Assembly: GCF_014681765.1 (NCBI RefSeq)
Contig: NZ_CP061502.1
Coordinates: 1 to 64,000 of the forward strand
DNA from: Roseicitreum antarcticum
Lineage (GTDB): Bacteria > Pseudomonadota > Alphaproteobacteria > Rhodobacterales > Rhodobacteraceae
Direction: 5' to 3'
Length of the DNA stretch: 64,000 nucleotides
The notes under the pieces are model-generated. The model saw only the letters and a list, made by a program, of their open reading frames with translations. It was not told the origin of the DNA and searched no databases. Every line of letters starts with the position of its first letter. Position 1 is the first letter of the stretch. The translations under genes and the position numbers were made by a program. Shown here in pieces: positions 1 through 64,000 of this stretch.

Positions 1-3000
1 TGACCTGTACCGCCGTCGCCGTCTGGCAGATCTGTCTTGACCGACTCGCGCCATGTGGCATCGGCTTCTTTCTCGCCATCCGCGCGTTTACGCAAGACGA
101 TGATGTCGGTTGTAACCTCGGTGCCGTTTTCCTTGAATGCGGTGTTGGGCAAGCGGATCGCGCCGACCAGGTCCGCACGGTCAGCGAGGTAGTCCCGCGC
201 CGAAGTGTCACCCTTGTTCATCGTGCCTGCCGATGTGATGAACATCAAAAGGCCGCCGGGCCGCACGGAATCCAGCGATTTGGCAAAGAAATAGTCGTGG
301 ATCATGAACCCTTGCGGGTATGCGGGGTCGGCCTGAATTTTCGTGCCCGAGAACGGCGGGTTGCCGATGACAAGATCATAATGGTTTTGCGCCAGCGGGG
401 TCTTGATGAAGTCGCCTTGGCGGATGTTCTGTCGGGGATACAGCGCCTTGGCAATCTGGGCAGTGACAAGATCAAGCTCCAGCCCCTGATAGCTGGTCTG
501 TTCGCGCACGTCAGCCGGAATGGTCCCGGCGAAACCGCCGACACCCATGCCCGGTTCATAGACGCGACCACCGTTGAACCCAAGCTGTCGGGCAAGCCCC
601 CACATGCCGCGCAGCGCGCTTTCGGCAGTGTAGAAGGCATACTGGCTGGTACGGGAAAGGGTCGCCTTCTCCTCGGCGTTCAGAAGCCCGTCAATCTCGG
701 ATGCCAGGTCGGGGAACTTAACGGACCCATCCGAACGGGGAAGCGTCCCTGCGAGGGTGCCTGCGCCACCGTACTTGGCAAGCGATGCCCGTTCTTCTGC
801 CGTGGCCGTGCGGCCTTCTGACTGTATTGCGCGCAAGGTGCGCAGGGCTGCAATGCTCTCGCGCGCCCGGGTCTTTTCACCACGGGCAAGCGTCAGCCCG
901 CCCGGCTCAATGATGTGGTCGCGTGGCCCTAGTTGTTCATCAGCTCGTCCAGAGCGTCCTGCTGCGCCATCTCTCGCAGCATCACGTTCAGCGCTGGGTC
1001 GCTGTTGTCCGTCGGGTCGTACCCCACGTTCTTGGCCGCCCGGCTCGTCACTTCCGCGACGTGTTCCGTCAGCTTGCCCCTCCCGCGGCGCTGGATCTCC
1101 CGCGCCCTGTCGGGTGCTTGCTCGATCAGTGCGTCTGTTACCTGATTGATCACCTTCAGCCTCGCTTTTTTGAGCCTGGTCAACATTATCAGATGCTGAG
1201 GTTTCTGCCAATGCGCTTGCATCAGCGTTGCGACGGGCTTCTTCGGCCCGCATTTTACGCACCTCGGCCATGACATCCGCAGATGTATCCATGTCGGCGA
1301 CATCATCACCGGCAAGGTCCATATCATCCCTGATCTGGTTGTAGGCGTTGCGGGCGTAGGGCTGTGCGCGCTCCAGCGGCAGCCCCATGCGCTCCATCAT
1401 CGTGGTGATCAGATCTCGGAACCGGCGACGGCCCGCCCGGACATAGAGAGTGCCGATTTTCAGCGCGACTGACACCAATTCGGGATCAAGCCCCGAACTC
1501 ATCTGTGTCTTGATCTTGTCGAGGAACTGCGCCTCCAGCGCGGCAAGCTCGGCGTTTTCGGCCTCGTTTAGGCCCTTGAGGGCCTTTGCCGGGGTGGTTG
1601 TGGCCTCGGGCTGCATATCAGATGATACTGCGGCGGTTTCGTCTTGTTTTTCCTTCGATTTTTTGCGAGCGGAAGGTGGTGACTGCTTCGGTTCGGTCGT
1701 TGGGGTGTCCTTAAACTTCGCCACGATCCGCATGTCAGTTTCGGGCTTGCGCACACTGTCCAAGTATTCGGTAACCTGCGCATCCGTCAGGCGTTCCATG
1801 GTCGCACGGATACCCGGTCCGCGCGGATGGAAGAAGGTGGTGCCTTTATCATCCCAGACCACGCGATAGCCGTCTTCGGTAGTCATTTCGCGGTTGGTCG
1901 AGACCTCGGGCACCACCATCTTCATCGGCTTTTGCCAGCGTGACTTATCGTTCAGCGCGGCGCCCAGATCGGCCACGCTCATCGCCGTGACCCCGCCCCA
2001 GCGATCAGAACCCTTGCCGTCGCTGAAACCTGCCAGATAGGCTTCGCGCGCTTTCTGCTGGTTCCCAAAGCCCAGCATCACCTTGTGTTCATCGAATGCG
2101 CCGGTCTCGGCATCCTTCTGATCCACCACAAACACCCGGTCGCTGTTGGTATCGTCCCCCATGTAGAAATCGACGTGATCCCCATCCGCGCCCTCGGTGC
2201 GCAAAATACGGCCATAGTGGGCAGGCATGGTGACGGACCATTCGGTCTTGCCGTCAGGTGTCTTCTTGCTGCGGACCGTGCCTTTGCGGTTCTCGATCGA
2301 CAGCTTCATGCCGCGCCAGTCGGTCTTGGCGGTCTTGTAGTTTTCGGCCTCGGCCTGCGCCGGGGTGGGGTTTGGGTTGGTCTCGGCGGCGATCTGGTCG
2401 AACTGCTCGGCGGTAGGTCCAGCATCCGGCGCAACACTTCCCGTTTTGGAAATGGTTGGGGGGGTAGGTTCCGGCTGGGGGGTGGGTAGGTTAGGGTTAG
2501 CCTCTCGGGAGGTTGCGTCGATTGCAGCCTGCACCTTGTCCACATGCTTGCGTGAGAAGATGAAGCCTTGTTCCTTGGTGTCCCATTTCAGGCTGACACC
2601 ATCGACCTGCGGCGGCTGGTCTTCCGACACGCCTCGCACAATGGCGGCGCGCTCACGGATATTCTCGACCACCGGCGTTGATGCCGGGCCCGGCGCCTGA
2701 TCCTCAACCCGATCTGCAGGTGTAGGCGTCACCGAAGCATCATCAGCAGGAGTGAGTATACGCGCGCCGATGGTGAATTCCGACCCGCTGTCGCCTCGGA
2801 CAACCACCTGCCCCTGACCGGAGCGGCGATCAAGCGAACTGACGGTGCCAGTGACCGTGCGCGGCGGCGTGAACGCATCGTCCACATACTGAACCCGCAT
2901 ACCCTTCTTGAATTTGCCCAAAGCTGCGCGGTTTTCAGAGAACCCGGCGTCAATCTCCGGGGTGGCGCCGATAGAAGGCTGGCCGTCAGGCGCAAGGCGC

Positions 3001-5672
3001 TCGGCAGTTTCTTGCGTTTCATTTTGCTGCTCACTCAGTGCACGTACTGGTTCGCCGGTTCCAACTGCATCAGGAATACCGCGCCCACCATCTGCGCCAT
3101 CGGGTGGTTGACCTCCACTGTCGGGCTGTTGTCCAGCAAGCGGCGCAACGCCTTCGCTTCCTTCTTCGTTATCAGGCCGTCCCGGCGCAATTCCTTGATC
3201 GCCTGCCGGTATCCCATCCAAAACCGCATCATCCTGATCCTTCTCTGCCTGGCGCACCGCGACAAAGCCCTCGTTGCGCGGCTCGATGCGGTATTCATCT
3301 GCATTGAGGCCATCACGCTTGATCTTGGCGGTAAGGGCAGTCTCGCTTTTGTAGGGTTCACCATTTGCGCGCGTAATCAGGTCCGGGGTGGACGCGGCAT
3401 CAGGTGCGCCCTGCATCCCTGCGCCCTGCATCCCTGCGCCCAACTCGCCCAAAGGGTCTGCCCCGGTATCGCCTGCGGGGCCAGCCTGCGGCGCGGACAC
3501 TTGGCTTTCGCTGGTGATGGCATCAAGCTGCTCTTTTTTCTTGGCGGCGTAGATTTCTTCAAGTCGGACGCGGATTTTGCGCAGATCCTCGCCCTCGCCA
3601 AACTCGTTGGCAATTGATGCGACATCGCTGAGGGCGCGGCCTGCAAGATCAATGCTCATGTCGGGCATTTCACTGGTTCGGCCAAGCTCAAACACCATCT
3701 GGTCGTATTCAGATGGCAGGGGGCTTCCTGCATCTTCCACCAGCTGCGGCGACTGATCCTGCCCGGAACCGCCTTCATCGCGCGGCGTGATCTGCACCAT
3801 ACCGGCCTCAACGTCTGCGCGCGGAATTTGGTAGACCTGACCCGTGGTCGGGTCCATCAGTTCATAGCCGTCATCGTTGGCAATCAACACCTCTGCGGCC
3901 ATGGGCTGGCGTTCACCTTCGATCTGCACCCAGACCATAGGGGCTGCGCCGTTATTCGTCGGGTCGGCGGGGGCTTGTTGTTGAGGCGCAGGAATACCGC
4001 TGACCTCCGAGGCTGTGCCCCCACCGTCCCTGACCGCATTGGGGGAGACCATCCCTACTGCGGTGTTCGCTTGCGGCGCTGAGCGTGTAGCACCTTGCAT
4101 CATGGAATCGCGCAACGAACCTGGGCGCACGGGGGGCGCGGCAAGCGCGTCCTCTGCCGCTGCACCTGGCGCTGCTGGCGTACCCGTAGAGGTGTCGGGC
4201 TGTGCTTGGGTCTCAGCCTTGGTCCTGATGCCCTCAGCAACTGTGCCAGCCTCGCGCCGGGCGTATTCCACGCCCTTGTCATAGGCCCGCTGCTGGGCAG
4301 CGGTGCGCCCCTGATCGTCATAGCCACCCTCGGCGTCGGTCAGGCTGGCTTCTGTGCCGTTCAGCTCGTTCATGACACCGCGCATGAAGGCGGAACGGTC
4401 ACGCTCAGCAAGGCCAGGCAGATCGCGCGCTTCCAACTGCTCGGCTCTGTCGTAGATCGGGGCCAGAACCTCGGGGATTTCGCCCTCGGCGCTACGCACC
4501 GCGCGGTTCACACCGGCCTGTTCGTTCGCCCCCACTGCGCCGCCGATAGGCCCGCCCAGCAAAGCGCCGGCACCAAAGGCGATGATTGCGGCCTCGCCGT
4601 GTTTCTCAACCAGAAGCGGGCCGATTGCGCGCAGTTCATCACGCGAAATCGCGGCCTGAATGTCCTTGTCAAACATCACCTGCTCAATGACCAGCGCGCT
4701 TGCCTCGGCGGTGCCCTCAAGCAGTGAGCCTCTTGCTGCACCTTGGGCGCCGCGCGCGATGACATTTCGCACCACGCCCTCTGCGGCCTCGTTGATCGGA
4801 CGTTGCAGCGCCCGACCAACGCCAGCCGGGAACAAGGTCTGCGCAAGGCTTGTGGCGATTGCAGTCCCCATGATCCGGGTTTGAACCTCGGGATCATTCA
4901 CGTCATGCTCGTTTTCCTCAGCGGTACTCCACGCGGAATCGAGCATTTGCGGAAAGATGCTGGCAGCGGCACCAGCCACGGCACCAAGCGCGCCACCTAC
5001 GACAGCGCCCTTCGGCCCTGCAATCGCGCCGATCTTGGCGCCTGCTGCCGCACCGGCAACGCTCATACCAATATCGCCTGCGATGCCCGGCGAGGATTGC
5101 ACGGTAGCATCAACGATGTTCTGCCAGATTGTGTTGCTTTCGCTGATCGCGGCACTGCGCGCGGCCTCAGCCTCATCCTGCCCCAGTGTGCGGTCAGCGA
5201 AATCGACCATCGCCTGGCCCGTTTCGTCAAAGCCAAGAATTTGAAGCTGACGCCCCGCCCCAGAAATCAATGCTTCTGGATACTGGCGCGCACCAAGGGC
5301 AAGATCCTCGCCCACTGATCTGCGGCCCTCGCCTGCGGCGGCCTGCTGGCGCTGCGCGCGCTCTGCCTGCATGCGTTCGGGGTAGAGTTCATCACCGATC
5401 TGGCGCGCGCGCTCAAAAAAGGCATCCGACTTTTCACCGGCTGCCTCTCGGATGATCGCGCGAATATCACCACCCGCCTGCAACTGCGGCCCCAGCTCGC
5501 CCGCTGCATTCTGCGCGAAGCTCACCAAGTCATCTGGGTCACTCACATTCGCCGTTTCTCCCATGGCAAGGAGGACATTGACCGGGACGCTGCTGCGTTT
5601 GGCGATGTCTTCGACCTGCTGGAAGTGCGTCTTGTTGGCGGCGGAATAGTCCCGGTCGAAGATGTTGGCCAC
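1..5672 (-). CDS. Giant phage polyvalent protein (pyrophosphatase-like + N6-adenine methyltransferase), C-terminus off the left edge
   Basis: A single open frame without stops runs from GTG 5672 past the window edge (over 1,890 residues). I checked it base by base because short ORFs in other frames imitate a frameshift near 929. The GTG is preceded by GAGGG at good spacing. A Gly/Ala-rich hydrophobic stretch lies at about residues 200-242, and a long low-complexity linker at about 470-740. A segment at about 1,110-1,230 has GADGDHVDFYMGD and FDEHKVMLGF, the signature of the inorganic-pyrophosphatase-like domain found in polyvalent proteins. After another disordered linker (about 1,490-1,590) comes a methyltransferase with YEPGMGVGGF (about 1,704) and NPPF (1,771-1,774). 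A helicase probably follows beyond the edge, as in DarB-like proteins (inference). By analogy it is packaged in the virion and injected with the DNA to protect it from host defences. Confidence 0.88.
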   Translation of the reverse strand, partial: MANIFDRDYSAANKTHFQQVEDIAKRSSVPVNVLLAMGETANVSDPDDLVSFAQNAAGELGPQLQAGGDIRAIIREAAGEKSDAFFERARQIGDELYPERMQAERAQRQQAAAGEGRRSVGEDLALGARQYPEALISGAGRQLQILGFDETGQAMVDFADRTLGQDEAEAARSAAISESNTIWQNIVDATVQSSPGIAGDIGMSVAGAAAGAKIGAIAGPKGAVVGGALGAVAGAAASIFPQMLDSAWSTAEENEHDVNDPEVQTRIMGTAIATSLAQTLFPAGVGRALQRPINEAAEGVVRNVIARGAQGAARGSLLEGTAEASALVIEQVMFDKDIQAAISRDELRAIGPLLVEKHGEAAIIAFGAGALLGGPIGGAVGANEQAGVNRAVRSAEGEIPEVLAPIYDRAEQLEARDLPGLAERDRSAFMRGVMNELNGTEASLTDAEGGYDDQGRTAAQQRAYDKGVEYARREAGTVAEGIRTKAETQAQPDTSTGTPAAPGAAAEDALAAPPVRPGSLRDSMMQGATRSAPQANTAVGMVSPNAVRDGGGTASEVSGIPAPQQQAPADPTNNGAAPMVWVQIEGERQPMAAEVLIANDDGYELMDPTTGQVYQIPRADVEAGMVQITPRDEGGSGQDQSPQLVEDAGSPLPSEYDQMVFELGRTSEMPDMSIDLAGRALSDVASIANEFGEGEDLRKIRVRLEEIYAAKKKEQLDAITSESQVSAPQAGPAGDTGADPLGELGAGMQGAGMQGAPDAASTPDLITRANGEPYKSETALTAKIKRDGLNADEYRIEPRNEGFVAVRQAEKDQDDAVLDGIPAGDQGIAPGRPDNEEGSEGVAPLAGQQPDSGGQPPDGADGGRGIPDAVGTGEPVRALSEQQNETQETAERLAPDGQPSIGATPEIDAGFSENRAALGKFKKGMRVQYVDDAFTPPRTVTGTVSSLDRRSGQGQVVVRGDSGSEFTIGARILTPADDASVTPTPADRVEDQAPGPASTPVVENIRERAAIVRGVSEDQPPQVDGVSLKWDTKEQGFIFSRKHVDKVQAAIDATSREANPNLPTPQPEPTPPTISKTGSVAPDAGPTAEQFDQIAAETNPNPTPAQAEAENYKTAKTDWRGMKLSIENRKGTVRSKKTPDGKTEWSVTMPAHYGRILRTEGADGDHVDFYMGDDTNSDRVFVVDQKDAETGAFDEHKVMLGFGNQQKAREAYLAGFSDGKGSDRWGGVTAMSVADLGAALNDKSRWQKPMKMVVPEVSTNREMTTEDGYRVVWDDKGTTFFHPRGPGIRATMERLTDAQVTEYLDSVRKPETDMRIVAKFKDTPTTEPKQSPPSARKKSKEKQDETAAVSSDMQPEATTTPAKALKGLNEAENAELAALEAQFLDKIKTQMSSGLDPELVSVALKIGTLYVRAGRRRFRDLITTMMERMGLPLERAQPYARNAYNQIRDDMDLAGDDVADMDTSADVMAEVRKMRAEEARRNADASALAETSASDNVDQAQKSEAEGDQSGNRRTDRASTRQGAGDPAPREGQADGTRRGSDEPGGQERGVRPDGQQRPSAERDAARDGAAGRSGRADEQLGPRDHIIEPGGLTLARGEKTRARESIAALRTLRAIQSEGRTATAEERASLAKYGGAGTLAGTLPRSDGSVKFPDLASEIDGLLNAEEKATLSRTSQYAFYTAESALRGMWGLARQLGFNGGRVYEPGMGVGGFAGTIPADVREQTSYQGLELDLVTAQIAKALYPRQNIRQGDFIKTPLAQNHYDLVIGNPPFSGTKIQADPAYPQGFMIHDYFFAKSLDSVRPGGLLMFITSAGTMNKGDTSARDYLADRADLVGAIRLPNTAFKENGTEVTTDIIVLRKRADGEKEADATWRESVKTDLPDGDGGTG

Positions 5673-5700
5673 AAGCGCAATCCCTCTGTCATGTGCGATT

Positions 5701-5748
5701 GCAGCACAATATGCTGCAAATTTCAGTCAGGCTATACCATATCTTGTG
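5701..5748 (-). promoter_or_regulatory. Late-gene motif copy plus inverted repeat upstream of the polyvalent gene
   Basis: Minus-strand bases 5748-5736 read CACAAGATATGGT, one of four copies of a 13-bp motif (CRCAAGATRTRGT) found in intergenic gaps of the late region. It starts right after the stop of the upstream gene and about 64 bp before the GTG at 5672. An inverted repeat (GCAGCA, 5-base spacer, TGCTGC) lies at 5701-5717. A promoter or regulator site is an inference from position and recurrence only. Confidence 0.5.
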
Positions 5749-5749
5749 G

Positions 5750-7744
5750 TCAGTCTGCCAGCAATGGAACTTGCCCGCCACCTGATCCCTGACCCAAGGA
5801 GCCAAGGATGCGTTGCTCTGCGGCGGTGATCTGTTCGGGTGTTGCCCCGATACCCGCTTCTTCGGCAGCCTGCTTGCGAATTGCGATGCGGTTTTGTGCG
5901 GTCAACCGCTCGGGCCGGTTGTCTTCATCGGCCCCAAATGTTGCTGACCACATCCGGTCAAACGCGGCTTCGGGGGCCAGCGCGCCAACCCCGATCGCCA
6001 CCATATCGCGCAAGCCATTTACCTCCTGCCGGAACGTCCGTCCAGTTTGGTTGTCCCGGAACATGATCGTTGCACCGATCACTTCGCCGCTTTGCGGGTC
6101 GGTCTTCATCTGAGTGCCTTCACGCACCACAGAAAGCCCGTCGTCGTAGTAATCTTGGGCCTCGTATGCCCCGACCAGCCCATCGAGCATGCCCTCCATA
6201 TCGTTCAAGCTGAAGGCATGCATCGCGCGCGCCCAGGAACGCATGCCCTGCTGAACGCTGCGTTCCTGCGTCCATGCCTCAAAGGCGCGCGCCTTCTCAA
6301 TCTGGCCGGTGCGGATGTAATGCTCGACAATCGGTGGCATCTGGGTGCTGCGGTATTCGCGCACAGTCGCATCCGCAGCCCGGTCTGCAACCTGCCGCGA
6401 CTGCGCCGGGCTGGCGTCACCGCGCGCAGCACTGGCGACACTCATACCTGCCCTTTGCGCTACGGTGGTTGCAGCTTGCACCGACCCCATAGGGGTGCCT
6501 TCCTCGGTGCGTGGCAATCCCTCACTGGCCCCCGACACGACGGCAGGCTGTGCCGCGCTGACATTGGGTGCAGCACGGCGCGGCCCGGGGCCGGTGGGCT
6601 GGGTTTGGACAGCCATCGCTTGCCCGGGCGCTGCTGGAGTTTGAGGGCGCGGGGTTTGCTGGGCTGCCCGATCCTGTTGCCGTTGATCGCCCATGCTGCG
6701 CAGATCCCGCGCGGTGTCGAAGGAAGCGGCTGCCCCGGCCTCATTGCCGGTAAGTGCGTTGATGACGCCAAGCCCTTCGCGTCCTGCGGCTCGCATGTCG
6801 CCCCCGAATGCGGCAAAATCAGCCATCGCGCCCTTTGCGACATTCGTGACAGCACCCGCTGCGCGCGGGACTACCCCAGCGATTCTTTGCGCGCGTGCCT
6901 GTGCTTCTTCTGATGCGGGCGCTGCTGGCGGCGCATCCACACGGCGCGGCGCGTCTGACCTGACGCCACGGGTCGCCTCGGTGTAATCCGAATATCCCTG
7001 ACCGCGCCCTTGCCGGGCGTCTTGCATGGCATTGCCATTTTGCGGAACGGGCCTTGACTGGCTGGGCGCAGGCGCAGCGGGCGCGGCGGCTCTGTCTTGG
7101 CCGGGGACGTATGGTGCAATACCAGTGATGTCAGCGCCGCGCTGCACGTCAGGCGCAACAGCCGCGCCGGGTGTAACTGCAGCAATCGTTCGGGCGGGCA
7201 CCGGCTCAGGGCTGCTGTTTACCTGATCAGGCACAGAGGGCGGGGTATTGCGGGCGGTTTCGCGCTGCGCAACCTGACCGGCCAAACGATCCTGCATGAT
7301 CGCGCCGCCCGGCCCGGGTTGCTCACTGAAGCCCATCACGCCAAGCGCGCGGTCCTCGGTTGGCGGAATTGCACCGCGCCGGGCCGGTTGAGCCTGCACT
7401 CTGGGCTGTTCCTCATTCGATGATGCCACCCCTGCAATCGAGATACCTTCATCGCGCGGGTTGCGACCAGCCATTTGATCTGCGGTTTGGCCAAATGCTT
7501 CACGCTCTGCTGCGCTTTCGGCATCGAGCCTAGCCTGTTCGCGTTGTTGGCGCGCGCGGTCTTCATCGGCCTGCGACCAGACCTCTCTTTGACGGCCCCG
7601 TGCCTCGCCGGTCCACTCCCGGTCTTCGCGGTCCCACTCAAGCTGCTCGTCCTGAATTTTGCGTGCGCGTTCGCGGTCGTTGCGCGCCTCACGCCAGTCT
7701 TTTCCCTGAAAGACACCGTTCACGAATCCTGCGAAAAAGCTCAT
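5750..7744 (-). CDS. Large Ala/Gln/Arg-rich phage virion (probable ejection) protein
   Basis: 664 residues from ATG 7744, which overlaps the upstream stop as ATGA and has AGAGGTGG as ribosome binding site. The N-terminus MSFFAGFVNG closely matches that of the neighbouring glucosaminidase protein (MSFAAGFLNG). This is followed by a strongly charged helical region (about 15-110) and a long low-complexity middle rich in Ala, Pro, Gln and Arg (about 110-470). The C-terminal 200 residues look folded (aromatics, acidic patches). I recognise no catalytic motif. It lies between the muralytic protein and the giant polyvalent protein, where internal virion or ejectosome proteins are usual. The role is inferred from position and composition. 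Confidence 0.75.
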   Translation of the reverse strand: MSFFAGFVNGVFQGKDWREARNDRERARKIQDEQLEWDREDREWTGEARGRQREVWSQADEDRARQQREQARLDAESAAEREAFGQTADQMAGRNPRDEGISIAGVASSNEEQPRVQAQPARRGAIPPTEDRALGVMGFSEQPGPGGAIMQDRLAGQVAQRETARNTPPSVPDQVNSSPEPVPARTIAAVTPGAAVAPDVQRGADITGIAPYVPGQDRAAAPAAPAPSQSRPVPQNGNAMQDARQGRGQGYSDYTEATRGVRSDAPRRVDAPPAAPASEEAQARAQRIAGVVPRAAGAVTNVAKGAMADFAAFGGDMRAAGREGLGVINALTGNEAGAAASFDTARDLRSMGDQRQQDRAAQQTPRPQTPAAPGQAMAVQTQPTGPGPRRAAPNVSAAQPAVVSGASEGLPRTEEGTPMGSVQAATTVAQRAGMSVASAARGDASPAQSRQVADRAADATVREYRSTQMPPIVEHYIRTGQIEKARAFEAWTQERSVQQGMRSWARAMHAFSLNDMEGMLDGLVGAYEAQDYYDDGLSVVREGTQMKTDPQSGEVIGATIMFRDNQTGRTFRQEVNGLRDMVAIGVGALAPEAAFDRMWSATFGADEDNRPERLTAQNRIAIRKQAAEEAGIGATPEQITAAEQRILGSLGQGSGGGQVPLLAD

Positions 7745-8505
7745 CGGCCACCTCTGTTCTGCATGTAGCGATTGGCCCAACGCCACGCCGTTGGTTCGGT
7801 ATCGGTGTTTTGCGCGCGGTCCGGCGCTGCGGAAGGCGTCGAGGCGTTCTCGCGCTGCGGCACTGTTATACCGCGCGCGATGCGCCCCACGCTGGCGGAA
7901 TAGTTGGGGTCCGTGGCATACCCTGACCGGCCAAGGGCGGCCAGTTGCCCATCCAGATCGCCCGCCGCCAACATGTTGCGGTAGCGCGGGTTGCTTTGCA
8001 GGAAATGGGCGTAGTCATCTGCGCTCTGCCCTGGATCATCGTATTGCCGAAAGCTGTCAGAGATGTTGACGCGCTGCCCGTTGACGTACTCATGTGTCCC
8101 GTGTGTCGCGCCACCTTCGCGCCCGTGGGACTTGATGCCGAAATAGTTGTTGCCCGGCGCGGATCTTCCCCAGCCGGTTTCCTGCGCTGCCTGCGCAATC
8201 ACCAAACGCGGGTCGATGCCGGTCCGTTCGCTGACCCTCAATGCGTGCGGCATGAGCGTGTCGATAAACTCCTGCTGAGATTGGCGGGGCCTGCTCACCC
8301 GAGCGGCGCGGCGCGGCGCGGCCTGCGCTTCTTGCGCTGGCCCGACACCCTCCATCACGTCCGCAGGCATGCCCACACCGCGCTGCGCCGGGCGCTGCTG
8401 TCCAATCGCTTCCATTGCCGATAGCTCACGCTGGCGCACTTCGCGATCTTTGCGCGCGTTCATGCTGTCAGCCGCGCCATTCAAGAACCCTGCTGCAAAG
8501 CTCAT
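7741..8505 (-). CDS. Virion-associated glucosaminidase (FlgJ/LytG-like peptidoglycan hydrolase)
   Basis: 254 residues from ATG 8505. The first 80 residues are an N-terminal tail starting MSFAAGFLNG, then a basic linker. From about residue 80 on there is a glucosaminidase domain: GIDPRLVIAQAAQETGWG carries the catalytic glutamate, followed by NNYFGIKSHG, a YVNG/DSFRQYD segment and GYATDPNYSASVGRI, all typical of the FlgJ-type family. It probably cuts peptidoglycan locally during DNA ejection. The N-terminal signature shared with the next protein suggests both are targeted to the same virion structure. Start and stop overlap its neighbours tightly, so it belongs to the late operon. Confidence 0.88.
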   Translation of the reverse strand: MSFAAGFLNGAADSMNARKDREVRQRELSAMEAIGQQRPAQRGVGMPADVMEGVGPAQEAQAAPRRAARVSRPRQSQQEFIDTLMPHALRVSERTGIDPRLVIAQAAQETGWGRSAPGNNYFGIKSHGREGGATHGTHEYVNGQRVNISDSFRQYDDPGQSADDYAHFLQSNPRYRNMLAAGDLDGQLAALGRSGYATDPNYSASVGRIARGITVPQRENASTPSAAPDRAQNTDTEPTAWRWANRYMQNRGGR

Positions 8506-8506
8506 G

Positions 8507-9451
8507 TCACGCGGCCTCTTTGATGCTGATTGCCTTTTCAAGACGCTCAACCTGCGCGGCCAACTCCTTGGTGGCGCCCATGTTCACGCCGATAGCGTCG
8601 ATGACACTGATCGACTTGCCATCGCCCAGCCCCGTCTCGCGCTGAAACTCTTGCGCATATGGGCCGACGTGGCGGCCGCCGTCGCCTTCGCCTGCCTTGT
8701 AGTCCCATTGCTCGACACGCATATTTTTCACCGCGTCGAGGACGCCGATGGCCTTGGATTTGTTCTTTTTGGCATTTTCGTCTGAGGTAAATGGCAGGGC
8801 ACCAACGATAGACCCAAGCGCACCGCCGATACCCCCCATTGTGGAGTTATTGGCATTAAACTGCGCCATCTGGGCGCTATGCTGCTGGCCGAAGATGTTG
8901 GCCATCTGCCCATGGCCTTGCATCGCCCCGGTGTGGCCCTGCGCGCTCATATTGCCCGCCATGCCCATCGACGTGGCGGGGTTCACGGCCATACCGCGTC
9001 CCATGTTGACGACGCTTGCCATTCGCGCCTCGCCACCTGCCTCAACCTGCCTGCGCGCCATGTTGCCCGCGCCAGCGGCAGACAGAGATTCCGCGGTGCC
9101 CGCGCGGCGGGTCTCCCCAGCGAAGCGGCCAGAAGCCGGGTTGACGCCCATTGCACCCATTTGCCGGTTGCGCTGCTGACCTGCCATTGCAGACTGCTGA
9201 CGGACATCGGCCACGGCCTCACTGGCGGCGGCGGCGCGGCGCTCGGGAGAGTCGTAGTTCTGCGCGTCTTCGATCATCTGATCTTCGAGCGGCTGGAACG
9301 TCGTCTGATACCGCTCACGGTCTTCCTCGGCCCACCCTTGTGTGATGCTGGACAGCCCCTGCATGTGTGCGAGGTATCGCTCTCCGGTTTGGGCCGACAT
9401 CAAGGCGGCTTCACCCATACGCGGATCAGGGCCTGGTGCTGATTTACCCAT
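8507..9451 (-). CDS. Phage virion protein with C-terminal S74-type intramolecular chaperone-like domain
   Basis: 314 residues from ATG 9451. The N-terminal two thirds are helical and rich in Met, Gly, Ala and Gln (about 60-215). A Gly-rich hinge (GGIGGALGSIVGALPF, about 207-222) leads into TSDENAKKNK, EQWDYK and HVGPYAQEF. These match the peptidase S74/intramolecular chaperone domain that trimerises phage tail spikes and some ejection proteins. A C-terminal coiled coil (about 290-310) follows. In S74 proteins a conserved Ser-Asp is involved in self-cleavage, and the SDEN here could be that site. Its position before the glucosaminidase suggests a trimeric ejection or tail component. Confidence 0.72.
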   Translation of the reverse strand: MGKSAPGPDPRMGEAALMSAQTGERYLAHMQGLSSITQGWAEEDRERYQTTFQPLEDQMIEDAQNYDSPERRAAAASEAVADVRQQSAMAGQQRNRQMGAMGVNPASGRFAGETRRAGTAESLSAAGAGNMARRQVEAGGEARMASVVNMGRGMAVNPATSMGMAGNMSAQGHTGAMQGHGQMANIFGQQHSAQMAQFNANNSTMGGIGGALGSIVGALPFTSDENAKKNKSKAIGVLDAVKNMRVEQWDYKAGEGDGGRHVGPYAQEFQRETGLGDGKSISVIDAIGVNMGATKELAAQVERLEKAISIKEAA

Positions 9452-9899
9452 TTTTACTTTCCTTTACGCGTTTAGGCAGCCAGGGGCATTCGCTGGCCAG
9501 CATCCCGAACAATACACCATCTGATCCGTCATTTGCACCACATCTTGCTACACCTTCGATGCGAAGCCCAACCTTTAGTGCCAAGACCTGCACCGGGATG
9601 TTGTGGTGCGGCACCAAAAAGTTGAGACGCGTCAAATTGAGGTGCGTGAAGGCATAGCCAAAGACCAGCGCCAGAACCTTTCGTGACAACCAGCGCCGCC
9701 CCCCGTTCGACGCGACATGAAGGCTGGCATAGGTGCTGTAGAAGGCGTTGAAGCAGATCACTGCCTCAATACCGCCCGCGTCGTTCATAACGCCCAGTGC
9801 GACTGTCTCTGAGGGCATCATATCCTTCTCGACACCCATGCGCGGCTCTGCCCATGCGATAAGGTCGGCTTGATTTTGCATTGTCACACGCATGTTCAT
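9444..9899 (-). CDS. GNAT-fold acetyltransferase-like phage protein
   Basis: 151 residues from ATG 9899 with AGAGGAAGA as ribosome binding site. The pattern HVASNGGRRWLSRKVL, then a hydrophobic helix, TRLNFLVPHHNIPVQ and KVGLRIEGVAR, resembles the acetyl-CoA binding core of N-acetyltransferases. Similar small proteins are common between tail genes of podovirus-like phages of alphaproteobacteria. The acceptor substrate is unknown. The last 8 bases overlap the next gene. Confidence 0.7.
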   Translation of the reverse strand: MNMRVTMQNQADLIAWAEPRMGVEKDMMPSETVALGVMNDAGGIEAVICFNAFYSTYASLHVASNGGRRWLSRKVLALVFGYAFTHLNLTRLNFLVPHHNIPVQVLALKVGLRIEGVARCGANDGSDGVLFGMLASECPWLPKRVKESKNG

Positions 9900-10090
9900 T
9901 CTTCCTCTGGATATGGGAACCGCGCCCGGATTTCTTCAACGCGCGCGGCGTATTCATCTTTCGACACCTCCCCGCGCAGCACCTTGCCGATCAGCGGGTC
10001 TGCTTCGGTCTGAAAGGCAGCACGCCGGGCGGCACGGGCTTGTTCGGTCTTCGCAGCGCGCTTGGCGGATGGATCAGCAACTATCCTCAT
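9896..10090 (-). CDS. Small charged phage protein of the tail cluster
   Basis: 64 residues. The start ATG 10090 is chosen because it overlaps the upstream stop as ATGA; an upstream GTG/ATG would overlap the neighbour more heavily. Highly charged and Ala-rich (MRIVADPSAKRAAKTEQARA at the start), ending in FPYPEEE. Probably all helical. No family recognised. Translationally coupled on both sides, so it is very likely a real gene. Confidence 0.65.
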   Translation of the reverse strand: MRIVADPSAKRAAKTEQARAARRAAFQTEADPLIGKVLRGEVSKDEYAARVEEIRARFPYPEEE

Positions 10091-10467
10091 GTCGACTCCA
10101 CCAGCCATTTTGCCGACAGCCATGGAAACGGCGGGTCGATTTCGATTTGATACTGCCCCGGCTCCGGGAAGCTCATGATGATGTCCATCCCGTCTGCGGT
10201 GCCGACAGCAGCACCATCGAGGGCGATCACGGCACCATTCGGCACGCCGGAAATCGTGTAATCTTCGCTGGAGGCAAAGAGCGTGGGTTCAGGCGGCGTG
10301 ATCTGCGGCCTCGGCACAGCGCTGCCGTCCGCGATATAGTGGGTCTCGCCCGACCAGCTGCCCTGAAGGAAGAAGGGGAAGCCATGCACCGTTGTCCCTT
10401 CGGGCGCGCCCCCGGTGGTCGATCCGCCAATTCTGCCATCGGCATCAAAATGCACATAGTTTGTCAT
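10087..10467 (-). CDS. Phage protein following the tail fibre, function unknown
   Basis: 126 residues from ATG 10467, overlapping the tail fibre stop as ATGA. Begins MTNYVHFDADGRIGGSTTGG, with a beta-rich composition (ISGVPNGAVIALDG; GQYQIEIDPPFPW). Position directly after a tail fibre is where fibre chaperones or receptor-binding accessory proteins usually lie, but no chaperone motif is visible. Hypothetical, with likely tail-related role by context. Confidence 0.65.
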   Translation of the reverse strand: MTNYVHFDADGRIGGSTTGGAPEGTTVHGFPFFLQGSWSGETHYIADGSAVPRPQITPPEPTLFASSEDYTISGVPNGAVIALDGAAVGTADGMDIIMSFPEPGQYQIEIDPPFPWLSAKWLVEST

Positions 10468-12881
10468 CGCTTGCTCAAAATCCCCACAATACTCAGTTCA
10501 AGAATTTCCGGCTTGAACAGAGTTGAGTTGTCGCCGGTATAGCTGCCCTGAACGGTTATGGTGTTGTCGCCCGAGGTCAGGGACGGAACGGCAAAAACCC
10601 CCGTGCCCGGGCCGCTTTCTGCGCTCCGCGTGAAACGCACCGTTCCATTGATCACGACGCGATAAGAGCCATAGGCGTAGAAGACATCGCCCTCGCTGTT
10701 TTGCCGCGAGGTTTGGGTCATCAACCCCGACACGATCGCGGTCAGGGTGGCCCCTGAGAACGCGGGTATATCAACACTCAGGATGTCGACCCACACACTG
10801 GTGGTGTCGTAGCTTGCGCGCTGCACTGAACCGATTGTGGTCACGGCGCCCTCGCGCAAGGACAGCGTGCCGAATTGCGCGAAACCGCTGCGATAGATCG
10901 CCCAGCCGCTGCCGTCCGGGCCGGGGGTGTAATTGTCCGACTCGATCCCTCCCGCTATCTTAGCGCTGGTGATCGTGGCGTCCGCGATATTGGCGGTGGT
11001 GATTTCGGCCTCGCCAATGTTTGCGCCAGTGATGACTGCATCGCCGATCTGCGCCGTGTCGGTGATCAGCAGGCCGGTCGAGAGCTGCGCCGCAGTCACG
11101 CTACCGTTCAGGATGATGTTCGCAGCGTCAATGCGGGCCATGGACGTGGTGCCCGTCGGATCGCTGGCCGCGATCAGCTCCAGCGTTGCACCTGCCGAAC
11201 CCGCTTCGGCGCGGAAGGCCAAGGTCGCCGCAGCGTTGCCCTCGATCGTGCTGATTGCCGTGGCTTGCGTCGACACTTCGGCAGAGACATCGCCAAGATC
11301 GCTTTGCACAGTGCTGATCTGCGTAGCCAGTGCGGCATCATCGTTCGCGCGCGTCAAAGCCTCTTGCGTGACTGACGCGGCAATATCAATCACGCGGGCC
11401 TCTGCGTCGTTTGCGGGCCTGATGCTGATGCGATGGAAGCGAATCGTTTTTTCAGCGTTGCCCGAAACCAGCGTGTTGCGGTTCGCGTAGACGATCAGCC
11501 GGTTGTAATCGAACACCCCGGCAAAATCGCTGGGTCGCTCGATCAGCATCGTGGCCGTCATGGGCTGACCAGTGACCACCGGGCCGCTTGAAGACATGCT
11601 CAGTGGCACTTCCACACGGCTTACCGTGCTGGCGGAATTTACCCAGTCGAGGTAAACACACGCCCCGGCGATACTGCCGCTTTCGAGCGTGAAATCCACG
11701 TCGACCACATAGCGCTCGGCATTTCGCGGCCCGCGCCAGTTCGCCCGGTCTGATCTGGTTTGCAAGCCATCGACTTCCCCCAGATCGGTGACAAACCGCC
11801 AATCCTGACCGATTGAATAGAGCGTGTTGTCCACCAAGGTCAGTTCACCTTGGGCATTGTCCCGCGTCCAGTTGGCGGCATTGAACTCAGCAAGGAACTG
11901 GTCCCTTAGAACCGATATACCGCGCGATGTGATCTGCGACGTGACGGTAAGCCGTTCGCCAGCCAGTGCAGCAGCTGCATCTGCATTCTCACTGGCGGTG
12001 ACTGCTTGGCTTCGGGCCACCCCGGCAGCGCTGGCCTCGGTCTGGGCCGCAATCTCGGAATCGGATGCAGCAGTTGCCGATTGGGACGCATCAGACGCGC
12101 TTGTCTGGGCTGCGCTGGCAGAGCTGGCCGACGCCGTTGCGCTATCCCCGGCGCTGTTCGCGCTGGTTGCCGCATTCGTTGCGCTGGATGACGCCTGCGC
12201 CGAAGAAGCTTCCGCATTGGTCGCGCTGGTCGCTGCGTTGGTTTCCGCGCTCTCGGCCCCTGAACGCGCGGTTTCCGCTGCGGTCCGCGATGCTTGGGCC
12301 GCTGTCGCCGACTGATCGGCATCGGTTGCGCGCGTGTCAGCCGTTGCAGCAGACGCGGCTGAGGCCGTTGCAGCATTCTCGGCGTTGGTTTGCGATGTGG
12401 CGGCAGTCGCGGCGGCGTTGGCTGCGCTGGCTTCCGACAGGCCTGCGGCAGTGGCAGAAGCCGCCGACTGCGTTTGTGAATTCCCTGCACTGTTGGCGCT
12501 GGCCAAAGCGTTCGCTGCTTCCGCGATTGCCGCGTCTCGCGCGGCCTGGGCCTGTAGGGCAGCGGCGTTCGCGCCATCGACATCCACAAGCAATGCGTCG
12601 AAATCGGTCTGGATCGAAGTCGTGAAGGCATTGACCTCGGCAATGATGTTGTCGGCGGTGGTGTTCAGGTTGGCGATGTCCACCAGCACGCCTTCCACTG
12701 TGACGCCGGTTTCGGTCACAGTCTCGCTGACACGCTGTATCTCACGCATGGTCTGCGCGTTGGCGGGCCCAAACAATCTGTCGAACTCATCGACACGCAG
12801 CGCGCGCCGACCATCGTTGCCTCGATCACCGATCAGGATGCCAAGAGCCTCGAACAGCCGTCTTTCGGTCAGGTTTGGCAC
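10464..12881 (-). CDS. Phage tail fibre / tail-tip protein
   Basis: 805 residues from GTG 12881, chosen because GGGAGGG lies just upstream and the longer frame would run through the preceding gene. Residues about 15-100 form the attachment head. Residues about 110-330 are an Ala/Ser/Thr/Asn-rich heptad-like repeat (SAxSAxxA style), as in phage fibre shafts. Then come a beta-rich domain (about 345-520) and a region resembling the central part of lambda-type host-specificity proteins, with coiled coil (TQISTVQSDLGDVSAEV) and repeats of the type ITTANIADATITSAKI. The motif NYTPGPDGSGW...FGTLSLREG follows, and a beta-sandwich tip ends the protein. It likely binds the host receptor. Confidence 0.82.
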   Translation of the reverse strand: MPNLTERRLFEALGILIGDRGNDGRRALRVDEFDRLFGPANAQTMREIQRVSETVTETGVTVEGVLVDIANLNTTADNIIAEVNAFTTSIQTDFDALLVDVDGANAAALQAQAARDAAIAEAANALASANSAGNSQTQSAASATAAGLSEASAANAAATAATSQTNAENAATASAASAATADTRATDADQSATAAQASRTAAETARSGAESAETNAATSATNAEASSAQASSSATNAATSANSAGDSATASASSASAAQTSASDASQSATAASDSEIAAQTEASAAGVARSQAVTASENADAAAALAGERLTVTSQITSRGISVLRDQFLAEFNAANWTRDNAQGELTLVDNTLYSIGQDWRFVTDLGEVDGLQTRSDRANWRGPRNAERYVVDVDFTLESGSIAGACVYLDWVNSASTVSRVEVPLSMSSSGPVVTGQPMTATMLIERPSDFAGVFDYNRLIVYANRNTLVSGNAEKTIRFHRISIRPANDAEARVIDIAASVTQEALTRANDDAALATQISTVQSDLGDVSAEVSTQATAISTIEGNAAATLAFRAEAGSAGATLELIAASDPTGTTSMARIDAANIILNGSVTAAQLSTGLLITDTAQIGDAVITGANIGEAEITTANIADATITSAKIAGGIESDNYTPGPDGSGWAIYRSGFAQFGTLSLREGAVTTIGSVQRASYDTTSVWVDILSVDIPAFSGATLTAIVSGLMTQTSRQNSEGDVFYAYGSYRVVINGTVRFTRSAESGPGTGVFAVPSLTSGDNTITVQGSYTGDNSTLFKPEILELSIVGILSKR

Positions 12882-12885
12882 AGCA

Positions 12886-14451
12886 TTACCCTCCCGACAG
12901 TGCGCTGATGTCACCCGCCATCCGGTATGCAGTAACGGTAGCGGTGCCTTCGCACTCGAACTGCCACCGTTCGGCCAGCCCAGATGGCAACCGGAATGGC
13001 GTATCGGCATCTGATGTTTCACGGATCTGAGCGGCATCGGCAAAGACACGGGTTGTCACCGTGCGCCCGGCCTCAAACATGGTTTGGGTCTCGGCTGCAC
13101 CATATCCGACTGCGCCGCCTTGCCGCATCAGCCCGCTGCGCCAGCGGTATTGCATCGGTGCGCCTGCGTCCCACTTTCTGACTTCGGTTCCGCCTGAAAC
13201 GCCGTCGAGGATGTATAGGTCGCCGCGCGATATGTCGTAATGCATCGCGGCGGCCTGAATATCGGCACGGGTGATGAATGGCTGATCACCAGACATGTCA
13301 ATAACGACGATCTTGCGTGTGCCCGACACCGGCTCATGGGAGACGACATAGGCACCATCATACTGCCCAGCGATGAAGGTTGCCGGGTTTAGCGCTGCCC
13401 ACTGGTCACGGGTCCAGATCTTGCGCGATACGACCTGCGCGCCGCTGGTGGACAGCATGATAAGGCCTTCGGTCGATGGATAGACGGCGGAGTACCCCAG
13501 ATCAACGATGCCGCGCGCGGACACGCAGGGGTAATTCATTTCAACCCGCTCCATCACCATGTTTTCCGGCGCGGTTCCTTGGGCAAGGTATGGCTGGCCG
13601 GTGGTCAGGATTGCCAGGGTCGAGCCAAAGGCGGAAAGACCAACAACCTCGTAGTCCACCTTCAGGCGATACCGCACCGGCCACGCATGTGGGATGAACG
13701 GCTCACAGAACAGCACCTCCTTGCCTGAGAATGCAGCCATCATACCGTTGGGCATGGCGATGATACCCGCCATGTCACTGGGGGGCGCATCATAATCATT
13801 GCTGGGAAGCACCTCTCCCAAGGGGTGGCTCGTGTCGTTGTAGGTGAAGCTGTTGCCTGCAATGGGCTGCTCCGCGACGAAATACAGATCGGTGATGCCC
13901 ATGGCTGACGTCTGGCTGCGATAGATCCTGCGATGGGTGACACCGCGCCCCGCAGGCGGCGGCGAGAAGTTGCTGACGGTGACGCCAAGCCCCGGTGTCC
14001 AGTCGAGGGTATCGCTGATGGGGGAGGGCGGGCTTTCTTCTTGCTGGTCCGTGACGAATGTCACCACGAAAGCAATCGTCTCGAACACCTCGGGGTCAAG
14101 CGTGCCGACCAACGTTGCCGTGGGCGCGTCGGCCGGGCCGGGCAGCGCGAGGTTGCGGGTCTCGCCGCCGACGATGACACGCGGTTGCAGATCGCCTGTC
14201 ACATAGAGCCGATCTTGCGCGACCGGGCCGGGTACAGCGTTCACAACGGTATTCCAGGACCGCCAGACGGCATTGTGAAAGGTGAAGGATTGCGCAGTGC
14301 TGGCGAAGGTGTTGGCTGTCACGGTCGCATTCAGCGCGGCTATGTTGCCATCCTTGAGCTTTGCGTTCAGTGCGACCTCAGCGAAGCCCTGCGGCAAAAG
14401 GCGCGGGGTTATGCGTGGGATTTCGCCCTTGAAATTCTCGGCTTTGAGCAT
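12886..14451 (-). CDS. Phage tail hub / packaged-DNA stabilisation-like protein
   Basis: 521 residues from ATG 14451. Mostly beta structure: an N-terminal domain (MLKAENFKGEIPRITPRLLP) followed by propeller-like segments (PSTEGLIMLSTSGAQVV, SRGDLYILDG). Located between head-tail adaptor genes and the tail fibre, the place of P22 gp10-like stabilisation proteins or nozzle proteins in podoviruses. The similarity is in size, fold class and position rather than a clear motif, so the name is an inference. Confidence 0.65.
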   Translation of the reverse strand: MLKAENFKGEIPRITPRLLPQGFAEVALNAKLKDGNIAALNATVTANTFASTAQSFTFHNAVWRSWNTVVNAVPGPVAQDRLYVTGDLQPRVIVGGETRNLALPGPADAPTATLVGTLDPEVFETIAFVVTFVTDQQEESPPSPISDTLDWTPGLGVTVSNFSPPPAGRGVTHRRIYRSQTSAMGITDLYFVAEQPIAGNSFTYNDTSHPLGEVLPSNDYDAPPSDMAGIIAMPNGMMAAFSGKEVLFCEPFIPHAWPVRYRLKVDYEVVGLSAFGSTLAILTTGQPYLAQGTAPENMVMERVEMNYPCVSARGIVDLGYSAVYPSTEGLIMLSTSGAQVVSRKIWTRDQWAALNPATFIAGQYDGAYVVSHEPVSGTRKIVVIDMSGDQPFITRADIQAAAMHYDISRGDLYILDGVSGGTEVRKWDAGAPMQYRWRSGLMRQGGAVGYGAAETQTMFEAGRTVTTRVFADAAQIRETSDADTPFRLPSGLAERWQFECEGTATVTAYRMAGDISALSGG

Positions 14452-14462
14452 TGGTCGAGATC

Positions 14463-15143
14463 CTACATGAACGAAAAGCGGGTGCGTTTGGCCTTGCGCT
14501 GCTGGCCCCTGATGCTCTGCGAGAAGTGCTTGTCGCAGGCGCGTTCAAACTTCGTGAGGTAGAATCCGCCCATCTTTGGGTCGGTCCACCGCTGCTGGGG
14601 CACCATCAACAGCTTTGACAAGGCTCCACATGCGACCGCCTCGCCCCATTGGGTCAGCAGGAAGTCGGGAACGACATTGAAATCGTCCTGAATGGGGTCG
14701 CCCAACTCGCCCGGCCCGAACTGCTGGCCCATGCGGGGCTTGAGAAATACCGACAGTTCCAGCGTGCCCGCAGCGAGAGGCAGGACCGTGACGTGGTTGG
14801 GGTTGGTCTGGGTGACGTATTCAGGCTGCCCGGTCTCAAGCGACGGGCGGTACTCCTTGGACACGTCGGAAAACTGCGTCGGGGTCAACGCGCGCTTTTG
14901 GGAAAACTCTGACGTGAACGACGCATATTCGATTTCATGGATCGCGGCGTAATATGGCGCAATCATCGCCTCCGTGGTCTGGTCGGTCAGATCGACGCTG
15001 ATCAGGTGGCGCCAGCATCGGGTGCGTTCGCAAAACTCGATTGCCGCCATCCGAATGTACTTCTCGGCCACGATGTCAGGCGCACCTGGTGCGTGCGGCA
15101 TGACATAGGGCAGAAACTGCGCGATACGGATGGGGGCAACCAT
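14463..15143 (-). CDS. Head-tail adaptor / head completion protein
   Basis: 226 residues from ATG 15143. Starts MVAPIRIAQFLPYVMPHAPG, with helical N-terminal residues involved in tail assembly in similar proteins (EFCERTRCWRHL), a proline-rich middle, and a basic C-terminus (RGQQRKAKRTRF). Lies just downstream of another adaptor-type gene and upstream of the stabilisation-like gene. The assignment is from context and overall resemblance to podovirus adaptor proteins. Confidence 0.6.
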   Translation of the reverse strand: MVAPIRIAQFLPYVMPHAPGAPDIVAEKYIRMAAIEFCERTRCWRHLISVDLTDQTTEAMIAPYYAAIHEIEYASFTSEFSQKRALTPTQFSDVSKEYRPSLETGQPEYVTQTNPNHVTVLPLAAGTLELSVFLKPRMGQQFGPGELGDPIQDDFNVVPDFLLTQWGEAVACGALSKLLMVPQQRWTDPKMGGFYLTKFERACDKHFSQSIRGQQRKAKRTRFSFM

Positions 15144-15155
15144 AGCAATGCGTCC

Positions 15156-15845
15156 TTATTGGCTGAACCGCGACTTCGGCGTGTCGACGTTCTGGGCCAT
15201 CTCGACCTGGCTCTTGATGCCAAGGGCTTGCTGGAACAGCTGATAGTGCGCTTGCGCGCGCTGCGCTGCGCCTGCCACGTTGATGTCCTTGGAGAAGGCG
15301 CGGTAGCAGACATAATCCACCAAGGCATTCTGGTAGATGTCAGGGACGGCAACAGCTGCGGTGTAGCTGTCCAGATCGAGGATGGATGAACCGCCGCTCG
15401 GACGGGTGATCTTCTCGGGCAGCCGCGACACAATCGCTTCCACCTCGCCGGTCCCGGTGTTGCCGGGCACGACATAGAACACCGACTGATCAAACATATC
15501 GTCTACGACGTGCATCACGGTCGCTGAGAACGGAAGTACCGCGGTATCATGCCAGCCGGGGATCTGGGTATCGAACACCTCCCGCACTGCGGGCGTTACC
15601 ACACGGCCCGCGACGTTGCGGACCACGGCCAACAGCTTGTGATACCCTTCCGGTAGGCTTTGCTTGGTACCTTCAACCAGCTCCAGCACGGCGGTCGATG
15701 CCGTTGCAGTGGGTTTTTGCAGGGCAATCTCGCGGGCGCCATCATCGAGCCAGTCGCACAGCTCGGGGGCGGGCCAGCGGACGCCACCCCCATCCTGAAG
15801 CATGATGGTTGCCCGCCGCATTACGTCGCGCGCTTGGAAAGCCAT
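15156..15845 (-). CDS. Phage adaptor protein (DUF6682-like)
   Basis: 229 residues from ATG 15845, which overlaps the preceding stop by one base (TGATG). The N-terminal pattern VMRRATIMLQDGGGVRWPAPELCDWLDDGAREIA is typical of adaptor proteins that sit on the portal ring (P22 gp4/T7 gp11-like role). The C-terminal helix pair VDYVCYRAFSKDINVAGAAQRAQAHYQLF is also characteristic. Probably connects portal and tail. Confidence 0.72.
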   Translation of the reverse strand: MAFQARDVMRRATIMLQDGGGVRWPAPELCDWLDDGAREIALQKPTATASTAVLELVEGTKQSLPEGYHKLLAVVRNVAGRVVTPAVREVFDTQIPGWHDTAVLPFSATVMHVVDDMFDQSVFYVVPGNTGTGEVEAIVSRLPEKITRPSGGSSILDLDSYTAAVAVPDIYQNALVDYVCYRAFSKDINVAGAAQRAQAHYQLFQQALGIKSQVEMAQNVDTPKSRFSQ

Positions 15846-16315
15846 CAGGCGGCGCTCCCTTTGCTGGCGGCCTCAGCGGCGTCTTCTGCTGTCTCGATCG
15901 CTGCGATGATGGTTTCGCGCTTGGCCTTGTGATGCGGCTTTCCACCGACCACGCGGATATGCTCGGCCAGCAGTTCTTCATCGGTCATATCCGAGAGGAA
16001 CACGCCGTCTTCATCATCGGCCTTCTGGTCATCGGAGTGCGGGTGCGTCGGCGGGGCGACGTCTTCGGGTGACACATTGCTGGGGGTACCGGGTTCGGTT
16101 GCGTTCTTGGTCTCGACTGGGCCCTGTGCGGGCTGATCTTCGCTGGTCCCATAGACCACATAGCCGGGGATGGTCAGCAGGCGCTGCACATGGTTCGGGT
16201 TCGCGACCTCGGCAACGTGTGCGCCGGTTTCATCGGGCTTGAAGCTGATTTCGGTGTTGTCGGCCATGGTGATATTGGTGCCACCGGCCCGCTTGATTTT
16301 CAGTTCGATCTTCAC
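15845..16315 (-). CDS. Acidic phage protein of the head-tail region, unknown function
   Basis: 156 residues from GTG 16315, with AAGGAGACCAACC directly upstream, a near-perfect ribosome binding site. Residues 1-60 look folded (MKIELKIKRAGG, then HVQRLLTIPGYVVYG). Residues 60-105 are a disordered Pro/Glu/Asp linker. The C-terminus (MTDEELLAEHIRVVGGKPH) looks like a short HeH/SAP-type helix pair. No known name. First gene after an intercistronic terminator, so possibly expressed at a lower level than the capsid genes. Confidence 0.65.
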   Translation of the reverse strand: MKIELKIKRAGGTNITMADNTEISFKPDETGAHVAEVANPNHVQRLLTIPGYVVYGTSEDQPAQGPVETKNATEPGTPSNVSPEDVAPPTHPHSDDQKADDEDGVFLSDMTDEELLAEHIRVVGGKPHHKAKRETIIAAIETAEDAAEAASKGSAA

Positions 16316-16333
16316 GGTTGGTCTCCTTGGTTG

Positions 16334-16371
16334 AAAAAAAGGGGCAGACAGTTCAAACCGCCTGCCCCTTT
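16334..16371 (-). terminator. Rho-independent terminator after the capsid genes
   Basis: On the minus strand the stem AAAGGGGCAG / CTGCCCCTTT (10 bp, 14-base loop) is followed by a run of T. It lies between the stop at 16,398 and the GTG at 16,315. It should separate high capsid expression from the downstream adaptor and tail genes, or only partly attenuate it. Confidence 0.8.
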
Positions 16372-16397
16372 GCGCTTGGTGATATGCTTGCCCGGCC

Positions 16398-16838
16398 TCA
16401 GAAGACGTATTCGAGGACCAGCGTGATTTTCTTGGCCGAACCGGCTGCGACGTTGCCCGACAGCGTGACGCCGATGGAGCGATGCACGTTGCTGGGCGCG
16501 ATATTCAGGCAAGCCAGTGTGGTTGCCTTTGCAGCAGTGTCATTGATCGAGACGGCGGCCAGCAGTTGGTTGCCAACAGTGCGCGCGTTGTCAGAGGCCC
16601 CGACCTCGCCCGACATCAGGCCCATGGTGGCGGTGATCGCGCCAACACCGACCCCGATCAGCTCTGCGCTGACAAGGCGGGCGTCTGCGGGCAGGACGGC
16701 CAATTCCAGCTTGTCGCTGGCTGCGGTGAATGCCTGGGCGACGGTGTAGGTTGCGATACCAACCATACGCGCGCCGCTGACATAGCCGCTCGGCGTGGTT
16801 TCGCGCAGTTGCGCCATATTGGATTGCTTCAGTGCCAT
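16398..16838 (-). CDS. Probable capsid decoration / minor head protein
   Basis: 146 residues from ATG 16838, with AAGGGG upstream. A small beta-rich protein (VSAELIGVGVGAITATMGLMSG; LSGNVAAGSAKKITLVLEYVF) encoded right after the major capsid protein, where decoration or head-stabilising proteins are usual. No sequence motif proves the role. Confidence 0.6.
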   Translation of the reverse strand: MALKQSNMAQLRETTPSGYVSGARMVGIATYTVAQAFTAASDKLELAVLPADARLVSAELIGVGVGAITATMGLMSGEVGASDNARTVGNQLLAAVSINDTAAKATTLACLNIAPSNVHRSIGVTLSGNVAAGSAKKITLVLEYVF

Positions 16839-16872
16839 ATTGTTTGCCCCTTTTGCGGTGCTGGAGTTGAGA

Positions 16873-16900
16873 AGGGCGGCGGGTCTGACCTCGCCGCCCT
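16873..16900 (-). terminator. Intercistronic hairpin after the major capsid gene
   Basis: Perfect 9-bp stem AGGGCGGCG / CGCCGCCCT with a 10-base loop, directly after the capsid stop codon. The tail after the stem is only weakly T-rich, so it may be a partial terminator or an mRNA-stabilising hairpin rather than a full terminator. Confidence 0.5.
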
Positions 16901-16908
16901 CATGTCAA

Positions 16909-18009
16909 TCAGACGCCGACCGGGGGCGCAGCGTGGGTGTCGAGGGAGATCAGGCCGAAGTCGCGGTTGTTGAACCGGGTTTTCGAGAAGCCGAAGATGA
17001 CACCCGCCACGACCGTGGGTTCGTTGTCATAATCCTCCATTTCCTCCTTCCACATGTACCGCATGCCGCCCGGGGTGCCGTAGGCGATGACACCGGCCTG
17101 ACGGCCCATGAACAGCGCGCGTGCGGCAGGCAGGTTGGCCCCGGCCCCGAAGTCATTGAAACGAATGGCGTTCTCATGGGCGTGGAGAACCACATCCTTG
17201 ATCATCCCAAGCGCGCCCTTGAAGATGGGGTTGTTGCGGCCCTCGGCCTTGGATGCGTCGGCCTGGATCTTCACCCAGCCCTCGGTATCGTTCACGCGCA
17301 GGTCGTGTTCCTGATACTTCGACATGACCACGGCGAAACGGTCAGAGCCTTCGATGTTGACCGGCATCAGCGCGGTGGCTTCCCGGTCATAGGACCGGAT
17401 CATGCGCGCGTGGGTTTCGGCCCGCTCGATCAGGTTCCGGCTCATGCGGTCCGTCGCGGTGATGTTGCCCTTGGCCGTCGCGGAACCACCGAACAGGTGG
17501 TGCGTGGAGTCGGGTGCGCGCAACGGGTTGTCGGCGTGACCGGCATAGTCCTCGCCTTCGATGAACTCTTCGTTCATGCCGCGCGCGCCGGACATGTAGA
17601 TGAATTTCAGCTCATCCAGGTATGTCCTCCAGTACTCGGCCAGCCGATCTTTGGCGATTTTGCGCATGTCGTGGATGGTGCGCTTGCGCGACATGCGGCC
17701 ACCAGCGCTGACGGGGTGCCGCAGCTGGTCGATGATCACTTCGTCGGTGTAGAAGCGCAGATTTTCTTCCTTGCCCTTCACGCGCTTGTCGCCAGCGGTC
17801 GGGCGCTGGCGCAGACGGACGGACAGGTCGAACGAAACGCGATCACCGGCATCAGAGGCGATTTCGAGCTTCTCTTCGATGATGTTGTTCTGCCCCTTGC
17901 CCATGAACTTACGGCCCCAGTACGACTGGGCGGCCACATCGACTGCCAGGGTGCTGGACCATTTTTTCTGGGCTTTGGGATCGCCCCACGGGATGATAGT
18001 TTGAGCCAT
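16909..18009 (-). CDS. Major capsid protein, N4-gp56 type
   Basis: 366 residues from ATG 18009 (MAQTIIPWGDPKAQKKW), with GAGGA at spacing 7. The pattern SYWGRKFMGKGQNNIIEEKLE, a basic loop RLRQRPTAGDKRVKGKEE and the spine region QLRHPVSAGGRMSRKRT are typical of the N4-gp56-type family of HK97-fold capsid proteins. Length is normal for the family. Lies downstream of scaffold and CsrA-like genes. The 5' untranslated region has features that could bind the CsrA-like protein (see separate entry). Confidence 0.88.
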   Translation of the reverse strand: MAQTIIPWGDPKAQKKWSSTLAVDVAAQSYWGRKFMGKGQNNIIEEKLEIASDAGDRVSFDLSVRLRQRPTAGDKRVKGKEENLRFYTDEVIIDQLRHPVSAGGRMSRKRTIHDMRKIAKDRLAEYWRTYLDELKFIYMSGARGMNEEFIEGEDYAGHADNPLRAPDSTHHLFGGSATAKGNITATDRMSRNLIERAETHARMIRSYDREATALMPVNIEGSDRFAVVMSKYQEHDLRVNDTEGWVKIQADASKAEGRNNPIFKGALGMIKDVVLHAHENAIRFNDFGAGANLPAARALFMGRQAGVIAYGTPGGMRYMWKEEMEDYDNEPTVVAGVIFGFSKTRFNNRDFGLISLDTHAAPPVGV

Positions 18010-18015
18010 TACGAG

Positions 18016-18055
18016 TCCTCGCTTGCTCTGAAAAGAGAGTGAGAGGACGTCCATG
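18016..18055 (-). promoter_or_regulatory. Possible CsrA-type GGA sites in the capsid leader
   Basis: The leader RNA of the capsid gene contains CAUGGACGU (18055-18047), which fits 9 of 10 positions of the in-vitro CsrA consensus ACANGGANGU when the preceding base is included. A second GGA lies inside the Shine-Dalgarno region (GCGAGGACUCG, 18016-18020 core). Two GGA sites with one over the ribosome binding site is the classical repression layout. The CsrA-like gene is immediately upstream. Regulation is an inference. Confidence 0.35.
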
Positions 18056-18080
18056 CCCTGTGTGTGTGTGGTCGCACGAT

Positions 18081-18125
18081 ACTACATCTTGCGTCTTATG
18101 CGCAACAATCAACTATATGTTGCGC
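18081..18125 (-). promoter_or_regulatory. Late-gene 13-bp motif and inverted repeat upstream of the capsid gene
   Basis: Minus-strand 18093-18081 reads CGCAAGATGTAGT, one of four motif copies. Immediately upstream is a perfect inverted repeat GCGCAACA-N10-TGTTGCGC (18100-18125) overlapping the end of the CsrA-like gene; it has no T-run, so an operator or RNA hairpin is as likely as a terminator. The motif is about 72 bp upstream of the capsid ATG. Confidence 0.5.
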
Positions 18126-18291
18126 TTCTCGGCCTGTCGGGGGCTGGCAGTCTGGTGATGCGCACCTCTGGTGGGGCCTCGAATTGAACGTATGCCTTGG
18201 CCGTTCCCCCACCATCCGCTTTGCAGGTAATGAATATGTTGTCACCGACCTGCACGCGCTCACCCGGTTTCAATTTCACTGTCAGCCCCAC
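18109..18291 (-). CDS. CsrA-like small RNA-binding protein encoded by the phage
   Basis: 60 residues from GTG 18291, with AAGGA upstream. PGERVQVGDNIFITC aligns with the VGE..IGD..TVTV core of CsrA, and FEAPPEVRITR aligns with the NAP.EV.VHR strand that carries the essential arginine (here R47). The first strand (GLTVKLK) has Lys where CsrA has Arg, so RNA specificity may differ. CsrA proteins are dimeric post-transcriptional regulators that bind GGA motifs in mRNA leaders. It sits between scaffold and major capsid genes and may adjust their ratio or redirect host mRNAs. The family call is by eye from a short sequence. Confidence 0.72.
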   Translation of the reverse strand: MGLTVKLKPGERVQVGDNIFITCKADGGGTAKAYVQFEAPPEVRITRLPAPDRPRSATYS

Positions 18292-18309
18292 GATCAGATC
18301 CTTTCTTGC

Positions 18310-19359
18310 TTAACCAAGGTCCATGGAGGCGAATGCCTCGCGTTCATCGGGTGACAGCCGCGCCATTGCGGCTTCGATCTGCTCAGGGGTGCCGGTGTCC
18401 ATCAAGGCTTCCAGTTGCCCATACTTCCCATCTGCCTCGGAGTTGGAGGCGGCAGCGGGGATCTTGTTCAGGGTGGGAACAATCTCCGGGCGCTTTGCCG
18501 CGCGTTTCGGCGCCGGAACCGCTGCGGGCTTCGGGTTGGGCGCGGGTGCCTTGACCAGAGGCGGTGCCTCGAAGCCCAGTGTTTCCGCCTCTGCCAGATA
18601 CAGCTTGTGGGCTGCTGCCAGCTTCTGGGTGTTGGTCATATTGTCGTAGCGCGGCGACGCGGTGACTGCCTTCACATGCCGGTCAAATTCGGCAATGTGT
18701 TCGGGCTTTTTGAGGTCTGGGTTCCCGGTAAGGTAGCTGCGCGCGTCATTGTGGAAGGTTTCGACAACCTGGTCCCAGTCTTGCTGCGCTTTTTGCTGCA
18801 CATGCTGGTTTTGGATTTCTTGGGTTTTGGCATGCGCTGCTTCGGCGGCGGCTTCCCACTCCGAATCCAGTTCATCGTCGGTGAGTTCGCCGTCCTTCCA
18901 TTTTTCCATGGCGGCGGTGCGTGCTGCCTTCTCGGCCGCCTTGATGTCAGCAAGCTGCTGCGCTGTCAGTTCGACCTGTGCGGGCTGTGCCTGCGCGGTC
19001 GCATCCGGGCCTTCATCAGCTTCCTGTTCGGCATCGACATCCGCTTTGGCGGTGTCTTCGGCCTCGGGTTGGTCTTCTTCACCGGCAGCTTCTGCATCCG
19101 GGTCATCGTCGCCTTCGTCGTCGTCCTCGTCGTCATTGAGGGCTGCAAGCTCCTCATCGGACAGGAGGCCCAGCACATGCTTGTTGCTGTCGTCCAGGTC
19201 GTCGCGAATGTCGTAGCCATCGTTTTCAGCGGCGTCCTGATCAATGTCCTGATCGGCTGCATCTGCTTCCGCAGCCTCGGCAGTGTCGTAGTCAACCAGT
19301 ACAGGTACGACATCATCAGCATCGTTGAGTTCATCATGGTCGAGTTGGTCCTTAGCCAT
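18310..19359 (-). CDS. Capsid scaffolding-like protein
   Basis: 349 residues from ATG 19359, with AAGGAGACC upstream. The N-terminal 130 residues are extremely acidic (runs of Asp/Glu such as LNDDEDDDEGDDDPDAE). A helical coiled-coil middle (about 130-200) contains AEKAARTAAMEKWKDGEL. The C-terminus is a proline/lysine-rich tail ending in a helix (PEQIEAAMARLSPDEREAF). Composition, size and position between portal and capsid fit an assembly scaffold. Confidence 0.75.
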   Translation of the reverse strand: MAKDQLDHDELNDADDVVPVLVDYDTAEAAEADAADQDIDQDAAENDGYDIRDDLDDSNKHVLGLLSDEELAALNDDEDDDEGDDDPDAEAAGEEDQPEAEDTAKADVDAEQEADEGPDATAQAQPAQVELTAQQLADIKAAEKAARTAAMEKWKDGELTDDELDSEWEAAAEAAHAKTQEIQNQHVQQKAQQDWDQVVETFHNDARSYLTGNPDLKKPEHIAEFDRHVKAVTASPRYDNMTNTQKLAAAHKLYLAEAETLGFEAPPLVKAPAPNPKPAAVPAPKRAAKRPEIVPTLNKIPAAASNSEADGKYGQLEALMDTGTPEQIEAAMARLSPDEREAFASMDLG

Positions 19360-19373
19360 TGGTAAGGTCTCCT

Positions 19374-19772
19374 TCAGGTTGGGTTAATGGTGGAGGCAAC
19401 AAGCAGCGCGCCGGTCAGCACCTGCGACAGCGCAAGAAGCACAACGAAGAGTTGCCAGCGCTCGACAAACCTGCGGGTTTTCAGCACCTTCTTGGAAAGC
19501 TCATAGGCTTCGTCGGTTTGGATCGAGTTCATGTCTTGGATCGACCAGTCCAGACGCAGGATCGCGTAGGCGCCGATCAGGGCGATCAGCGAGGCAAGCC
19601 AGCCGATGCCGAAGGCAGGAACGGCGACAGCAGCGCCTGCCCATGTGGCGACGACAAAACCAGCCGCATTTGATGCCATGACAGCCAACAGGCCGATCAG
19701 TCCTGCGAAGACCGCGTATCCCTCGATCTTGTTCAGGCGGGCGGGTTTTTCGATGTTCCGATAATCCAGCAC
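19374..19772 (-). CDS. Phage membrane protein between portal and scaffold
   Basis: 132 residues from GTG 19772, chosen because GAAGGAG lies just upstream and it starts right after the portal stop. Three or four membrane segments can be seen (YAVFAGLIGLLAVMASNAAG, VAVPAFGIGWLASLIALIG, WQLFVVLLALSQVLTGALL), with a cytoplasmic charged loop. No family recognised. A holin is possible but nothing proves it. Confidence 0.6.
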   Translation of the reverse strand: MLDYRNIEKPARLNKIEGYAVFAGLIGLLAVMASNAAGFVVATWAGAAVAVPAFGIGWLASLIALIGAYAILRLDWSIQDMNSIQTDEAYELSKKVLKTRRFVERWQLFVVLLALSQVLTGALLVASTINPT

Positions 19773-19773
19773 G

Positions 19774-22017
19774 TCACATTTCTCCTTCGATTGGCTGGGC
19801 CATGCCTTGCTCAGGCATCGGTGGCTCTTGAGGTGGTGGGGGTTGCATCGGTGCCTCGGCGTTCTCGACCAGCACATCTGCGGTATCGACGGCCAGCGGC
19901 GGCGCTGCGATCAGGGCGAGGGCCAGTTCCAGCGCCTTGCGCTTTTGCTCGACGGTCTCGCCGGGCATGCTCTGCAAGACCTTCGCGGCGTTGGCCGATT
20001 CCTTGTCGGCGACGGCCCGGGCCTTGGCGGCTTCGCCTTCCAGCTTTTCGAGGTTTGCAATGGCTGCGCGCTGTTCCAGCTCGGATTGCTTCGCTTTTTG
20101 CTGCTCACGAGCTTCGCGCTCAGGATCAGGGATGCTGGGGTCAACGTCGGGGTCTTCCATGCCAGTGATGGCGCGGATGCGCTTGACGATTTCCTCGCGG
20201 CTGTGCACGTCCATAGCCTCGACCACGAGGTCGAGCAGAACCATGACGACTTGGGGCGCAACGGGGGCGAGGCCCACCATCAACTCCATCAGCTCGGCCA
20301 CCTGCGCTTGCCGCATAGAGGCGTTGAAATCGTCCTCGCTGACCACATAGTCGGCCTTGGTGCGCACGATGTCGTTCTCGGGCATACCGTCGTTGATTTC
20401 GACGTAATCTGGCTGCCCCCGGCTGTTCGTGATCCTGAATTGCTTTGGCTCACCCATGAACTGTTCGACCAGAGACAGCTTTTTCTCGCCATGGTACTGC
20501 TTGCATGCCCGCAGGGAGTCGAAGGGCTTTGCCGTGGACACGCTGCCTTGCTCTTGGCGCGCCATGATCGCCTTGCCTGACACGGCGTTGGTGGTCTTGC
20601 CCATAGCCTCATCCGTGACGCCTGATAGCGTCTGGATCATCTGGATAGACATCTGCATGACATTCAGGTGCGCAGCAGACAGCTCGCGGTCGGCGTCGAT
20701 CTTGAGCTCAAAACCCTTCTTTTTGACGATAACCGCGTTGGGGTTGCCGATTTCCTCGGCGTATTCATCGAGGTCAGGGACGGCGCCTTCGTCCATGATG
20801 GTCTTGTTGCTGGACAGGATAGCCAGCGCCTTGGAGAACCGCTTATTGATGTCCCGCTGGGCGTCGACCATGTTGCGCACGACGCCGTAAGGCTCACGGG
20901 TGCCAGCCTTGCGGTAGCACCACATCGGGGTGAACGGGTATCGGTTGTGCCGATAGGGCGACTTGCTGAACCACAGGACGTGTTTCGTGGTCATCACCAT
21001 GACGTAGATGCGGTAGGTGAGCCTTGTGCGCACCTCGGCCTGTCCGGTTTCGACCTGCTCGACGTGCCCTGGGCTGTCGGGATCGTACATTTCACCGGCG
21101 AAATCGCCGCCGCCCATCACCTGTTCCTGTTCGGGCACCTTGAACCATGCCTCGATCAGCCTGACGCGCTCACGGTGGCTGTCGGGGTGTTCGATTGATG
21201 AATAGCTGTCGCTGATGCTGTCTTGCTCGGCCTTGTCCATGGCATCATCGCCGTAGCGATCGACACTGCCGCCAAATTCGTACGTGCTGGACGCGCTTGC
21301 CTCAATGTGATGCTTGCGCTTGGGGAACATGGCGCATGCGTCGTCAAGGTCTGCCCACTTGGTGCGGAACATGTAGCGCCCATCGCTCATGTCGCGCTCC
21401 GTCGCCGTGCTGTCCCAGACGATGTTGCGCCACGACTCGTAGCGGTCGTAGATTGGTTCGCCGTCGGTATCTTCTTGGACGCCACATTCGATGAACGACA
21501 GGCCTGCCTTGGTCATCTCCTCGAATGCGTCGGATTCGCTGAACCGGCTCTTGTTCACGTCGGCGAGGTACTTCAGCAGCTGCGACTTGCGCTCTGCCGC
21601 CTTTGCCGCCTCCTTGCGGCGCGGCAGGATCTTGTAATCGGTGCGTGCGCGGCGCTGGCTGCCGATAATCCAGTTGAGCGACTGAGCGATGACGTTCATG
21701 ACCAATGGGTCTTGTCCGCGTGCCTCAAGGATTTGGATGTCCTCGGCGGTCCACTGGTCGCTGTCATAGAACGCTTCATCGCGTGCCATGCGTGTGCGCC
21801 ATGCGGCCTGCCTGTCCATCTCGCGCAGGTAGTGGCTGACCATGCGTGTGTGCAGGTTCTTGACCCGTTCACTGTCGAGCGGGCTCTTCTCGACCTTGGC
21901 CATGTCATCGCCGTAGAGGAAACGGTTGTTGACCTCTGGTCCGTGGGCTTTGGCGCTGCGCTTTGGGGTGGATTCTATGGCGCTGGGGCCATTGTGATCA
22001 GATTGCGCCATGATCAT
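19774..22017 (-). CDS. Portal protein (P22-type)
   Basis: 747 residues; start ATG 22017, with ATG 22011 also possible. The N-terminal region (SLNWIIGSQRRARTDYKILP), the central RYPFTPMWCYRKAGTREPYG and VRNMVDAQRDINKRFSKAL, and QTLSGVTDEAMGKTTNAVSG are typical of P22-type portals. The last 150 residues form a charged coiled coil (the barrel) ending in a Pro/Gln-rich tail. Forms the dodecameric DNA channel and binds terminase. Lies directly downstream of the terminase genes. Confidence 0.88.
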   Translation of the reverse strand: MIMAQSDHNGPSAIESTPKRSAKAHGPEVNNRFLYGDDMAKVEKSPLDSERVKNLHTRMVSHYLREMDRQAAWRTRMARDEAFYDSDQWTAEDIQILEARGQDPLVMNVIAQSLNWIIGSQRRARTDYKILPRRKEAAKAAERKSQLLKYLADVNKSRFSESDAFEEMTKAGLSFIECGVQEDTDGEPIYDRYESWRNIVWDSTATERDMSDGRYMFRTKWADLDDACAMFPKRKHHIEASASSTYEFGGSVDRYGDDAMDKAEQDSISDSYSSIEHPDSHRERVRLIEAWFKVPEQEQVMGGGDFAGEMYDPDSPGHVEQVETGQAEVRTRLTYRIYVMVMTTKHVLWFSKSPYRHNRYPFTPMWCYRKAGTREPYGVVRNMVDAQRDINKRFSKALAILSSNKTIMDEGAVPDLDEYAEEIGNPNAVIVKKKGFELKIDADRELSAAHLNVMQMSIQMIQTLSGVTDEAMGKTTNAVSGKAIMARQEQGSVSTAKPFDSLRACKQYHGEKKLSLVEQFMGEPKQFRITNSRGQPDYVEINDGMPENDIVRTKADYVVSEDDFNASMRQAQVAELMELMVGLAPVAPQVVMVLLDLVVEAMDVHSREEIVKRIRAITGMEDPDVDPSIPDPEREAREQQKAKQSELEQRAAIANLEKLEGEAAKARAVADKESANAAKVLQSMPGETVEQKRKALELALALIAAPPLAVDTADVLVENAEAPMQPPPPQEPPMPEQGMAQPIEGEM

Positions 22018-22525
22018 CGCTCACTTCGATCTCTTTGACCTTGCCTGTGGCATTGTCGGTCACTTCCATTTCGGCGGTGACGGTCTTGGGGGCGTCTTCA
22101 TACCGCGGCGGAATTGTCAGCAGGTCGTGCAGGCAGTCGCGGATGATGCCGATGATCTTCATGGGGTTCTTGGGGTTGACCGGGTTGAACCCCAGGTTGG
22201 CGCAGAAATACCCCGCGTTGATGAGGCAGTCGCCAAAGTCGCCCGTCTCTTCCGCCCATGCGTAGGCGCGCGACAGGGGCACGATGCACGGCACCACACG
22301 CTCAGCGCTAAGAACCGCGCCCTTGGGCACCAGAACCAGACAGGCTTCCCATTGCCCCGCCCTGCGCAGCCATGTGCAATAGATCAGCACGTCGCCGCGT
22401 GAGATGACCTTGTGATTTACCGTCAGGTCGAGGGCGTGGCGGTATGCCTCGGTGCCGTCGCTGTCGGTGGTGTCGATATGCTGCGCTTTTTGCTGCACTT
22501 TTCCGGGAATGATAAGCTGGGTCAC
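21998..22525 (-). CDS. Phage protein between terminase and portal, unknown function
   Basis: 175 residues from GTG 22525, overlapping the terminase stop (GTGA), with AGAGGAGG upstream. Contains SRGDVLIYCTWLRRAGQWEA, an extended beta region and a Cys-bearing helix (CLINAGYFCANLGFNP). No known family. Its end overlaps the portal start by about 20 bases, indicating translational coupling. Confidence 0.65.
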   Translation of the reverse strand: MTQLIIPGKVQQKAQHIDTTDSDGTEAYRHALDLTVNHKVISRGDVLIYCTWLRRAGQWEACLVLVPKGAVLSAERVVPCIVPLSRAYAWAEETGDFGDCLINAGYFCANLGFNPVNPKNPMKIIGIIRDCLHDLLTIPPRYEDAPKTVTAEMEVTDNATGKVKEIEVSDDHGAI

Positions 22526-24906
22526 GATGCCATGCCTCCTCTTGCGCGTCGGCGCGGTCTGCGTTGGATGTTGATCAGGCGGGGGTCATAGCCCTGCGCC
22601 CATTGACGTAGGGAATCGGCGGCCTCTGAGTGCCCGGCCAGCTTTTCAGGCTCGTGAGACCATGTGCCGAGGCGCGCGTTCCACTTCTTGCCGTAGAGTT
22701 CGAGGTGGTTGAGGCCGGGCGCACAGCCCTCTTCATCGAAATAGGCCCGGCTGAACGCCTCGCGCGTCATGGATATGCCGTGCTGGATGGTTTCGACGCG
22801 GGGCACGATCTGGAAACGCCAGTCAGGCGCCAGCTCTGTCAGGAAATCGAGGGGCGAACCAACGCGGTCGGCCAGCTGTCGCTGCTGCATCGCGTCGTGA
22901 GGCAGGAAGTGGACACCGAATATCCAACCTGTATCCCGCAGCATCTTGACGTAATGGGCATAGCCCTCGCTCCACCCCTCGAAGTAGCGCAGGAACCGCT
23001 CTTGCGGGCCGATATGCTGCATCGCCCATATGCCGCTGCCATCGCCTGCACCGATGTCCCAGAACGTGTTTACAGCGACACTGGTGACATGCGGGATACG
23101 AGTGATGCGGCCTTGCATGCGCGCGGCGGCCAGCTGCTTGGTGTAGAACTTGCCTTCGGTCGACTGCATCCAGCATTCTGTGGGCGTCGAGGGCATTTCG
23201 CGCCACATCTTTTCCTGATCGCCGCTGAAATCGTTTTCACGCTTGGCGACATACCAGAGGCGCTGGCCCTGGTGGATGGTGCAACGCTGCTCACGCTGGA
23301 TCGTGTCGAAATAGTCGTGGTCTTCCGGGGTGACGGTGATGCCCTCGGCGTCGTCCAAGGTGTAGCCGGGCTCCATCCACCAAGGGAAGAAATGGAACTT
23401 GAACTGCGTGATGTTCGGGATCTTGCCCGCCTGCATGATCCGTTCGGCGCGGTTGGCTATCTCGAAAAACTCGCCTTCCTGCCCCTCGGCGGTGCTTTCG
23501 ATCACGGCTATGCCTGATGTTGGGACGGCTGGCAGTGAGCCTGTGACAATCTCCACGGCCTTTTCAGGGAACTTGGCGGCGATCTTGCCCATCTCGGACA
23601 CATGCAGCCGGTGAATGGTGCCAGATCGCATCGAGGTGGCCACGCGAATGCCACTGTTGTTGTGCGCAAACAGCAATTCCTTGGCCGTCTCGCGCTTAAG
23701 CGGCATCGTGGCCTGGACGTGTTCGGGCAGGTTGTTGTAGGCGAACTTCACCTTGTCCCGAAAGATCACCTCGGCGTCGTCCAGGCTGTGGGCGATGATG
23801 CCGCACCGCTGGTCGGAGTTGAACAGGGCGTGGTCGAGCCATAGGATTGCAATCAGGGTGGTATTGTGGCTGACCAAACCTTCGGCAATGTAGGTTCTGG
23901 TGCTGGTTTGCAGATCGACCACATCGCCAATACCCATTGGCTCAATGGCTACGACAGTTGCCCATGCATCGTTGTTTGCATTCCGCTTGCCCGGTAAGCC
24001 TTTGCCTTCCCAGAAAGCGCGCCCGATCATTCGGCTTGGCCGTGTTTGCCCAACCAGCTGGAAAAGCTCATTCATCCGTGTGAAGCAAAGCTTCGGAACT
24101 GGTGTCTTGCCCAGTTTGGTTTTTCGTTCGGTGTCATTCTCTATCCGGGCGCTGTAGCCGCGCCTCTGGGCATACGCGACCATCCTATCCCAGACAGCAC
24201 CATTGCGCTGTGAGACGTTGATTTCGCAGCCAGACGAGCATGATTTTGCTATGCTTCCCTCACCGTCAATCATGCCGCCGAACCAACCATCTTCATATGT
24301 CGGTTCATCCCATGGTTTTGCGATGGATCGTATCTTTGTTCCGACCTTGATCCTGCCGACGACATTGTTGCCGTCACCGCTGATACTGCGCCATTTCGTC
24401 CCAACACTTGCTTTGGTAGTGAGCCACGGGTGATTGGCGGTGCAAATCACCTCGCGTCCATCATCAAGCGTTATTTTGAAGCGTTCCGCCTGCATCGTGA
24501 CTGTCCGCTGTACTGTTGCTGTGCGCATCGAACGTGCAGCGCCCCTGCCTCCCGGCACATGCTCGTCGCAGGCCACAAGCTGATCACCCTCCTTGAGGCT
24601 GTCGATGCGAACCCATTCGAGATTGGCTGTCAGCACGCGCGTTGATGGGTCGAGACAAAAACCAAGCTGCCGCGCCTTGAGGATCACGTTGCGGTAGTGC
24701 AGATCCTCAATGAACCGGCGCTGGTTGACGTTGGGGATGAAGGGCATGGTGAAGCCTTCGCCGTCATCACCCTCGGCTTTGACCATGATCTTGTAGAGCT
24801 GGCCGCTGTAGATGCGCCATTCCCAAGATTCCAGACATGCGAGGAAGTCGGCCTCGGTGTCGGGCACGAAGTCAGGCGTGATATGGGCCAGTGATATGGC
24901 TGCCAT
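22522..24906 (-). CDS. terL: Large terminase subunit interrupted by an in-frame intein
   Basis: Start ATG 24906 (an upstream TTG at 24915 is less likely). The exteins together give about 530 residues: VILKARQLGF / TTLIAILWLD is the ATPase motif I, SGIAVIESTAEGQEG the Walker B region, and FWDIGAGDGSGIWAMQ part of the nuclease domain. A 265-residue intein sits between F and T of motif I, so the precursor cannot hydrolyse ATP until spliced. Lies in the terS-terL-portal order expected for packaging genes. Confidence 0.9.
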   Translation of the reverse strand: MAAISLAHITPDFVPDTEADFLACLESWEWRIYSGQLYKIMVKAEGDDGEGFTMPFIPNVNQRRFIEDLHYRNVILKARQLGFCLDPSTRVLTANLEWVRIDSLKEGDQLVACDEHVPGGRGAARSMRTATVQRTVTMQAERFKITLDDGREVICTANHPWLTTKASVGTKWRSISGDGNNVVGRIKVGTKIRSIAKPWDEPTYEDGWFGGMIDGEGSIAKSCSSGCEINVSQRNGAVWDRMVAYAQRRGYSARIENDTERKTKLGKTPVPKLCFTRMNELFQLVGQTRPSRMIGRAFWEGKGLPGKRNANNDAWATVVAIEPMGIGDVVDLQTSTRTYIAEGLVSHNTTLIAILWLDHALFNSDQRCGIIAHSLDDAEVIFRDKVKFAYNNLPEHVQATMPLKRETAKELLFAHNNSGIRVATSMRSGTIHRLHVSEMGKIAAKFPEKAVEIVTGSLPAVPTSGIAVIESTAEGQEGEFFEIANRAERIMQAGKIPNITQFKFHFFPWWMEPGYTLDDAEGITVTPEDHDYFDTIQREQRCTIHQGQRLWYVAKRENDFSGDQEKMWREMPSTPTECWMQSTEGKFYTKQLAAARMQGRITRIPHVTSVAVNTFWDIGAGDGSGIWAMQHIGPQERFLRYFEGWSEGYAHYVKMLRDTGWIFGVHFLPHDAMQQRQLADRVGSPLDFLTELAPDWRFQIVPRVETIQHGISMTREAFSRAYFDEEGCAPGLNHLELYGKKWNARLGTWSHEPEKLAGHSEAADSLRQWAQGYDPRLINIQRRPRRRARGGMAS
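23863..24657 (-). mobile_element. Intein with LAGLIDADG-type endonuclease region inside terL
   Basis: Residues from Cys (first of CLDPSTRVLT) to Asn (last of AEGLVSHN), followed by Thr, give the standard class 1 splice residues: N-terminal Cys, block B TANHPW, C-terminal His-Asn, and +1 Thr. WFGGMIDGEGSIAKS resembles one LAGLIDADG motif. A second copy is not clear, so the homing endonuclease may be degenerate or a single-motif type. Insertion in the ATPase P-loop of a terminase is a known intein habitat. Confidence 0.88.
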
Positions 24907-24911
24907 CGCGT

Positions 24912-25484
24912 TCAAGGCTGCTTATTCCCGCTTGGACGCGCGGTTGAGATTGGTGCGGCCGAACCACGGCGGCTGATTTCCTTGACCGCCTCGGCCAGCC
25001 TGTCGACGGCGGCGTTGGCGGCCTTGTCACCCATGCCCAGATGCTTGCCCAAGGTCTCAAGGGCCTTGAGGCGGTCCATGGTCTTGATCTTGACGCGGCG
25101 GATGTCGCGCGCGTCTTCGCCCCGGCCTTCGGTGAAATCCTCGATCGAGCTTTCGGCCAACAGGTCTAGGTCTTCCGGCGTGCATGCTGACAGGTCGATG
25201 ATGGGATCACCGTCCGGGCTGATGCGCAGGAACTTCGACATGCCGGTGAATGCGATGCGCTTGTATTCCAGCAGGACATCATCAAGGGTGACTTCGGCGC
25301 GCTTCTGGGCGTCTTTGCGGCGTTCCTGGATGCGGGCCTGCACTTCATCTTTCTTCAACAGGCGTTGGCCTTGCGAATATGCGGTCTTTGGGCTGTATCC
25401 AGCACGAATTGCGGCCTGAGTTGCGTTCAGGTCGATCAGATATTCATCAACGAATTTGGTTTGCTTGTCTGAAAGTCCTGCCAT
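24912..25484 (-). CDS. terS: Small terminase subunit
   Basis: 190 residues from ATG 25484. MAGLSDKQTKFVDEYLIDLNATQAAIRAGYSPKTAYSQG is the helix-turn-helix N-terminal pattern of the terminase_2 family of small subunits. The central DNA-binding/oligomerisation region and basic C-terminus are also normal. Recognises the packaging site and hands DNA to TerL. The ATG lies only 4 bp from a copy of the 13-bp late motif, so the leader is either very short or contains the motif in the mRNA. Confidence 0.85.
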   Translation of the reverse strand: MAGLSDKQTKFVDEYLIDLNATQAAIRAGYSPKTAYSQGQRLLKKDEVQARIQERRKDAQKRAEVTLDDVLLEYKRIAFTGMSKFLRISPDGDPIIDLSACTPEDLDLLAESSIEDFTEGRGEDARDIRRVKIKTMDRLKALETLGKHLGMGDKAANAAVDRLAEAVKEISRRGSAAPISTARPSGNKQP

Positions 25485-25487
25485 GAC

Positions 25488-25608
25488 ACCACATCTTGCG
25501 TTGTATGGCGGATAATGTGCAGCATTTTGGGTGTCACTACAACATGTAGATCATTTGGGCGCTTTGGCTCTGTACGCGATAAATGGACTATTTCGACTAC
25601 ATCTTGTG
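25488..25608 (-). promoter_or_regulatory. Two copies of the 13-bp late-gene motif upstream of terS
   Basis: Minus-strand 25500-25488 reads CGCAAGATGTGGT and 25608-25596 reads CACAAGATGTAGT. A degenerate third copy (CATGTTGTAGT) lies at about 25,532-25,545 between them. No genes lie between 25,485 and 25,664. This is the likely control region for packaging genes. Confidence 0.5.
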
Positions 25609-25664
25609 TTTAGCTTGCGATTTAATTTTGGATTTTGTTTCGAAATTGACAGGATGCGGACATG

Positions 25665-25689
25665 AAAAAGCCCGGCACGATGGCCGGGC
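25665..25689 (-). terminator. Rho-independent terminator
   Basis: Minus strand: GCCCGGC-CATCGT-GCCGGGC followed by TTTTT. It follows the small-protein operon that ends at 25,716 and isolates it from the terS promoter region. Confidence 0.85.
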
Positions 25690-25715
25690 GTTGGTCTTGG
25701 TTGTGATGATGGCGA

Positions 25716-25877
25716 TCAGGGCCTTGCGAAGATCACCAGCCACATGAACAGGCCGATGAGCGTCATGGCTCCGGTGAACAAGCCACGTGCGGCATAGCCC
25801 CAGCCCCAGCGCTCCGTCAGATACATGCTCGCGGCCATGGGGCCGAAGCCCAACACGATAGCGCTGATAACGATCAT
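25716..25877 (-). CDS. Small two-TM phage membrane protein
   Basis: 53 residues from ATG 25877, overlapping the preceding stop as ATGA. Two hydrophobic segments (MIVISAIVLGFGPMAASMYL and GLFTGAMTLIGLFMWLVIF) flank a Trp-Gly-rich loop with Arg. Size and topology would suit a holin or pinholin, but no family is evident. Too short for usual gene finders. Followed by a good terminator. Confidence 0.65.
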   Translation of the reverse strand: MIVISAIVLGFGPMAASMYLTERWGWGYAARGLFTGAMTLIGLFMWLVIFARP

Positions 25878-26032
25878 TTCGACACCTTCGGTAAAGCCGC
25901 ATTAACCAACGACTCCGCCTCCTCTATTTCCTGCAAAACCTGTTTTGCTTTTTCGTGGGGAAGCCAGCCCGCGACGTATCGCAAGCCAGCCGCTTCCAGA
26001 ATGCGCGCCTTGCGTGGGCGCGTCAGGGTCAT
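25874..26032 (-). CDS. Small phage protein
   Basis: 52 residues from ATG 26032, ATGA-coupled on both sides. Begins MTLTRPRKARILEAAGLRYV and continues as a helix rich in Lys, Glu and Ala. Unknown function. Coupling and codon use support it. Confidence 0.6.
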   Translation of the reverse strand: MTLTRPRKARILEAAGLRYVAGWLPHEKAKQVLQEIEEAESLVNAALPKVSK

Positions 26033-26229
26033 GCTACCACCTTCAGCGTAGCGTCATGCCAATCCTTGATGCTGATGTCGTCTTGGTAGGTGTTCGCCAC
26101 CGCAGCATGACAGTTTGCCATGTGACTGTCATGCTGGTCTTCGTCCAGATCGCGCCCGTTCCCGGTGCTGATTTCCCAAATTGCCAGGGCGATTGCTTCG
26201 GCGTTCATCTCGTATTCTTGTTCGGTCAT
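26029..26229 (-). CDS. Small acidic phage protein
   Basis: 66 residues from ATG 26229, with AGGAG upstream. Contains a repeated His/Asp-rich segment (DLDEDQHDSHMANCHAAVANT). Unknown family. First gene of the little operon upstream of the terS control region. Its promoter region contains palindromic operators (next entry). Confidence 0.6.
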   Translation of the reverse strand: MTEQEYEMNAEAIALAIWEISTGNGRDLDEDQHDSHMANCHAAVANTYQDDISIKDWHDATLKVVA

Positions 26230-26282
26230 TTTATCTACTCCTGCGGGCCGCGACCATCGCCGCCCTATAGGATAACAATAGC

Positions 26283-26343
26283 ATTACACGTAACGGCGTG
26301 CAAGTGAAATCGTTACGCGTAACCCCTTAAACGCAAATTTGCG
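26283..26343. promoter_or_regulatory. Cluster of palindromic operator-like sites
   Basis: A 12-bp near-palindrome ATTACACGTAAC (26283-26294) and a perfect palindrome GTTACGCGTAAC (26312-26323) have centres 29 bp apart, and a third perfect palindrome CGCAAATTTGCG lies at 26332-26343. They lie in the 224-bp gap between the early operon end and the start at 26,229. Probably binding sites for a phage regulator controlling the early-to-late switch. The rest of the gap shows nothing I can support. Confidence 0.5.
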
Positions 26344-26453
26344 CCTGCGAAAGTTTTTCCCAACGCCGGTCCTGAGTCCACAGCCCCCAGAGATAGATAC
26401 ACCCCCGGCCTATTCCCACACCGGAAAGCCCTTGGTCATGATCCTCATGCGGC

Positions 26454-26723
26454 TCATTCTTCTTCACCCCTGTCCCAGCCAAGGTAAATCAAGGGCTTTT
26501 GGCGCGTTGCCATGTCGATCAGCATGTGTCCGAGGGCCAGCATTTCGCCGCGTGGGATCGTGAGGGTGCGCGGCGGTTCCAGATCCGGGTCCACGTCTCC
26601 CCCCTTGTAGGCGTCGATCAGGCAGTTGCCGGTGTTGGCGTCGATCTGGATCAGCATGACATCGCCATTGCCTGTGCTGCACCGGACCCAGATCGCGTGG
26701 TTGCTTTCGGCTTCGATTGTCAT
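26454..26723 (-). CDS. Small phage protein of the early operon
   Basis: 89 residues from ATG 26723 with AAGGAGC at good spacing. MTIEAESNHAIWVRCSTGNGDVMLIQIDANTGNCLIDAY is beta-rich and the rest is helical. Unknown. Last gene of the leftward early operon. Confidence 0.6.
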   Translation of the reverse strand: MTIEAESNHAIWVRCSTGNGDVMLIQIDANTGNCLIDAYKGGDVDPDLEPPRTLTIPRGEMLALGHMLIDMATRQKPLIYLGWDRGEEE

Positions 26724-26734
26724 TGATTGCTCCT

Positions 26735-27466
26735 TCAAGCCTTTGCGGCACGCGGGCCGACGGCTTCTTTGATCCGGTCGATCCGGGTACCGAGGCTGCG
26801 GGCGTTGTCACCGATGCGGCTGGCGGCCTCTGCATGTTTGCGGGCCTCTGCGGCGGCGGCCAAAGCGGCTTGCTCATGCTTCTCAATTTGCTGCACCATC
26901 GTGGCCACCTCAGCGGACAGTGCGTCAATCTCGCCGTTCCCGCCGTCCTCTCCGAAAAATTCCTTGCGGATCTCTGCAACCCAACCGGAAAGGATGCCCT
27001 GACCAAGAACTTCAGCAACCGTTTTGTCGGTGTCGGACCCTTTGTACCGCCCCAACTTGGTGTCATACGACACATCCAGCATACCCATGATTTCGCGCTT
27101 CTGTTCGCGGGTGGGTTGGCGCGGGGCTTGTTCTTTTGCGACAGCTGGCTTCATTTTGGTGACCGTCGTATCCATGCTTTTCGTCTCCGTGGGTTGATCG
27201 GTTTCGTTTTCGGCCTTTCGCGCTATGACGCAGCTGGGGCAGAGGTTTTTCTTGCGGATGGATTGCCAACCAGCGTTTTCGAGTTTGGTCGACACCTGGC
27301 TTAGTTTTGCGAGAGTCAGAACGCCACGCGTGCTGCACCTCCCGGTTTTGATGAATTTCGTTGACGGCCCGTGAGCTGCGCGGAACTCGTATGTTGTGCC
27401 GCAATCATCGCAGGTTGCTCGGGCCAGCTTCTCTCCCCTCGCACCCTTGATTGGCTCTACACTCAT
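26735..27466 (-). CDS. Phage protein with zinc-ribbon-like cysteines and a coiled coil
   Basis: 243 residues from ATG 27466, with AGAGAGGGAGGA upstream and ATGA overlap. Residues about 18-23 CDDCGT, C43 in TGRCSTRG and about 76-79 CPSC form a possible zinc site. A long charged helix (about 165-235) contains IEKHEQAALAAAAEARKHAEAASRIG. Similar layout occurs in phage early proteins of unknown role. DNA binding is possible. Confidence 0.6.
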   Translation of the reverse strand: MSVEPIKGARGEKLARATCDDCGTTYEFRAAHGPSTKFIKTGRCSTRGVLTLAKLSQVSTKLENAGWQSIRKKNLCPSCVIARKAENETDQPTETKSMDTTVTKMKPAVAKEQAPRQPTREQKREIMGMLDVSYDTKLGRYKGSDTDKTVAEVLGQGILSGWVAEIRKEFFGEDGGNGEIDALSAEVATMVQQIEKHEQAALAAAAEARKHAEAASRIGDNARSLGTRIDRIKEAVGPRAAKA

Positions 27467-27726
27467 GCGTCCTCCCTCTCTGTTGAAAACATCTTGTCGT
27501 GGATCTTCTGGGCGCGGCGCAGAGCGGCTACCTTCGGTTCGTATGTTGAGGCCCAATAGCGCGACTCCCCGGTCCGAGGGTGGGAGCGGGCGGCCAGCTT
27601 CTCGTAAAATTCGATGCGGCCGGGCAGATCGGCTGCTGTGATGGTCTCACCCCAGATGCCGGTTATCATGGTGATCGTGCCATCGAAGTTGACCACGGCC
27701 CGGACGCTACGCAATTTGCTGCTCAT
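27463..27726 (-). CDS. Small phage protein, unknown
   Basis: 87 residues from ATG 27726. MSSKLRSVRAVVNFDGTITMITG looks like a small beta domain, then SRYWASTYEPKVAALRRAQKIHDKMF forms a helix. Coupled to both neighbours. Unknown function. Confidence 0.6.
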   Translation of the reverse strand: MSSKLRSVRAVVNFDGTITMITGIWGETITAADLPGRIEFYEKLAARSHPRTGESRYWASTYEPKVAALRRAQKIHDKMFSTEREDA

Positions 27727-27878
27727 GCGTACATCTTCCTGCGGTCAGTTTTTTTTAGCTTCCCGGATGGTTCATATTCCTTGCCATTGTCATCAATGAG
27801 CGGCTCGTTCCAGCAGAACTGATATCGCGTGCTTGCGAAGCCCCGGGAACTGGCCCAACCATCGCTTTGCCGTAGGTA
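27723..27878 (-). other. Open frame with coding character but no standard start
   Basis: The frame from 27,878 (after a stop) down to TGA at 27,723 gives FCWNEPLIDDNGKEYEPSGK and ends ATGA-coupled to the next gene, exactly like its neighbours. It overlaps the end of the 138-residue gene and contains no ATG, GTG or TTG. Either it uses a rare start (ATT) or it is reached by frameshifting from the upstream gene, or a base is missing. Confidence 0.4.
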
Positions 27879-28209
27879 TCACTTCGTTTTCGAGCTTCGA
27901 GCGGTTGATGGCGTCGAGCTTGAACCGATCACCGGTTTGGCTGCCGATAACTTTCTCGCCGGTCTTCTCGCGCTTCACTTCGCGCAATGCCTCGTAGACC
28001 TGCGCCGCAGTTGGCCATGCGCGGGATGTGTTGGTCATTTTGATATGCTGGAATGTCTTGTCGATGGTTCCAGGCCCGGATGTTTCGCGTGTGAACACCC
28101 CGGCGATGGTTTCCATCTCGCGCGCCAGCGCTTCGGGATTTTCCTTCATCGACGCGATGGGTGAAAATGTGTCCAGCCATGCGAGGACTTGATCATTGGT
28201 CGTCTGCAT
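27793..28209 (-). CDS. Phage early protein, possible replication accessory
   Basis: 138 residues from ATG 28209. All-helical, with Trp-rich patches (VLAWLDTFSPI; KRWLGQFPGLRKHAISVLLE). Lies directly after the DUF1376-type replication protein, overlapping it by 17 bases, in the place of helicase loaders or accessory replication proteins. No motif allows a firm name. Confidence 0.55.
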   Translation of the reverse strand: MQTTNDQVLAWLDTFSPIASMKENPEALAREMETIAGVFTRETSGPGTIDKTFQHIKMTNTSRAWPTAAQVYEALREVKREKTGEKVIGSQTGDRFKLDAINRSKLENEVIPTAKRWLGQFPGLRKHAISVLLERAAH

Positions 28210-28867
28210 CTCGTTTCGCCTCCTTGCTTCTGAGGATTTCCTTGGCCCTCAACATTGCCTCTTGTTCCCGGCCTTGGGTTCTGGGTTTTCGTGGAAAATT
28301 TATGATCTCTTTTTCCCGCCCCCCTGGGGGGGCTAAGGGGGGTTCTTTTATACTTGGACTCTTGGTCTCTTGGGTAGGTTGTTCCCCGGAATGGTCCGCT
28401 GTAGTTTCCGTGGTTGCATCTTGATCGTTATTTTTCAGTGACTTATATGAGTTTATGTCAGAACTGTCTGCCTCTTGCTGCGTTCCCTCAGGGAACGCAG
28501 CTGCGTTCCCTGAGTTCTCCGATCCCCTTTTCCGGTCACTTTGGTCGCGCAAAAACTTCTCTGTTTTGGTCGCTTCTTTGGTCAGTCTGACGTTGGTCCA
28601 GTACCCGTTTTCGACATCGAAAAATGGCTCCAGCGCTGGCCGGATTCGCGCGCGCCACATCTTCTGTGAACACCGCGCCAAGCGTGCCAGCTTGCGGTCA
28701 TCATCGGGCATGTTCAGTTCTTCGCGGGACCACATCGCATAGAGGATCAGGTGATAGGCGCCGAACTCGTCGGCTGCCAAATCCATCGTATCCCGCACAA
28801 AAGCATCCACCCAGATCGGGCAGGCATACTTGGTCCGCGCCTTCTTGGGGTTGTAGTCTTGGCTCAA
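28193..28867 (-). CDS. Replication-initiation-like protein with DUF1376 domain
   Basis: 224 residues from TTG 28867 (overlapping TTGA with the upstream stop, with GGGAGGCG upstream). Residues about 10-110: KYACPIWVDAFVRDTMDLAADEFGAYHLILYAMW, ELNMPDDDRKLARLA and WRARIRPALEPFF match DUF1376 (YdaU-like) proteins of prophage replication modules. The second half is a disordered linker, ending in a basic helix (RAKEILRSKEAKR). Probably plays an O-like role together with host DnaC/B. Confidence 0.78.
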   Translation of the reverse strand: MSQDYNPKKARTKYACPIWVDAFVRDTMDLAADEFGAYHLILYAMWSREELNMPDDDRKLARLARCSQKMWRARIRPALEPFFDVENGYWTNVRLTKEATKTEKFLRDQSDRKRGSENSGNAAAFPEGTQQEADSSDINSYKSLKNNDQDATTETTADHSGEQPTQETKSPSIKEPPLAPPGGREKEIINFPRKPRTQGREQEAMLRAKEILRSKEAKRDADDQ

Positions 28868-29406
28868 GATTTTCGCCTCCCCGCCTTTGCCTTCAAGACG
28901 TGCAGGGGTGGGCGCACCACATCCACCCGCGCGCCGCTGCCACGGGTCAGCTTCCGCCTGCGCGTCATGATTTCCTTCGCGTCCTCCGTCATCGCCGCGA
29001 TCAAGGCCTCTTGTCTTTCTTCATCGGAAAGCACGGCCTCGATTATGATGATGACGCCCCCATCTGGCGGGTACTGTCCGTGGAACTGGTGACCCATGTT
29101 GAACCTGCTGTCATCGACCTTCATTGCGGCGGCGATGCCGTCCTGGGCGTGCTTCAATGAGCCTTTCATGTTATCCTTGTCGCGCCGGATCTTGTTGGGT
29201 TCGAAGAAATGCCCTGTCAGCTGCCATTCGCCTTCATGTGTGTGGTGGACATTGCGCAGCATCGCTTCCCGGGTCAGCACTTGGGCTATTTCCCGGTATC
29301 TCTTGATATGCGGCTGGCACTTGCTCCAATGGTTGCCCCGAATGAAATTCGGGAACACCTGCTTTGGCGGCCATGGCAGGATGATGCGCATCGGGGGTAA
29401 TTTCAC
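28864..29406 (-). CDS. rusA: RusA-family Holliday junction resolvase-like protein
   Basis: 180 residues from GTG 29406, GTGA-coupled. MRIILPWPPKQVFPNFIRGN is the RusA N-terminal strand with the proline pair, and RRDKDNMKGSLKHAQDG followed by KVDDSRF matches the catalytic aspartates (D-x-D-N and D-D). A C-terminal basic extension is longer than in E. coli RusA (120 residues). Resolves branched recombination or replication DNA before packaging. Confidence 0.82.
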   Translation of the reverse strand: MKLPPMRIILPWPPKQVFPNFIRGNHWSKCQPHIKRYREIAQVLTREAMLRNVHHTHEGEWQLTGHFFEPNKIRRDKDNMKGSLKHAQDGIAAAMKVDDSRFNMGHQFHGQYPPDGGVIIIIEAVLSDEERQEALIAAMTEDAKEIMTRRRKLTRGSGARVDVVRPPLHVLKAKAGRRKS

Positions 29407-29816
29407 TTCGACCGCTCCCGAATAGCCAATTCAGCCATCTTCTGGCCCATGCGCTCCTCGATGAACTGTCGGATCGGCATGGTGGGCTTCCACCCGCCAT
29501 TGTGCTTGCCAGAGGGGCCACGCTCTCTTTTCGGCAGCCCCATTCTGCGGACCGCGTTGCCGACCGTTTGCGAGTGGTCTGAACCGAAATATCGTGCAAT
29601 TTCTGACAGGCTGACACCGGCCAGGTACATTTCCTTGGCCAAGGTCGGATCGACTATGGTTCTGCGAAGTGTGCTGCGCGGTGGCAGCCCCATGCGCTTT
29701 GCGTGCCAGCCGCACGCCTGACGAGTAAAGCCGATTGTTTCGGCGATCTTCGCTGTAGGCACCTTGTGGTTGCACCATAGTTTGGCGAAGATTTCTTTGT
29801 TGAATTTTGCTGGCAT
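29403..29816 (-). CDS. Double helix-turn-helix DNA-binding protein
   Basis: 137 residues from ATG 29816. Two HTH-like units: VPTAKIAETIGFTRQACGWHAKRMGL and VSLSEIARYFGSDHSQTVGNAVRRMGLP. The repeat resembles the GcrA/HTH_28 style of SIAaxLGvsRnaV..Rl.Lp. Likely a transcription or replication regulator of the early operon. A GcrA-like link to adenine methylation would be interesting beside the adenine methyltransferase upstream, but this is inference. Confidence 0.65.
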   Translation of the reverse strand: MPAKFNKEIFAKLWCNHKVPTAKIAETIGFTRQACGWHAKRMGLPPRSTLRRTIVDPTLAKEMYLAGVSLSEIARYFGSDHSQTVGNAVRRMGLPKRERGPSGKHNGGWKPTMPIRQFIEERMGQKMAELAIRERSK

Positions 29817-29833
29817 CACACACCCTCGAATTA

Positions 29834-29853
29834 CCCCCGGCGTGAACCGGGGG
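29834..29853 (-). terminator. GC-rich intercistronic hairpin
   Basis: CCCCCGG-CGTGAA-CCGGGGG between the 67-residue gene and the double-HTH gene. No T-run on the minus strand, so attenuation or mRNA stabilisation is more likely than full termination. Confidence 0.4.
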
Positions 29854-29870
29854 CTTTGCAAAAAATCAGA

Positions 29871-30074
29871 TCACGCCGCCTGCTTGCCCGTGTCGGTCAA
29901 TTCGACATGCGTCGAACCGCGCGCGTTCGGGCGGCCACTTGCTTTCACCAGGCCCATGGCCTTGAGCTTTGCCGCGGTAACGGCACTGATCAGTCCGGCG
30001 CCGTCTTTCAGGGATACGAGCGCGGCCTTCTGCTTCTCGGTGAGTGACAGGTCGTTCATGGTCTCTTGGTTCAC
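29871..30074 (-). CDS. Small winged-helix-like protein
   Basis: 67 residues from GTG 30074, chosen for the strong AAGGAGG 6 bases upstream; ATG 30059 is an alternative. LSLTEKQKAALVSLKDGAGLISAVTAAKLKAMGLV and STHVELTDTGKQAA resemble a winged helix as in MarR-like or phage regulatory proteins. Function unproven. Confidence 0.55.
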   Translation of the reverse strand: MNQETMNDLSLTEKQKAALVSLKDGAGLISAVTAAKLKAMGLVKASGRPNARGSTHVELTDTGKQAA

Positions 30075-30126
30075 GTTGGCCTCCTTGGGGTTATTTGCGC
30101 GGAACACCCGCCGCGCCGGGATTGGT

Positions 30127-30822
30127 TCACTGCAACAAATCAGGCTGTCGCCAGTCGTGCCGGTCGAGAAAGCGGAAATCGGGGTGATTGGATTTGGTGT
30201 CGCGCGGATCATCGCGATCCCACACGAACCACGCATTGCGCTGGGGTGCTTGGCCCTGTCCGGTGAAATCAATCTTCCACCTGATCAGGTAGCAGTAAGA
30301 AAAGGGGTGCCGATCGAGGATTTCACCGAGGCCATTAATTCGGCCGGCGGCCCATTCCCATGACAGCAACAGGGCGCAGTATCGCCAATCATGCAAATTG
30401 AGCGTGTGGTGCAGCCAGCGGCCATGGCCATCGCGTGCCGTGATCAGGTTGTAAGGCGGGTTGGTGATGATCGCCCGGCCCCGGCTGCGATAGCAGGAGA
30501 AGTAATCAGCCGTCCAACTATCGGGACACCCCCGGTCGATCAGGTCGGATGCAGAGCATGGCAGGCCGAAGTCGCGTATCTCACGCACCATGGCCCCATC
30601 GCCGCAGGCTGGTTCCCAGACTGACCCCAGCGCGCGCAAGCGATCGCCATCGGCATGCAACAGGGCACGCACGGCTTCCGGCTGGCCGGTGGCGTAGAAG
30701 TCATGCTCGCGGCGCTGCTCCACCGGCCTCGAATGCTTTGGCAAGTCCAACGCAAGGCCGGGCCCTTTCAGGACCGGCTTTGCCTTGGTGGCGCGAAACA
30801 GGGATTTTGCGCTTTGCGTCAT
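30127..30822 (-). CDS. DNA N6-adenine methyltransferase
   Basis: 231 residues from ATG 30822, ATGA-coupled. HDFYATGQPEAVRALL, SVWEPACGDGAMVREIRDFG (SAM-binding motif I) and AIITNPPYN (catalytic NPPY) are the standard motifs of a phage-type adenine methyltransferase. Probably protects phage DNA from host restriction or marks it for regulation. Normal length for the phage family. No cognate nuclease nearby. Confidence 0.85.
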   Translation of the reverse strand: MTQSAKSLFRATKAKPVLKGPGLALDLPKHSRPVEQRREHDFYATGQPEAVRALLHADGDRLRALGSVWEPACGDGAMVREIRDFGLPCSASDLIDRGCPDSWTADYFSCYRSRGRAIITNPPYNLITARDGHGRWLHHTLNLHDWRYCALLLSWEWAAGRINGLGEILDRHPFSYCYLIRWKIDFTGQGQAPQRNAWFVWDRDDPRDTKSNHPDFRFLDRHDWRQPDLLQ

Positions 30823-31037
30823 ACCGCGCCCTCCGCGACATCTAGCTGAGGGCCGATAAGTTCACCGTACTTGTGAACCGCCTGCCAGTGGCCTCGGCAT
30901 TGAATGCCAAGGTCACCGAGCAGGTCCAGCGTGTGACATGGCCAGTCATCGGCAGAAATGTGGGCGCAGGACATCTGATACTCGACGCTTGCTCCGCGAA
31001 AGGGGCAGGTCTGGCATTTATTCGCGGCTCTGATCAT
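30819..31037 (-). CDS. Cys-rich small phage protein
   Basis: 72 residues from ATG 31037, ATGA-coupled. MIRAANKCQTCPFRGAS, then SCAHISADDWPCHT and GIQCRGHW provide five or six Cys/His ligands, consistent with a zinc-binding fold such as seen in small phage C-x-x-C proteins. Unknown function. Confidence 0.6.
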   Translation of the reverse strand: MIRAANKCQTCPFRGASVEYQMSCAHISADDWPCHTLDLLGDLGIQCRGHWQAVHKYGELIGPQLDVAEGAV

Positions 31038-31171
31038 GCCAACACCCCGGCCGGGATGCACAGCACCACCGCGAACAAGCGCAGATGCATTGCCATCAGC
31101 TCACACGCGATTGAGCTGTCTGTAATCACGACGCTGGCGCCGGATGCAGAGGCTATCAAAAGGGCGATCAT
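31034..31171 (-). CDS. Tiny hydrophobic phage protein
   Basis: 45 residues from ATG 31171, ATGA-coupled to both neighbours. One or two hydrophobic segments (MIALLIASASGASVVI; HLRLFAVVLCIPAGVLA). Unknown. Too short for common gene finders but fits the overlapping operon pattern. Confidence 0.5.
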   Translation of the reverse strand: MIALLIASASGASVVITDSSIACELMAMHLRLFAVVLCIPAGVLA

Positions 31172-31287
31172 TCTACCCACCCCGCGCGCGTTTGGATTGC
31201 AATGACGCCGCCCCGGCGCAGGGAGGAGGAGGCACCGGGGCGACTGGCCGCGCGGGAGGAGTGCGCGGTGTTAAGTGGGCGGATCAT
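31168..31287 (-). CDS. Tiny basic phage protein
   Basis: 39 residues from ATG 31287, ATGA-coupled. Rich in Arg and Ser (AHSSRAASRPGASSSLRRGG). Unknown and weakly supported other than by coupling. Confidence 0.4.
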   Translation of the reverse strand: MIRPLNTAHSSRAASRPGASSSLRRGGVIAIQTRAGWVE

Positions 31288-31619
31288 GCCGCCACCGATT
31301 TCTTGAAGGCCGGTTTGCCGGGGATAAGCCCATCTCTGGCTACGTCGACAACCCAGCCGCTTGGGCATGATGTGCCATACATCCACAGACGTGCTGCTTT
31401 TTCACTGACGCCGAAGTCTGCGCCCAGTTCCGTGCTGTTTTCCCAATTCTCACGACAGTAGGCCGCCCATTCTTCGGGGAACTCTCGGCGGGCGCGGTGC
31501 GGATCAAACAAGCGCCTGGAGAATTTTCCGGCGAGAAGGTCGGAAAAGCTACCGGACGACACGTCCAGAGGTTGCGTGCAATCTGTTAGGAACACGTTTT
31601 GCGAGGGAAGAAATGACAT
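31284..31619 (-). CDS. HTH-type early regulator (possible CII/Cro-like)
   Basis: 111 residues from ATG 31619, overlapping the stop of the Cro-like gene (TAATG). The C-terminal half ENSTELGADFGVSEKAARLWMYGTSCPSGWVVDVARD looks like a helix-turn-helix. Second gene in the leftward early operon, so an early regulator. The N-terminal 45 residues are not typical of any family I recognise. Confidence 0.55.
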   Translation of the reverse strand: MSFLPSQNVFLTDCTQPLDVSSGSFSDLLAGKFSRRLFDPHRARREFPEEWAAYCRENWENSTELGADFGVSEKAARLWMYGTSCPSGWVVDVARDGLIPGKPAFKKSVAA

Positions 31620-31837
31620 TAAGCCGCCCCTGCTTTTTGCTGCGTTTTTTGCTTCTCTTTATCAGCCATGCGCATGAACGCTTTGACCTCGACTTCTGTT
31701 TCGGGCCAGAATCGTCGCCCAGCCCTCAACCGCTCAACGAACCGTCCGTTTCGGACGGCTAGCCACCCAAACCGGTATGCTGACATACCAGTGCGGCTCA
31801 GGAATTCTTCGACTTCATCACGGAAATTGTTTGCCAT
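31619..31837 (-). CDS. Cro-like repressor candidate, first gene of the leftward early operon
   Basis: 72 residues from ATG 31837. VEEFLSRTGMSAYRFGWLAVRNGRFVERLRAGRRFWPETEVEVKAFM reads as a small HTH protein of the type encoded opposite many prophage repressors. Its promoter contains the 16-bp operator in the spacer. Divergent from the repressor gene. Confidence 0.65.
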   Translation of the reverse strand: MANNFRDEVEEFLSRTGMSAYRFGWLAVRNGRFVERLRAGRRFWPETEVEVKAFMRMADKEKQKTQQKAGAA

Positions 31838-31844
31838 GCCCGAT

Positions 31845-31872
31845 CATATACACGCCATAGCGTGCAGGTCAA
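31845..31872 (-). promoter_or_regulatory. Leftward early promoter with operator in the spacer
   Basis: Minus strand: TTGACC (31872-31867), a 16-bp spacer, TATATG (31850-31845). The spacer is exactly CACGCCATAGCGTGCA on the plus strand (31851-31866), a near-palindrome that recurs in the promoter at 32,837. A repressor bound there would block RNA polymerase. The region 31,838-31,924 is the divergent immunity region. Confidence 0.65.
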
Positions 31873-31924
31873 TGCACGTTATTACGTTCGCGCCGACTTG
31901 TTTTCTTCATGATAAGGTTTCGCG

Positions 31925-32269
31925 ATGAATGAGGCATGGTTAGATCGGCTGTTGGAATGCGTGGAACGCGACGGGCGCTCCATGCGCGCTATCTCTATTG
32001 CCGCAGGCAACGGGCCAAACTGGTTGCAGCAGGTGTTCAAGAACAAGAAAGACCCCGGTTTCAATCGACTTGCTAAGACGCTGGACATCTTAGGGACAAG
32101 TGCGACGCTTTACGTTATCTCGGGCACCCAGATGGGCGACGAGGACGCTGAGCTGTTTCAGATATTGCTTTCGGTGCCGCCAAGAGTGCGCGCGGAGGCG
32201 CTGGACCTCTTTCGCGCAATTCAATCGCGCGAAGATTTGCCATTGCTACAACCCTCTGCTCGGGAGTGA
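31925..32269 (+). CDS. Prophage repressor-like HTH protein
   Basis: 114 residues from ATG 31925. SMRAISIAAGNGPNWLQQVFKNKKDPGFNRLAKTLDILG is a typical HTH_3 (Cro/CI) domain. The rest is a short helical tail (DEDAELFQILLSVPPRVRAEALDLF) with no LexA-type protease domain, so induction would not be by self-cleavage. Divergent from the Cro-like gene and flanked by two copies of the 16-bp operator. Most probably the immunity repressor. Confidence 0.78.
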   Translation: MNEAWLDRLLECVERDGRSMRAISIAAGNGPNWLQQVFKNKKDPGFNRLAKTLDILGTSATLYVISGTQMGDEDAELFQILLSVPPRVRAEALDLFRAIQSREDLPLLQPSARE

Positions 32270-32407
32270 GCCTTCGCCAGACGTCAAATATCTCGATGAT
32301 TTTATCCATTACCCCGCCTGATGTTCGCATTATGTTCCGGATTGTACCCGTGTTGGTCAGATTCGGTCAATCAGCTTGATCCACAAGCTTCACAGAGAGG
32401 AAAGAAG

Positions 32408-32764
32408 ATGAAAATGAAGAGCTTGATGATTGCCGCCTTCGCGCTGGCCGCACTGACCGGTACCGCCAGCGCGAGTTGCTATGGCACAAGCAATGTGTAC
32501 ACGTGCACCGATTCCAGTGGGAACACTTACAACGTAAACCGATATGGTGGCTCGACCTCCGTTCAAGGTTACAACTCCAGCACTGGCTCCACCTGGTCGC
32601 AAAACAGCCACTCTTACGGCAACACCACCAATACCTATGGTCAGGCGGCCAATGGAAATAGCTGGAACTCAACGACCAACCGCTACGGCAGTGGTAGCAG
32701 CACTTACGGCACCGATTCTCGCGGTCGGTCGTTCAACTCTTTTTGCTACGGCTCAAATTGCTGA
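32408..32764 (+). CDS. Secreted Ser/Asn/Gly/Tyr-rich repeat protein, possible lysogenic-conversion gene
   Basis: 118 residues from ATG 32408 with AGAGGAAAGAAG upstream. A clear signal peptide (MKMKSLMIAAFALAALTGTASA), then a mature chain made almost wholly of Ser, Asn, Gly, Thr and Tyr, with repeated short units (TNTYGQAANGNSWNSTTNRYGSGSS-like pattern) and three or four cysteines at both ends. A gene outside the lytic operons next to the repressor suggests a moron expressed in the lysogen. Function unknown. Similar small secreted proteins exist in Rhodobacterales genomes, so a host origin is possible. Confidence 0.65.
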   Translation: MKMKSLMIAAFALAALTGTASASCYGTSNVYTCTDSSGNTYNVNRYGGSTSVQGYNSSTGSTWSQNSHSYGNTTNTYGQAANGNSWNSTTNRYGSGSSTYGTDSRGRSFNSFCYGSNC

Positions 32765-32836
32765 AAGAAGCCAACAGGCTTTGCTTGTTGATGACTTCAG
32801 CACGAATCAAAGCTGCACGCTATAACGTTTAATGTG

Positions 32837-32865
32837 TTGACGCGCACGCCATAGCGTGCAACTGT
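32837..32865 (+). promoter_or_regulatory. Rightward promoter with the same operator in the spacer
   Basis: TTGACG (32837-32842), a 17-bp spacer containing CACGCCATAGCGTGCA (32845-32860), then AACTGT as weak -10. The 16-bp operator is identical to that at 31,851. It precedes the gene at 32,894 and may control the whole rightward arm. Confidence 0.55.
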
Positions 32866-32893
32866 GCCCCATCGTCACCCGATGGAGGCACAG

Positions 32894-33265
32894 ATGCGCG
32901 ACCACCCACCGACACACATGCAATCAAGAGGCTACACGCCCGGGCCTTACGGCGGGGGTTGGGCCATTGACCCTGACGGCTCTGCGGAGTTCGGCACACT
33001 GTCGCTGCGTGACAGCGCTGCGGACCACAGCGCCGTTGCCCGGCAGGCTGAGGATTTCAGTAATCCGTTCGCCGACACCGATCTGCGTCAGCAGGCTGAG
33101 CGCGAGGCAGAGGCAATTCAGCGCGCCATCGTCAGGCTGCGCTTCATCGCTCTGTTTTTGATTGCTGCCTTGGCGCTTTGGCTGGTTTTCCTGCCATGGA
33201 GCGCCGCAGCCCTCGGCCAGACGATCAGTAATTACCAGACACCGAACGCAGGGGTGCCTTGGTAA
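32894..33265 (+). CDS. Small membrane protein with a tail-tip-like N-terminal motif
   Basis: 123 residues from ATG 32894 with GGAGGCACAG upstream. Residues about 10-40 (YTPGPYGGGWAID, FGTLSLRD) closely match a motif in the tail fibre of the same prophage (YTPGPDGSGWAIY, FGTLSLRE). A charged helix follows, then one membrane span (LRFIALFLIAALALWLVFL, about 80-98) and a short C-terminal tail. Sits just behind the repressor-controlled promoter. A role in superinfection exclusion is conceivable but unproven. Confidence 0.65.
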   Translation: MRDHPPTHMQSRGYTPGPYGGGWAIDPDGSAEFGTLSLRDSAADHSAVARQAEDFSNPFADTDLRQQAEREAEAIQRAIVRLRFIALFLIAALALWLVFLPWSAAALGQTISNYQTPNAGVPW

Positions 33266-33456
33266 TGAGCGCCCCAGCCCGCACCCCGCTTGATGCCGCA
33301 TTGCGCGCGCTGAACGCTGCCGCATATCTCGCGGCGCATGAGGCGCGCATGGCAAAAGACCCCCGCGCCGATGATCTCAAGCGCATGTCGCTGCAAACCG
33401 ACGATCTGGTTGATGGTCGTTCCGTGATGCAGGCGCGCCAAAAGGAAAATTCTTGA
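33265..33456 (+). CDS. Small Ala-rich phage protein
   Basis: 63 residues from ATG 33265 (TAATG overlap). MSAPARTPLDAALRALNAAAYL then DDLKRMSLQTDDLVDGRSVMQA. Helical, unknown. Coupled to both neighbours. Confidence 0.55.
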   Translation: MSAPARTPLDAALRALNAAAYLAAHEARMAKDPRADDLKRMSLQTDDLVDGRSVMQARQKENS

Positions 33457-33959
33457 TGGATAACCCAGCCCTCACGGCAGGAGATCTGAGCCATGTTGTT
33501 CGTCGCGTCCCGAAAGATGTCCGCACATTGCTTTCCAAGTTTCACGGCACCCTGTTCCTCGGTGGTGGCTTTGTTCGCGCCGTGGTCGCGGGGGAACAGC
33601 CTTCCGATGTTGATCTGTTCGGGCCGAGCAAGGAATTGCTGACCAAGATCGCTGAGGAGTTGCAGGCGTCACGCGGCGGCAAGCAGTTCTGCCGCCTTCA
33701 TCACACCAGGAACGCAATCACGGTTATATCCATAGGCCGTATCACGGTGCAGTTCATCACGCGCTGGGAGTTCGCAGATGCCAAAGCGCTGGTAAGCTCT
33801 TTTGATTTCAGCGTTTGCCAAGCTGTCATTTTCCGTGACGGTGGCACCAAAAAATCGCCTTGGTCTTCGGTCACCGGTCCCCGCTTCTATATTGATCTTG
33901 CTGCGCGCCGGATCCACTACACCCACCCGTCCGCGAAGAAGAGGCCGGGGGTAGCCTGA
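33456..33959 (+). CDS. Nucleotidyltransferase-fold phage protein
   Basis: 167 residues from ATG 33456 (TGATG overlap). LFLGGGFVRAVVAGEQPSDVDLFG is the GG...(S/D)-D-x-D signature of the DNA polymerase-beta/poly(A) polymerase head fold. VQFITRWEFADAKALVSSFDFSVCQAVI resembles the second catalytic strand region of tRNA nucleotidyltransferase-like proteins. Length (170) is only the head domain. The nucleotide acceptor is unknown. Related proteins occur in phages with no assigned role. An antidefence or tRNA-end function would be speculation. Confidence 0.68.
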   Translation: MDNPALTAGDLSHVVRRVPKDVRTLLSKFHGTLFLGGGFVRAVVAGEQPSDVDLFGPSKELLTKIAEELQASRGGKQFCRLHHTRNAITVISIGRITVQFITRWEFADAKALVSSFDFSVCQAVIFRDGGTKKSPWSSVTGPRFYIDLAARRIHYTHPSAKKRPGVA

Positions 33960-34202
33960 TGCGCGCACTCAAGTATCAGCGGCGCGGATATGTCATGCAG
34001 ATCGAGTCTTTGGCTGGCGGGTGTGTCGCGGCTGGTCGCAAAGCTCGACCCCAGTAAAGTCGACACGAAGGATGAAGGCGCAGTGACGCGCATCATGCTT
34101 GGGCTGCAAGAGGTTGATCCATCTATCGCCGTTGATGGGCTTGAGATTACTGATGATCATGAGACCCCAATTGAAGGGTTCTCTGAGGCGGATCAGTCGT
34201 GA
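33959..34202 (+). pseudogene. Frameshifted small phage gene
   Basis: ATG 33959 (TGATG overlap) encodes MRALKYQRRGYVMQIESLAGG, then runs to a stop at once. The +1 frame continues SRLVAKLDPSKVDTKDEGAV to TGA 34202, overlapping the next ATG. One extra base near 34,020 explains this. Probably an intact 80-residue gene with a sequencing error. Confidence 0.55.
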
Positions 34203-35041
34203 TGCTGATGCGCCAGCCCACCACTGCCCGTGTCGCTTATGCGTGGCACCGCGACTATGTCGCCGGTCTCTGCCCCGAGCAGCATGACGGTGACCCTCAG
34301 TGCGGCTGGTACAAGGCGCGCCTGATCAGTGGCGGGCCATGGGTATCAGCGCGCATCTGGCTTGAACGCGACATCGACTTTGAAACCGGCGAGTTGACCG
34401 GCCCAGAGCAGTATGTCTGCGAGGTCGATGGTCAGCGCCGCGATCCATACCGGATGTGGACGTATCTCAAGCCCATCACGAAGGCTGAATACGACAGTCT
34501 CAACCATCGCATCAGTATGATCCCTGCGATGCGCGCCACCTTGGCGAAGGTCGATCTGACCAAAACCCCCATGCTGCCGGAAAGAGAAATGATTACCAAG
34601 GAGACCGCAAAGAAGCTGGGCGATTGCTACACGAAGCTCGATGCCCTTGATCGGATCATTACCAATTTTCAAGACGATCTCATCGAGAACTTGCGTAACA
34701 TCGCGGAGTGCGAAGCTGCCAAGACGGACTGCTTGTCGACCATCGGTGAACTGGGTGGCGAGGTTCCTTCTGCTGAACGTAAGCGGCAACACTACGAAGC
34801 CGAACGCACAGCGCACCCGAAGGCCGCACAGCACCGCTGGGCGATCATCCACGACCCGACGCCCGGCGGACGCCAAAACGAAGACGGGTCTCGCAACTTT
34901 TCGTTGCGCTTCCCGGTCTTGTTGCTGACCGATTATGTCGACGATCCCGAAACTGTCGCGATCAGCGTGGCCAAAGCCCTGAATGAGGCGTTTGAGCGCG
35001 AAAAGGCTCTGCGGCCCAAAGTGGCTGAAAGCGCCGCCTAA
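34202..35041 (+). CDS. Phage protein of unknown function preceding the RecT module
   Basis: 279 residues from ATG 34202. The N-terminal part resembles a nucleic-acid or small-molecule domain (AYAWHRDYVAGLCPEQHDG, GWYKARLISGGPWVSARIWLERDIDF), then a long helix (about 130-200) and a C-terminal beta/alpha unit. No name. Lies just before the RecT-associated genes, probably co-transcribed. Confidence 0.6.
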   Translation: MLMRQPTTARVAYAWHRDYVAGLCPEQHDGDPQCGWYKARLISGGPWVSARIWLERDIDFETGELTGPEQYVCEVDGQRRDPYRMWTYLKPITKAEYDSLNHRISMIPAMRATLAKVDLTKTPMLPEREMITKETAKKLGDCYTKLDALDRIITNFQDDLIENLRNIAECEAAKTDCLSTIGELGGEVPSAERKRQHYEAERTAHPKAAQHRWAIIHDPTPGGRQNEDGSRNFSLRFPVLLLTDYVDDPETVAISVAKALNEAFEREKALRPKVAESAA

Positions 35042-35074
35042 CCTTCACCCTCAAAAACCCAAGGAGACCAACCA

Positions 35075-35934
35075 ATGAACGACCTTTCTGGATTGCCCGA
35101 CCGCCTTCACAATCAGCCGCCTGAGGCGATTGTCATGCCGACGCTGCCGGGCGAAGCCACCCTGGAGCAGGTGAAGCGCGCGAAAGAGGCGGCTGAGGCG
35201 GCGCGCACTAAGGCCGACGACAAGCAGGCAGCCTATGACGATATGGCCCATGCTGAACTGAATGCGCACGTCTCAGTGTTCTGCGATGCCGCTGGCAAAT
35301 GGCTGGACATCAAGACGGTGCAGACCGTCGATCAGGCGGAACGGCTGACCGACTTCATCACCGGCGCCCGGGGGCTTTTCAAGCGCGTCGAGGACGCCCG
35401 GAAGGCAGCGAAGAAGCCTTGGGATGATCTGGGCGCGGAGGTGCAGGAAGCCTTTACCCCGCTGACTGCCAAGCTGGATAAGCTGGGCAAAACCATGAAG
35501 GCCATGCAGGGCGACTGGCTGCGCCGTGAGAGCGACCGGCTTGCCCGCGAGAAGGCCAAGGCCGAGGCCGAGGCACGCGCGGCGCGGAAGAAGCCGAGCG
35601 CCTGGCCCGTGAGGCGGCGGAACGCAACGACATCGCCGGTCAGGTGGAAGCCGAGGCTGCGCTGAAACAGGCCAATAAGGCCGAGAAGGTTGCGGCCAAG
35701 CCGGTCAAGGCGCGCGCCGGGAGTGCCACGGGCGGCGGCCGGGCCATGGGTATGCGCAAGATCAAGGCCGCAAAGATCACCAACATCCGGGCCTGCTTTG
35801 CCTATTTTCAGGCTGACCCGGCAGTTTCAGAGTTGCTGACGCGCCTCGCCACGGCGGCGGTGCGGTCGGGCGAAATCACCCAAGATACCGCGGTCATTGC
35901 CGGTATCGACATCATTGAAACGGAAGGTGTGTAA
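35075..35934 (+). CDS. Coiled-coil protein of the recombination module (frameshifted)
   Basis: ATG 35075 with AAGGAGACC upstream. Frame 1 encodes MNDLSGLPDRLHNQPPEAIV and a long Ala/Lys/Glu coiled coil (about 35-185). A single missing base near 35,590 moves the continuation (EAEAALKQANKAEKVAAK ... AGIDIIETEGV) to another frame, stopping at 35,934 where it overlaps the next ATG. A protein of about 286 residues is expected. Common in RecT/DUF2303 modules of alphaproteobacterial phages. Confidence 0.6.
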
Positions 35935-37153
35935 TGGCTGGTACGAGCATCAAGACCCTGCCAATCCGGCAGTTGCAAAATGTCGATCAGTTGCTGATCA
36001 ACGACAACGCCCGGCAACAACTGTCGATGGTTGCAGCGAAGCACCTGAACCCTGAGCGTATGATGCGCGTCGTCGCCAATGCGATCCGCACCACGCCGAA
36101 ACTGCGCCAGTGTGAGCCTTTGAGCTTTCTTGGCGCGCTGATGCAGTGTTCGTCGTTAGGTCTAGAGCCAAACACGATACTTGGCCACGCCTATCTTGTG
36201 CCCTTTGATAAGAACGTCAAAGGCCCGGATGGCCGCTGGCAAAAGATACCCCAAGTTCAGCTGATCGTTGGCTACAAGGGCCTGATCGATTTGGCACGGC
36301 GTTCCGGGCACATCACAAGCCTTTCGGCCAACATCCACTACTCCGACGAGCTGTGGGAGTATGAGGAGGGCACCGAGGCACGCCTTCGCCACCGGCCCGT
36401 AACATGGAAGGCCAGAAGCTGCACGCCTATGCCATCGCCAAATTCAAGGATGGCGGCCACGCCTATGTGGTCTTGCCTTGGGCGCATGTGATGAAGATCC
36501 GCGACGGCGCGCAGGGTTGGCAGAGTGCCGTGAAAATGGGCAAGACCGAAGACAGCCCGTGGGCAAAGCATGAAGACGAGATGGCGAAGAAAACCGCTAT
36601 TCGCGCGCTGTCCAAGTATCTGCCGCTTTCGGTCGAGTTCATGGACGCCATGGCGGTTGATGAAGTCGGGGCCGATTATCGCGGCTTTGCCATGGACCCA
36701 AGCGGCGGCGTTGCTCAAACCGATGGGGACTACATCGACGGCGAAGCCGAAGATGGCGACGCCGACCCGGAGACGGACCAGTCAAAACCCGATCAAGAAA
36801 AGGCGGGGCGTCAAGAGGCTGAAAAGCCGAAGGAAACTGCGAAGGCCGAGGCAAAACCCGCCGAACAGGCGAAGCCCGATCAAGAAAAGTCGCAGCCCTA
36901 CGACACCCGGCCCTCGCGCACCAAGAAGCAGGAAGCATCCAGCGGCGATCAGTTGCCGCTGGATCAACCTTCGCCCCAAATGACCGCTGCCAATCGCATG
37001 GCCGATCAGATCATTGGTGAAATCAATGACGGGGTTCATCCCGATGAGGTCTACGACCTCTTCCGGGACCAGATCGCCAACCTTGAGGCAAACCCCGAAA
37101 TGAGCCCAGTTCTTGAACGGATTAATGCCGCTTTCGACCAAGCTGGAAACTGA
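35934..37153 (+). CDS. recT: RecT-family single-strand annealing recombinase (frameshifted)
   Basis: Residues 1-155 (MAGTSIKTLPIRQLQNVDQL, LGALMQCSSLGLEPNTILGHAYLVPF, VQLIVGYKGLIDLARRSGHI) are RecT. After the base near 36,400 the frame shifts and KLHAYAIAKFKDGGHAYVVLPW, MAKKTAIRALSKYLPLS continue the family, with an acidic disordered tail (about 270-380) and a helical end. One missing base explains the break. With that corrected, about 405 residues. Acts in phage DNA recombination. An exonuclease partner is not visible. Confidence 0.8.
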
Positions 37154-37178
37154 AAAACCACGACCAAAGGAGAACGAC

Positions 37179-37499
37179 GTGTCGGATGGAAACAGCCATT
37201 TTTTGATGGCGATAGGGCGGATTGATGGCGGGCTTGCCATCGAAACGGCGGATCAGGCGTTGAAAGACGTGATCGCCGCCGTCCAGCGGAGCGGCAAGAA
37301 AGGCAGTGTCACTGTCTCGCTTGATGTTTCGCCAAACGGTGAAATGGGCTTTGCGGCATCCGCAAAAGTCACTGCGAAGGCCCCGCAGGTCAATTTCGGC
37401 CAGAGCTTCTTTTTCATGGGCCGGGACGGCGCGCTGACGCGCGAAGCCCCCAGCATGCAGCAGCTTGGCCTCATGGATAAGGAGAAAACCCGTGGCTGA
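37179..37499 (+). CDS. Small phage protein next to RecT
   Basis: 106 residues from GTG 37179 with AAAGGAGAACGAC upstream. SHFLMAIGRIDGGLAIETADQALKDVIAAVQRSGKKG, then SVTVSLDVSPNGEMGFAASAKVTAKAP. Small alpha/beta protein that recurs next to DUF2303 genes. Unknown function. Confidence 0.6.
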   Translation: MSDGNSHFLMAIGRIDGGLAIETADQALKDVIAAVQRSGKKGSVTVSLDVSPNGEMGFAASAKVTAKAPQVNFGQSFFFMGRDGALTREAPSMQQLGLMDKEKTRG

Positions 37500-38358
37500 T
37501 AAGACAGAGTTTCAGGCAAAGATCGAGCACAACCTTGCGCTGGCCTCTATGGGCGGTGTCGGCTTCGACAGAAATGCTTATGGGCAGTATGCAGTTGTCC
37601 CGGATGGCCACCAACTTCAGTCTTTGGAGAAGTTTCAGGATCGCCCCAATAACATCAAAACCGATCATCGGTTTGTTTCGGCAAAGTCTTTTTCGGAATA
37701 CCTGACCCGGTTCTTCACGGACTCAATGCTGATCACAGCGTCATCAGACAAGGCGCAAATGTACGCTGTGATCGACTATCATGATGCAGATCCAGAGTGC
37801 GGTGTTGTCCTGCCAAGCCATGGCGCGCACAAGGCCATTTATACCGCGCGCAAAACTGACAAGATCAAGGCGTGGCTGTCGATGTGCAACACACCGCTGG
37901 GTCAGATCGACTTTGGTCTGTTCCTGGAAGAACGCGCGGTTGACGTGATCCAGCCAATGGCGGCGGAAATCATGGAAATGGTGATGCAGTTCGAGGCCAC
38001 CAAGAAGGTGGAATTTAAGAGCAGCACGCGCCTGGCCGACGGTTCCCGGCAGTTCAGCTACGTCGAGGATAACCAGACGCGCGGCGGGATCACACTGCCT
38101 GACAAGATCATCGTTCGCGCGCCGATCTATCAGGGTATGGAGCCCCAGGACATCAAGTTCCTGCTGCGCTACCGGATCAACGAAGGGTCTTTGAAGTTCA
38201 TCATCAAGATGCACGACGAGGAAGAAGTCTTGCGAGATGCCTTCGAGCGGTGCGTGGACGCCGTGCAGCACGACGTTAAGCCCACCCAAACCGTCTACTG
38301 GTCGAGTAACCGGAAAACCCGCGCCGCCGGTCATTCCGGCGCGCCTGAGCAGCAATAG
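37492..38358 (+). CDS. DUF2303-like phage recombination-module protein
   Basis: 288 residues from GTG 37492 (AAGGAG upstream), overlapping the previous gene by 8 bases. FVSAKSFSEYLTRFFTDSMLITASSDKAQMYAVIDYH and TLPDKIIVRAPIYQGMEPQDIKFLLRYRI are typical of DUF2303, a protein usually coupled to RecT in phages of alphaproteobacteria. Biochemical function unknown. Confidence 0.75.
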   Translation: MADKTEFQAKIEHNLALASMGGVGFDRNAYGQYAVVPDGHQLQSLEKFQDRPNNIKTDHRFVSAKSFSEYLTRFFTDSMLITASSDKAQMYAVIDYHDADPECGVVLPSHGAHKAIYTARKTDKIKAWLSMCNTPLGQIDFGLFLEERAVDVIQPMAAEIMEMVMQFEATKKVEFKSSTRLADGSRQFSYVEDNQTRGGITLPDKIIVRAPIYQGMEPQDIKFLLRYRINEGSLKFIIKMHDEEEVLRDAFERCVDAVQHDVKPTQTVYWSSNRKTRAAGHSGAPEQQ

Positions 38359-38367
38359 GAGCAGCAT

Positions 38368-38809
38368 GTGGCCCATAACCTGACAGAGATTCACAGGATG
38401 CGGCGATTGTCGCCAGCCAGAATGACCACCTGCTCCAATTTTGAGCGCATGGAGGAAATCATGGCTGAACATGAAGCGATCAAAAGCAAAGACGCGCGTT
38501 CAGATCGCCAGAATGAAGCTGATGAAGCTCAAGGCGGCGGCATGATCTACCGCAAGTATGAGTTCCCATTGTCGATCAGACTGCAAAGGTCTGGTTTGTT
38601 GAAATCCCCGGGCGCCAGAAGACCGCCCTGCATGACGAGATGATCCCAAAATCCGTGAATGTCATGCTGGGGCTGGTCTCGCGCAAGCTCCCGACAGGTT
38701 TCGAACGCACATCCAGCTGGCAGTACCGGAAAACATCGCTGACGCGGCCTATGCCGATCAGCCGCGCGGCCCTGTGGTCGATCCCATGAAATCGAAAAAG
38801 CAAAGGAAT
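38368..38809 (+). pseudogene. Phage gene with several frameshifts
   Basis: GTG 38368 starts MAHNLTEIHR. A different frame continues DAAIVASQND, and a third gives FERMEEIMAEHEAIKSKDARSD. Later ALHDEMIPKSVNVMLGLVSRKLPTGF and an alternative IQLAVPENIADAAYADQPRG appear. At least four single-base losses are needed to join them. No premature stops are seen in the joined reading, which suggests sequence error rather than decay. Confidence 0.5.
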
Positions 38810-39016
38810 ATGGCAATGACATCCACCACCCAGGCTGTCGTAGACCTGCATGAAGCAGCAATGCGGGCGAAGTATCTCGCGGATGAGGCAGGCGACAGCC
38901 GCCTGTTTCACCTGCGCCAGATCAGCGCCTACACCGGGCGTCTGGTCGAGGGGGTGCCACCCAACCCGGCACCTGTGTTTCACAGTGTGCGGGCGATTCA
39001 TGGGAGCCGGGCATGA
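38810..39016 (+). CDS. Small phage protein
   Basis: 68 residues from ATG 38810 with AAAGGA upstream. TSTTQAVVDLHEAAMRAKYL, then DSRLFHLRQISAYTGRLVEG: two helices. Unknown. Ends ATGA-coupled with the next frame at 39,013. Confidence 0.5.
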   Translation: MAMTSTTQAVVDLHEAAMRAKYLADEAGDSRLFHLRQISAYTGRLVEGVPPNPAPVFHSVRAIHGSRA

Positions 39017-39260
39017 CCGAACAGCACACCCCAACCGAGGACCAGATCGCAACTGTGATCGAACGTACGGCGGAGATCCTCGCAAGCTGGCGATAGCCTA
39101 TCTGCGCGCCCAGAAACGCGCGCGCGATCCGAAGTGTATGCGGGCTTCATGGGACATCACCGATCTGTCGATTGCCACCTTGAAAGGCAGCGTGCGGAGG
39201 CAATGCGCGCCGTCGAAAGGGGAGCGTCGCGTCAAGACGCAAAAGGAGGTTTCGGAGTGA
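39013..39260 (+). pseudogene. Frameshifted small phage gene
   Basis: ATG 39013 starts MTEQHTPTEDQIATVIERTAEILASWR and stops at 39,096. Other frames carry AYLRAQKRARDPK and RQRAEAMRAVERG up to 39,260. The fragments look coding, broken by two or more indels. Confidence 0.4.
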
Positions 39261-39454
39261 TCGCCACCATCCCCGCCACCACATCATACGCAGCGCGCGC
39301 AGCCCCACCCGCGCGCGTAACGCTGCCTAAGGCGCAATTCATCATCCCGCACGACGACCGCAGCGACACAGCGCCCCGTGGTGCGCCGATCCGAGCCAAT
39401 CGCGGCTACCGCGAAGATCGGGTGATCGACTGGGCTTGGAGGTGCGCGCGATGA
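39257..39454 (+). CDS. Small phage protein with Pro/Arg-rich sequence
   Basis: 65 residues from GTG 39257 with AAAGGAGG upstream, overlapping the previous stop. MIATIPATTSYAARAAPPAR then AQFIIPHDDRSDTAPRGAP and a Trp-containing end. Unknown. Confidence 0.45.
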   Translation: MIATIPATTSYAARAAPPARVTLPKAQFIIPHDDRSDTAPRGAPIRANRGYREDRVIDWAWRCAR

Positions 39455-39636
39455 CGCCTGACACGCTCACAGACGCTTTGCCGCGCTCAGGACACGATCA
39501 CGGCGTTTGAGTCCGCATGTCGCAAAATCCTGCCGCTGATCGAAGCGGCAAGTCGAGAAGAAGTCACGGATGTCGCCGACTGGACGAGGCGGAGGACAGA
39601 TCCGCGCGGCGATGGATCACAAAGGAGTAAATCATG
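39451..39636 (+). pseudogene. Frameshifted small phage gene
   Basis: ATG 39451 (ATGA overlap) begins MTPDTLTDALPRS. The frame shifts and continues DTITAFESACRKILPLIEAA to TGA 39636. One lost base near 39,495. Confidence 0.4.
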
Positions 39637-40210
39637 AAGCTACTGCGTGAAGCAACCTGAAATAGAAACACCTGCTGCGATGGCGCTGCGTCCCGTCGAT
39701 CACCGGGGTTCCGGTGCCGTGGTTTGTCACGAAGAGGACCGAGGCTGGCCTTTGGGATTAGTGAATATCGAACGCAGTCGGATGCTGGAAGCGATGCGCT
39801 TTTGAAAAGTGCTGGGTAAGCGGCCAGAAGCTAGGGCGCTACAAGGCGTTTTGCATTGGTCCCATGTGCGCGATTAACAGAACCGCCGGTGATCCACCGA
39901 CGCGGAAAGACATAGCCCTGTGGTCAGTTCAGGTTTGCCGTTCATGTCACGACCAAGGGCCGGCGCGCGGCGCGCAACGAGATCAGCAGATCGAGGGTCA
40001 GGCGTCGATGGTGTCGGCATCAGCGCAACCCGGCGTGACTGGCGTCTGGGTCACAAGCAACTCCGAATATCATCGGGGAAGGGGCTTTTACCTTGGCGAT
40101 TATCGAGGTGATGGTGGGCAGAAGGCCGCCTGCCACCCGACGAGTATTAGCTTCGGTCGATAGCGGCATCCATCACCTTAAAGTTGGCGCGCGATGAAGG
40201 GTACGCAATG
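39634..40210 (+). pseudogene. Conserved phage protein broken by several indels
   Basis: Across frames: RWRCVPSITGVPVPWFVTKR, then MLEAMRFEKCW, GQKLGRYKAFCIGPMCAINR, DPPTRKDIALWSVQVC, and VTSNSEYHRGRGFYLGDY. These resemble a known small phage protein with C-x-C-G..G...IGPMC..NR. At least five single-base errors disrupt it. Joined length would be about 180 residues. Confidence 0.5.
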
Positions 40211-40259
40211 AAAGCGCTGGCCTTTTATCGGCGCCGCGCTGAATCGCTGGCCCCCCACC

Positions 40260-40464
40260 CCGGAGCCACGCCAATGACCTACTACAGCGAACGCCTCAAC
40301 TCACCAGCGGCTGGGTATCCCAATGACTCCACACGGCAGGCACAACCCCACACACGGAGACAAACAATGCTGACGAAAACACCGAAATCTTGGCGCCGAA
40401 GTTGAACGCACCTTGCCGCCGAGCACTTGTCAAGGCCGTTACTGGACAGCAGTTCTGGCGCTGC
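40260..40464 (+). repeat. Left copy of a duplicated segment, with many single-base losses
   Basis: Matches 40,980-41,196 nearly base for base but is about 12 bases shorter. Each difference is a single missing base, mostly in short homopolymers (CAAAACAATG versus CAAACAATG; GAAAAACACC versus GAAAACACC; AAGGGCCG versus AAGGCCG). It includes the truncated start of a gene homologous to that at 41,093. Confidence 0.8.
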
Positions 40465-40488
40465 GCATGACACGAAGGAGATAGGCGC

Positions 40489-40695
40489 ATGACAGAAGTC
40501 AAAGATCATCTTCGCCTCAACCCGCGCGCCGAAACCGCGCTGCGCGGTGGCAGGGCTCAGTATCGGCAGCCGCCAAGGCAGGCCCGGCGCATACTGTTTT
40601 GGTACTACCTGATCGCCAAGTGGCGAAATCTGACAATGCACGAACGCAACGCTCTGCATGGCGAGCTACTGATGCACTCGGACCTAGATTGGTGA
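40489..40695 (+). CDS. Small basic phage protein
   Basis: 68 residues from ATG 40489, with AAGGAG upstream. MTEVKDHLRLNPRAETALRG, then ILFWYYLIAKWRNLTMHERN. Basic helices with Trp. Unknown. After it, 40,696-40,979 holds fragments of another frameshifted gene (VKAKIRGIACRPMRW, AEIAVKC) that I cannot join. Confidence 0.5.
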   Translation: MTEVKDHLRLNPRAETALRGGRAQYRQPPRQARRILFWYYLIAKWRNLTMHERNALHGELLMHSDLDW

Positions 40696-40979
40696 AAGCA
40701 AAAATCCGCGGGATCGCGTGCCGCCCGATGCGCTGGCATTCCTGCAGCTGGCGGCAGAGTCGGCTGAACGCCAGAAGGGGGGGGATGATCCGAGGCCGCT
40801 ATGGCGAGATCGCCGTGAAATGTGTCCTTCTCCGATGGTCGATGCGCATTGCCATGGCCAGCAACACGCGGCCACAGCGAAAATCATGGCACAGCGGGCG
40901 ACCTTGACGCCACCAACAGCGTCGGTCGGCGAGTGTATCGCCTGCCGCCAAAAACTCCCTCCGATCAAACCCCTCACCC

Positions 40980-41196
40980 CCCGGAGCCGCACCCATAACC
41001 TACTACAGCGAACGCCTCAACTCCACCAGCGGCTGGGTATCCCAACTGACCTCCACACGGGCAGGCACAACCCCACACACGGAGACAAAACAATGCTGAC
41101 GAAAAACACCGAAATCTTGCGCGCCGAAGTTGAACGCCACCTTGCCGCCGATGCACTTGTCAAGGGCCGTTACTGGACAGCAGGCTCTGGCGCTGC
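40980..41196 (+). repeat. Right copy of the duplicated segment
   Basis: Intact version of the repeat, ending in the first 35 codons of the gene at 41,093. The identity between copies over 200 bp means the duplication is recent or the left copy is an assembly artefact. Confidence 0.8.
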
Positions 41197-41746
41197 TGGC
41201 GGCACGGGCTGCTTTATCGGATGCCTCACGCACTCCAGAGACCCCGCGCCTGCTTTTGAGCGGTTTGGCTTGCCAATCGAACTCTTGCGCGTGGCGGAAA
41301 ATATTTTTGAGGCGCTGCCGGAGGCTGATGGAAAGGCGTTTTTTGCCGCTTTGCCAGACGCTGTTGGGCGCGACGGCAAAGACCTGAGGCGGGTTGTGTG
41401 GGCGTTTCTTGCGGCTGAATTGCGGGCGCTGCCGAGGACAACCGACGCGGTGCAGGCGGTAATTGATCCTGTCATTGCGGGCATGGATTTGCTTGCTGCT
41501 GGCAAGAATTGGCCTGACGCCGCCCGTGCCGCCTATGCCGCCCGTGCCGCCCGTGCAGCCTATGCCGCCTATGCCGCCGCCCGTGCCGCCTATGCCACCG
41601 CCGATGCAGCCTATGCCGCCTATGCCGCCGATGCAGCCTATGCCGCCTATGCCGCCACCTATGCAGCCCGTGCCGACGCCGATGCCGCCTATGCCGCCCG
41701 ATTGCGCCAGCGCGACACGCTGCTTGCGCTGATCGCCGCCGCTTAA
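41093..41746 (+). CDS. Phage protein ending in an Ala-Ala-Tyr/Arg tandem repeat
   Basis: 217 residues from ATG 41093 (CGGAGACAAAACA upstream). The first 140 residues look folded (MLTKNTEILRAEVERHLAAD, GCFIGCLTHSRDPAPAFERFGLPIELLRVAE). Residues about 143-205 are a tandem repeat of AAY and AAR triplets, coded by GCC GCC TAT/CGT. Such repeats form long amphipathic helices in some phage proteins. Function unknown. The reverse strand also has a long Gly/His/Arg-rich open frame, which is an artefact of the repeat. Confidence 0.7.
   Translation: MLTKNTEILRAEVERHLAADALVKGRYWTAGSGAAGGTGCFIGCLTHSRDPAPAFERFGLPIELLRVAENIFEALPEADGKAFFAALPDAVGRDGKDLRRVVWAFLAAELRALPRTTDAVQAVIDPVIAGMDLLAAGKNWPDAARAAYAARAARAAYAAYAAARAAYATADAAYAAYAADAAYAAYAATYAARADADAAYAARLRQRDTLLALIAAA
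41524..41703 (+). repeat. GCCGCCTAT/GCCGCCCGT tandem repeat
   Basis: Nine-base units with small variations repeated about 20 times within the 41,093 gene, encoding Ala-Ala-Tyr, Ala-Ala-Arg and Ala-Asp-Ala. Prone to length change by slippage. Confidence 0.85.
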
Positions 41747-41782
41747 CCACCCCACACCACAAGCACACACCGGAGAACGACA

Positions 41783-42040
41783 ATGAAAATCACCAAAACA
41801 ATCACCGCCCTGACCCCCACACGGCCACTGACCCGCAACGCTGACGGAGAGATCATCACCCTGCGCCGGGTCCAGGAAATCCCCGCCGACTGGTCGCACA
41901 TGGGTGTCGGTGCAATGCGCGCGCGGATCGCGGAACAGGAAGCGCATGCAGCAAAGCTGGCCGATGAGGCGCGCTGCGAGGCCGATGGATTCATCACGGT
42001 GTACCGGGTGCACGATGCCACTTTTACGGGGTTTAAATGA
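41783..42040 (+). CDS. Small phage protein
   Basis: 85 residues from ATG 41783 (CGGAGAACGACA upstream). MKITKTITALTPTRPLTRNA, then a helix with EAHAAKLADEARCEADG and GFITVYRVHDATFTGFK. Unknown. Ends overlapping the next ATG. Confidence 0.6.
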   Translation: MKITKTITALTPTRPLTRNADGEIITLRRVQEIPADWSHMGVGAMRARIAEQEAHAAKLADEARCEADGFITVYRVHDATFTGFK

Positions 42041-42183
42041 TGGACAATGACATGATGCAGATCCCCGGCTGGGAGGCGCTGATCGACGCCACCGGCACGG
42101 ACGACTGCGCCACGGGCTGCGGCTGGTGGATAGTGCCCAGCGTCCTGGGTGGCGCGGCGATCTGGGCATGGGTGCTGACATGA
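42037..42183 (+). CDS. Tiny phage membrane protein
   Basis: 48 residues from ATG 42037 (ATGA overlap). MMDNDMMQIPGWEALIDATG, then a hydrophobic C-terminal span (GWWIVPSVLGGAAIWAWVL). Unknown. Confidence 0.5.
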   Translation: MMDNDMMQIPGWEALIDATGTDDCATGCGWWIVPSVLGGAAIWAWVLT

Positions 42184-44107
42184 TGGGCCCCATGATTATC
42201 GACAGCTTCGCAGGCGGCGGCGGGGCATCCACCGGCATCGAGGCGGCGCTTGGCCGCAGCCGGATGGCGATCAACCACAATGCGGCCGCACTGGCGCTGC
42301 ATGCGGCCAACAACCCCGAAACCTTGCATCTGGACAGCAACATCTGGGATGTAAAGCCGCTCGAAGTGACGGGCGGGCGGCACGTTGGCTTGCTCTGGGC
42401 ATCCCCCGATTGCAAGCACTTCTCGAAAGCCAAGGGCGGCGCCCCGCGCGATCGCAATATCCGCGACCTCGCATGGATCTGGTTGACTGGCTGAACAGGT
42501 CAAACCCGACGTAATCTGCATGGAGAACGTCGAGGAGTTCGTGACATGGGGTCCGGTCGACAATGACGGCCAGCCGATCAGGAGCTCTCAGGCCAGATTT
42601 TTGAATTGTGGATCAAGCGCCTCAAGGCCGCAGGCTACAAGGTCAAATGGTGTGAACTGCGGGCGTGCGATTATGGTGCGCCGACAATCCGCAGGCGCTG
42701 GTTTCTGGTGGCGCGACGCGACGGCAGGCCGATCCGCTGGCCGAAGCCGACGCACGGCGATCCCAAAAGCCCGGCTGTGAAGCGCGGCAAGCTGCTGCCC
42801 TGGCGCAGCGCAGCCGAGTGCATCGACTGGTCACTGCCGTGTCCCTCGATCTTCGACACAGCCCCCCAGATCAAAGCGCTGCATGGTCTGCGCGCCGTGC
42901 GCCCACTGGCGAACAACACCATGGCCCGCATCGCGCGGGGCATGCGGCGCTATGTGCTGGAGGCTGATCGCCCCTTCTTGGTCAACCTGACGCACGGCGC
43001 ACGGTGCGAACCCGCCGATGAGCCGATCCGCACCATCACCGGCGCGCACCGTGGCGAAAAGGCGGTGGTAGTGCCCAGCATCGTGGGTTGCGGTGGCCGC
43101 GCAGCGCAAAGCCGGGCGCGCGGCGGCTATGAACCACTGGCCACAATGACGGCCAAGGCCGACGCATGCGTGTCGACAGCGTTTCTTGCAACGATGCGCA
43201 ACAGTCAGAAGCCATGGCAGGGCGCAGACGAACCGACGCACACTATCACGGCGGGCGGTGCAGGTCTGACGCTGATCGTGCCCAGCATCACCCGGTTCAA
43301 TTCTGGCGCGACTGGTTCTGATATGGCCGACCCAGCGCCGACCGTCACCGCCAACAGTTGGATCAAGAAGCCGGGCGGGGCAGCGCCGCTTGGGTTGCTG
43401 GCCCATATCTCGCCAGCATCGCTCACGGCGACAGTGGCGGCCGCCGCGAATACCCGATGGCCGATCCGCTGGGCACGGTGGTCGCCAGCAGCGTAAAGCA
43501 TGCACCCTTCGCCGCGTTTCTCGCCACATCACGGCGGGCCCCGAATGGATGGCAACGCGGGCCACGATCCGCGCGACCCTATGTCGCCATCGCCGCCAGC
43601 GGCAGCCACCAGACGCCGGTCGCCGCATGGTTCGCCAAATACTACGGCACCGGCGACGGGGCGCGCACCGACGAGCCGATGCACACAGTCACGGTCAAGG
43701 ACCGCATGGGCCACATGCAGGCCGATCTGGCACCGCCCCCCTTCGCGCCAGAACATGAAGCCAAGGCCCGCGCCGTTGCCGACTTCCTGCGCGCGCACGA
43801 TGCCTGGGCGGGCGGCGAGTTCGTGACGCTGGAAATCGGCGGGCAGACCTTTGTGGTGGTCGACATTGGCATGCGCATGCTGACCCCCCGCGAGTTGTTC
43901 AACGCGCAGGGGTTTCCGGCTGACTACGTCATCGAGGGCGTTTGGCAGGGCGTCGAGACCGATGATCCGACGTTCAAGCCTTTCGCCAAGGACGTGCAGG
44001 TCAGCTGCTGCGGCAACAGCGTCTGCCCGCCGCTGGCTGAGGCCATCGTGCGTGCCAACTGCGCCCATCTGGCAGCGAACATTGAACAGGAGGCCGCACA
44101 TGGCTGA
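42180..44107 (+). CDS. C5-cytosine DNA methyltransferase (frameshifted)
   Basis: ATG 42180 starts MMGPMIIDSFAGGGGASTG (motif I). WASPDCKHFS is the catalytic loop variant of PC, ENVEEFVTWG motif VI, RRRWFLVARRDGR motif VIII, and GNSVCPPLAEAIV motif X. Missing bases near 42,470, 42,495 and 42,590 and one shift near 43,490 split it into three frames; joined, about 640 residues. The long target-recognition part has five copies of a DEPxHTIT-like unit. Probably protects phage DNA from restriction. Confidence 0.75.
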
Positions 44108-45023
44108 GAACAGTAAGATCGAGTGGACCCACCACACTTTTAATCCATGGGAGGGCTGCCAGAAGGTCGGCCCGGGCTGTGACCATTGTTACGCCGAGGC
44201 ACGCGACCAACGGTTCACGGGCGGCGCACACTGGGGGCCGGGCGCACCGCGCCGCCGTACCAGCGCCGCGAACTGGCGCAAGCCGCTGGCGTGGGACCGG
44301 GCGGCACAGGCGGCTAGCGTTCGGCGCCGCGTGTTCTGTGCTTCGCTGGCCGATGTGTTTGACAATGCCGTTGATCCTCAGTGGCGCGCTGATCTGTGGG
44401 AGCTGATCGGCAAGACGCCAAATCTCGACTGGCTGCTGCTGACCAAACGGCCGGGCAACATCGCAGGCATGCTACCTGAGGTGGAGCGCGCCCCTTGGGG
44501 CGAACTTTGGCCCTGGTCGAATGTCTGGCTGGGCTGCACCGTGGTCAATCAGGCCGAGGCTGATCGGGACATTCCCAAGCTGCTGGCGGTGGATGCTGCG
44601 GTGCGGTTCCTGTCGATGGAGCCGCTGCTGGGGCCGGTGGATTTGACGCGCCCTGAGTTCGGCGGCACCTACTGCGCGGTGAATTGCCGCACTATGTGCA
44701 TAGCGCAAGGCGACGAGGAGTGCCCGAAGAACAGCGACCCCGCTCTCGACTGGGTGATCGTCGGCGGCGAGAGCGGCCCCGGCGCGCGCCCGATGCACCC
44801 GGATTGGGCACGGTCACTGCGCGATCAGTGCGAAGCGGCGGGCGTGGCGTTCTTCTTTAAGCAATGGGGCGAATATGAGTCCGATCAGATCGGACGAGAG
44901 GATGCACAGTCTGCCAGTTTTCCACCCGGTCATGTGATTTTTCGCAAAGTAGGCAAGCGCACAGCCGGTCGCAAGCTGGACGGGCGCACATGGGACCAGA
45001 TGCCGGGGATGAGCCATGACTAA
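44100..45023 (+). CDS. Phage Gp37/Gp68-type (DUF5131) protein
   Basis: 307 residues from ATG 44100, overlapping the methyltransferase by 8 bases. IEWTHHTFNPWEGCQKVGPGCDHCYAE has the C-x6-C-x2-C pattern of this family. WLLLTKRPGNIAGML, VRFLSMEPLLGPVDL and WVIVGGESGPGARPMHPDW are further conserved segments. The three cysteines suggest an iron-sulfur site as in radical SAM proteins, but the reaction is unknown. Frequently encoded next to phage DNA methyltransferases. Confidence 0.82.
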   Translation: MAENSKIEWTHHTFNPWEGCQKVGPGCDHCYAEARDQRFTGGAHWGPGAPRRRTSAANWRKPLAWDRAAQAASVRRRVFCASLADVFDNAVDPQWRADLWELIGKTPNLDWLLLTKRPGNIAGMLPEVERAPWGELWPWSNVWLGCTVVNQAEADRDIPKLLAVDAAVRFLSMEPLLGPVDLTRPEFGGTYCAVNCRTMCIAQGDEECPKNSDPALDWVIVGGESGPGARPMHPDWARSLRDQCEAAGVAFFFKQWGEYESDQIGREDAQSASFPPGHVIFRKVGKRTAGRKLDGRTWDQMPGMSHD

Positions 45024-45555
45024 GAACACCACCGCGCCGGAGCTTTTGCCATGCCCCTTTTGTGGGGGCAAGGCAAAGTGGATATCTGGCGGTCCGGGAT
45101 GTACTTACATCAGTTGCATGGCATGTCCGGCAGCAACCGATGACGGGGCGGTACCTCGCATCGCCAAGGCATGGAACACCCGCGCCGACCTTCACGCCGC
45201 ACGCGTGGCTGAACTGGAGATCGCCCTTTCTGAGATGCGGAGGGATCGGGATGTGCGCAAACAGTCTGCCTATGAATACAAATCCCACACCCGCGCAGCC
45301 GAGGGGGCTTGCATAAAACTGGAAGCCGAGCGGGACGCGGCGCGGGCGGATGTCGCGCGGCTGCGGGATGCGTTGCGCGCCGCAGACGGTCACATTGATC
45401 GCGGTCACTACGAAATGGCGCGCAACATCACACGCAGTGCGTCCGCAGGTTCAACGCCGCACTGTTCTGACTGCCCACCCGAAGGCTACCCAACAGACAA
45501 CACCCGCTGCGCGCCGTGTCCGCGTCGGCTGCGGGAAGTAAGGAGAGACCAGTGA
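45016..45555 (+). CDS. lar: Lar-type restriction alleviation protein with a long coiled-coil extension
   Basis: 179 residues from ATG 45016. LLPCPFCGGKAKWISGGPGCTYISCMACPAATDDG matches the zinc ribbon of Lar/restriction-alleviation proteins (about 60 residues). A coiled coil (about 60-125) and a second Cys cluster (HCSDCPPEGYPTDNTRCAPCP) make it three times longer than Rac Lar. Fits with the methyltransferase genes as an anti-restriction set. Confidence 0.68.
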   Translation: MTKNTTAPELLPCPFCGGKAKWISGGPGCTYISCMACPAATDDGAVPRIAKAWNTRADLHAARVAELEIALSEMRRDRDVRKQSAYEYKSHTRAAEGACIKLEAERDAARADVARLRDALRAADGHIDRGHYEMARNITRSASAGSTPHCSDCPPEGYPTDNTRCAPCPRRLREVRRDQ

Positions 45556-45830
45556 ACAAATCCACACTTCCCGCATCACTGACAGAACGCATGGCCCTTT
45601 CGGCGCACGGATACGCGGCAGTGATCGACGGCATAATGAATGTGCGCACCGTGTCATCGTCACCAAACTTCGCCGCCCTGAATGCCCTCTATTTGACGGG
45701 GAAGATTCTGGCTGGCGGCTGTCGCGACCCCGAATGCGATTGCATGGTCAATTTTATGAAGAAGGTAAGCCCGAACATCAAGATTGTGCCGGTTTCGGTT
45801 CACTCCGCCCTGTTCGTTCGCCCCGACTAG
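45552..45830 (+). CDS. Small phage protein near the integrase
   Basis: 92 residues from GTG 45552 (GTGA overlap, AGGAGAGACCA upstream). STLPASLTERMALSAHGYAAVID, then KILAGGCRDPECDCMVNFMKK with three cysteines. Convergent with the integrase; the stop codons overlap. Unknown. Confidence 0.55.
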   Translation: MNKSTLPASLTERMALSAHGYAAVIDGIMNVRTVSSSPNFAALNALYLTGKILAGGCRDPECDCMVNFMKKVSPNIKIVPVSVHSALFVRPD

Positions 45831-47095
45831 AGCGCCAAAGGCTTAAGCAGATCGCGGACCATTTCTAGGTCCGCGCCCCCACCGTAGCGTTCCCGGTTCA
45901 GTGCGTGACCGAACACGTCGCGCCTGATCCGCTCGTCTACCCCGGCGCGCAACATGCGGTCCTCAAAAGAGTGCCGCAGCGAATACATGCTGTGGCCGTC
46001 GCTTTCCAACAGACCATTGGTCCGCAGGTACTTGTTGACCGTGTTGGATAGACCAGCACTATCCCGGTACCGCGGGAAACCATCGGGGAACTGCTTGAAC
46101 GCCTCCAAGCTGACGCCCAAGAGCGGAATCTTGCGCTTGGAATACTGGCTCTTGAGCTGGCGGCCGACGGGCTCAATCGAGATATGTGGCACCGCATGGT
46201 CCAGCCTGATCTGATCGCGCAGCAGGCCTTGGCCTTCGCTGGGCCGATAGCCCGTATTCACCATACCCAGCAGGATCGCGCGCGCCTCAGTGTTCAGGCC
46301 ATCCAGCGCGCCTGGGGCAAGCAACTTGTTCTGTATCCAATCTATTGAGAACGCGGGGCGAGTCTTCTTGTCGCCCTCCTTGAAGCTCAGATCAGATAGC
46401 GGGAGATCCAGCCCGAGCCGCTTCATCTTGTTCACGGTGCGCAAGACGTTGGCGATATGGATCAAGTCTTTGTTCGCGCTGTTTTTTGTCAGACCTTCTG
46501 CGGCGATCTTATCCATCCACCATGAACGGAAATCCAGCATATGGTCCCCTGTCAGGTCAGACAGGGGAATGTCGCCGACCACATCAATCAGGTTGTTGAT
46601 CGCCTTGATGCGTGGGTTTCGCCATCGGCGCTTCTGATCCTCGCTTTTCTGGTCGATCCGGTCCCTTGCGAGATCCCAGAACAAAGCGAGGCACCTCGAA
46701 AGCGTGAGTTGTGGAGGCGGGACACCGCCCAGAAGCGCGTTGGCCTCGCGCATGTCAATAGAACCGTCCTTGCGCGCCACCCGGGATAGCCGGTCAAGGA
46801 ACTCCTCACGGGGTAGTTTGGCAACCGCAGCGGCTGGCAGGTATCGAAATCCACGAATCCCGGCGAGGTTGCGCGCGGCCTCGAACTGCGCTTCAGCATC
46901 GCCCGTGTCGCCGTGCATCTTGGCTTCCCAAGCCTCCAGCATCGAATCCCAGATCGCTGGGGCCTTTCGGCGCGCTACGTCTTCCAGGTCGGTGTGCATA
47001 GACATCCAGACATAGGCGCGCGGCTCCACGTCCTCGTACCGCTTGGGCACACGTCGTCTCAGGTGCAGGGTGCCATTCCGGCTCACAAATTTCAT
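45827..47095 (-). CDS. int: Tyrosine-recombinase integrase
   Basis: 422 residues from ATG 47095 (MKFVSRNGTLHLRRRVPKRYE, the usual N-terminus of Arm-binding integrases). A central SAM-like core-binding domain (about 140-250) and a catalytic domain with NTGYRPSEGQGLL (first Arg), SLRHSFEDRML (His-x-x-Arg) and the nucleophile in RYGGG. Drives insertion into the adjacent tRNA-Ser gene. The start lies about 140 bp from the tRNA 3' end. Confidence 0.88.
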   Translation of the reverse strand: MKFVSRNGTLHLRRRVPKRYEDVEPRAYVWMSMHTDLEDVARRKAPAIWDSMLEAWEAKMHGDTGDAEAQFEAARNLAGIRGFRYLPAAAVAKLPREEFLDRLSRVARKDGSIDMREANALLGGVPPPQLTLSRCLALFWDLARDRIDQKSEDQKRRWRNPRIKAINNLIDVVGDIPLSDLTGDHMLDFRSWWMDKIAAEGLTKNSANKDLIHIANVLRTVNKMKRLGLDLPLSDLSFKEGDKKTRPAFSIDWIQNKLLAPGALDGLNTEARAILLGMVNTGYRPSEGQGLLRDQIRLDHAVPHISIEPVGRQLKSQYSKRKIPLLGVSLEAFKQFPDGFPRYRDSAGLSNTVNKYLRTNGLLESDGHSMYSLRHSFEDRMLRAGVDERIRRDVFGHALNRERYGGGADLEMVRDLLKPLAL

Positions 47096-47236
47096 GGCTG
47101 ATTTATGGCTCTTGGCACAGAGTCGCGCAAGCCCCATTTGTGATGCAAAATGATCCGAATTGTGCAGCAAAAACGGAAGTCGATCCATTTTCGCCTTGCC
47201 ACCGCATTGTTTTCATTCGCTTTATTCAGAAGTTTT

Positions 47237-47260
47237 TGGCGGATGGGGTGGGATTCGAAC
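47237..47260. other. Likely prophage attachment site (attR/attL) at the tRNA 3' end
   Basis: The integrase gene lies on the 3' side of the tRNA gene. Tyrosine integrases of this type recombine at the 3' half of tRNA genes, restoring it from phage sequence. The partner copy should lie to the left of the window. Exact core not determinable from one end. Confidence 0.5.
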
Positions 47261-47326
47261 CCACGGTACGGTTCCCCGCACGCTAGTTTTCAAGACTAGA
47301 GCCTTAAACCACTCGGCCACCCATCC
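47237..47326 (-). tRNA. tRNA-Ser(UGA)
   Basis: On the minus strand: acceptor GGATGGG/CCCATCC, discriminator G, encoded CCA, D-arm GCCGAGTGG, anticodon loop CTTGAAA (anticodon TGA, 47290-47292), a long variable arm as in serine tRNAs, and T-loop GGTTCGAATCC. Intact after prophage insertion. Confidence 0.96.
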
Positions 47327-47836
47327 GCAGTCAGTTGACAATGCGAAGGCCGCTCACAGGCGGTCCGCGTGCCAGTTTGACGACAGAGGGTTATCGCCCT
47401 TCGCGCAACCTTGCAAGCCAAACCGGCTGGGGCGAAAACAGTAACTATTAAAACAGCTAGATTAAACCGTCGCCGGCGGAAACGTGGCGGGCCCGTTCCC
47501 TTGGGCGGTGGAGCAGGGGCGCTGCCAGAAGGGGACCAGAAGGCAGCGAGAGGCGGAGCGGTGGATACGGGCAAGACGCCAAGCATCAAAAGACAAGGCA
47601 GCAAAAGATACGCGCTGCGAGGCTGGCGATGCACCGATGCGCTGGAATGATCGCGGCAAGCACCGCAATACGCCGAACATCGTATCGCGAAAAAGTAGTG
47701 CGGGAAGGGATGGCAAATGACGGGACATGCGCCTCAATGCGCGCAGGGGGCAGTTGCCTGCCCCCTGCTGTCGTTTTCATTCAGCGACACCAGATAAGAC
47801 CACACGGGCGCCCTGACCGTCGCATATTCAAACAGT
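47327..47836. other. Intergenic region between tRNA-Ser and the BMP operon
   Basis: About 510 bp without a supported gene. It includes short Arg-rich open frames (such as 47,411-47,650) with no recognisable features. A strong hairpin GCAGGGGGCAG-TTGC-CTGCCCCCTGC at 47,743-47,768 lies beyond the operon end. Confidence 0.6.
47743..47768 (-). terminator. Strong hairpin downstream of the BMP transporter operon
   Basis: 11-bp perfect stem with a 4-base loop, 69 bp past the stop of the BMP protein gene. No T-run on the minus strand; on the plus strand it is followed by TGTCGTTTTC. Probably ends the operon transcript. Confidence 0.5.
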
Positions 47837-48901
47837 TCAGGGCAGGCTTCCCTCAACCCCACCGACGTAGAAATCCATCGACAGAAGCATGCCGTCATCA
47901 GGCAGTTCGCCCTCGGCCACCTTTACCGTGCCATCCTGGGCCAGCAGCGGTCCCTGGAAGGGATGAAAAGTGCCCGCCCGCATTTCTTCCATCTTGGCGT
48001 CAACGACATCCCGAACCTCTTGCGGCACGGCGTCATTGTAGGGGGCGATCGTCATCATATCCGCACTGATGCCTTCCCATGTGTTCGCGGTCTCCCACGT
48101 GCCGTCCAGCACCTTCTGCACGCGATCCACATAGTAGGGGGCCCAGTTGTAAACAAGCGCGGTCAGGTGCGAGTTCTCACCATACTGCGCCATGTCACCA
48201 AGGGCCACGACGTATTTCTCGCGATCCTCGGCAGCCTGCACCACAGCGGGACTGTCGGTGAAATGCGCCAGTACATCTACGCCTTGATCAAGCAGCGCAT
48301 CAGCGGCGGTTCGTTCCAGCCCCGGGTCGAACCAGGACGAGATCCAGACAACCTTGGTGCTGAACTCTGGGTTGACCGAAAGCGCACCCAGCGTCATCGC
48401 GTTGATACCGCGCAGCACCTCAGGAATGGGATAAGATGCGACGACGCCCATGCTATCGCCCATCATGCCAGCGACCATGCCCACCAGATAGCGGCTTTCA
48501 TAGGCGCGCGTGTGGTAGATCGCCAGGTTGGTGTCTTGCGTATAGCCGGTCGCGTGTTCAAACGCGATGTCGGGGAACTGAGCCGCCACCCGGGCCACTG
48601 GGTTCATGTGGTTGAACGAGGTGCCAAAGATCAGCCCGTAACCCTGGCTCGCAAACTGCCGCACAACGCGTTCGGCATCCGCGCCACCGTCGATGCTTTC
48701 GACATAGGCGGTCTCGATCTGGTCGCCAAAGGTTTCCTCCAGCATCAGGCGACCCAGATCGTGTTGATAGGTCCAGCCTGCATCGCCGATCAGCGATGAA
48801 TAGACGAAGCCGATCTTCAGAGGATCGTTTGCCTGCGCAGCGCCTGCCAGCCCAAGGCCCAAGGCCGCAGCCAGCATAATTGATTTGGCAGAGGTTTTCA
48901 T
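47837..48901 (-). CDS. BMP-family ABC transporter substrate-binding protein
   Basis: 354 residues from ATG 48901 with AGGAGAAAG upstream. Signal peptide MKTSAKSIMLAAALGLGLAG, mature start at about 23. LKIGFVYSSLIGDAGWTYQHD is the first strand of BMP (PnrA/Med) proteins. GLIFGTSFNHMNPV, EHATGYTQDTNLAIYHTRAYESRYLVG and VDVLAHFTDSPAVVQAA follow the family. Captures nucleosides or purines in the periplasm for the permeases encoded upstream. Confidence 0.88.
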   Translation of the reverse strand: MKTSAKSIMLAAALGLGLAGAAQANDPLKIGFVYSSLIGDAGWTYQHDLGRLMLEETFGDQIETAYVESIDGGADAERVVRQFASQGYGLIFGTSFNHMNPVARVAAQFPDIAFEHATGYTQDTNLAIYHTRAYESRYLVGMVAGMMGDSMGVVASYPIPEVLRGINAMTLGALSVNPEFSTKVVWISSWFDPGLERTAADALLDQGVDVLAHFTDSPAVVQAAEDREKYVVALGDMAQYGENSHLTALVYNWAPYYVDRVQKVLDGTWETANTWEGISADMMTIAPYNDAVPQEVRDVVDAKMEEMRAGTFHPFQGPLLAQDGTVKVAEGELPDDGMLLSMDFYVGGVEGSLP

Positions 48902-48983
48902 ATGTTGCTTTCTCCTGTTGGTCGTTTCTGGTTGAACATCACATCGGACACCTGCGCGGCGTCCGGGATCGGGAAAAACTGCA

Positions 48984-49913
48984 TCACGCAGCGGGACGGA
49001 AGGGTTTACCCAGACATCCGGGCGCACTGAGGCGAATGCGTGTCGCGTCGCGGCTGATGAGCACCAGCACAAGGATGGTGACCAAATAGGGCAGCATCGC
49101 AAGCACATGCGATGGCACCGCCACGCCGAGCCCCTGACCGTGGATCTGCATCACCGACACCAGCCCGAAGAGCCAGGCCCCCAGCACCAACCGCGCAGGT
49201 TTCCACGTCGCAAAGACCACCAGCGCCACCGCGATCCAGCCGCGCCCGGCCGTCATGCCCTCGATCCAAAGCGGCGTGATGACGCACGACAGATAAGCAC
49301 CACCCATTCCGGCAAAGGCCCCACCAAAGGCGATGGCAGCAAAGCGGACCCGCACGACCGAGAACCCCAGCGCATGGGCGCTATCGTGGTTTTCGCCCAC
49401 GGCACGCAAGACCAGGCCAACCCGGGTGCGCACCAGTATCAGCGCTACGGCGATGGTTGCGGCGAGGGCGAAATATACCACCAGATCCAACCTGCTGAAG
49501 ACCGTACCGAGCACCGGCAGGTCGGCCAGAAACGGCACTTCGACAGGTTGCAGCCCGCGCATGTTCTGCCCTTGCCACGCCTGCCCCCAAAAGGCTGAGG
49601 CGCCGCCACCCAGAATGGTCAACGCCAACCCGGCCGCATATTGGTTGACCTGAAAATAAAGTACCAGAACGCCGAAAATCAGGCTGAGCAGCATGCCCGC
49701 GATGGCGCCTGCGATGAAGGCCAGCGTAAAATTCCCGGTGCTCAGCCCGATGGCAAAGCCCGCGACCGCGCCGACCAGCATCATCCCCTCCACGCCAAGG
49801 TTGACGCAGCCAGCCTTTTCGACGACCAGTTCGCCCAAGGCAGCAAGGATCAGCGGCGTCGCAGTGCGCAGGGCGGACACAAGGATCGCCAGAATGAGGG
49901 CCGTGTCGATCAT
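48984..49913 (-). CDS. ABC transporter permease (BMP/nucleoside type), subunit 2
   Basis: 309 residues from ATG 49913, overlapping the first permease as ATGA. About nine membrane segments. AALGELVVEKAGCVNLGVEGMMLVGA is the signature of the BPD_transp_2 permease family (NupQ/YufQ). Forms the channel with the partner permease. Confidence 0.9.
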   Translation of the reverse strand: MIDTALILAILVSALRTATPLILAALGELVVEKAGCVNLGVEGMMLVGAVAGFAIGLSTGNFTLAFIAGAIAGMLLSLIFGVLVLYFQVNQYAAGLALTILGGGASAFWGQAWQGQNMRGLQPVEVPFLADLPVLGTVFSRLDLVVYFALAATIAVALILVRTRVGLVLRAVGENHDSAHALGFSVVRVRFAAIAFGGAFAGMGGAYLSCVITPLWIEGMTAGRGWIAVALVVFATWKPARLVLGAWLFGLVSVMQIHGQGLGVAVPSHVLAMLPYLVTILVLVLISRDATRIRLSAPGCLGKPFRPAA

Positions 49914-50995
49914 GCCACAACCTTTCTTGCCCGGGCGCCCGTGCGCACAATGCGGAAGCGGACAAGCACATCGCTGGCCAACAGTGTCACCAGCAGTACG
50001 CCTTGAAACAGCTCAGCCACGGAAACCGGCACGCCCAGCATCTGCGCGTTCTCGCCGCCGATCATGATGAGGGCCAGCAGATGTGCGGCCAACACCACGC
50101 CCACCGGATGTAACCTGCCCAGAAACGCCACGATGATCGCGGCAAAGCCATAGCCAGGGCTGATCTTTGGCAACAATTGGCCCACAGGCCCCGCCACCTC
50201 CATCGCACCGACCAGACCGGCCAGCCCGCCCGTCAGCAGGAAGGACAGCCATACCATCCGGTTTTGCGAAAACCCGGCATAGGCGGCGGCGTTCGCCGCA
50301 TCGCCGCCGACCCGCAGCCTAAAGCCCGTTACCGTGCGGGTCATCAGGAACCAGATGCCGATGGCGGCCAGCGGCACCAGAAGCCAGCCGATATGCAGCC
50401 TTGTGCCGGACCACAAAAGCGGCATCAGCGCCTCGGGGCTGAACAGGCGGCTTTCGGGAAAGCCGAAGCCCTGCGGATTGCGCAGCGCACCGTGCACCAG
50501 CCAGCCCAACAACTGGTCGGCGACGTAGATCAGCATCAGACTTGTCAGAATTTCATTGGCGTTGAAGCGGGTGCGCAGCAGCGCCGGAATCGCCGCCCAT
50601 GCCATGCCACTCAGCGCGCCCACGATGCAAACCAGCACGAAGGTGCCCGGCACGCCTTCGCGCCACAGCGCCAGCGCCACAGTGCCGCCGCCGATGGCAC
50701 CCAGCACCAGCTGCCCCTCAGCCCCGATGTTCCAGATATTGGCCCGGAAGCCAACCGCAAGGCCCAGCCCGATCAAAGCCAGAGGCATCGCGGCCAGCAA
50801 CAGCTCGCTCAGGCCGAAGACCGAATTGATGGGCGCGATGAAATAAGCATAGAGCGCCGACCAAGGATCGCGTCCGATGCTCAGGAAAAGCACGAAGCCA
50901 AACGCCACTGTCAGCCCCAGCGCCAGCACCGGCGCGCCATATAGCGCCAGTGGCGACGGGCGCATGCGCGGGACAAGCCTAAGCGGCATCAGCAT
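49910..50995 (-). CDS. ABC transporter permease (BMP/nucleoside type), subunit 1
   Basis: 361 residues from ATG 50995. LGLAVGFRANIWNIGAEGQLVLGAIGGG is the family signature (NupP/YufP), with eight to ten membrane segments. Overlaps the ATPase gene by 17 bases. Confidence 0.9.
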   Translation of the reverse strand: MLMPLRLVPRMRPSPLALYGAPVLALGLTVAFGFVLFLSIGRDPWSALYAYFIAPINSVFGLSELLLAAMPLALIGLGLAVGFRANIWNIGAEGQLVLGAIGGGTVALALWREGVPGTFVLVCIVGALSGMAWAAIPALLRTRFNANEILTSLMLIYVADQLLGWLVHGALRNPQGFGFPESRLFSPEALMPLLWSGTRLHIGWLLVPLAAIGIWFLMTRTVTGFRLRVGGDAANAAAYAGFSQNRMVWLSFLLTGGLAGLVGAMEVAGPVGQLLPKISPGYGFAAIIVAFLGRLHPVGVVLAAHLLALIMIGGENAQMLGVPVSVAELFQGVLLVTLLASDVLVRFRIVRTGARARKVVA

Positions 50996-52574
50996 TTCCC
51001 TTCGATACGCCCGGGGCAGGGGTGCTCAACGCGCTGGCCCCACTCATCAACATGCCAAGGTGTTCGCGGGTGCAATCAGTCCGCGCGATGGGTGCGGACA
51101 TCTGACCGTCGCACAAAACTGCCACGCGGTCGGACAGCGACAAAAGCTCATCCAGATCTTCGGACATCACCACCACCGCCGCGCCACGGTCACGCAACGC
51201 CACAAGGGCGGCATGGATCGCCGCCACCGCAGCCACATCGACGCCCCATGTCGGATAGGCCACCACCAGCGCAGTAGGCTCTGACAAGATCTCACGCCCA
51301 ACGATGAATCGTTGCAGGTTGCCGCCCGACAATGCCTGCGCCGGGGTCGCGTTTGACCGGGTGGCGACGCGGAATTCGTCGATCACGCGGTCGGCGAAGG
51401 CTGTGCGTTTCGCGCTGGAGATGATGCCGCGCAAGCTGAGCGGCACGCGCCAATGCGCGGTGAGAAAGCCGTTTTCAGCCAGGCTCATCGGCGGGACGGC
51501 GCCACGCCCCAGACGTTCGCCCGGCACAAACCCCAATCCCAGCTTGCGCCGCGCGCCCGGCCCCATGCGGCCCACCGCCACATCGCCCAGTATAACACCA
51601 CCAGCATCCGGCACGGTGCGTTCCCCTGACAGTGCTGCCAGAAGCTCTTCCTGACCATTGCCCGCGATCCCGGCAATGCCCAGAATTTCACCGCCATGCG
51701 CCACCATGCTCAACCCGTTCAGCGTCGTGCCATGCGGATTGGCTGCCTTTAGATGAAGATTCACGACGGCCAACTTCACCGGGCCTTGTTGGCCTGCGTG
51801 GTCGGCACCGAGGCTCGGCATTTCCTGCCCGATCATCATGCGCGCCAGATCGTTGACGCTGGCGCCCTCTACCGGAACGGTGCCCACTACGCGCCCGCCG
51901 CGCAATACGGTCGCCCGGTCACACAAGGCGCGGATTTCATCGAGCTTGTGCGAAATGAAAATGACCGATCGCCCCTCAGCACGCAGGCGGCGCAAGGTAT
52001 CGAACAGGCCGACGATGGCCTGAGGCGTCAGCACCGAGGTGGGTTCGTCAAAGATCAGGATCGAAGGGTCCTGCAACAGCACCCGCACGATTTCCACACG
52101 CTGCTGTTCACCCACCGACAGGTCAGCCACCACGCGGTCAGGATCGATTACAAGCCCGTAGCGCGACCCGATATCGCGAATGCGACGCGGCAAGTCGCGG
52201 CGGATTTCCGGATCGTCCAGCCCCAGCGCGATATTCTCGGCCACGGTCAGCGAGTCGAACAGGCTGAAGTGCTGAAATACCACGCCGATGCCCGCAGCCC
52301 GCGCCGCAGCGGGCGAAGCGATGGCCCGCGCCACGCCGTCAATCTCGATACGCCCGGCATCAGGGCTTACGAGGCCATAGATCACTTTGATAAGGGTCGA
52401 CTTGCCCGCGCCGTTCTCCCCCAGCAACGCGAGAATTTCACCCGGCTGCACACTGAGTGATACATCGTCATTCGCGAGACAGCCGGGATATTGTTTGGAA
52501 ATGCCCAGCACCGCCAGCCGCGCGGGGGCTTGGCTATCGCTGGGACGGTCGGAAGGGAGCGGATCGGCGTTCAT
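50979..52574 (-). CDS. ABC transporter ATPase with two nucleotide-binding domains (BMP/nucleoside type)
   Basis: 531 residues from ATG 52574. First domain: Walker A GENGAGKST (about 53), signature LSVGEQQRVEI, Walker B ILIFDEPTSVL. Second domain: GIAGNGQEELLAAL replaces the Walker A, with LSGGNLQRFI and LVVAYPTWGVD. The second domain is degenerate as normal in this sugar/nucleoside family. Energises the two permeases encoded downstream. Confidence 0.9.
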   Translation of the reverse strand: MNADPLPSDRPSDSQAPARLAVLGISKQYPGCLANDDVSLSVQPGEILALLGENGAGKSTLIKVIYGLVSPDAGRIEIDGVARAIASPAAARAAGIGVVFQHFSLFDSLTVAENIALGLDDPEIRRDLPRRIRDIGSRYGLVIDPDRVVADLSVGEQQRVEIVRVLLQDPSILIFDEPTSVLTPQAIVGLFDTLRRLRAEGRSVIFISHKLDEIRALCDRATVLRGGRVVGTVPVEGASVNDLARMMIGQEMPSLGADHAGQQGPVKLAVVNLHLKAANPHGTTLNGLSMVAHGGEILGIAGIAGNGQEELLAALSGERTVPDAGGVILGDVAVGRMGPGARRKLGLGFVPGERLGRGAVPPMSLAENGFLTAHWRVPLSLRGIISSAKRTAFADRVIDEFRVATRSNATPAQALSGGNLQRFIVGREILSEPTALVVAYPTWGVDVAAVAAIHAALVALRDRGAAVVVMSEDLDELLSLSDRVAVLCDGQMSAPIARTDCTREHLGMLMSGASALSTPAPGVSKGNADAA

Positions 52575-52837
52575 TGCGCCACCCGATCACGGGCGCGGCG
52601 CGGCTGTCCAGACAAAGGCGGCAGGCGGGCGGGTGGGCGTGAAAAATGCACCTGAAATAGACATGAGCAGAGCATTTCAGCCTAAATTTTGAGCGCTTTG
52701 ATCGTTTTGCACGCGGCCCGTGGCAGCAACTGCCCGTTCGCTGCGCATAATGTGCCCGAGTCGCCCGCAGGGATGATCCGACCCCAACCGCGTGCACGCG
52801 CGCGCTGTCTGCAGGACTGGCGCCCGGTCATCCATCA
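52575..52837. other. Upstream region of the BMP operon
   Basis: 263 bp between the ATPase start and the glycosyltransferase stop, both on the minus strand. Presumably the operon promoter. I see no clear purine riboswitch or strong inverted repeat. Confidence 0.4.
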
Positions 52838-53908
52838 TCAGACCTGTTGCGCGTGCCGCGCCAGCGCCATCGCATCACGCATCACACACGCGGCATCGTA
52901 CCAGTGCGGCAGGCGCTGCCCGCCCGCGCGGCTGGCAGCAGCCATGCCCGCGCGGTGATCCACGTCGGTCAGCAGCCGCGCCAAGGCATCCGTGAAAGCG
53001 GGGGCGTCATCTGGTGCAGTCAGTGCAGCGGCCGCTGAAGGCACATGCTGCGGCACCGCGCCGACGGCGCAGCTAACCATGGGCAGACCGTAAAGCTGGG
53101 CCTCGCTCAGCACCATGCCGTATCCCTCATACCGCGTGGCCAGCGCAAAAACATGCGCCTGCCGCCACAGCTGGTCAAGCGTCTCTGCCGACACCTCGCC
53201 GGTGAAGCGCACGCGCCCCTCCAACCCAAGGGCAGCGCGCTGGTGCAGCAGGGCCTGGTACACGCCCTCATCATGGGTCATGCCGACGATGGCCGCCTGC
53301 CAGTCCAGATGCCGCAGCCGAGCCAGCGCGTCGAGCAGCACGTCATGCCCCTTGCGCCGACAAATCAGCCCGACCGACAGGATGAGCGGCGGGTCGGCAG
53401 GCGGCGTCTGCACAACCCCTGTGGGCGGGCGGTCAAAGCCCGGGGGCGCAACCGATATCCGATCAGCTGGCACACCGAACTGCGCGATCAGAATGTCGCG
53501 CGTATGGGCCGAGGGTACGACGACATGTGCGGCGTGGCGTAGATTGTCGCGTTCGCGCGCGATCAGTGCGGCAGCGCGGGCGGGCGGCAGCCCGGCCTCC
53601 AGCCCCAGCGGGTGGTGCAGCATGGCCACAACCGGACAGGCCAGGCTGGCCAGCACCTCGGTGTCGATGGAGCCAAAGACCAGCCCGTCAAGGATCAGCA
53701 CGGTATCTGGCCCCAACGCGCGCAGCCGGGTCGCCGCATCGCTGATCGCTGCATCGGTAGGATCGGGAAAGGACGAGATCAGCGGGATATATTGAACGGG
53801 CTGTCCGACCTGCGGCAAGCTTTCAAGCATCCGGCGCTCATAAATGTAACCGCCAGTGCGGGTATTCAGATCGCCAGGAATGGCGAAGGCGCCGTTTATG
53901 GGAATCAT
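52838..53908 (-). CDS. GT4-family glycosyltransferase
   Basis: 356 residues from ATG 53908 with GAGGGG upstream, 3 bases after the double permease. PGDLNTRTGGYIYERRMLESL (acceptor domain), HAAHVVVPSAHTRDIL, PLILSVGLICRRKGHDVLLDAL and ALATRYEGYGMVLSEAQLYGLPMVS (the E-x7-E donor motif). A cytosolic retaining glycosyltransferase. Being the last gene in an ABC-transporter operon is unusual; donor and acceptor unknown. Confidence 0.85.
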   Translation of the reverse strand: MIPINGAFAIPGDLNTRTGGYIYERRMLESLPQVGQPVQYIPLISSFPDPTDAAISDAATRLRALGPDTVLILDGLVFGSIDTEVLASLACPVVAMLHHPLGLEAGLPPARAAALIARERDNLRHAAHVVVPSAHTRDILIAQFGVPADRISVAPPGFDRPPTGVVQTPPADPPLILSVGLICRRKGHDVLLDALARLRHLDWQAAIVGMTHDEGVYQALLHQRAALGLEGRVRFTGEVSAETLDQLWRQAHVFALATRYEGYGMVLSEAQLYGLPMVSCAVGAVPQHVPSAAAALTAPDDAPAFTDALARLLTDVDHRAGMAAASRAGGQRLPHWYDAACVMRDAMALARHAQQV

Positions 53909-53911
53909 GGT

Positions 53912-55663
53912 TCAGCCCCTCAGTTGTTCGGGCGCGACGCGGGCCAGCACCGCACGCTCTGCCCAGCCCACCAGCGCATAGCCAAGTGCGGACCCCAGTG
54001 CCACGACCACCACCGCCGACCACAGCAAGTTGTAATCCGAGGTCGAGGCCGTCAGCGCCATCAGGTTGCCCAACCCCGTGCCAGTGGCCAGCCATTCCGC
54101 CACCGTCACCGCCAGCACGGCAGCGGGCACCGACATGCGCGCGGCGGCGAAGAAGGCGGGCAGCATGGCAGGAACCTGAGCATGCCACAACCGGGCCCAG
54201 CGGCCCGCACCATAGGTGGCCATCACGTCCAGCACCTGCCCGGGTGCCTGTCGCAGCCCGTGCAGGCAAGCGACCAGCGCGGGAAAGAAGATCATCACTG
54301 CCACGATGGTTACAGTCCCCACACTCTCACGCCCCAGCGCCAGCACAATCAGCGGCGCGGTGATGACAATGGGAACGGACCGCAGCGCCACGGCCACCGG
54401 CATCAGCACGCCCGAGGCGACGGGCGACAGCGCCAGCGCCATGGCCAGTCCCGCGCCCAAGGCCAGCCCCGCCAAATAGCCCGGCAGCACATAGACCAGC
54501 GATTGCGCCGTCGCCGACCACAACACCGCCCGGTTGGCTGCGGCTTGCGGCGCGGCAATCAGATAGGTCCACAGGTCATCAGGGCGCTTGGCGAAGAAGC
54601 GCGGCAGGGACAGCGCCTCCATCACCAGCCACCAGATTGCCAGCAGCACCGCGAGTGTCAGCGCAGCCGTAACCGGGCCACGCAGCCACCGAATACCCGC
54701 GCCACCCGGGGCGCTGACGGCGGGAGGGGCCAAAAGGACCTCTGGCCGGGCAGGGGCCAGCGCGTGCGCGATCCGGCCAAGCGCGCCATAGGCCAGCATC
54801 GCCGCACCCGATGCCACCGTCGCGATCGCCCATGTGGCAGGGGTGTCGAGGCCGCGCATCGCGCGCAGGGTCAGCACGCCCAGCCCGCTTTCCGCCCCAG
54901 TGAACTCGCCCACCATGGCCCCTAGCAGGGCAGCAGGGGCGGCAATTTGCAGGCCCGCCATCAGATAGGGCAGGGCGGCCATCAGCCGGATCTGCACGAA
55001 GGCCGTCCAAGCGCCCCGCCCATACAGGCGAACCAGATCGAACAGGCTGGCGGGTGCGGCGCGCAGGCCCACCAACAGCGGCACGAAAGTCGTAAAGAAC
55101 ACGGCCAAGGCCGCCAGCGTGATCTGCGGCCCCGGCCCCGGGCCATAGAGAACACGCAAGATCGGCCCCGTCGCCACCAGCGGCAGGCAAAACACCACCA
55201 GCGCCAGCGACGCGACCACGGGTGCGGCACGCGGCAACAGCGCCACAATCAGCGCCAGCCCCACCGCCGCCAGATTGCCCGCAACAAAGCCCCAGCCCGC
55301 ATTGGTAAGCGTGATACCCAGCGCGCGCGCAATCAGCCCCGTATTCTCGGCGAGGTAGTGCGCCACCTCCCAAGGCCCGGCCAGCAGATAGTTGCCAGCA
55401 AGCGCCCAAGCTGCCCCTTGCCAGACCATAAGCGCGACGGCAATTCCTGAAAAAAGCGGCAGCGCCGGGTTGCCCTCAATGCTCCGCCCGCCCGCTTGCG
55501 CGCCGTGACCCTGCGCGGCGGTAGCACCAAAAGCCGACGCCGCTTGCAGCGTCCCAGTCATCGAAGCGGGGGCCGCAGCGCCGTCGGAAACGGCCCTTTC
55601 CCCGTCCGGTCTGGAGGCAGCACCTCGGCTTTCGCCCTGGGTTGCGGCGTTTCTTGATGTCAT
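53912..55663 (-). CDS. Single-chain double permease of an NMT1-type ABC transporter
   Basis: 583 residues from ATG 55663. Two BPD_transp_1 domains in tandem: the first about 90-300 with LGITLTNAGWGFVAGNLAAVG and loop EAA motif (GAMVGEFTGAESGLGVL); the second about 330-575 with VAEWLATGTGLGNLMALT. Related SsuC/TauC/ThiX-like permeases usually form homodimers, so this fused chain is atypical. The N-terminal 70 residues are a Gly/Ala-rich cytosolic extension, perhaps a wrong start. Confidence 0.82.
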   Translation of the reverse strand: MTSRNAATQGESRGAASRPDGERAVSDGAAAPASMTGTLQAASAFGATAAQGHGAQAGGRSIEGNPALPLFSGIAVALMVWQGAAWALAGNYLLAGPWEVAHYLAENTGLIARALGITLTNAGWGFVAGNLAAVGLALIVALLPRAAPVVASLALVVFCLPLVATGPILRVLYGPGPGPQITLAALAVFFTTFVPLLVGLRAAPASLFDLVRLYGRGAWTAFVQIRLMAALPYLMAGLQIAAPAALLGAMVGEFTGAESGLGVLTLRAMRGLDTPATWAIATVASGAAMLAYGALGRIAHALAPARPEVLLAPPAVSAPGGAGIRWLRGPVTAALTLAVLLAIWWLVMEALSLPRFFAKRPDDLWTYLIAAPQAAANRAVLWSATAQSLVYVLPGYLAGLALGAGLAMALALSPVASGVLMPVAVALRSVPIVITAPLIVLALGRESVGTVTIVAVMIFFPALVACLHGLRQAPGQVLDVMATYGAGRWARLWHAQVPAMLPAFFAAARMSVPAAVLAVTVAEWLATGTGLGNLMALTASTSDYNLLWSAVVVVALGSALGYALVGWAERAVLARVAPEQLRG

Positions 55664-55678
55664 GCTTGGGGCCCCGGC

Positions 55679-56545
55679 CTATTGCGCCGCGTGGCGTTCA
55701 GCAACGCCGGGTTCGTCCCAGCCCTGCGCCAGCGCGGCACTGATCCGCGCCTCCAGCGCCAGCGCGGCCTCGCCACCCGGGGTCAGGTCGCGCGGCACCG
55801 CCACGTCGGCCACGACACGCGCGGGACGACTGGACAGCACGATGACACGGTCGGCCAATACCACAGCCTCGCGGATGGAATGGGTGACCATCAGCGTCGT
55901 TGTTGCCCCGGTGCGCCACAGGGGCGGCAAGTCGGCGTTCAGCCGCGCGCGGGTCAATTCGTCCACAGCGCCGAAAGGTTCATCCAACAGCAGCACCCGG
56001 GGGTGGGTGACCAGACAGCGCGCGATGGCGGCACGCTGGCGCATCCCGCCCGACAGCTCGGCCGGGCGCGAATCCTCGAACCCGGCCAAGCCCACGCGGG
56101 CGATCATCGCATCCACCGCCGCGCGGTCAGCGGGCTGGCGCGCCAGTGTCAGGGCCAGTGCCACATTGCCGCGCACCGAGCGCCAGGGCAACAGCGAGGC
56201 ATCCTGAAACGCCATGGCCAGCGCACCCTGACGCTGAAGCGTCTGCGGGCTGGCCCCCCCGATAGATATCGTGCCAGTCCCGGGCGGCTCCAACCCCGCC
56301 ACCATACGCAAGAGCGTCGATTTCCCACAGCCCGAGGGGCCGACCAGCGCAGTCATCTGCCCTGCGGCAAATTGAAGGTCGGTCCGGGCCAGAACCTCGA
56401 CTGCGCTGGAGCCTTCGCCGAAAGTCTTGGACACATCAGAGCAAACGATGCCCGGCGCCACTGCGTTCGTGGGCCGGGCGTCTGCCGTGTCGCTTTTGGG
56501 GTCAGGAACCGCAGGCGCCATGACTGATGGACCCGTATCAGCCAT
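55679..56545 (-). CDS. ABC transporter ATPase (NMT1/SsuB/ThiZ-like)
   Basis: 288 residues from ATG 56545, chosen because GGATGAGG precedes it and it overlaps the SBP stop. Walker A GPSGCGKST (about 69), Q-loop FQDASLLPWRSV, signature LSGGMRQRAAIARCL, Walker B VLLLDEPFGAVDE, switch His THSIREAV. The partner of the fused permease. Confidence 0.87.
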   Translation of the reverse strand: MADTGPSVMAPAVPDPKSDTADARPTNAVAPGIVCSDVSKTFGEGSSAVEVLARTDLQFAAGQMTALVGPSGCGKSTLLRMVAGLEPPGTGTISIGGASPQTLQRQGALAMAFQDASLLPWRSVRGNVALALTLARQPADRAAVDAMIARVGLAGFEDSRPAELSGGMRQRAAIARCLVTHPRVLLLDEPFGAVDELTRARLNADLPPLWRTGATTTLMVTHSIREAVVLADRVIVLSSRPARVVADVAVPRDLTPGGEAALALEARISAALAQGWDEPGVAERHAAQ

Positions 56546-57530
56546 GCACCTCATCCAGAATGCTGCGGTCCCACAGATCGGCGCTTACCGGGGTGCCCAG
56601 CAGGGCCAGCGTCTCGATATTCTCGGCAACGGTCTCCTCCGTGAACCAACCAAAACCGTTCGCTTCCGTCAGGTCTGAAAACATCAGCGGCACTTGGCGG
56701 CGCGCCTGTTCCAGCTGCGCGGCACGGTCGAGGCCTGCATCAGGGAAGCGCGCCAGCGTCAGGTCGGTCGCGGCATCGGTGTCGGTGAGGTAATCGGACC
56801 AGCCGCGCGCCTCACCCGCCAAAAGGGCCACCAGATCGGCGCGCCGGCTGGACAGTGAGTCATCCGTGGCAATGTAGGTTTGCGAGTGCAACTTGTAGCC
56901 GTAATCGGCCATGAGCATCGTAACGCTCTCGATGCCGCGCACGAACATCGACACCGGCAGATCGGTAGACCAGCACAGCAGACAATCCACCTCACCGGCG
57001 ATCAGGGGGGCGGCATCGTATTGCGTCGGTACAATGGTGATCGCGTCGAAATCCACATCGTTCAGGGTGCACAGGGTGCGCAGCACCGGCGTATTCGCGG
57101 TGGCCATGCCAATGCGCTTGCCCTCCAGATCGGCGGGGGTATTCACCGGGTTGCCGGGCAGCGAAGCGATGGCGAAGGGGTTGTTTTGCATCGCCACGCC
57201 AATGATACGGAAGGGTGCACCCTGCTGCACGGCGGCAGCGGTGTAATCGGCGGCTGAGATACCGACCAGCGCCGTGCCCGCGACCACGGGGGGTTCGACC
57301 GGTGCGTTCGGCCCGCCGCTGTCCAGCCGCACGGACAGCCCGCGATCAGCCCAATAGCCGCGCTCATCCGCAAGATAGCTGCCCGCGAATTGCACCGAAT
57401 GCAGCCACGACAGCTGCAGCGCCACATCGCGTTGCTGCGCCATGGCGGGGCGCGCACCAACGGCCCAACCGCCGAGGCCCGCCAACCCCATGCCGATCAG
57501 GTGCCGACGCGAAATGTCAAATCTGGTCAT
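56538..57530 (-). CDS. NMT1/THI5-like periplasmic binding protein with Tat signal
   Basis: 330 residues from ATG 57530. Tat-type signal SRRHLIGMGLAGLGGWAVGA. Mature part: VALQLSWLHSVQFAGSYLADERGYW, then GTALVGISAADYTAAAVQQG, KRIGMATANTPVL, VDCLLCWSTDLPV. This is the NMT1/THI5 family used for thiamine precursors, riboflavin, sulfonates or polyamine-like compounds. Substrate undetermined. First gene of a four-gene operon (SBP, ATPase, permease, GT4). The 171-bp upstream gap holds no TPP-riboswitch consensus. Confidence 0.85.
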   Translation of the reverse strand: MTRFDISRRHLIGMGLAGLGGWAVGARPAMAQQRDVALQLSWLHSVQFAGSYLADERGYWADRGLSVRLDSGGPNAPVEPPVVAGTALVGISAADYTAAAVQQGAPFRIIGVAMQNNPFAIASLPGNPVNTPADLEGKRIGMATANTPVLRTLCTLNDVDFDAITIVPTQYDAAPLIAGEVDCLLCWSTDLPVSMFVRGIESVTMLMADYGYKLHSQTYIATDDSLSSRRADLVALLAGEARGWSDYLTDTDAATDLTLARFPDAGLDRAAQLEQARRQVPLMFSDLTEANGFGWFTEETVAENIETLALLGTPVSADLWDRSILDEVHG

Positions 57531-57701
57531 GTTGTGTCCCATTCGTTTGCTTCGCTGGAGAAAGTTCGGTTAGAAAAGGATAGAGGCGATGCCCCGTGTT
57601 TCAACCCAGCCGCTGACTTTCAGTTCCCTGGTGATGCCGCTCCGGGCGGATGTACGCGCAGATGCCGTGCGAAAAGGCGGTTTGGGCGTCAGGGGGGCTG
57701 C

Positions 57702-60332
57702 TCAGGCGGCGGTTCTTCCGGACGCATCAACGGTTAACTGCCGGTCGGGCACATCCCGCGTCGCGGCAGGACTGGATGCTTCACGCAGCACGACCAATCG
57801 GTAGGACATGATCCCGGCGCGATGCGCCTGCGTCAGAGCATTGCCGCCGATCATGTTGGCGAAGAGGGGAACCCGCGCAAGCCCCAGTGTATCGGCCATT
57901 GGCCCGGCCAGCCGTAGCGCCTGGTCCCGCCAGCGGTTCAGCCGCAGCATGGGGCTGAGATCAGTCTGGTCCAGAAGGCGATAACCCATCCCCTCCGCCG
58001 CCGCGACCAGCCCCTGCGCCGGTGTAACATGGCCCAGCCGCCAACCGCGCCGGAAGGCGGCGACCAGCCGTGCGGCCCGGTAGTCCAGCGCAGACACCGG
58101 GTGCGCCAGCATGTCGTCGATAATAACCAGCACCCCACCGGAGGCGATATGGGCGTGCGCACTGCGCAAGAAGCCAGCCGCGCTGTCCGCATGGACGTGG
58201 CTTTCGATGGCGATCACCAGATCGGCGCGGGGCAGGGTGGTGGGCAGGCCGAAATCACTGCGCAGCACGCGGATGCGTGACGCCATGCCGCGTGCTGCTA
58301 CGTGGCGCTCGGCCAGCCGCACCTGCTCTGCGCTGAGGGTCAGCCCGCTGAGTTCGGCCTGCGGCCAGCGCGTGGCCAACTGCAGCAAGGTGCCGCCCAC
58401 GCCGCAACCCAGATCGCGCACCCGTTCCGGCGGGCGCCCCAGCGCGTCCTCAGCAGCGCGTGCGACGAGGGTGTTTACATGGGCTGCCGCGGCCTCGGCA
58501 TCGGCGATGCCCGGCGCCCAGAGTGGGCGGTGAATGGCCAGCGCCGCGCCACTTCCGCCCAGCTTCAGGAAACGCCGGGTGCTGGCGTCGTAATAAGCAG
58601 CGATCGGGTCGCCGGACGCCGCCGCTGCGCAGCGCTGTGGCCGCGGGCCGTCAAACCAGCGGGTCAACCGGGGCGCGACCAGCAAGGGAACAACAATCGG
58701 CATGACCATCAGCGCAGCCACCAGCGCGCTTCGCCATCCGACCGCAGACGCGGTGTCGGGGGCGCCGCTACCCGGCGCCGCGGTGTCAAAACCTTCCGCA
58801 ACCATGCTGGCGCCGCCGCCGATCAGCAGTTGCGGCAGGGTCACGGCCAACAGGATAGCCAGGCCGGACGCCACCTCGGCCCGGCCCGGGACCAGCGCAC
58901 GCGGGCCAGAGGTGCCTGCGGGCACCCAGCCGCAGTCGCGCCCCGACAGCACCGACAGCACCGCCCCAGTACGCCGGATCAGGCCGAGGGGGGCAAGCAG
59001 GGTCGACAAGACCAGTTCCGCCCCGACGCTGCGCCAGATCACACGGCGGCGACGCGGCCAAAGCGCCGCCCGCCCATAAGACGCAGCACCCGCCAGCTTC
59101 GGCACCATCAACAGCCCCATCGTCCCCGCGAGGGGCCAGAGCGCCGCCCCCGTCATATGCACCGCGCCCGACCCGGTCAGTAGTACAAGCGCCAGCCAGA
59201 TCGGGGCGGAAAGATAGCTCTGGATACCCGCCAGCAGATGCAGGCGGCTGGCCGGGTGCAGCCCCGGCCCCGCGATCAGCAGCAGGTGTTGCAGATTACC
59301 CTGCGCCCAACGCCGATCGCGGCGCAGATGGGCGGCGATCGTGTCGGGCGCATCCTCGAAACTGCCACGGCTGTCGGGAACGATCTGCACCGCCCAGCCC
59401 GCGCGGCGCAGGTAGGCCGCCTCAATGAAATCATGGCTCAGGACCGGGCCGCCGAAGGGCGGGCGGCCGGGCAGCGGCGGCAGGTCGCAAACCTGCGCGA
59501 AGGCTGCCCGACGCAGCAGCGCGTTATGGCCCCAGTAATTGCCCGCATCGCCGCTCAGCCGCGCGAGCCCGCGCGCGAAAACCGGTCCGCAGAGGCGCCC
59601 GGAAAGGCGTTGCACCCCCGCGAAGCGGCTAGGCGCGGGGCGCAGCCGGATCGCGGATTGCAAAAGGCCAAGGCACGGGTCGCATGCCATCTGGGAACGC
59701 AATTCGGCCAGCCGCGTGGCGCTGAAGGTGCTGTCAGCATCCAGCACCAGCATCGTCTCAAACCCCGCGCCATACTGCTCCAGCCAGTCGCGCAGATTGC
59801 CTGGCTTGCGGCCCGTTGGCGCGGTGCGGTTGCGATAAGTGATCTGCCCGGCAAGCGGGCCAAGCACTGCCACCTCTTGTGCCCGCGCATCCGCACCCCG
59901 GGTGTCGGACAACACGAAAATCCGGCAACCGGCATCCTGGCCCGTCTGGCGCAGGCCCGTCAGCATGGCACCAATCCGGCGCGCCAGTGGCGCGGGGTCC
60001 TCACCGCAGGTCAGCCACAGGATCGCGCAGGGACCGGGCGCTTCGTCCCGCGCAGCATCATGTTCTGAAAGCCGGACGGGCAGCGCAGGGGCCACGACTG
60101 CGCGCGGCGACGGATCGCGAGCATCCGTGTCCCGTGCCATCCCCATAAGCGCGGTCACCGCAGTGCCCGCCAGCCAGACGGTATTGACCGCGAACAGCAC
60201 AAGCACAAGCGCACTGAGGCCAGGATGCGTCGCGCCCCTGTCCAGCCCGTACCAAAGCGCCAAAACCAGCAGCGCGCTGAGCGCCGCTGTGGCGATCATC
60301 TGCCAACGGCGCAGGAGGGCGCCCCGCTTCAT
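57702..60332 (-). CDS. opgH: OpgH-type glucosyltransferase fused to a SAM-dependent methyltransferase
   Basis: 876 residues from ATG 60332 (TGATG overlap with cytochrome b561). Residues about 1-560 are OpgH/MdoH: two N-terminal membrane segments, GRKPGNLRDWLEQYG and LVLDADS (198-200 DAD), NYWGHNALLRR, SHDFIEAAYLRRAGW, and RDRRWAQGNLQH (338-346; Q/RxxRW motif), then four to six C-terminal membrane spans. Residues about 575-860 are a class I methyltransferase with DLGCGVGGTLLQL (640), LSGLTLSAEQV and IAIESHVHAD. E. coli OpgH has 847 residues but no methyltransferase. It would make periplasmic glucan and perhaps methylate it or its lipid carrier (inference). Confidence 0.85.
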   Translation of the reverse strand: MKRGALLRRWQMIATAALSALLVLALWYGLDRGATHPGLSALVLVLFAVNTVWLAGTAVTALMGMARDTDARDPSPRAVVAPALPVRLSEHDAARDEAPGPCAILWLTCGEDPAPLARRIGAMLTGLRQTGQDAGCRIFVLSDTRGADARAQEVAVLGPLAGQITYRNRTAPTGRKPGNLRDWLEQYGAGFETMLVLDADSTFSATRLAELRSQMACDPCLGLLQSAIRLRPAPSRFAGVQRLSGRLCGPVFARGLARLSGDAGNYWGHNALLRRAAFAQVCDLPPLPGRPPFGGPVLSHDFIEAAYLRRAGWAVQIVPDSRGSFEDAPDTIAAHLRRDRRWAQGNLQHLLLIAGPGLHPASRLHLLAGIQSYLSAPIWLALVLLTGSGAVHMTGAALWPLAGTMGLLMVPKLAGAASYGRAALWPRRRRVIWRSVGAELVLSTLLAPLGLIRRTGAVLSVLSGRDCGWVPAGTSGPRALVPGRAEVASGLAILLAVTLPQLLIGGGASMVAEGFDTAAPGSGAPDTASAVGWRSALVAALMVMPIVVPLLVAPRLTRWFDGPRPQRCAAAASGDPIAAYYDASTRRFLKLGGSGAALAIHRPLWAPGIADAEAAAAHVNTLVARAAEDALGRPPERVRDLGCGVGGTLLQLATRWPQAELSGLTLSAEQVRLAERHVAARGMASRIRVLRSDFGLPTTLPRADLVIAIESHVHADSAAGFLRSAHAHIASGGVLVIIDDMLAHPVSALDYRAARLVAAFRRGWRLGHVTPAQGLVAAAEGMGYRLLDQTDLSPMLRLNRWRDQALRLAGPMADTLGLARVPLFANMIGGNALTQAHRAGIMSYRLVVLREASSPAATRDVPDRQLTVDASGRTAA

Positions 60333-60889
60333 CAACGCCCGCCGACCGGCGGCCAGATGCGCGAAAACACCCCATCTCGCTGCACCAGATGCTTCAGTCC
60401 CGCCGCGACATGCAGCGCGACCAGCGCAATCAACCCGAAGCGCGCATAGGAATGAATGGTCTTTGCCACCCCGGCCAGCGAGTCCGAGCGGGGTACCAGC
60501 GACGGCATGCCGATGGCATCCAGCATCTCGATCGGAAAGCCCCCCGCCGCGACCCGAACATAGCCGCTGAGCGCCATGACCAGCAGCAGTATATAAAGCG
60601 CCGCTTGCGTCAGGCCCGCCGCCCGCACCTGCCAGCGCGGCAGCGAAGCGGGTAGCGAGGGCGCGCGGTGCGTGGCCCGCCAGACCAGCCGTAGCAGGAC
60701 CAGCGCCAGCAAAATCACCCCACCGTTCTTATGCATGACAAACAGCAGGTTCTGCTGGGCACGCGGCAGCCCTTCGGTCTGCATATAGATGCCGATGGGG
60801 ATCATAGCCAGCACCATGAGAGCCACTAGCCAGTGCAGCAGCCGGGTGGTTGCGGCATATTTCAATGGCCGCTCGTAGGTCGCGTTCAT
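60332..60889 (-). CDS. Cytochrome b561-type membrane protein
   Basis: 185 residues from ATG 60889, chosen for GGAGGGCGG upstream rather than an upstream GTG/TTG. TTRLLHWLVALMVLAMIPIGIYM has the first heme His. KNGGVILLALVLLRLVWRATH, AALYILLLVMALSGYVR, SYARFGLIALVALHVAAGLKH hold the others. Four spans with the usual His positions. Moves electrons in the membrane; often near YceI genes, but here coupled to OpgH, unusual. Confidence 0.87.
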   Translation of the reverse strand: MNATYERPLKYAATTRLLHWLVALMVLAMIPIGIYMQTEGLPRAQQNLLFVMHKNGGVILLALVLLRLVWRATHRAPSLPASLPRWQVRAAGLTQAALYILLLVMALSGYVRVAAGGFPIEMLDAIGMPSLVPRSDSLAGVAKTIHSYARFGLIALVALHVAAGLKHLVQRDGVFSRIWPPVGGR

Positions 60890-61031
60890 GCTATCCGCCC
60901 TCCGGTTTGCATCACAGGGTGTTATCATTGCCAACCAGATGAGATAGGGCAGCGGCGCGCAAGGCAAGCCTTGGCGCGACAAATGGACGTGCCGCGAAAG
61001 ATGAAAGAAACGTGATCGCCGCGATGCGGCG

Positions 61032-61060
61032 TTGACAATCATGTAACGCAAGCAATCTGT
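61032..61060 (+). promoter_or_regulatory. Possible promoter for the rightward envelope operon (leaderless)
   Basis: TTGACA at 61032-61037, 17-bp spacing to AATCTG-like -10 (61055-61060). The ATG at 61,066 would be at or near the first transcribed base, and no ribosome binding site precedes it, consistent with leaderless translation. The 175-bp gap also serves the leftward cytochrome b561/OpgH operon. Confidence 0.4.
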
Positions 61061-61065
61061 ACCTC

Positions 61066-61863
61066 ATGTCACAAATTGCCCGCGCTCGCGCCAGACCCCC
61101 CGTTGTCCTTGCCCCGCCCCGCCGCCGCGTTCAGTGGCAGGCGGCGTTGTTGCTGACCCTGCTCATCCCTGCGGCATCACTGGGAAGTTTTGCGCTGGCC
61201 GGGACCGCAGGCGCACGCGGACCGATAGTTCCGGCGATGATTACGCTGATGATCTGCCTTGCAGGCGGCGCCTTGGTGCTGCGCGGCTTGGCACCCGGCA
61301 GATACCCGCACGCCCGGCTGGGTCTTTGCAATGTCATCACCCTGTCGCGTGCGGCGGGCATCGCTGTCATGGCTGGGCTGATCGCCGCGCCCGGCGCGCT
61401 GAGCGGCCCAGAAGCCTTGGGATGGGCGCTTGTCGCGCTGTCGGCATTGGTGTTGACGCTGGATCTGGCGGACGGCTGGGCGGCGCGGCGGTCTGGCCTC
61501 AATTCCACCTTCGGCGCGCGGTTCGATGTTGAATCCGACGTGGCCTTCGCGGTTGTTCTGGCGGTGCTGGCCTGGCAAGCCGACAAGGCGGGGGTCTGGT
61601 TTCTGACGCTCGGCGCGCTGCGCCCCGCGTTTTTGATGTCCAGCCTGATCTGGCCATGGCTGAGCGGCGCGCTGCCCGATGCAATGTGGCGCAAGACAGT
61701 CGCGGCGGTACAGATGATCGCGCAGGTGGTATTGCTGGCCCCGGTAGTGACCCCCCCGGCCTCTGAGGTGTTGGCCGCACTGTTGCTGGCCGGGGTGGCC
61801 CTGTCCTTCGCGGTCGACATCCGGGCGCTGCATGCGCGTCGGGATGTGGTGCACGGGGTATGA
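61066..61863 (+). CDS. CDP-alcohol phosphatidyltransferase
   Basis: 265 residues from ATG 61066. The catalytic motif D-x2-D-G-x2-A-R-x8-G-x3-D-x3-D is complete (residues 133-158, DLADGWAAR then GARFDVESD). Six or so membrane segments. Transfers a phosphatidyl or similar group from CDP-lipid to an alcohol. Acceptor unknown: glycerophosphate, inositol phosphate or a sugar alcohol are possible. Overlaps the next gene as ATGA. Confidence 0.88.
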   Translation: MSQIARARARPPVVLAPPRRRVQWQAALLLTLLIPAASLGSFALAGTAGARGPIVPAMITLMICLAGGALVLRGLAPGRYPHARLGLCNVITLSRAAGIAVMAGLIAAPGALSGPEALGWALVALSALVLTLDLADGWAARRSGLNSTFGARFDVESDVAFAVVLAVLAWQADKAGVWFLTLGALRPAFLMSSLIWPWLSGALPDAMWRKTVAAVQMIAQVVLLAPVVTPPASEVLAALLLAGVALSFAVDIRALHARRDVVHGV

Positions 61864-63512
61864 GTGGCCGGATCGCGCCACAAGCCATCGCAAGGCACAT
61901 CCTGGCTGCGGCGGTGCTGTATCTGCTGCTGATCCAGCCAAACCATCCAGCCGCGATGACATGGGGCGCACTGCGCGCCTTTCCGCTGGAATTGCCGGTG
62001 ATCCTGTCGCTGCTGGTCCTCACCGGAAACGGCTGGACGGGGCGCGTGCTGCGCGCGGTGCTGATAACGCTCTTGATGGCGGTTGCGCTGCTTAAGTTGG
62101 CAGATTTTGGCACGTTTGTCGCATTCAACCGCGGGTTCAACCTGTTGGTGGACCTCAACCTGCTGCATGCGGGGTGGACCTTGGCGCAGGGCACATTCGG
62201 CATGGCGCTGGCCATGCTGGCAGGTTTGGGCGCTTTGGGCGCGCTGGTACTGATGGCCGGAATGTTGTGGTGGGCCACCGGTGTCTGGGCGCGGCACGGC
62301 CGCCCCGGCTGGCTGCGCGTCACGGCGGCAATTCTGATCCTGCCCGCCACGGTGGCAGCGGTGGCCGAGGTCGGACAAGCGCGGCGCCTGTGGTCCCTGC
62401 CCGCACCTGTCGCCGATGCAATCCCCGGTGCCGCCTTCACCGCCCGGCTCGCTCTGGAACGTGTGATGCAATTCGCCGAGACACGCGCCGAACTCGCCGC
62501 CTTCCGCACGGCAGCGCGCACAGATCCAATGGCGGGCGGCGGTCCATTTCTTGACCTTGCGGGCGACCGCGATGTGATCTTGATCTACGTCGAAAGCTAT
62601 GGACGGGCGAGCTTTGACAACCCGCTCTACCGCCCCACCCATAGCGCTACCCTGCGCCAGATCGGCGCCGACTTGGACGGCCGGGGCCTTGCCATGCGGT
62701 CGGGCTGGGCAGTCGCGCCGATGACCGGGGGGCAAAGCTGGCTGGCGCATGGCACCGTCGCCTCGGGGTTGTGGCTCGACGATCAGGGCCGCTACCGCGC
62801 CCTTCTGGCCAGCGAGCGCCAGACCCTGTTCCACTATGCCAGTGCCAGCGGGCGGCGCAGCGTGGCGATCATGCCCGCACATGTCTTCCCTTGGCCCGAG
62901 GGCGCGTATTTCGGTTTCGACGCCATCTACAACGCCCCCGATCTGGGCTACGAGGGGCAACCATTCAACTGGGTCACCATGCCGGACCAATTCACCCTGA
63001 CCGCGCTGGACCGGCTGGAGCGCACGCGTCCGCAAGGCACGCCCGGGCGCGATCCACTTCTGGCGCAAGTGGCGTTGGTATCATCGCATGCGCCATGGGT
63101 TCCGATCCCGCCGGTGATCGACTGGGAGGCCGTGGGCGACGGTACGGTCTTCGACCCTTGGGCGACCTCGGGCGATCCCCCCGATGTGGTGTGGCGTGAC
63201 CATGACCGGGTGCGCGAACAATACCGCCGCGCCATCGACTACAGCCTACAGACCGTGGGATCATGGGCGGCGCGCCATGCGGACAACCCACCGCTGATCA
63301 TCATGCTGGGCGACCATCAAACCGCAGGATTCGTGTCCGGTGTGACCGGGTTCGATGTGCCGGTGCATATCATCGGCCCGCCTGATCTGGTCGCGCGGTT
63401 CGACGGTCCTGGCTGGCAGGCTGGGATGTTCCCCGATCCCGCTGCGCCCGCGCTGCGCATGGATGCAATGCGCGATGTCATCCTGCGCGCCCTGTCCTCG
63501 GACGCACCATGA
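61860..63512 (+). CDS. Membrane-anchored sulfatase/phosphatase-superfamily protein (LtaS/OpgB-like)
   Basis: 550 residues from ATG 61860. Residues 1-180 contain four or five membrane spans. The periplasmic part has VILIYVESYGRASF (first metal Glu 245), PMTGGQSW (nucleophile position, about 290), and IIMLGDHQTAGFV (metal site about 484), in the order of LtaS/OpgB-type phosphoglycerol transferases. It may transfer phosphoglycerol or phosphoethanolamine to an envelope glycan. Sequence divergent enough that the reaction is not certain. Confidence 0.78.
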   Translation: MSGRIAPQAIARHILAAAVLYLLLIQPNHPAAMTWGALRAFPLELPVILSLLVLTGNGWTGRVLRAVLITLLMAVALLKLADFGTFVAFNRGFNLLVDLNLLHAGWTLAQGTFGMALAMLAGLGALGALVLMAGMLWWATGVWARHGRPGWLRVTAAILILPATVAAVAEVGQARRLWSLPAPVADAIPGAAFTARLALERVMQFAETRAELAAFRTAARTDPMAGGGPFLDLAGDRDVILIYVESYGRASFDNPLYRPTHSATLRQIGADLDGRGLAMRSGWAVAPMTGGQSWLAHGTVASGLWLDDQGRYRALLASERQTLFHYASASGRRSVAIMPAHVFPWPEGAYFGFDAIYNAPDLGYEGQPFNWVTMPDQFTLTALDRLERTRPQGTPGRDPLLAQVALVSSHAPWVPIPPVIDWEAVGDGTVFDPWATSGDPPDVVWRDHDRVREQYRRAIDYSLQTVGSWAARHADNPPLIIMLGDHQTAGFVSGVTGFDVPVHIIGPPDLVARFDGPGWQAGMFPDPAAPALRMDAMRDVILRALSSDAP

Positions 63513-64000
63513 AGGCGGCAGGGCGCGGTCTGATGCTAGCTGTGGTGCGCTGGGTCGTCACGCTGGGTGCGCTGGTTCTGGTGTTTCGCGTGCTGGGCAC
63601 CGAGGCGATCGTGACGCAGTTGCGGGCAGTATCGCTGCCATGGCTTGTGATGGCGGTAGGCGCACTGACGCTCCAGATCGCGCTGTCGGCAGCGCGCTGG
63701 CGGATCACGGCGGGCGCTGTCGGCCTTCAGGTGGGGCGCGGACAGGCGTTGCGCGAATACTACCTGTCGGTGCTAGGCAACACGGTACTGCCCGGCGGCG
63801 TGCTGGGCGATCTGGGGCGGATCGCACGGCTGCGCCATCAAGCCGGGGTGGGGCGGGCCGCACAATCGGTGGTGATCGAGCGGCTGGCAGGCCAGATTGC
63901 GCTGTTTGCCGTGACGGGTCTCGGCGCGGTGGCGTGGTTCTGGCCGCATCCAGCTGCACTGGCCGGGGCGATTGCGCTTGTTGCCGGCGGCTATGGCATG
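63509..64000 (+). CDS. LPG-synthase-like transmembrane protein (flippase-like), C-terminus off the right edge
   Basis: ATG 63509 (ATGA overlap) reads on to the window end, 164 residues. WVVTLGALVLVFRVLG, PWLVMAVGALTLQIALSAARW, REYYLSVLGNTVLPGGVLGDLGRI and VVIERLAGQIALFAV are the first part of the LPG_synthase_TM (UPF0104/YbhN) family. Such proteins move lipids or lipid-linked sugars across the membrane. Third gene of the operon. Confidence 0.85.
   Translation, partial: MKAAGRGLMLAVVRWVVTLGALVLVFRVLGTEAIVTQLRAVSLPWLVMAVGALTLQIALSAARWRITAGAVGLQVGRGQALREYYLSVLGNTVLPGGVLGDLGRIARLRHQAGVGRAAQSVVIERLAGQIALFAVTGLGAVAWFWPHPAALAGAIALVAGGYGM

Follow-up and report, generated by a model that had tools for sequence, protein, structure and literature searches.

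The window, that is the whole 64,000-nucleotide stretch of Roseicitreum antarcticum DNA that was analysed, carries on its reverse strand (57702..60332) a gene in which an OpgH-type glucan synthase is fused to a methyltransferase (MT); the fusion lies on a 425-kb contig (C5) of a 4.25-Mb genome. The reading frame is intact over 876 codons up to the stop at 57702, and the ATG at 60332, which gives a protein of 876 residues, is preferred as the start over the TTG at 60335, which gives 877. This ATG shares bases with the stop codon of the upstream cytochrome b561-family gene (60332..61051, reverse strand; PF01292 and synteny), forming a TGATG overlap, and the two genes are therefore probably co-translated.

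The OpgH/MdoH part (58641..60332, reverse strand; NF003962, AlphaFold2 and hydropathy) consists of two N-terminal membrane helices, a GT2 catalytic domain and a C-terminal membrane region, such that membrane helices flank the glycosyltransferase domain on both sides in the AlphaFold2 model and in the hydropathy profile. Residues 5-478 score 442.7 bits against the MdoH model of NCBIfam, NF003962, the cut-off being 328. The catalytic DXD, SHDF and (R/Q)XXRW motifs are present as DADS, the donor/metal-binding motif (59730..59741), SHDF (59427..59438) and RDRRW (59307..59321), all on the reverse strand, and are retained in all fused relatives. The MT domain (57705..58613, reverse strand; Pfam, AlphaFold2 and closest solved folds) is SAM-dependent and stands where ordinary OpgH has its C-terminal tail. 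Its residues ~635-740 match the Pfam families Methyltransf_25, Methyltransf_12 and CMAS, all above cut-off, and its SAM-binding motif I, DLGCGVGG (58392..58415, reverse strand), is invariant in the alignment of 13 homologues. This confirms the original prediction that an OpgH-type synthase core, with its membrane region, is joined to a class I SAM methyltransferase in one frame: both profile matches are present, and all the named motifs have been located. Structure prediction gives a good AlphaFold2 model of the MT domain (pLDDT 87.1, pTM 0.86), which shows a Rossmann fold; the model of the whole protein is moderate (mean pLDDT 76.5, pTM 0.62), and for this reason the placement of the domains is not to be read from it. 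In the alignment with its relatives, the stretch between the last two membrane helices (58720-58810) is about 25 residues longer in the window protein.

Among solved structures, the MT model is matched best by AtmM and RebM, the glucose O-methyltransferases of indolocarbazole antibiotics, which act on the 4'-OH. Across the 13 sequences of the MT family there are 76 invariant columns, including DLGCGVGG, ES-VH, DDML and FANMIGGN. In the window protein, the last histidine of IESHVH (58191..58208, reverse strand), invariant in the 13 homologues, aligns with the second histidine of the RebM sequence ESLHHM, and the invariant first aspartate of IDDM (58110..58121, reverse strand) aligns with the aspartate of RebM IADFVL; these RebM residues are presumably its catalytic residues. 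The fused MT shares with RebM and AtmM the best-matching fold, the SAM motif and the aligned histidine and aspartate, but the identity is only ~24%, RebM and AtmM are small-molecule enzymes of antibiotic pathways that are not fused to a synthase, and the C-terminal motif FANMIGGN is particular to the MT family described here. The AtmM/RebM-like fold group also includes the N-methyltransferase MitM, which shares the histidine, the sarcosine/dimethylglycine methyltransferase, also acting on nitrogen, and prenyl diphosphate C-methyltransferases. Since the fold is shared by N- and C-methyltransferases, and the histidine by MitM, these features leave the substrate unfixed; judged by the modelled structure, the evidence leans towards a glucose O-methyltransferase.

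It might be argued that the fusion is only apparent, a stop codon between two genes having been lost through an error of sequencing or assembly. The MT part was scanned against one genome per species (~85,000), and this search yielded 12 convincing relatives and a weak thirteenth match. The same fusion is found in six other Rhodobacterales assemblies. In five of these (L014, L015, L017, L018 and L025) it is encoded in one intact frame, with linkers that differ in length and in sequence. In the sixth, the MT locus L016 begins at a contig end within the linker, and an OpgH of the same genome (G683), L042, runs off the end of another contig; because an APDR-type linker repeat is present both at the end of L042 and at the start of L016, we infer that the two are one fusion split by the assembly. 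The linker of this fusion is the repeat (HAPDRAPDHAPER...) that broke the assembly, and linker length varies widely among the relatives. The recurrence of the fusion with different linkers rules out a lost stop, an explanation that no observation favoured and to which we assign next to no probability. Among the other long OpgH frames of the family (L054, L065, L076, L078 and L079), no methyltransferase was found.

In three further loci (L019, L020 and L021) the genes are separate and arranged in the order opgH, MT, opgG; the opgH stop overlaps the MT start in L019, and the spacing is 2 bases in L020 and 11 in L021. An ATGA overlap joins the MT coding sequence to opgG in L014, L016, L018, L025, L019 and L021. 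In the tree of the OpgH part, rooted on ordinary OpgH, all ten MT-associated OpgH proteins fall into one clade (100/100), in which the three split-gene proteins branch first and the seven fused proteins form a nested clade (100/99); long branches were flagged in this tree, among them that of the canonical OpgH of the window genome, which lies outside the clade of interest. The MT tree is poorly resolved and compatible with the same history. The most parsimonious history is a single fusion within an opgH-MT-opgG operon.

In the fused relatives the genes follow the order b561, opgH-MT, opgG and then a GT4 glycosyltransferase, and the divergent side encodes a CDP-alcohol phosphatidyltransferase, a sulfatase-superfamily membrane protein and an LPG_synthase_TM protein. 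As in canonical proteobacterial opgGH(C) loci, opgG adjoins opgH in this arrangement, but an MT is added, and the fused group also has the b561, CDP-alcohol phosphatidyltransferase, sulfatase-like, LPG_synthase_TM and GT4 genes. The window keeps the b561 gene, the CDP-alcohol phosphatidyltransferase gene of the divergent operon (61066..61863, forward strand; PF01066 and synteny) and, downstream of the fusion, the GT4 gene (52838..53908, reverse strand; PF13692/PF00534 and synteny). The start of the LPG_synthase_TM gene lies at 63509..64000 (forward strand; PF03706 on L006:5509-6423), the gene extending to position 64423 of contig C5. Between these is the gene of a membrane protein of the sulfatase/alkaline-phosphatase superfamily (61860..63512, forward strand), a possible phospho-headgroup transferase, assigned by synteny and by its L018 orthologue, which matches Pfam Sulfatase at 27.7 bits; no Pfam or NCBIfam model matched the window protein itself. 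This protein and its orthologues are a candidate new type of glucan phospho-headgroup transferase. Genes of an NMT1/THI5-type ABC transporter (53912-57542) separate the fusion from the GT4 gene in the window, and an NMT1-type transporter lies between opgG and the GT4 gene in L014-L016; in L018 and L025 the GT4 gene directly follows opgG without transporter genes, and the transporter therefore looks inserted into the glucan cluster.

This neighbourhood bears on the substrate. The CDP-alcohol phosphatidyltransferase and the sulfatase-superfamily membrane protein conserved beside the fusion could mean that the MT has a lipid or phospholipid headgroup as its substrate, for instance by N-methylating one of the ethanolamine type, and that the sulfatase-like protein then moves this headgroup to the glucan, much as OpgB and OpgE move phosphoglycerol and phosphoethanolamine from phospholipids onto E. 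coli glucans (PMC3818809); the occurrence of the MT fold in N-methyltransferases would suit such a role. We nevertheless regard it as unlikely, because the fusion partner of the MT is a polymerase and not a lipid gene, the MT lies between opgH and opgG in the split loci, the ~5 kb upstream of opgH in L019 has neither a CDP-alcohol transferase nor a sulfatase-like gene, and the best-matching folds are those of glucose O-methyltransferases.

In every relative whose contig is long enough, opgG adjoins the MT; at the window locus it is absent, and the position it has in the relatives by synteny is a gap (57543..57701), 159 bases in which no opgG remnant was found. Exactly one opgG is present in each of seven genomes checked, the copy beside the MT being the sole opgG of the six relatives tested, and the nine Rhodobacterales relatives tested have one opgH each, counts that include several incomplete MAGs. 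In Rhabdonatronobacter sediminivivens and Roseinatronobacter domitianus, accordingly, the sole OpgH is the MT-bearing one. Being single copies, the MT-linked OpgH and its opgG partner would constitute the glucan system of these relatives. The window genome has two opgH genes, and its sole opgG lies on contig C1, where an ordinary opgG-opgH pair and an opgC-like membrane acyltransferase gene are found at L007:6541-11330 (C1:184541-189330). As this ordinary set is also present, the window genome may make two kinds of glucan. With no opgG adjoining its gene, the window protein either depends on the OpgG from C1 or is a leftover copy. The ordinary set on C1, the loss of opgG beside the fusion and the presence of one opgG for two opgH genes could indeed be signs that the fusion is decaying in this genome, which would be compatible with any substrate proposed for the MT. 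Such a decay is improbable in our view, as all 876 codons and all the motifs are intact and pN/pS is about 0.5 for the OpgH half and 0.4-0.5 for the MT half. Between the window and its relatives the values are 0.46-0.55 and 0.40-0.52, respectively, so both halves are under purifying selection, as a long-term average that a recent loss of function would escape.

Outside these loci, the MT is found as a stand-alone gene, away from opgH, in three MAGs (two of Wenzhouxiangella and one of Geminicoccaceae). These MAGs also hold opgH or opgH fragments elsewhere; as about half of the family has opgH (76 of 149 members), this co-occurrence is weak evidence. The neighbours of the stand-alone MT genes are uninformative with respect to function, being housekeeping genes (in L022 presumably dapD/dapE, truA, fmt and def) or genes of cytochrome c, DUF3108, porin and metal ATPase proteins, and a distantly related MT (L083/L084), from a genome of the same family as the Geminicoccaceae MAG, is likewise set among unrelated genes. 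The stand-alone occurrence shows that the MT is able to work untied to OpgH, as would be expected if it acted on UDP-glucose, a primer or another small molecule instead of the glucan chain and the fusion merely delivered it to the membrane. The opg linkage in all 10 of the 10 Rhodobacterales loci and the closest folds, which are glucose O-methyltransferases, speak against this reading, which appears distinctly unlikely.

Seven hydrophobic segments are predicted from hydropathy, and a cytoplasmic C-terminus requires that one of them is interfacial. If the intervening hydrophobic helix is interfacial, as in cellulose synthase, the basic loop that precedes GRDxGW would fit on the cytoplasmic side, and the C-terminus of the fusion should then be cytoplasmic, as is SAM. 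For OpgH of E. coli, the prediction is that the C-terminal extension is folded into the cytoplasmic domain (PMC11389396). OpgH polymerises the linear β-1,2 backbone from UDP-glucose (PMC3818809, PMC4726272). In the proposed mechanism, the OpgH part would use UDP-glucose on the cytoplasmic side to build β-1,2-glucan and pass it across the membrane, and the MT at the cytoplasmic C-terminus, with SAM at hand, would O-methylate a glucose of the protein's own glucan. The likeliest site would be the terminal glucose of the growing non-reducing end, since a cytoplasmic enzyme reaches a processively extruded chain mainly at this end. A methyl group on the 2-OH would stop elongation and set the chain length, as with WbdD; on another hydroxyl it would be a decoration. 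The exported glucan would then be processed by OpgG.

The original prediction had suggested either a methylated glucan or a methylated lipid carrier. Its link to glucan synthesis is strengthened by the split opgH-MT-opgG loci, the adjoining opgG and the sole opgH of the relatives; on this analysis a methylated glucan would be the best reading, and the lipid carrier appears less well supported. On the combined evidence of genome context and fold similarity to glucose O-methyltransferases, we consider it somewhat more probable than the contrary that the fusion is a bifunctional periplasmic-glucan synthase which methylates a hydroxyl of its own glucan, with the non-reducing end as the likeliest site and a chain-length cap as a possible role. 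It shares with OpgH/MdoH (NF003962 and siblings) the whole synthase core with the DAD, SHDF and RDRRW motifs, the membrane region and, in the relatives, the opgG partner, but differs in having an MT for the ordinary C-terminal tail, in forming a clade of its own and in lacking opgG at the window locus.

WbdD of E. coli O8/O9a is a membrane-associated methyltransferase whose methyl caps the O antigen and controls its chain length, and its MT domain resembles RebM (PMC3482155). If the methyl of the fused MT caps the non-reducing end, the two would work in the same way, but WbdD is a separate protein with a polymannose substrate and, in O9a, a kinase domain and a coiled coil; no kinase domain was found in the window fusion by the Pfam scan. 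WbdD is a possible functional parallel, and the comparison implies no kinship beyond the class I fold.

The glucan substituents described are succinyl, acetyl, phosphoglycerol and phosphoethanolamine, and methyl is not among them (PMC3818809, PMC4726272). A literature search found no paper linking OpgH with a methyltransferase. Cyclic glucans of Azospirillum reportedly carry 2-O-methyl groups. To our knowledge no enzyme has been tied to the methylation of the OpgH-made periplasmic glucan, so that the fused MT would be the first. The known substituents are added by separate enzymes; here, if the proposal is true, the modification would be built into the polymerase and would take place in part on the cytoplasmic side, which would also offer a simple way of testing what determines chain length.

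The MT family is rare (three of 296 in the family, one of 398 in the phylum, this being the window itself, and two of 250 in the Wenzhouxiangella order). Its carriers are mostly from soda lakes, an assignment that leaves out the MAGs of L015 and L020: Rhabdonatronobacter and Roseinatronobacter are haloalkaliphiles, and DLM2 and LCM1 are presumably Canadian soda-lake samples. The CSSed and B1Sed MAGs, matched by their sample-name prefixes, are from Cock Soda Lake and Bitter-1, both soda lakes of Kulunda (PMC6146748). This bias suggests an adaptation of the envelope glucan to high pH or salt. Methyl ethers resist alkali and acyl esters do not, and we hypothesize that the methyl ether is linked to alkaline life. 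A tentative and rather doubtful extension is that the MT caps non-reducing ends inside the cell, thereby setting the glucan length, and that the methyl ether may in addition matter by surviving an alkaline periplasm, which succinyl and acetyl esters would not.

Elsewhere in the window, the stretch 40718-47188 is phage-like by eye, with DNA-methyltransferase-like, phage Gp37/DUF5131-like and tyrosine-recombinase-like frames, and one protein within it has an alanine/tyrosine-rich tail of AAYAARAA-type repeats (~41400-41746).
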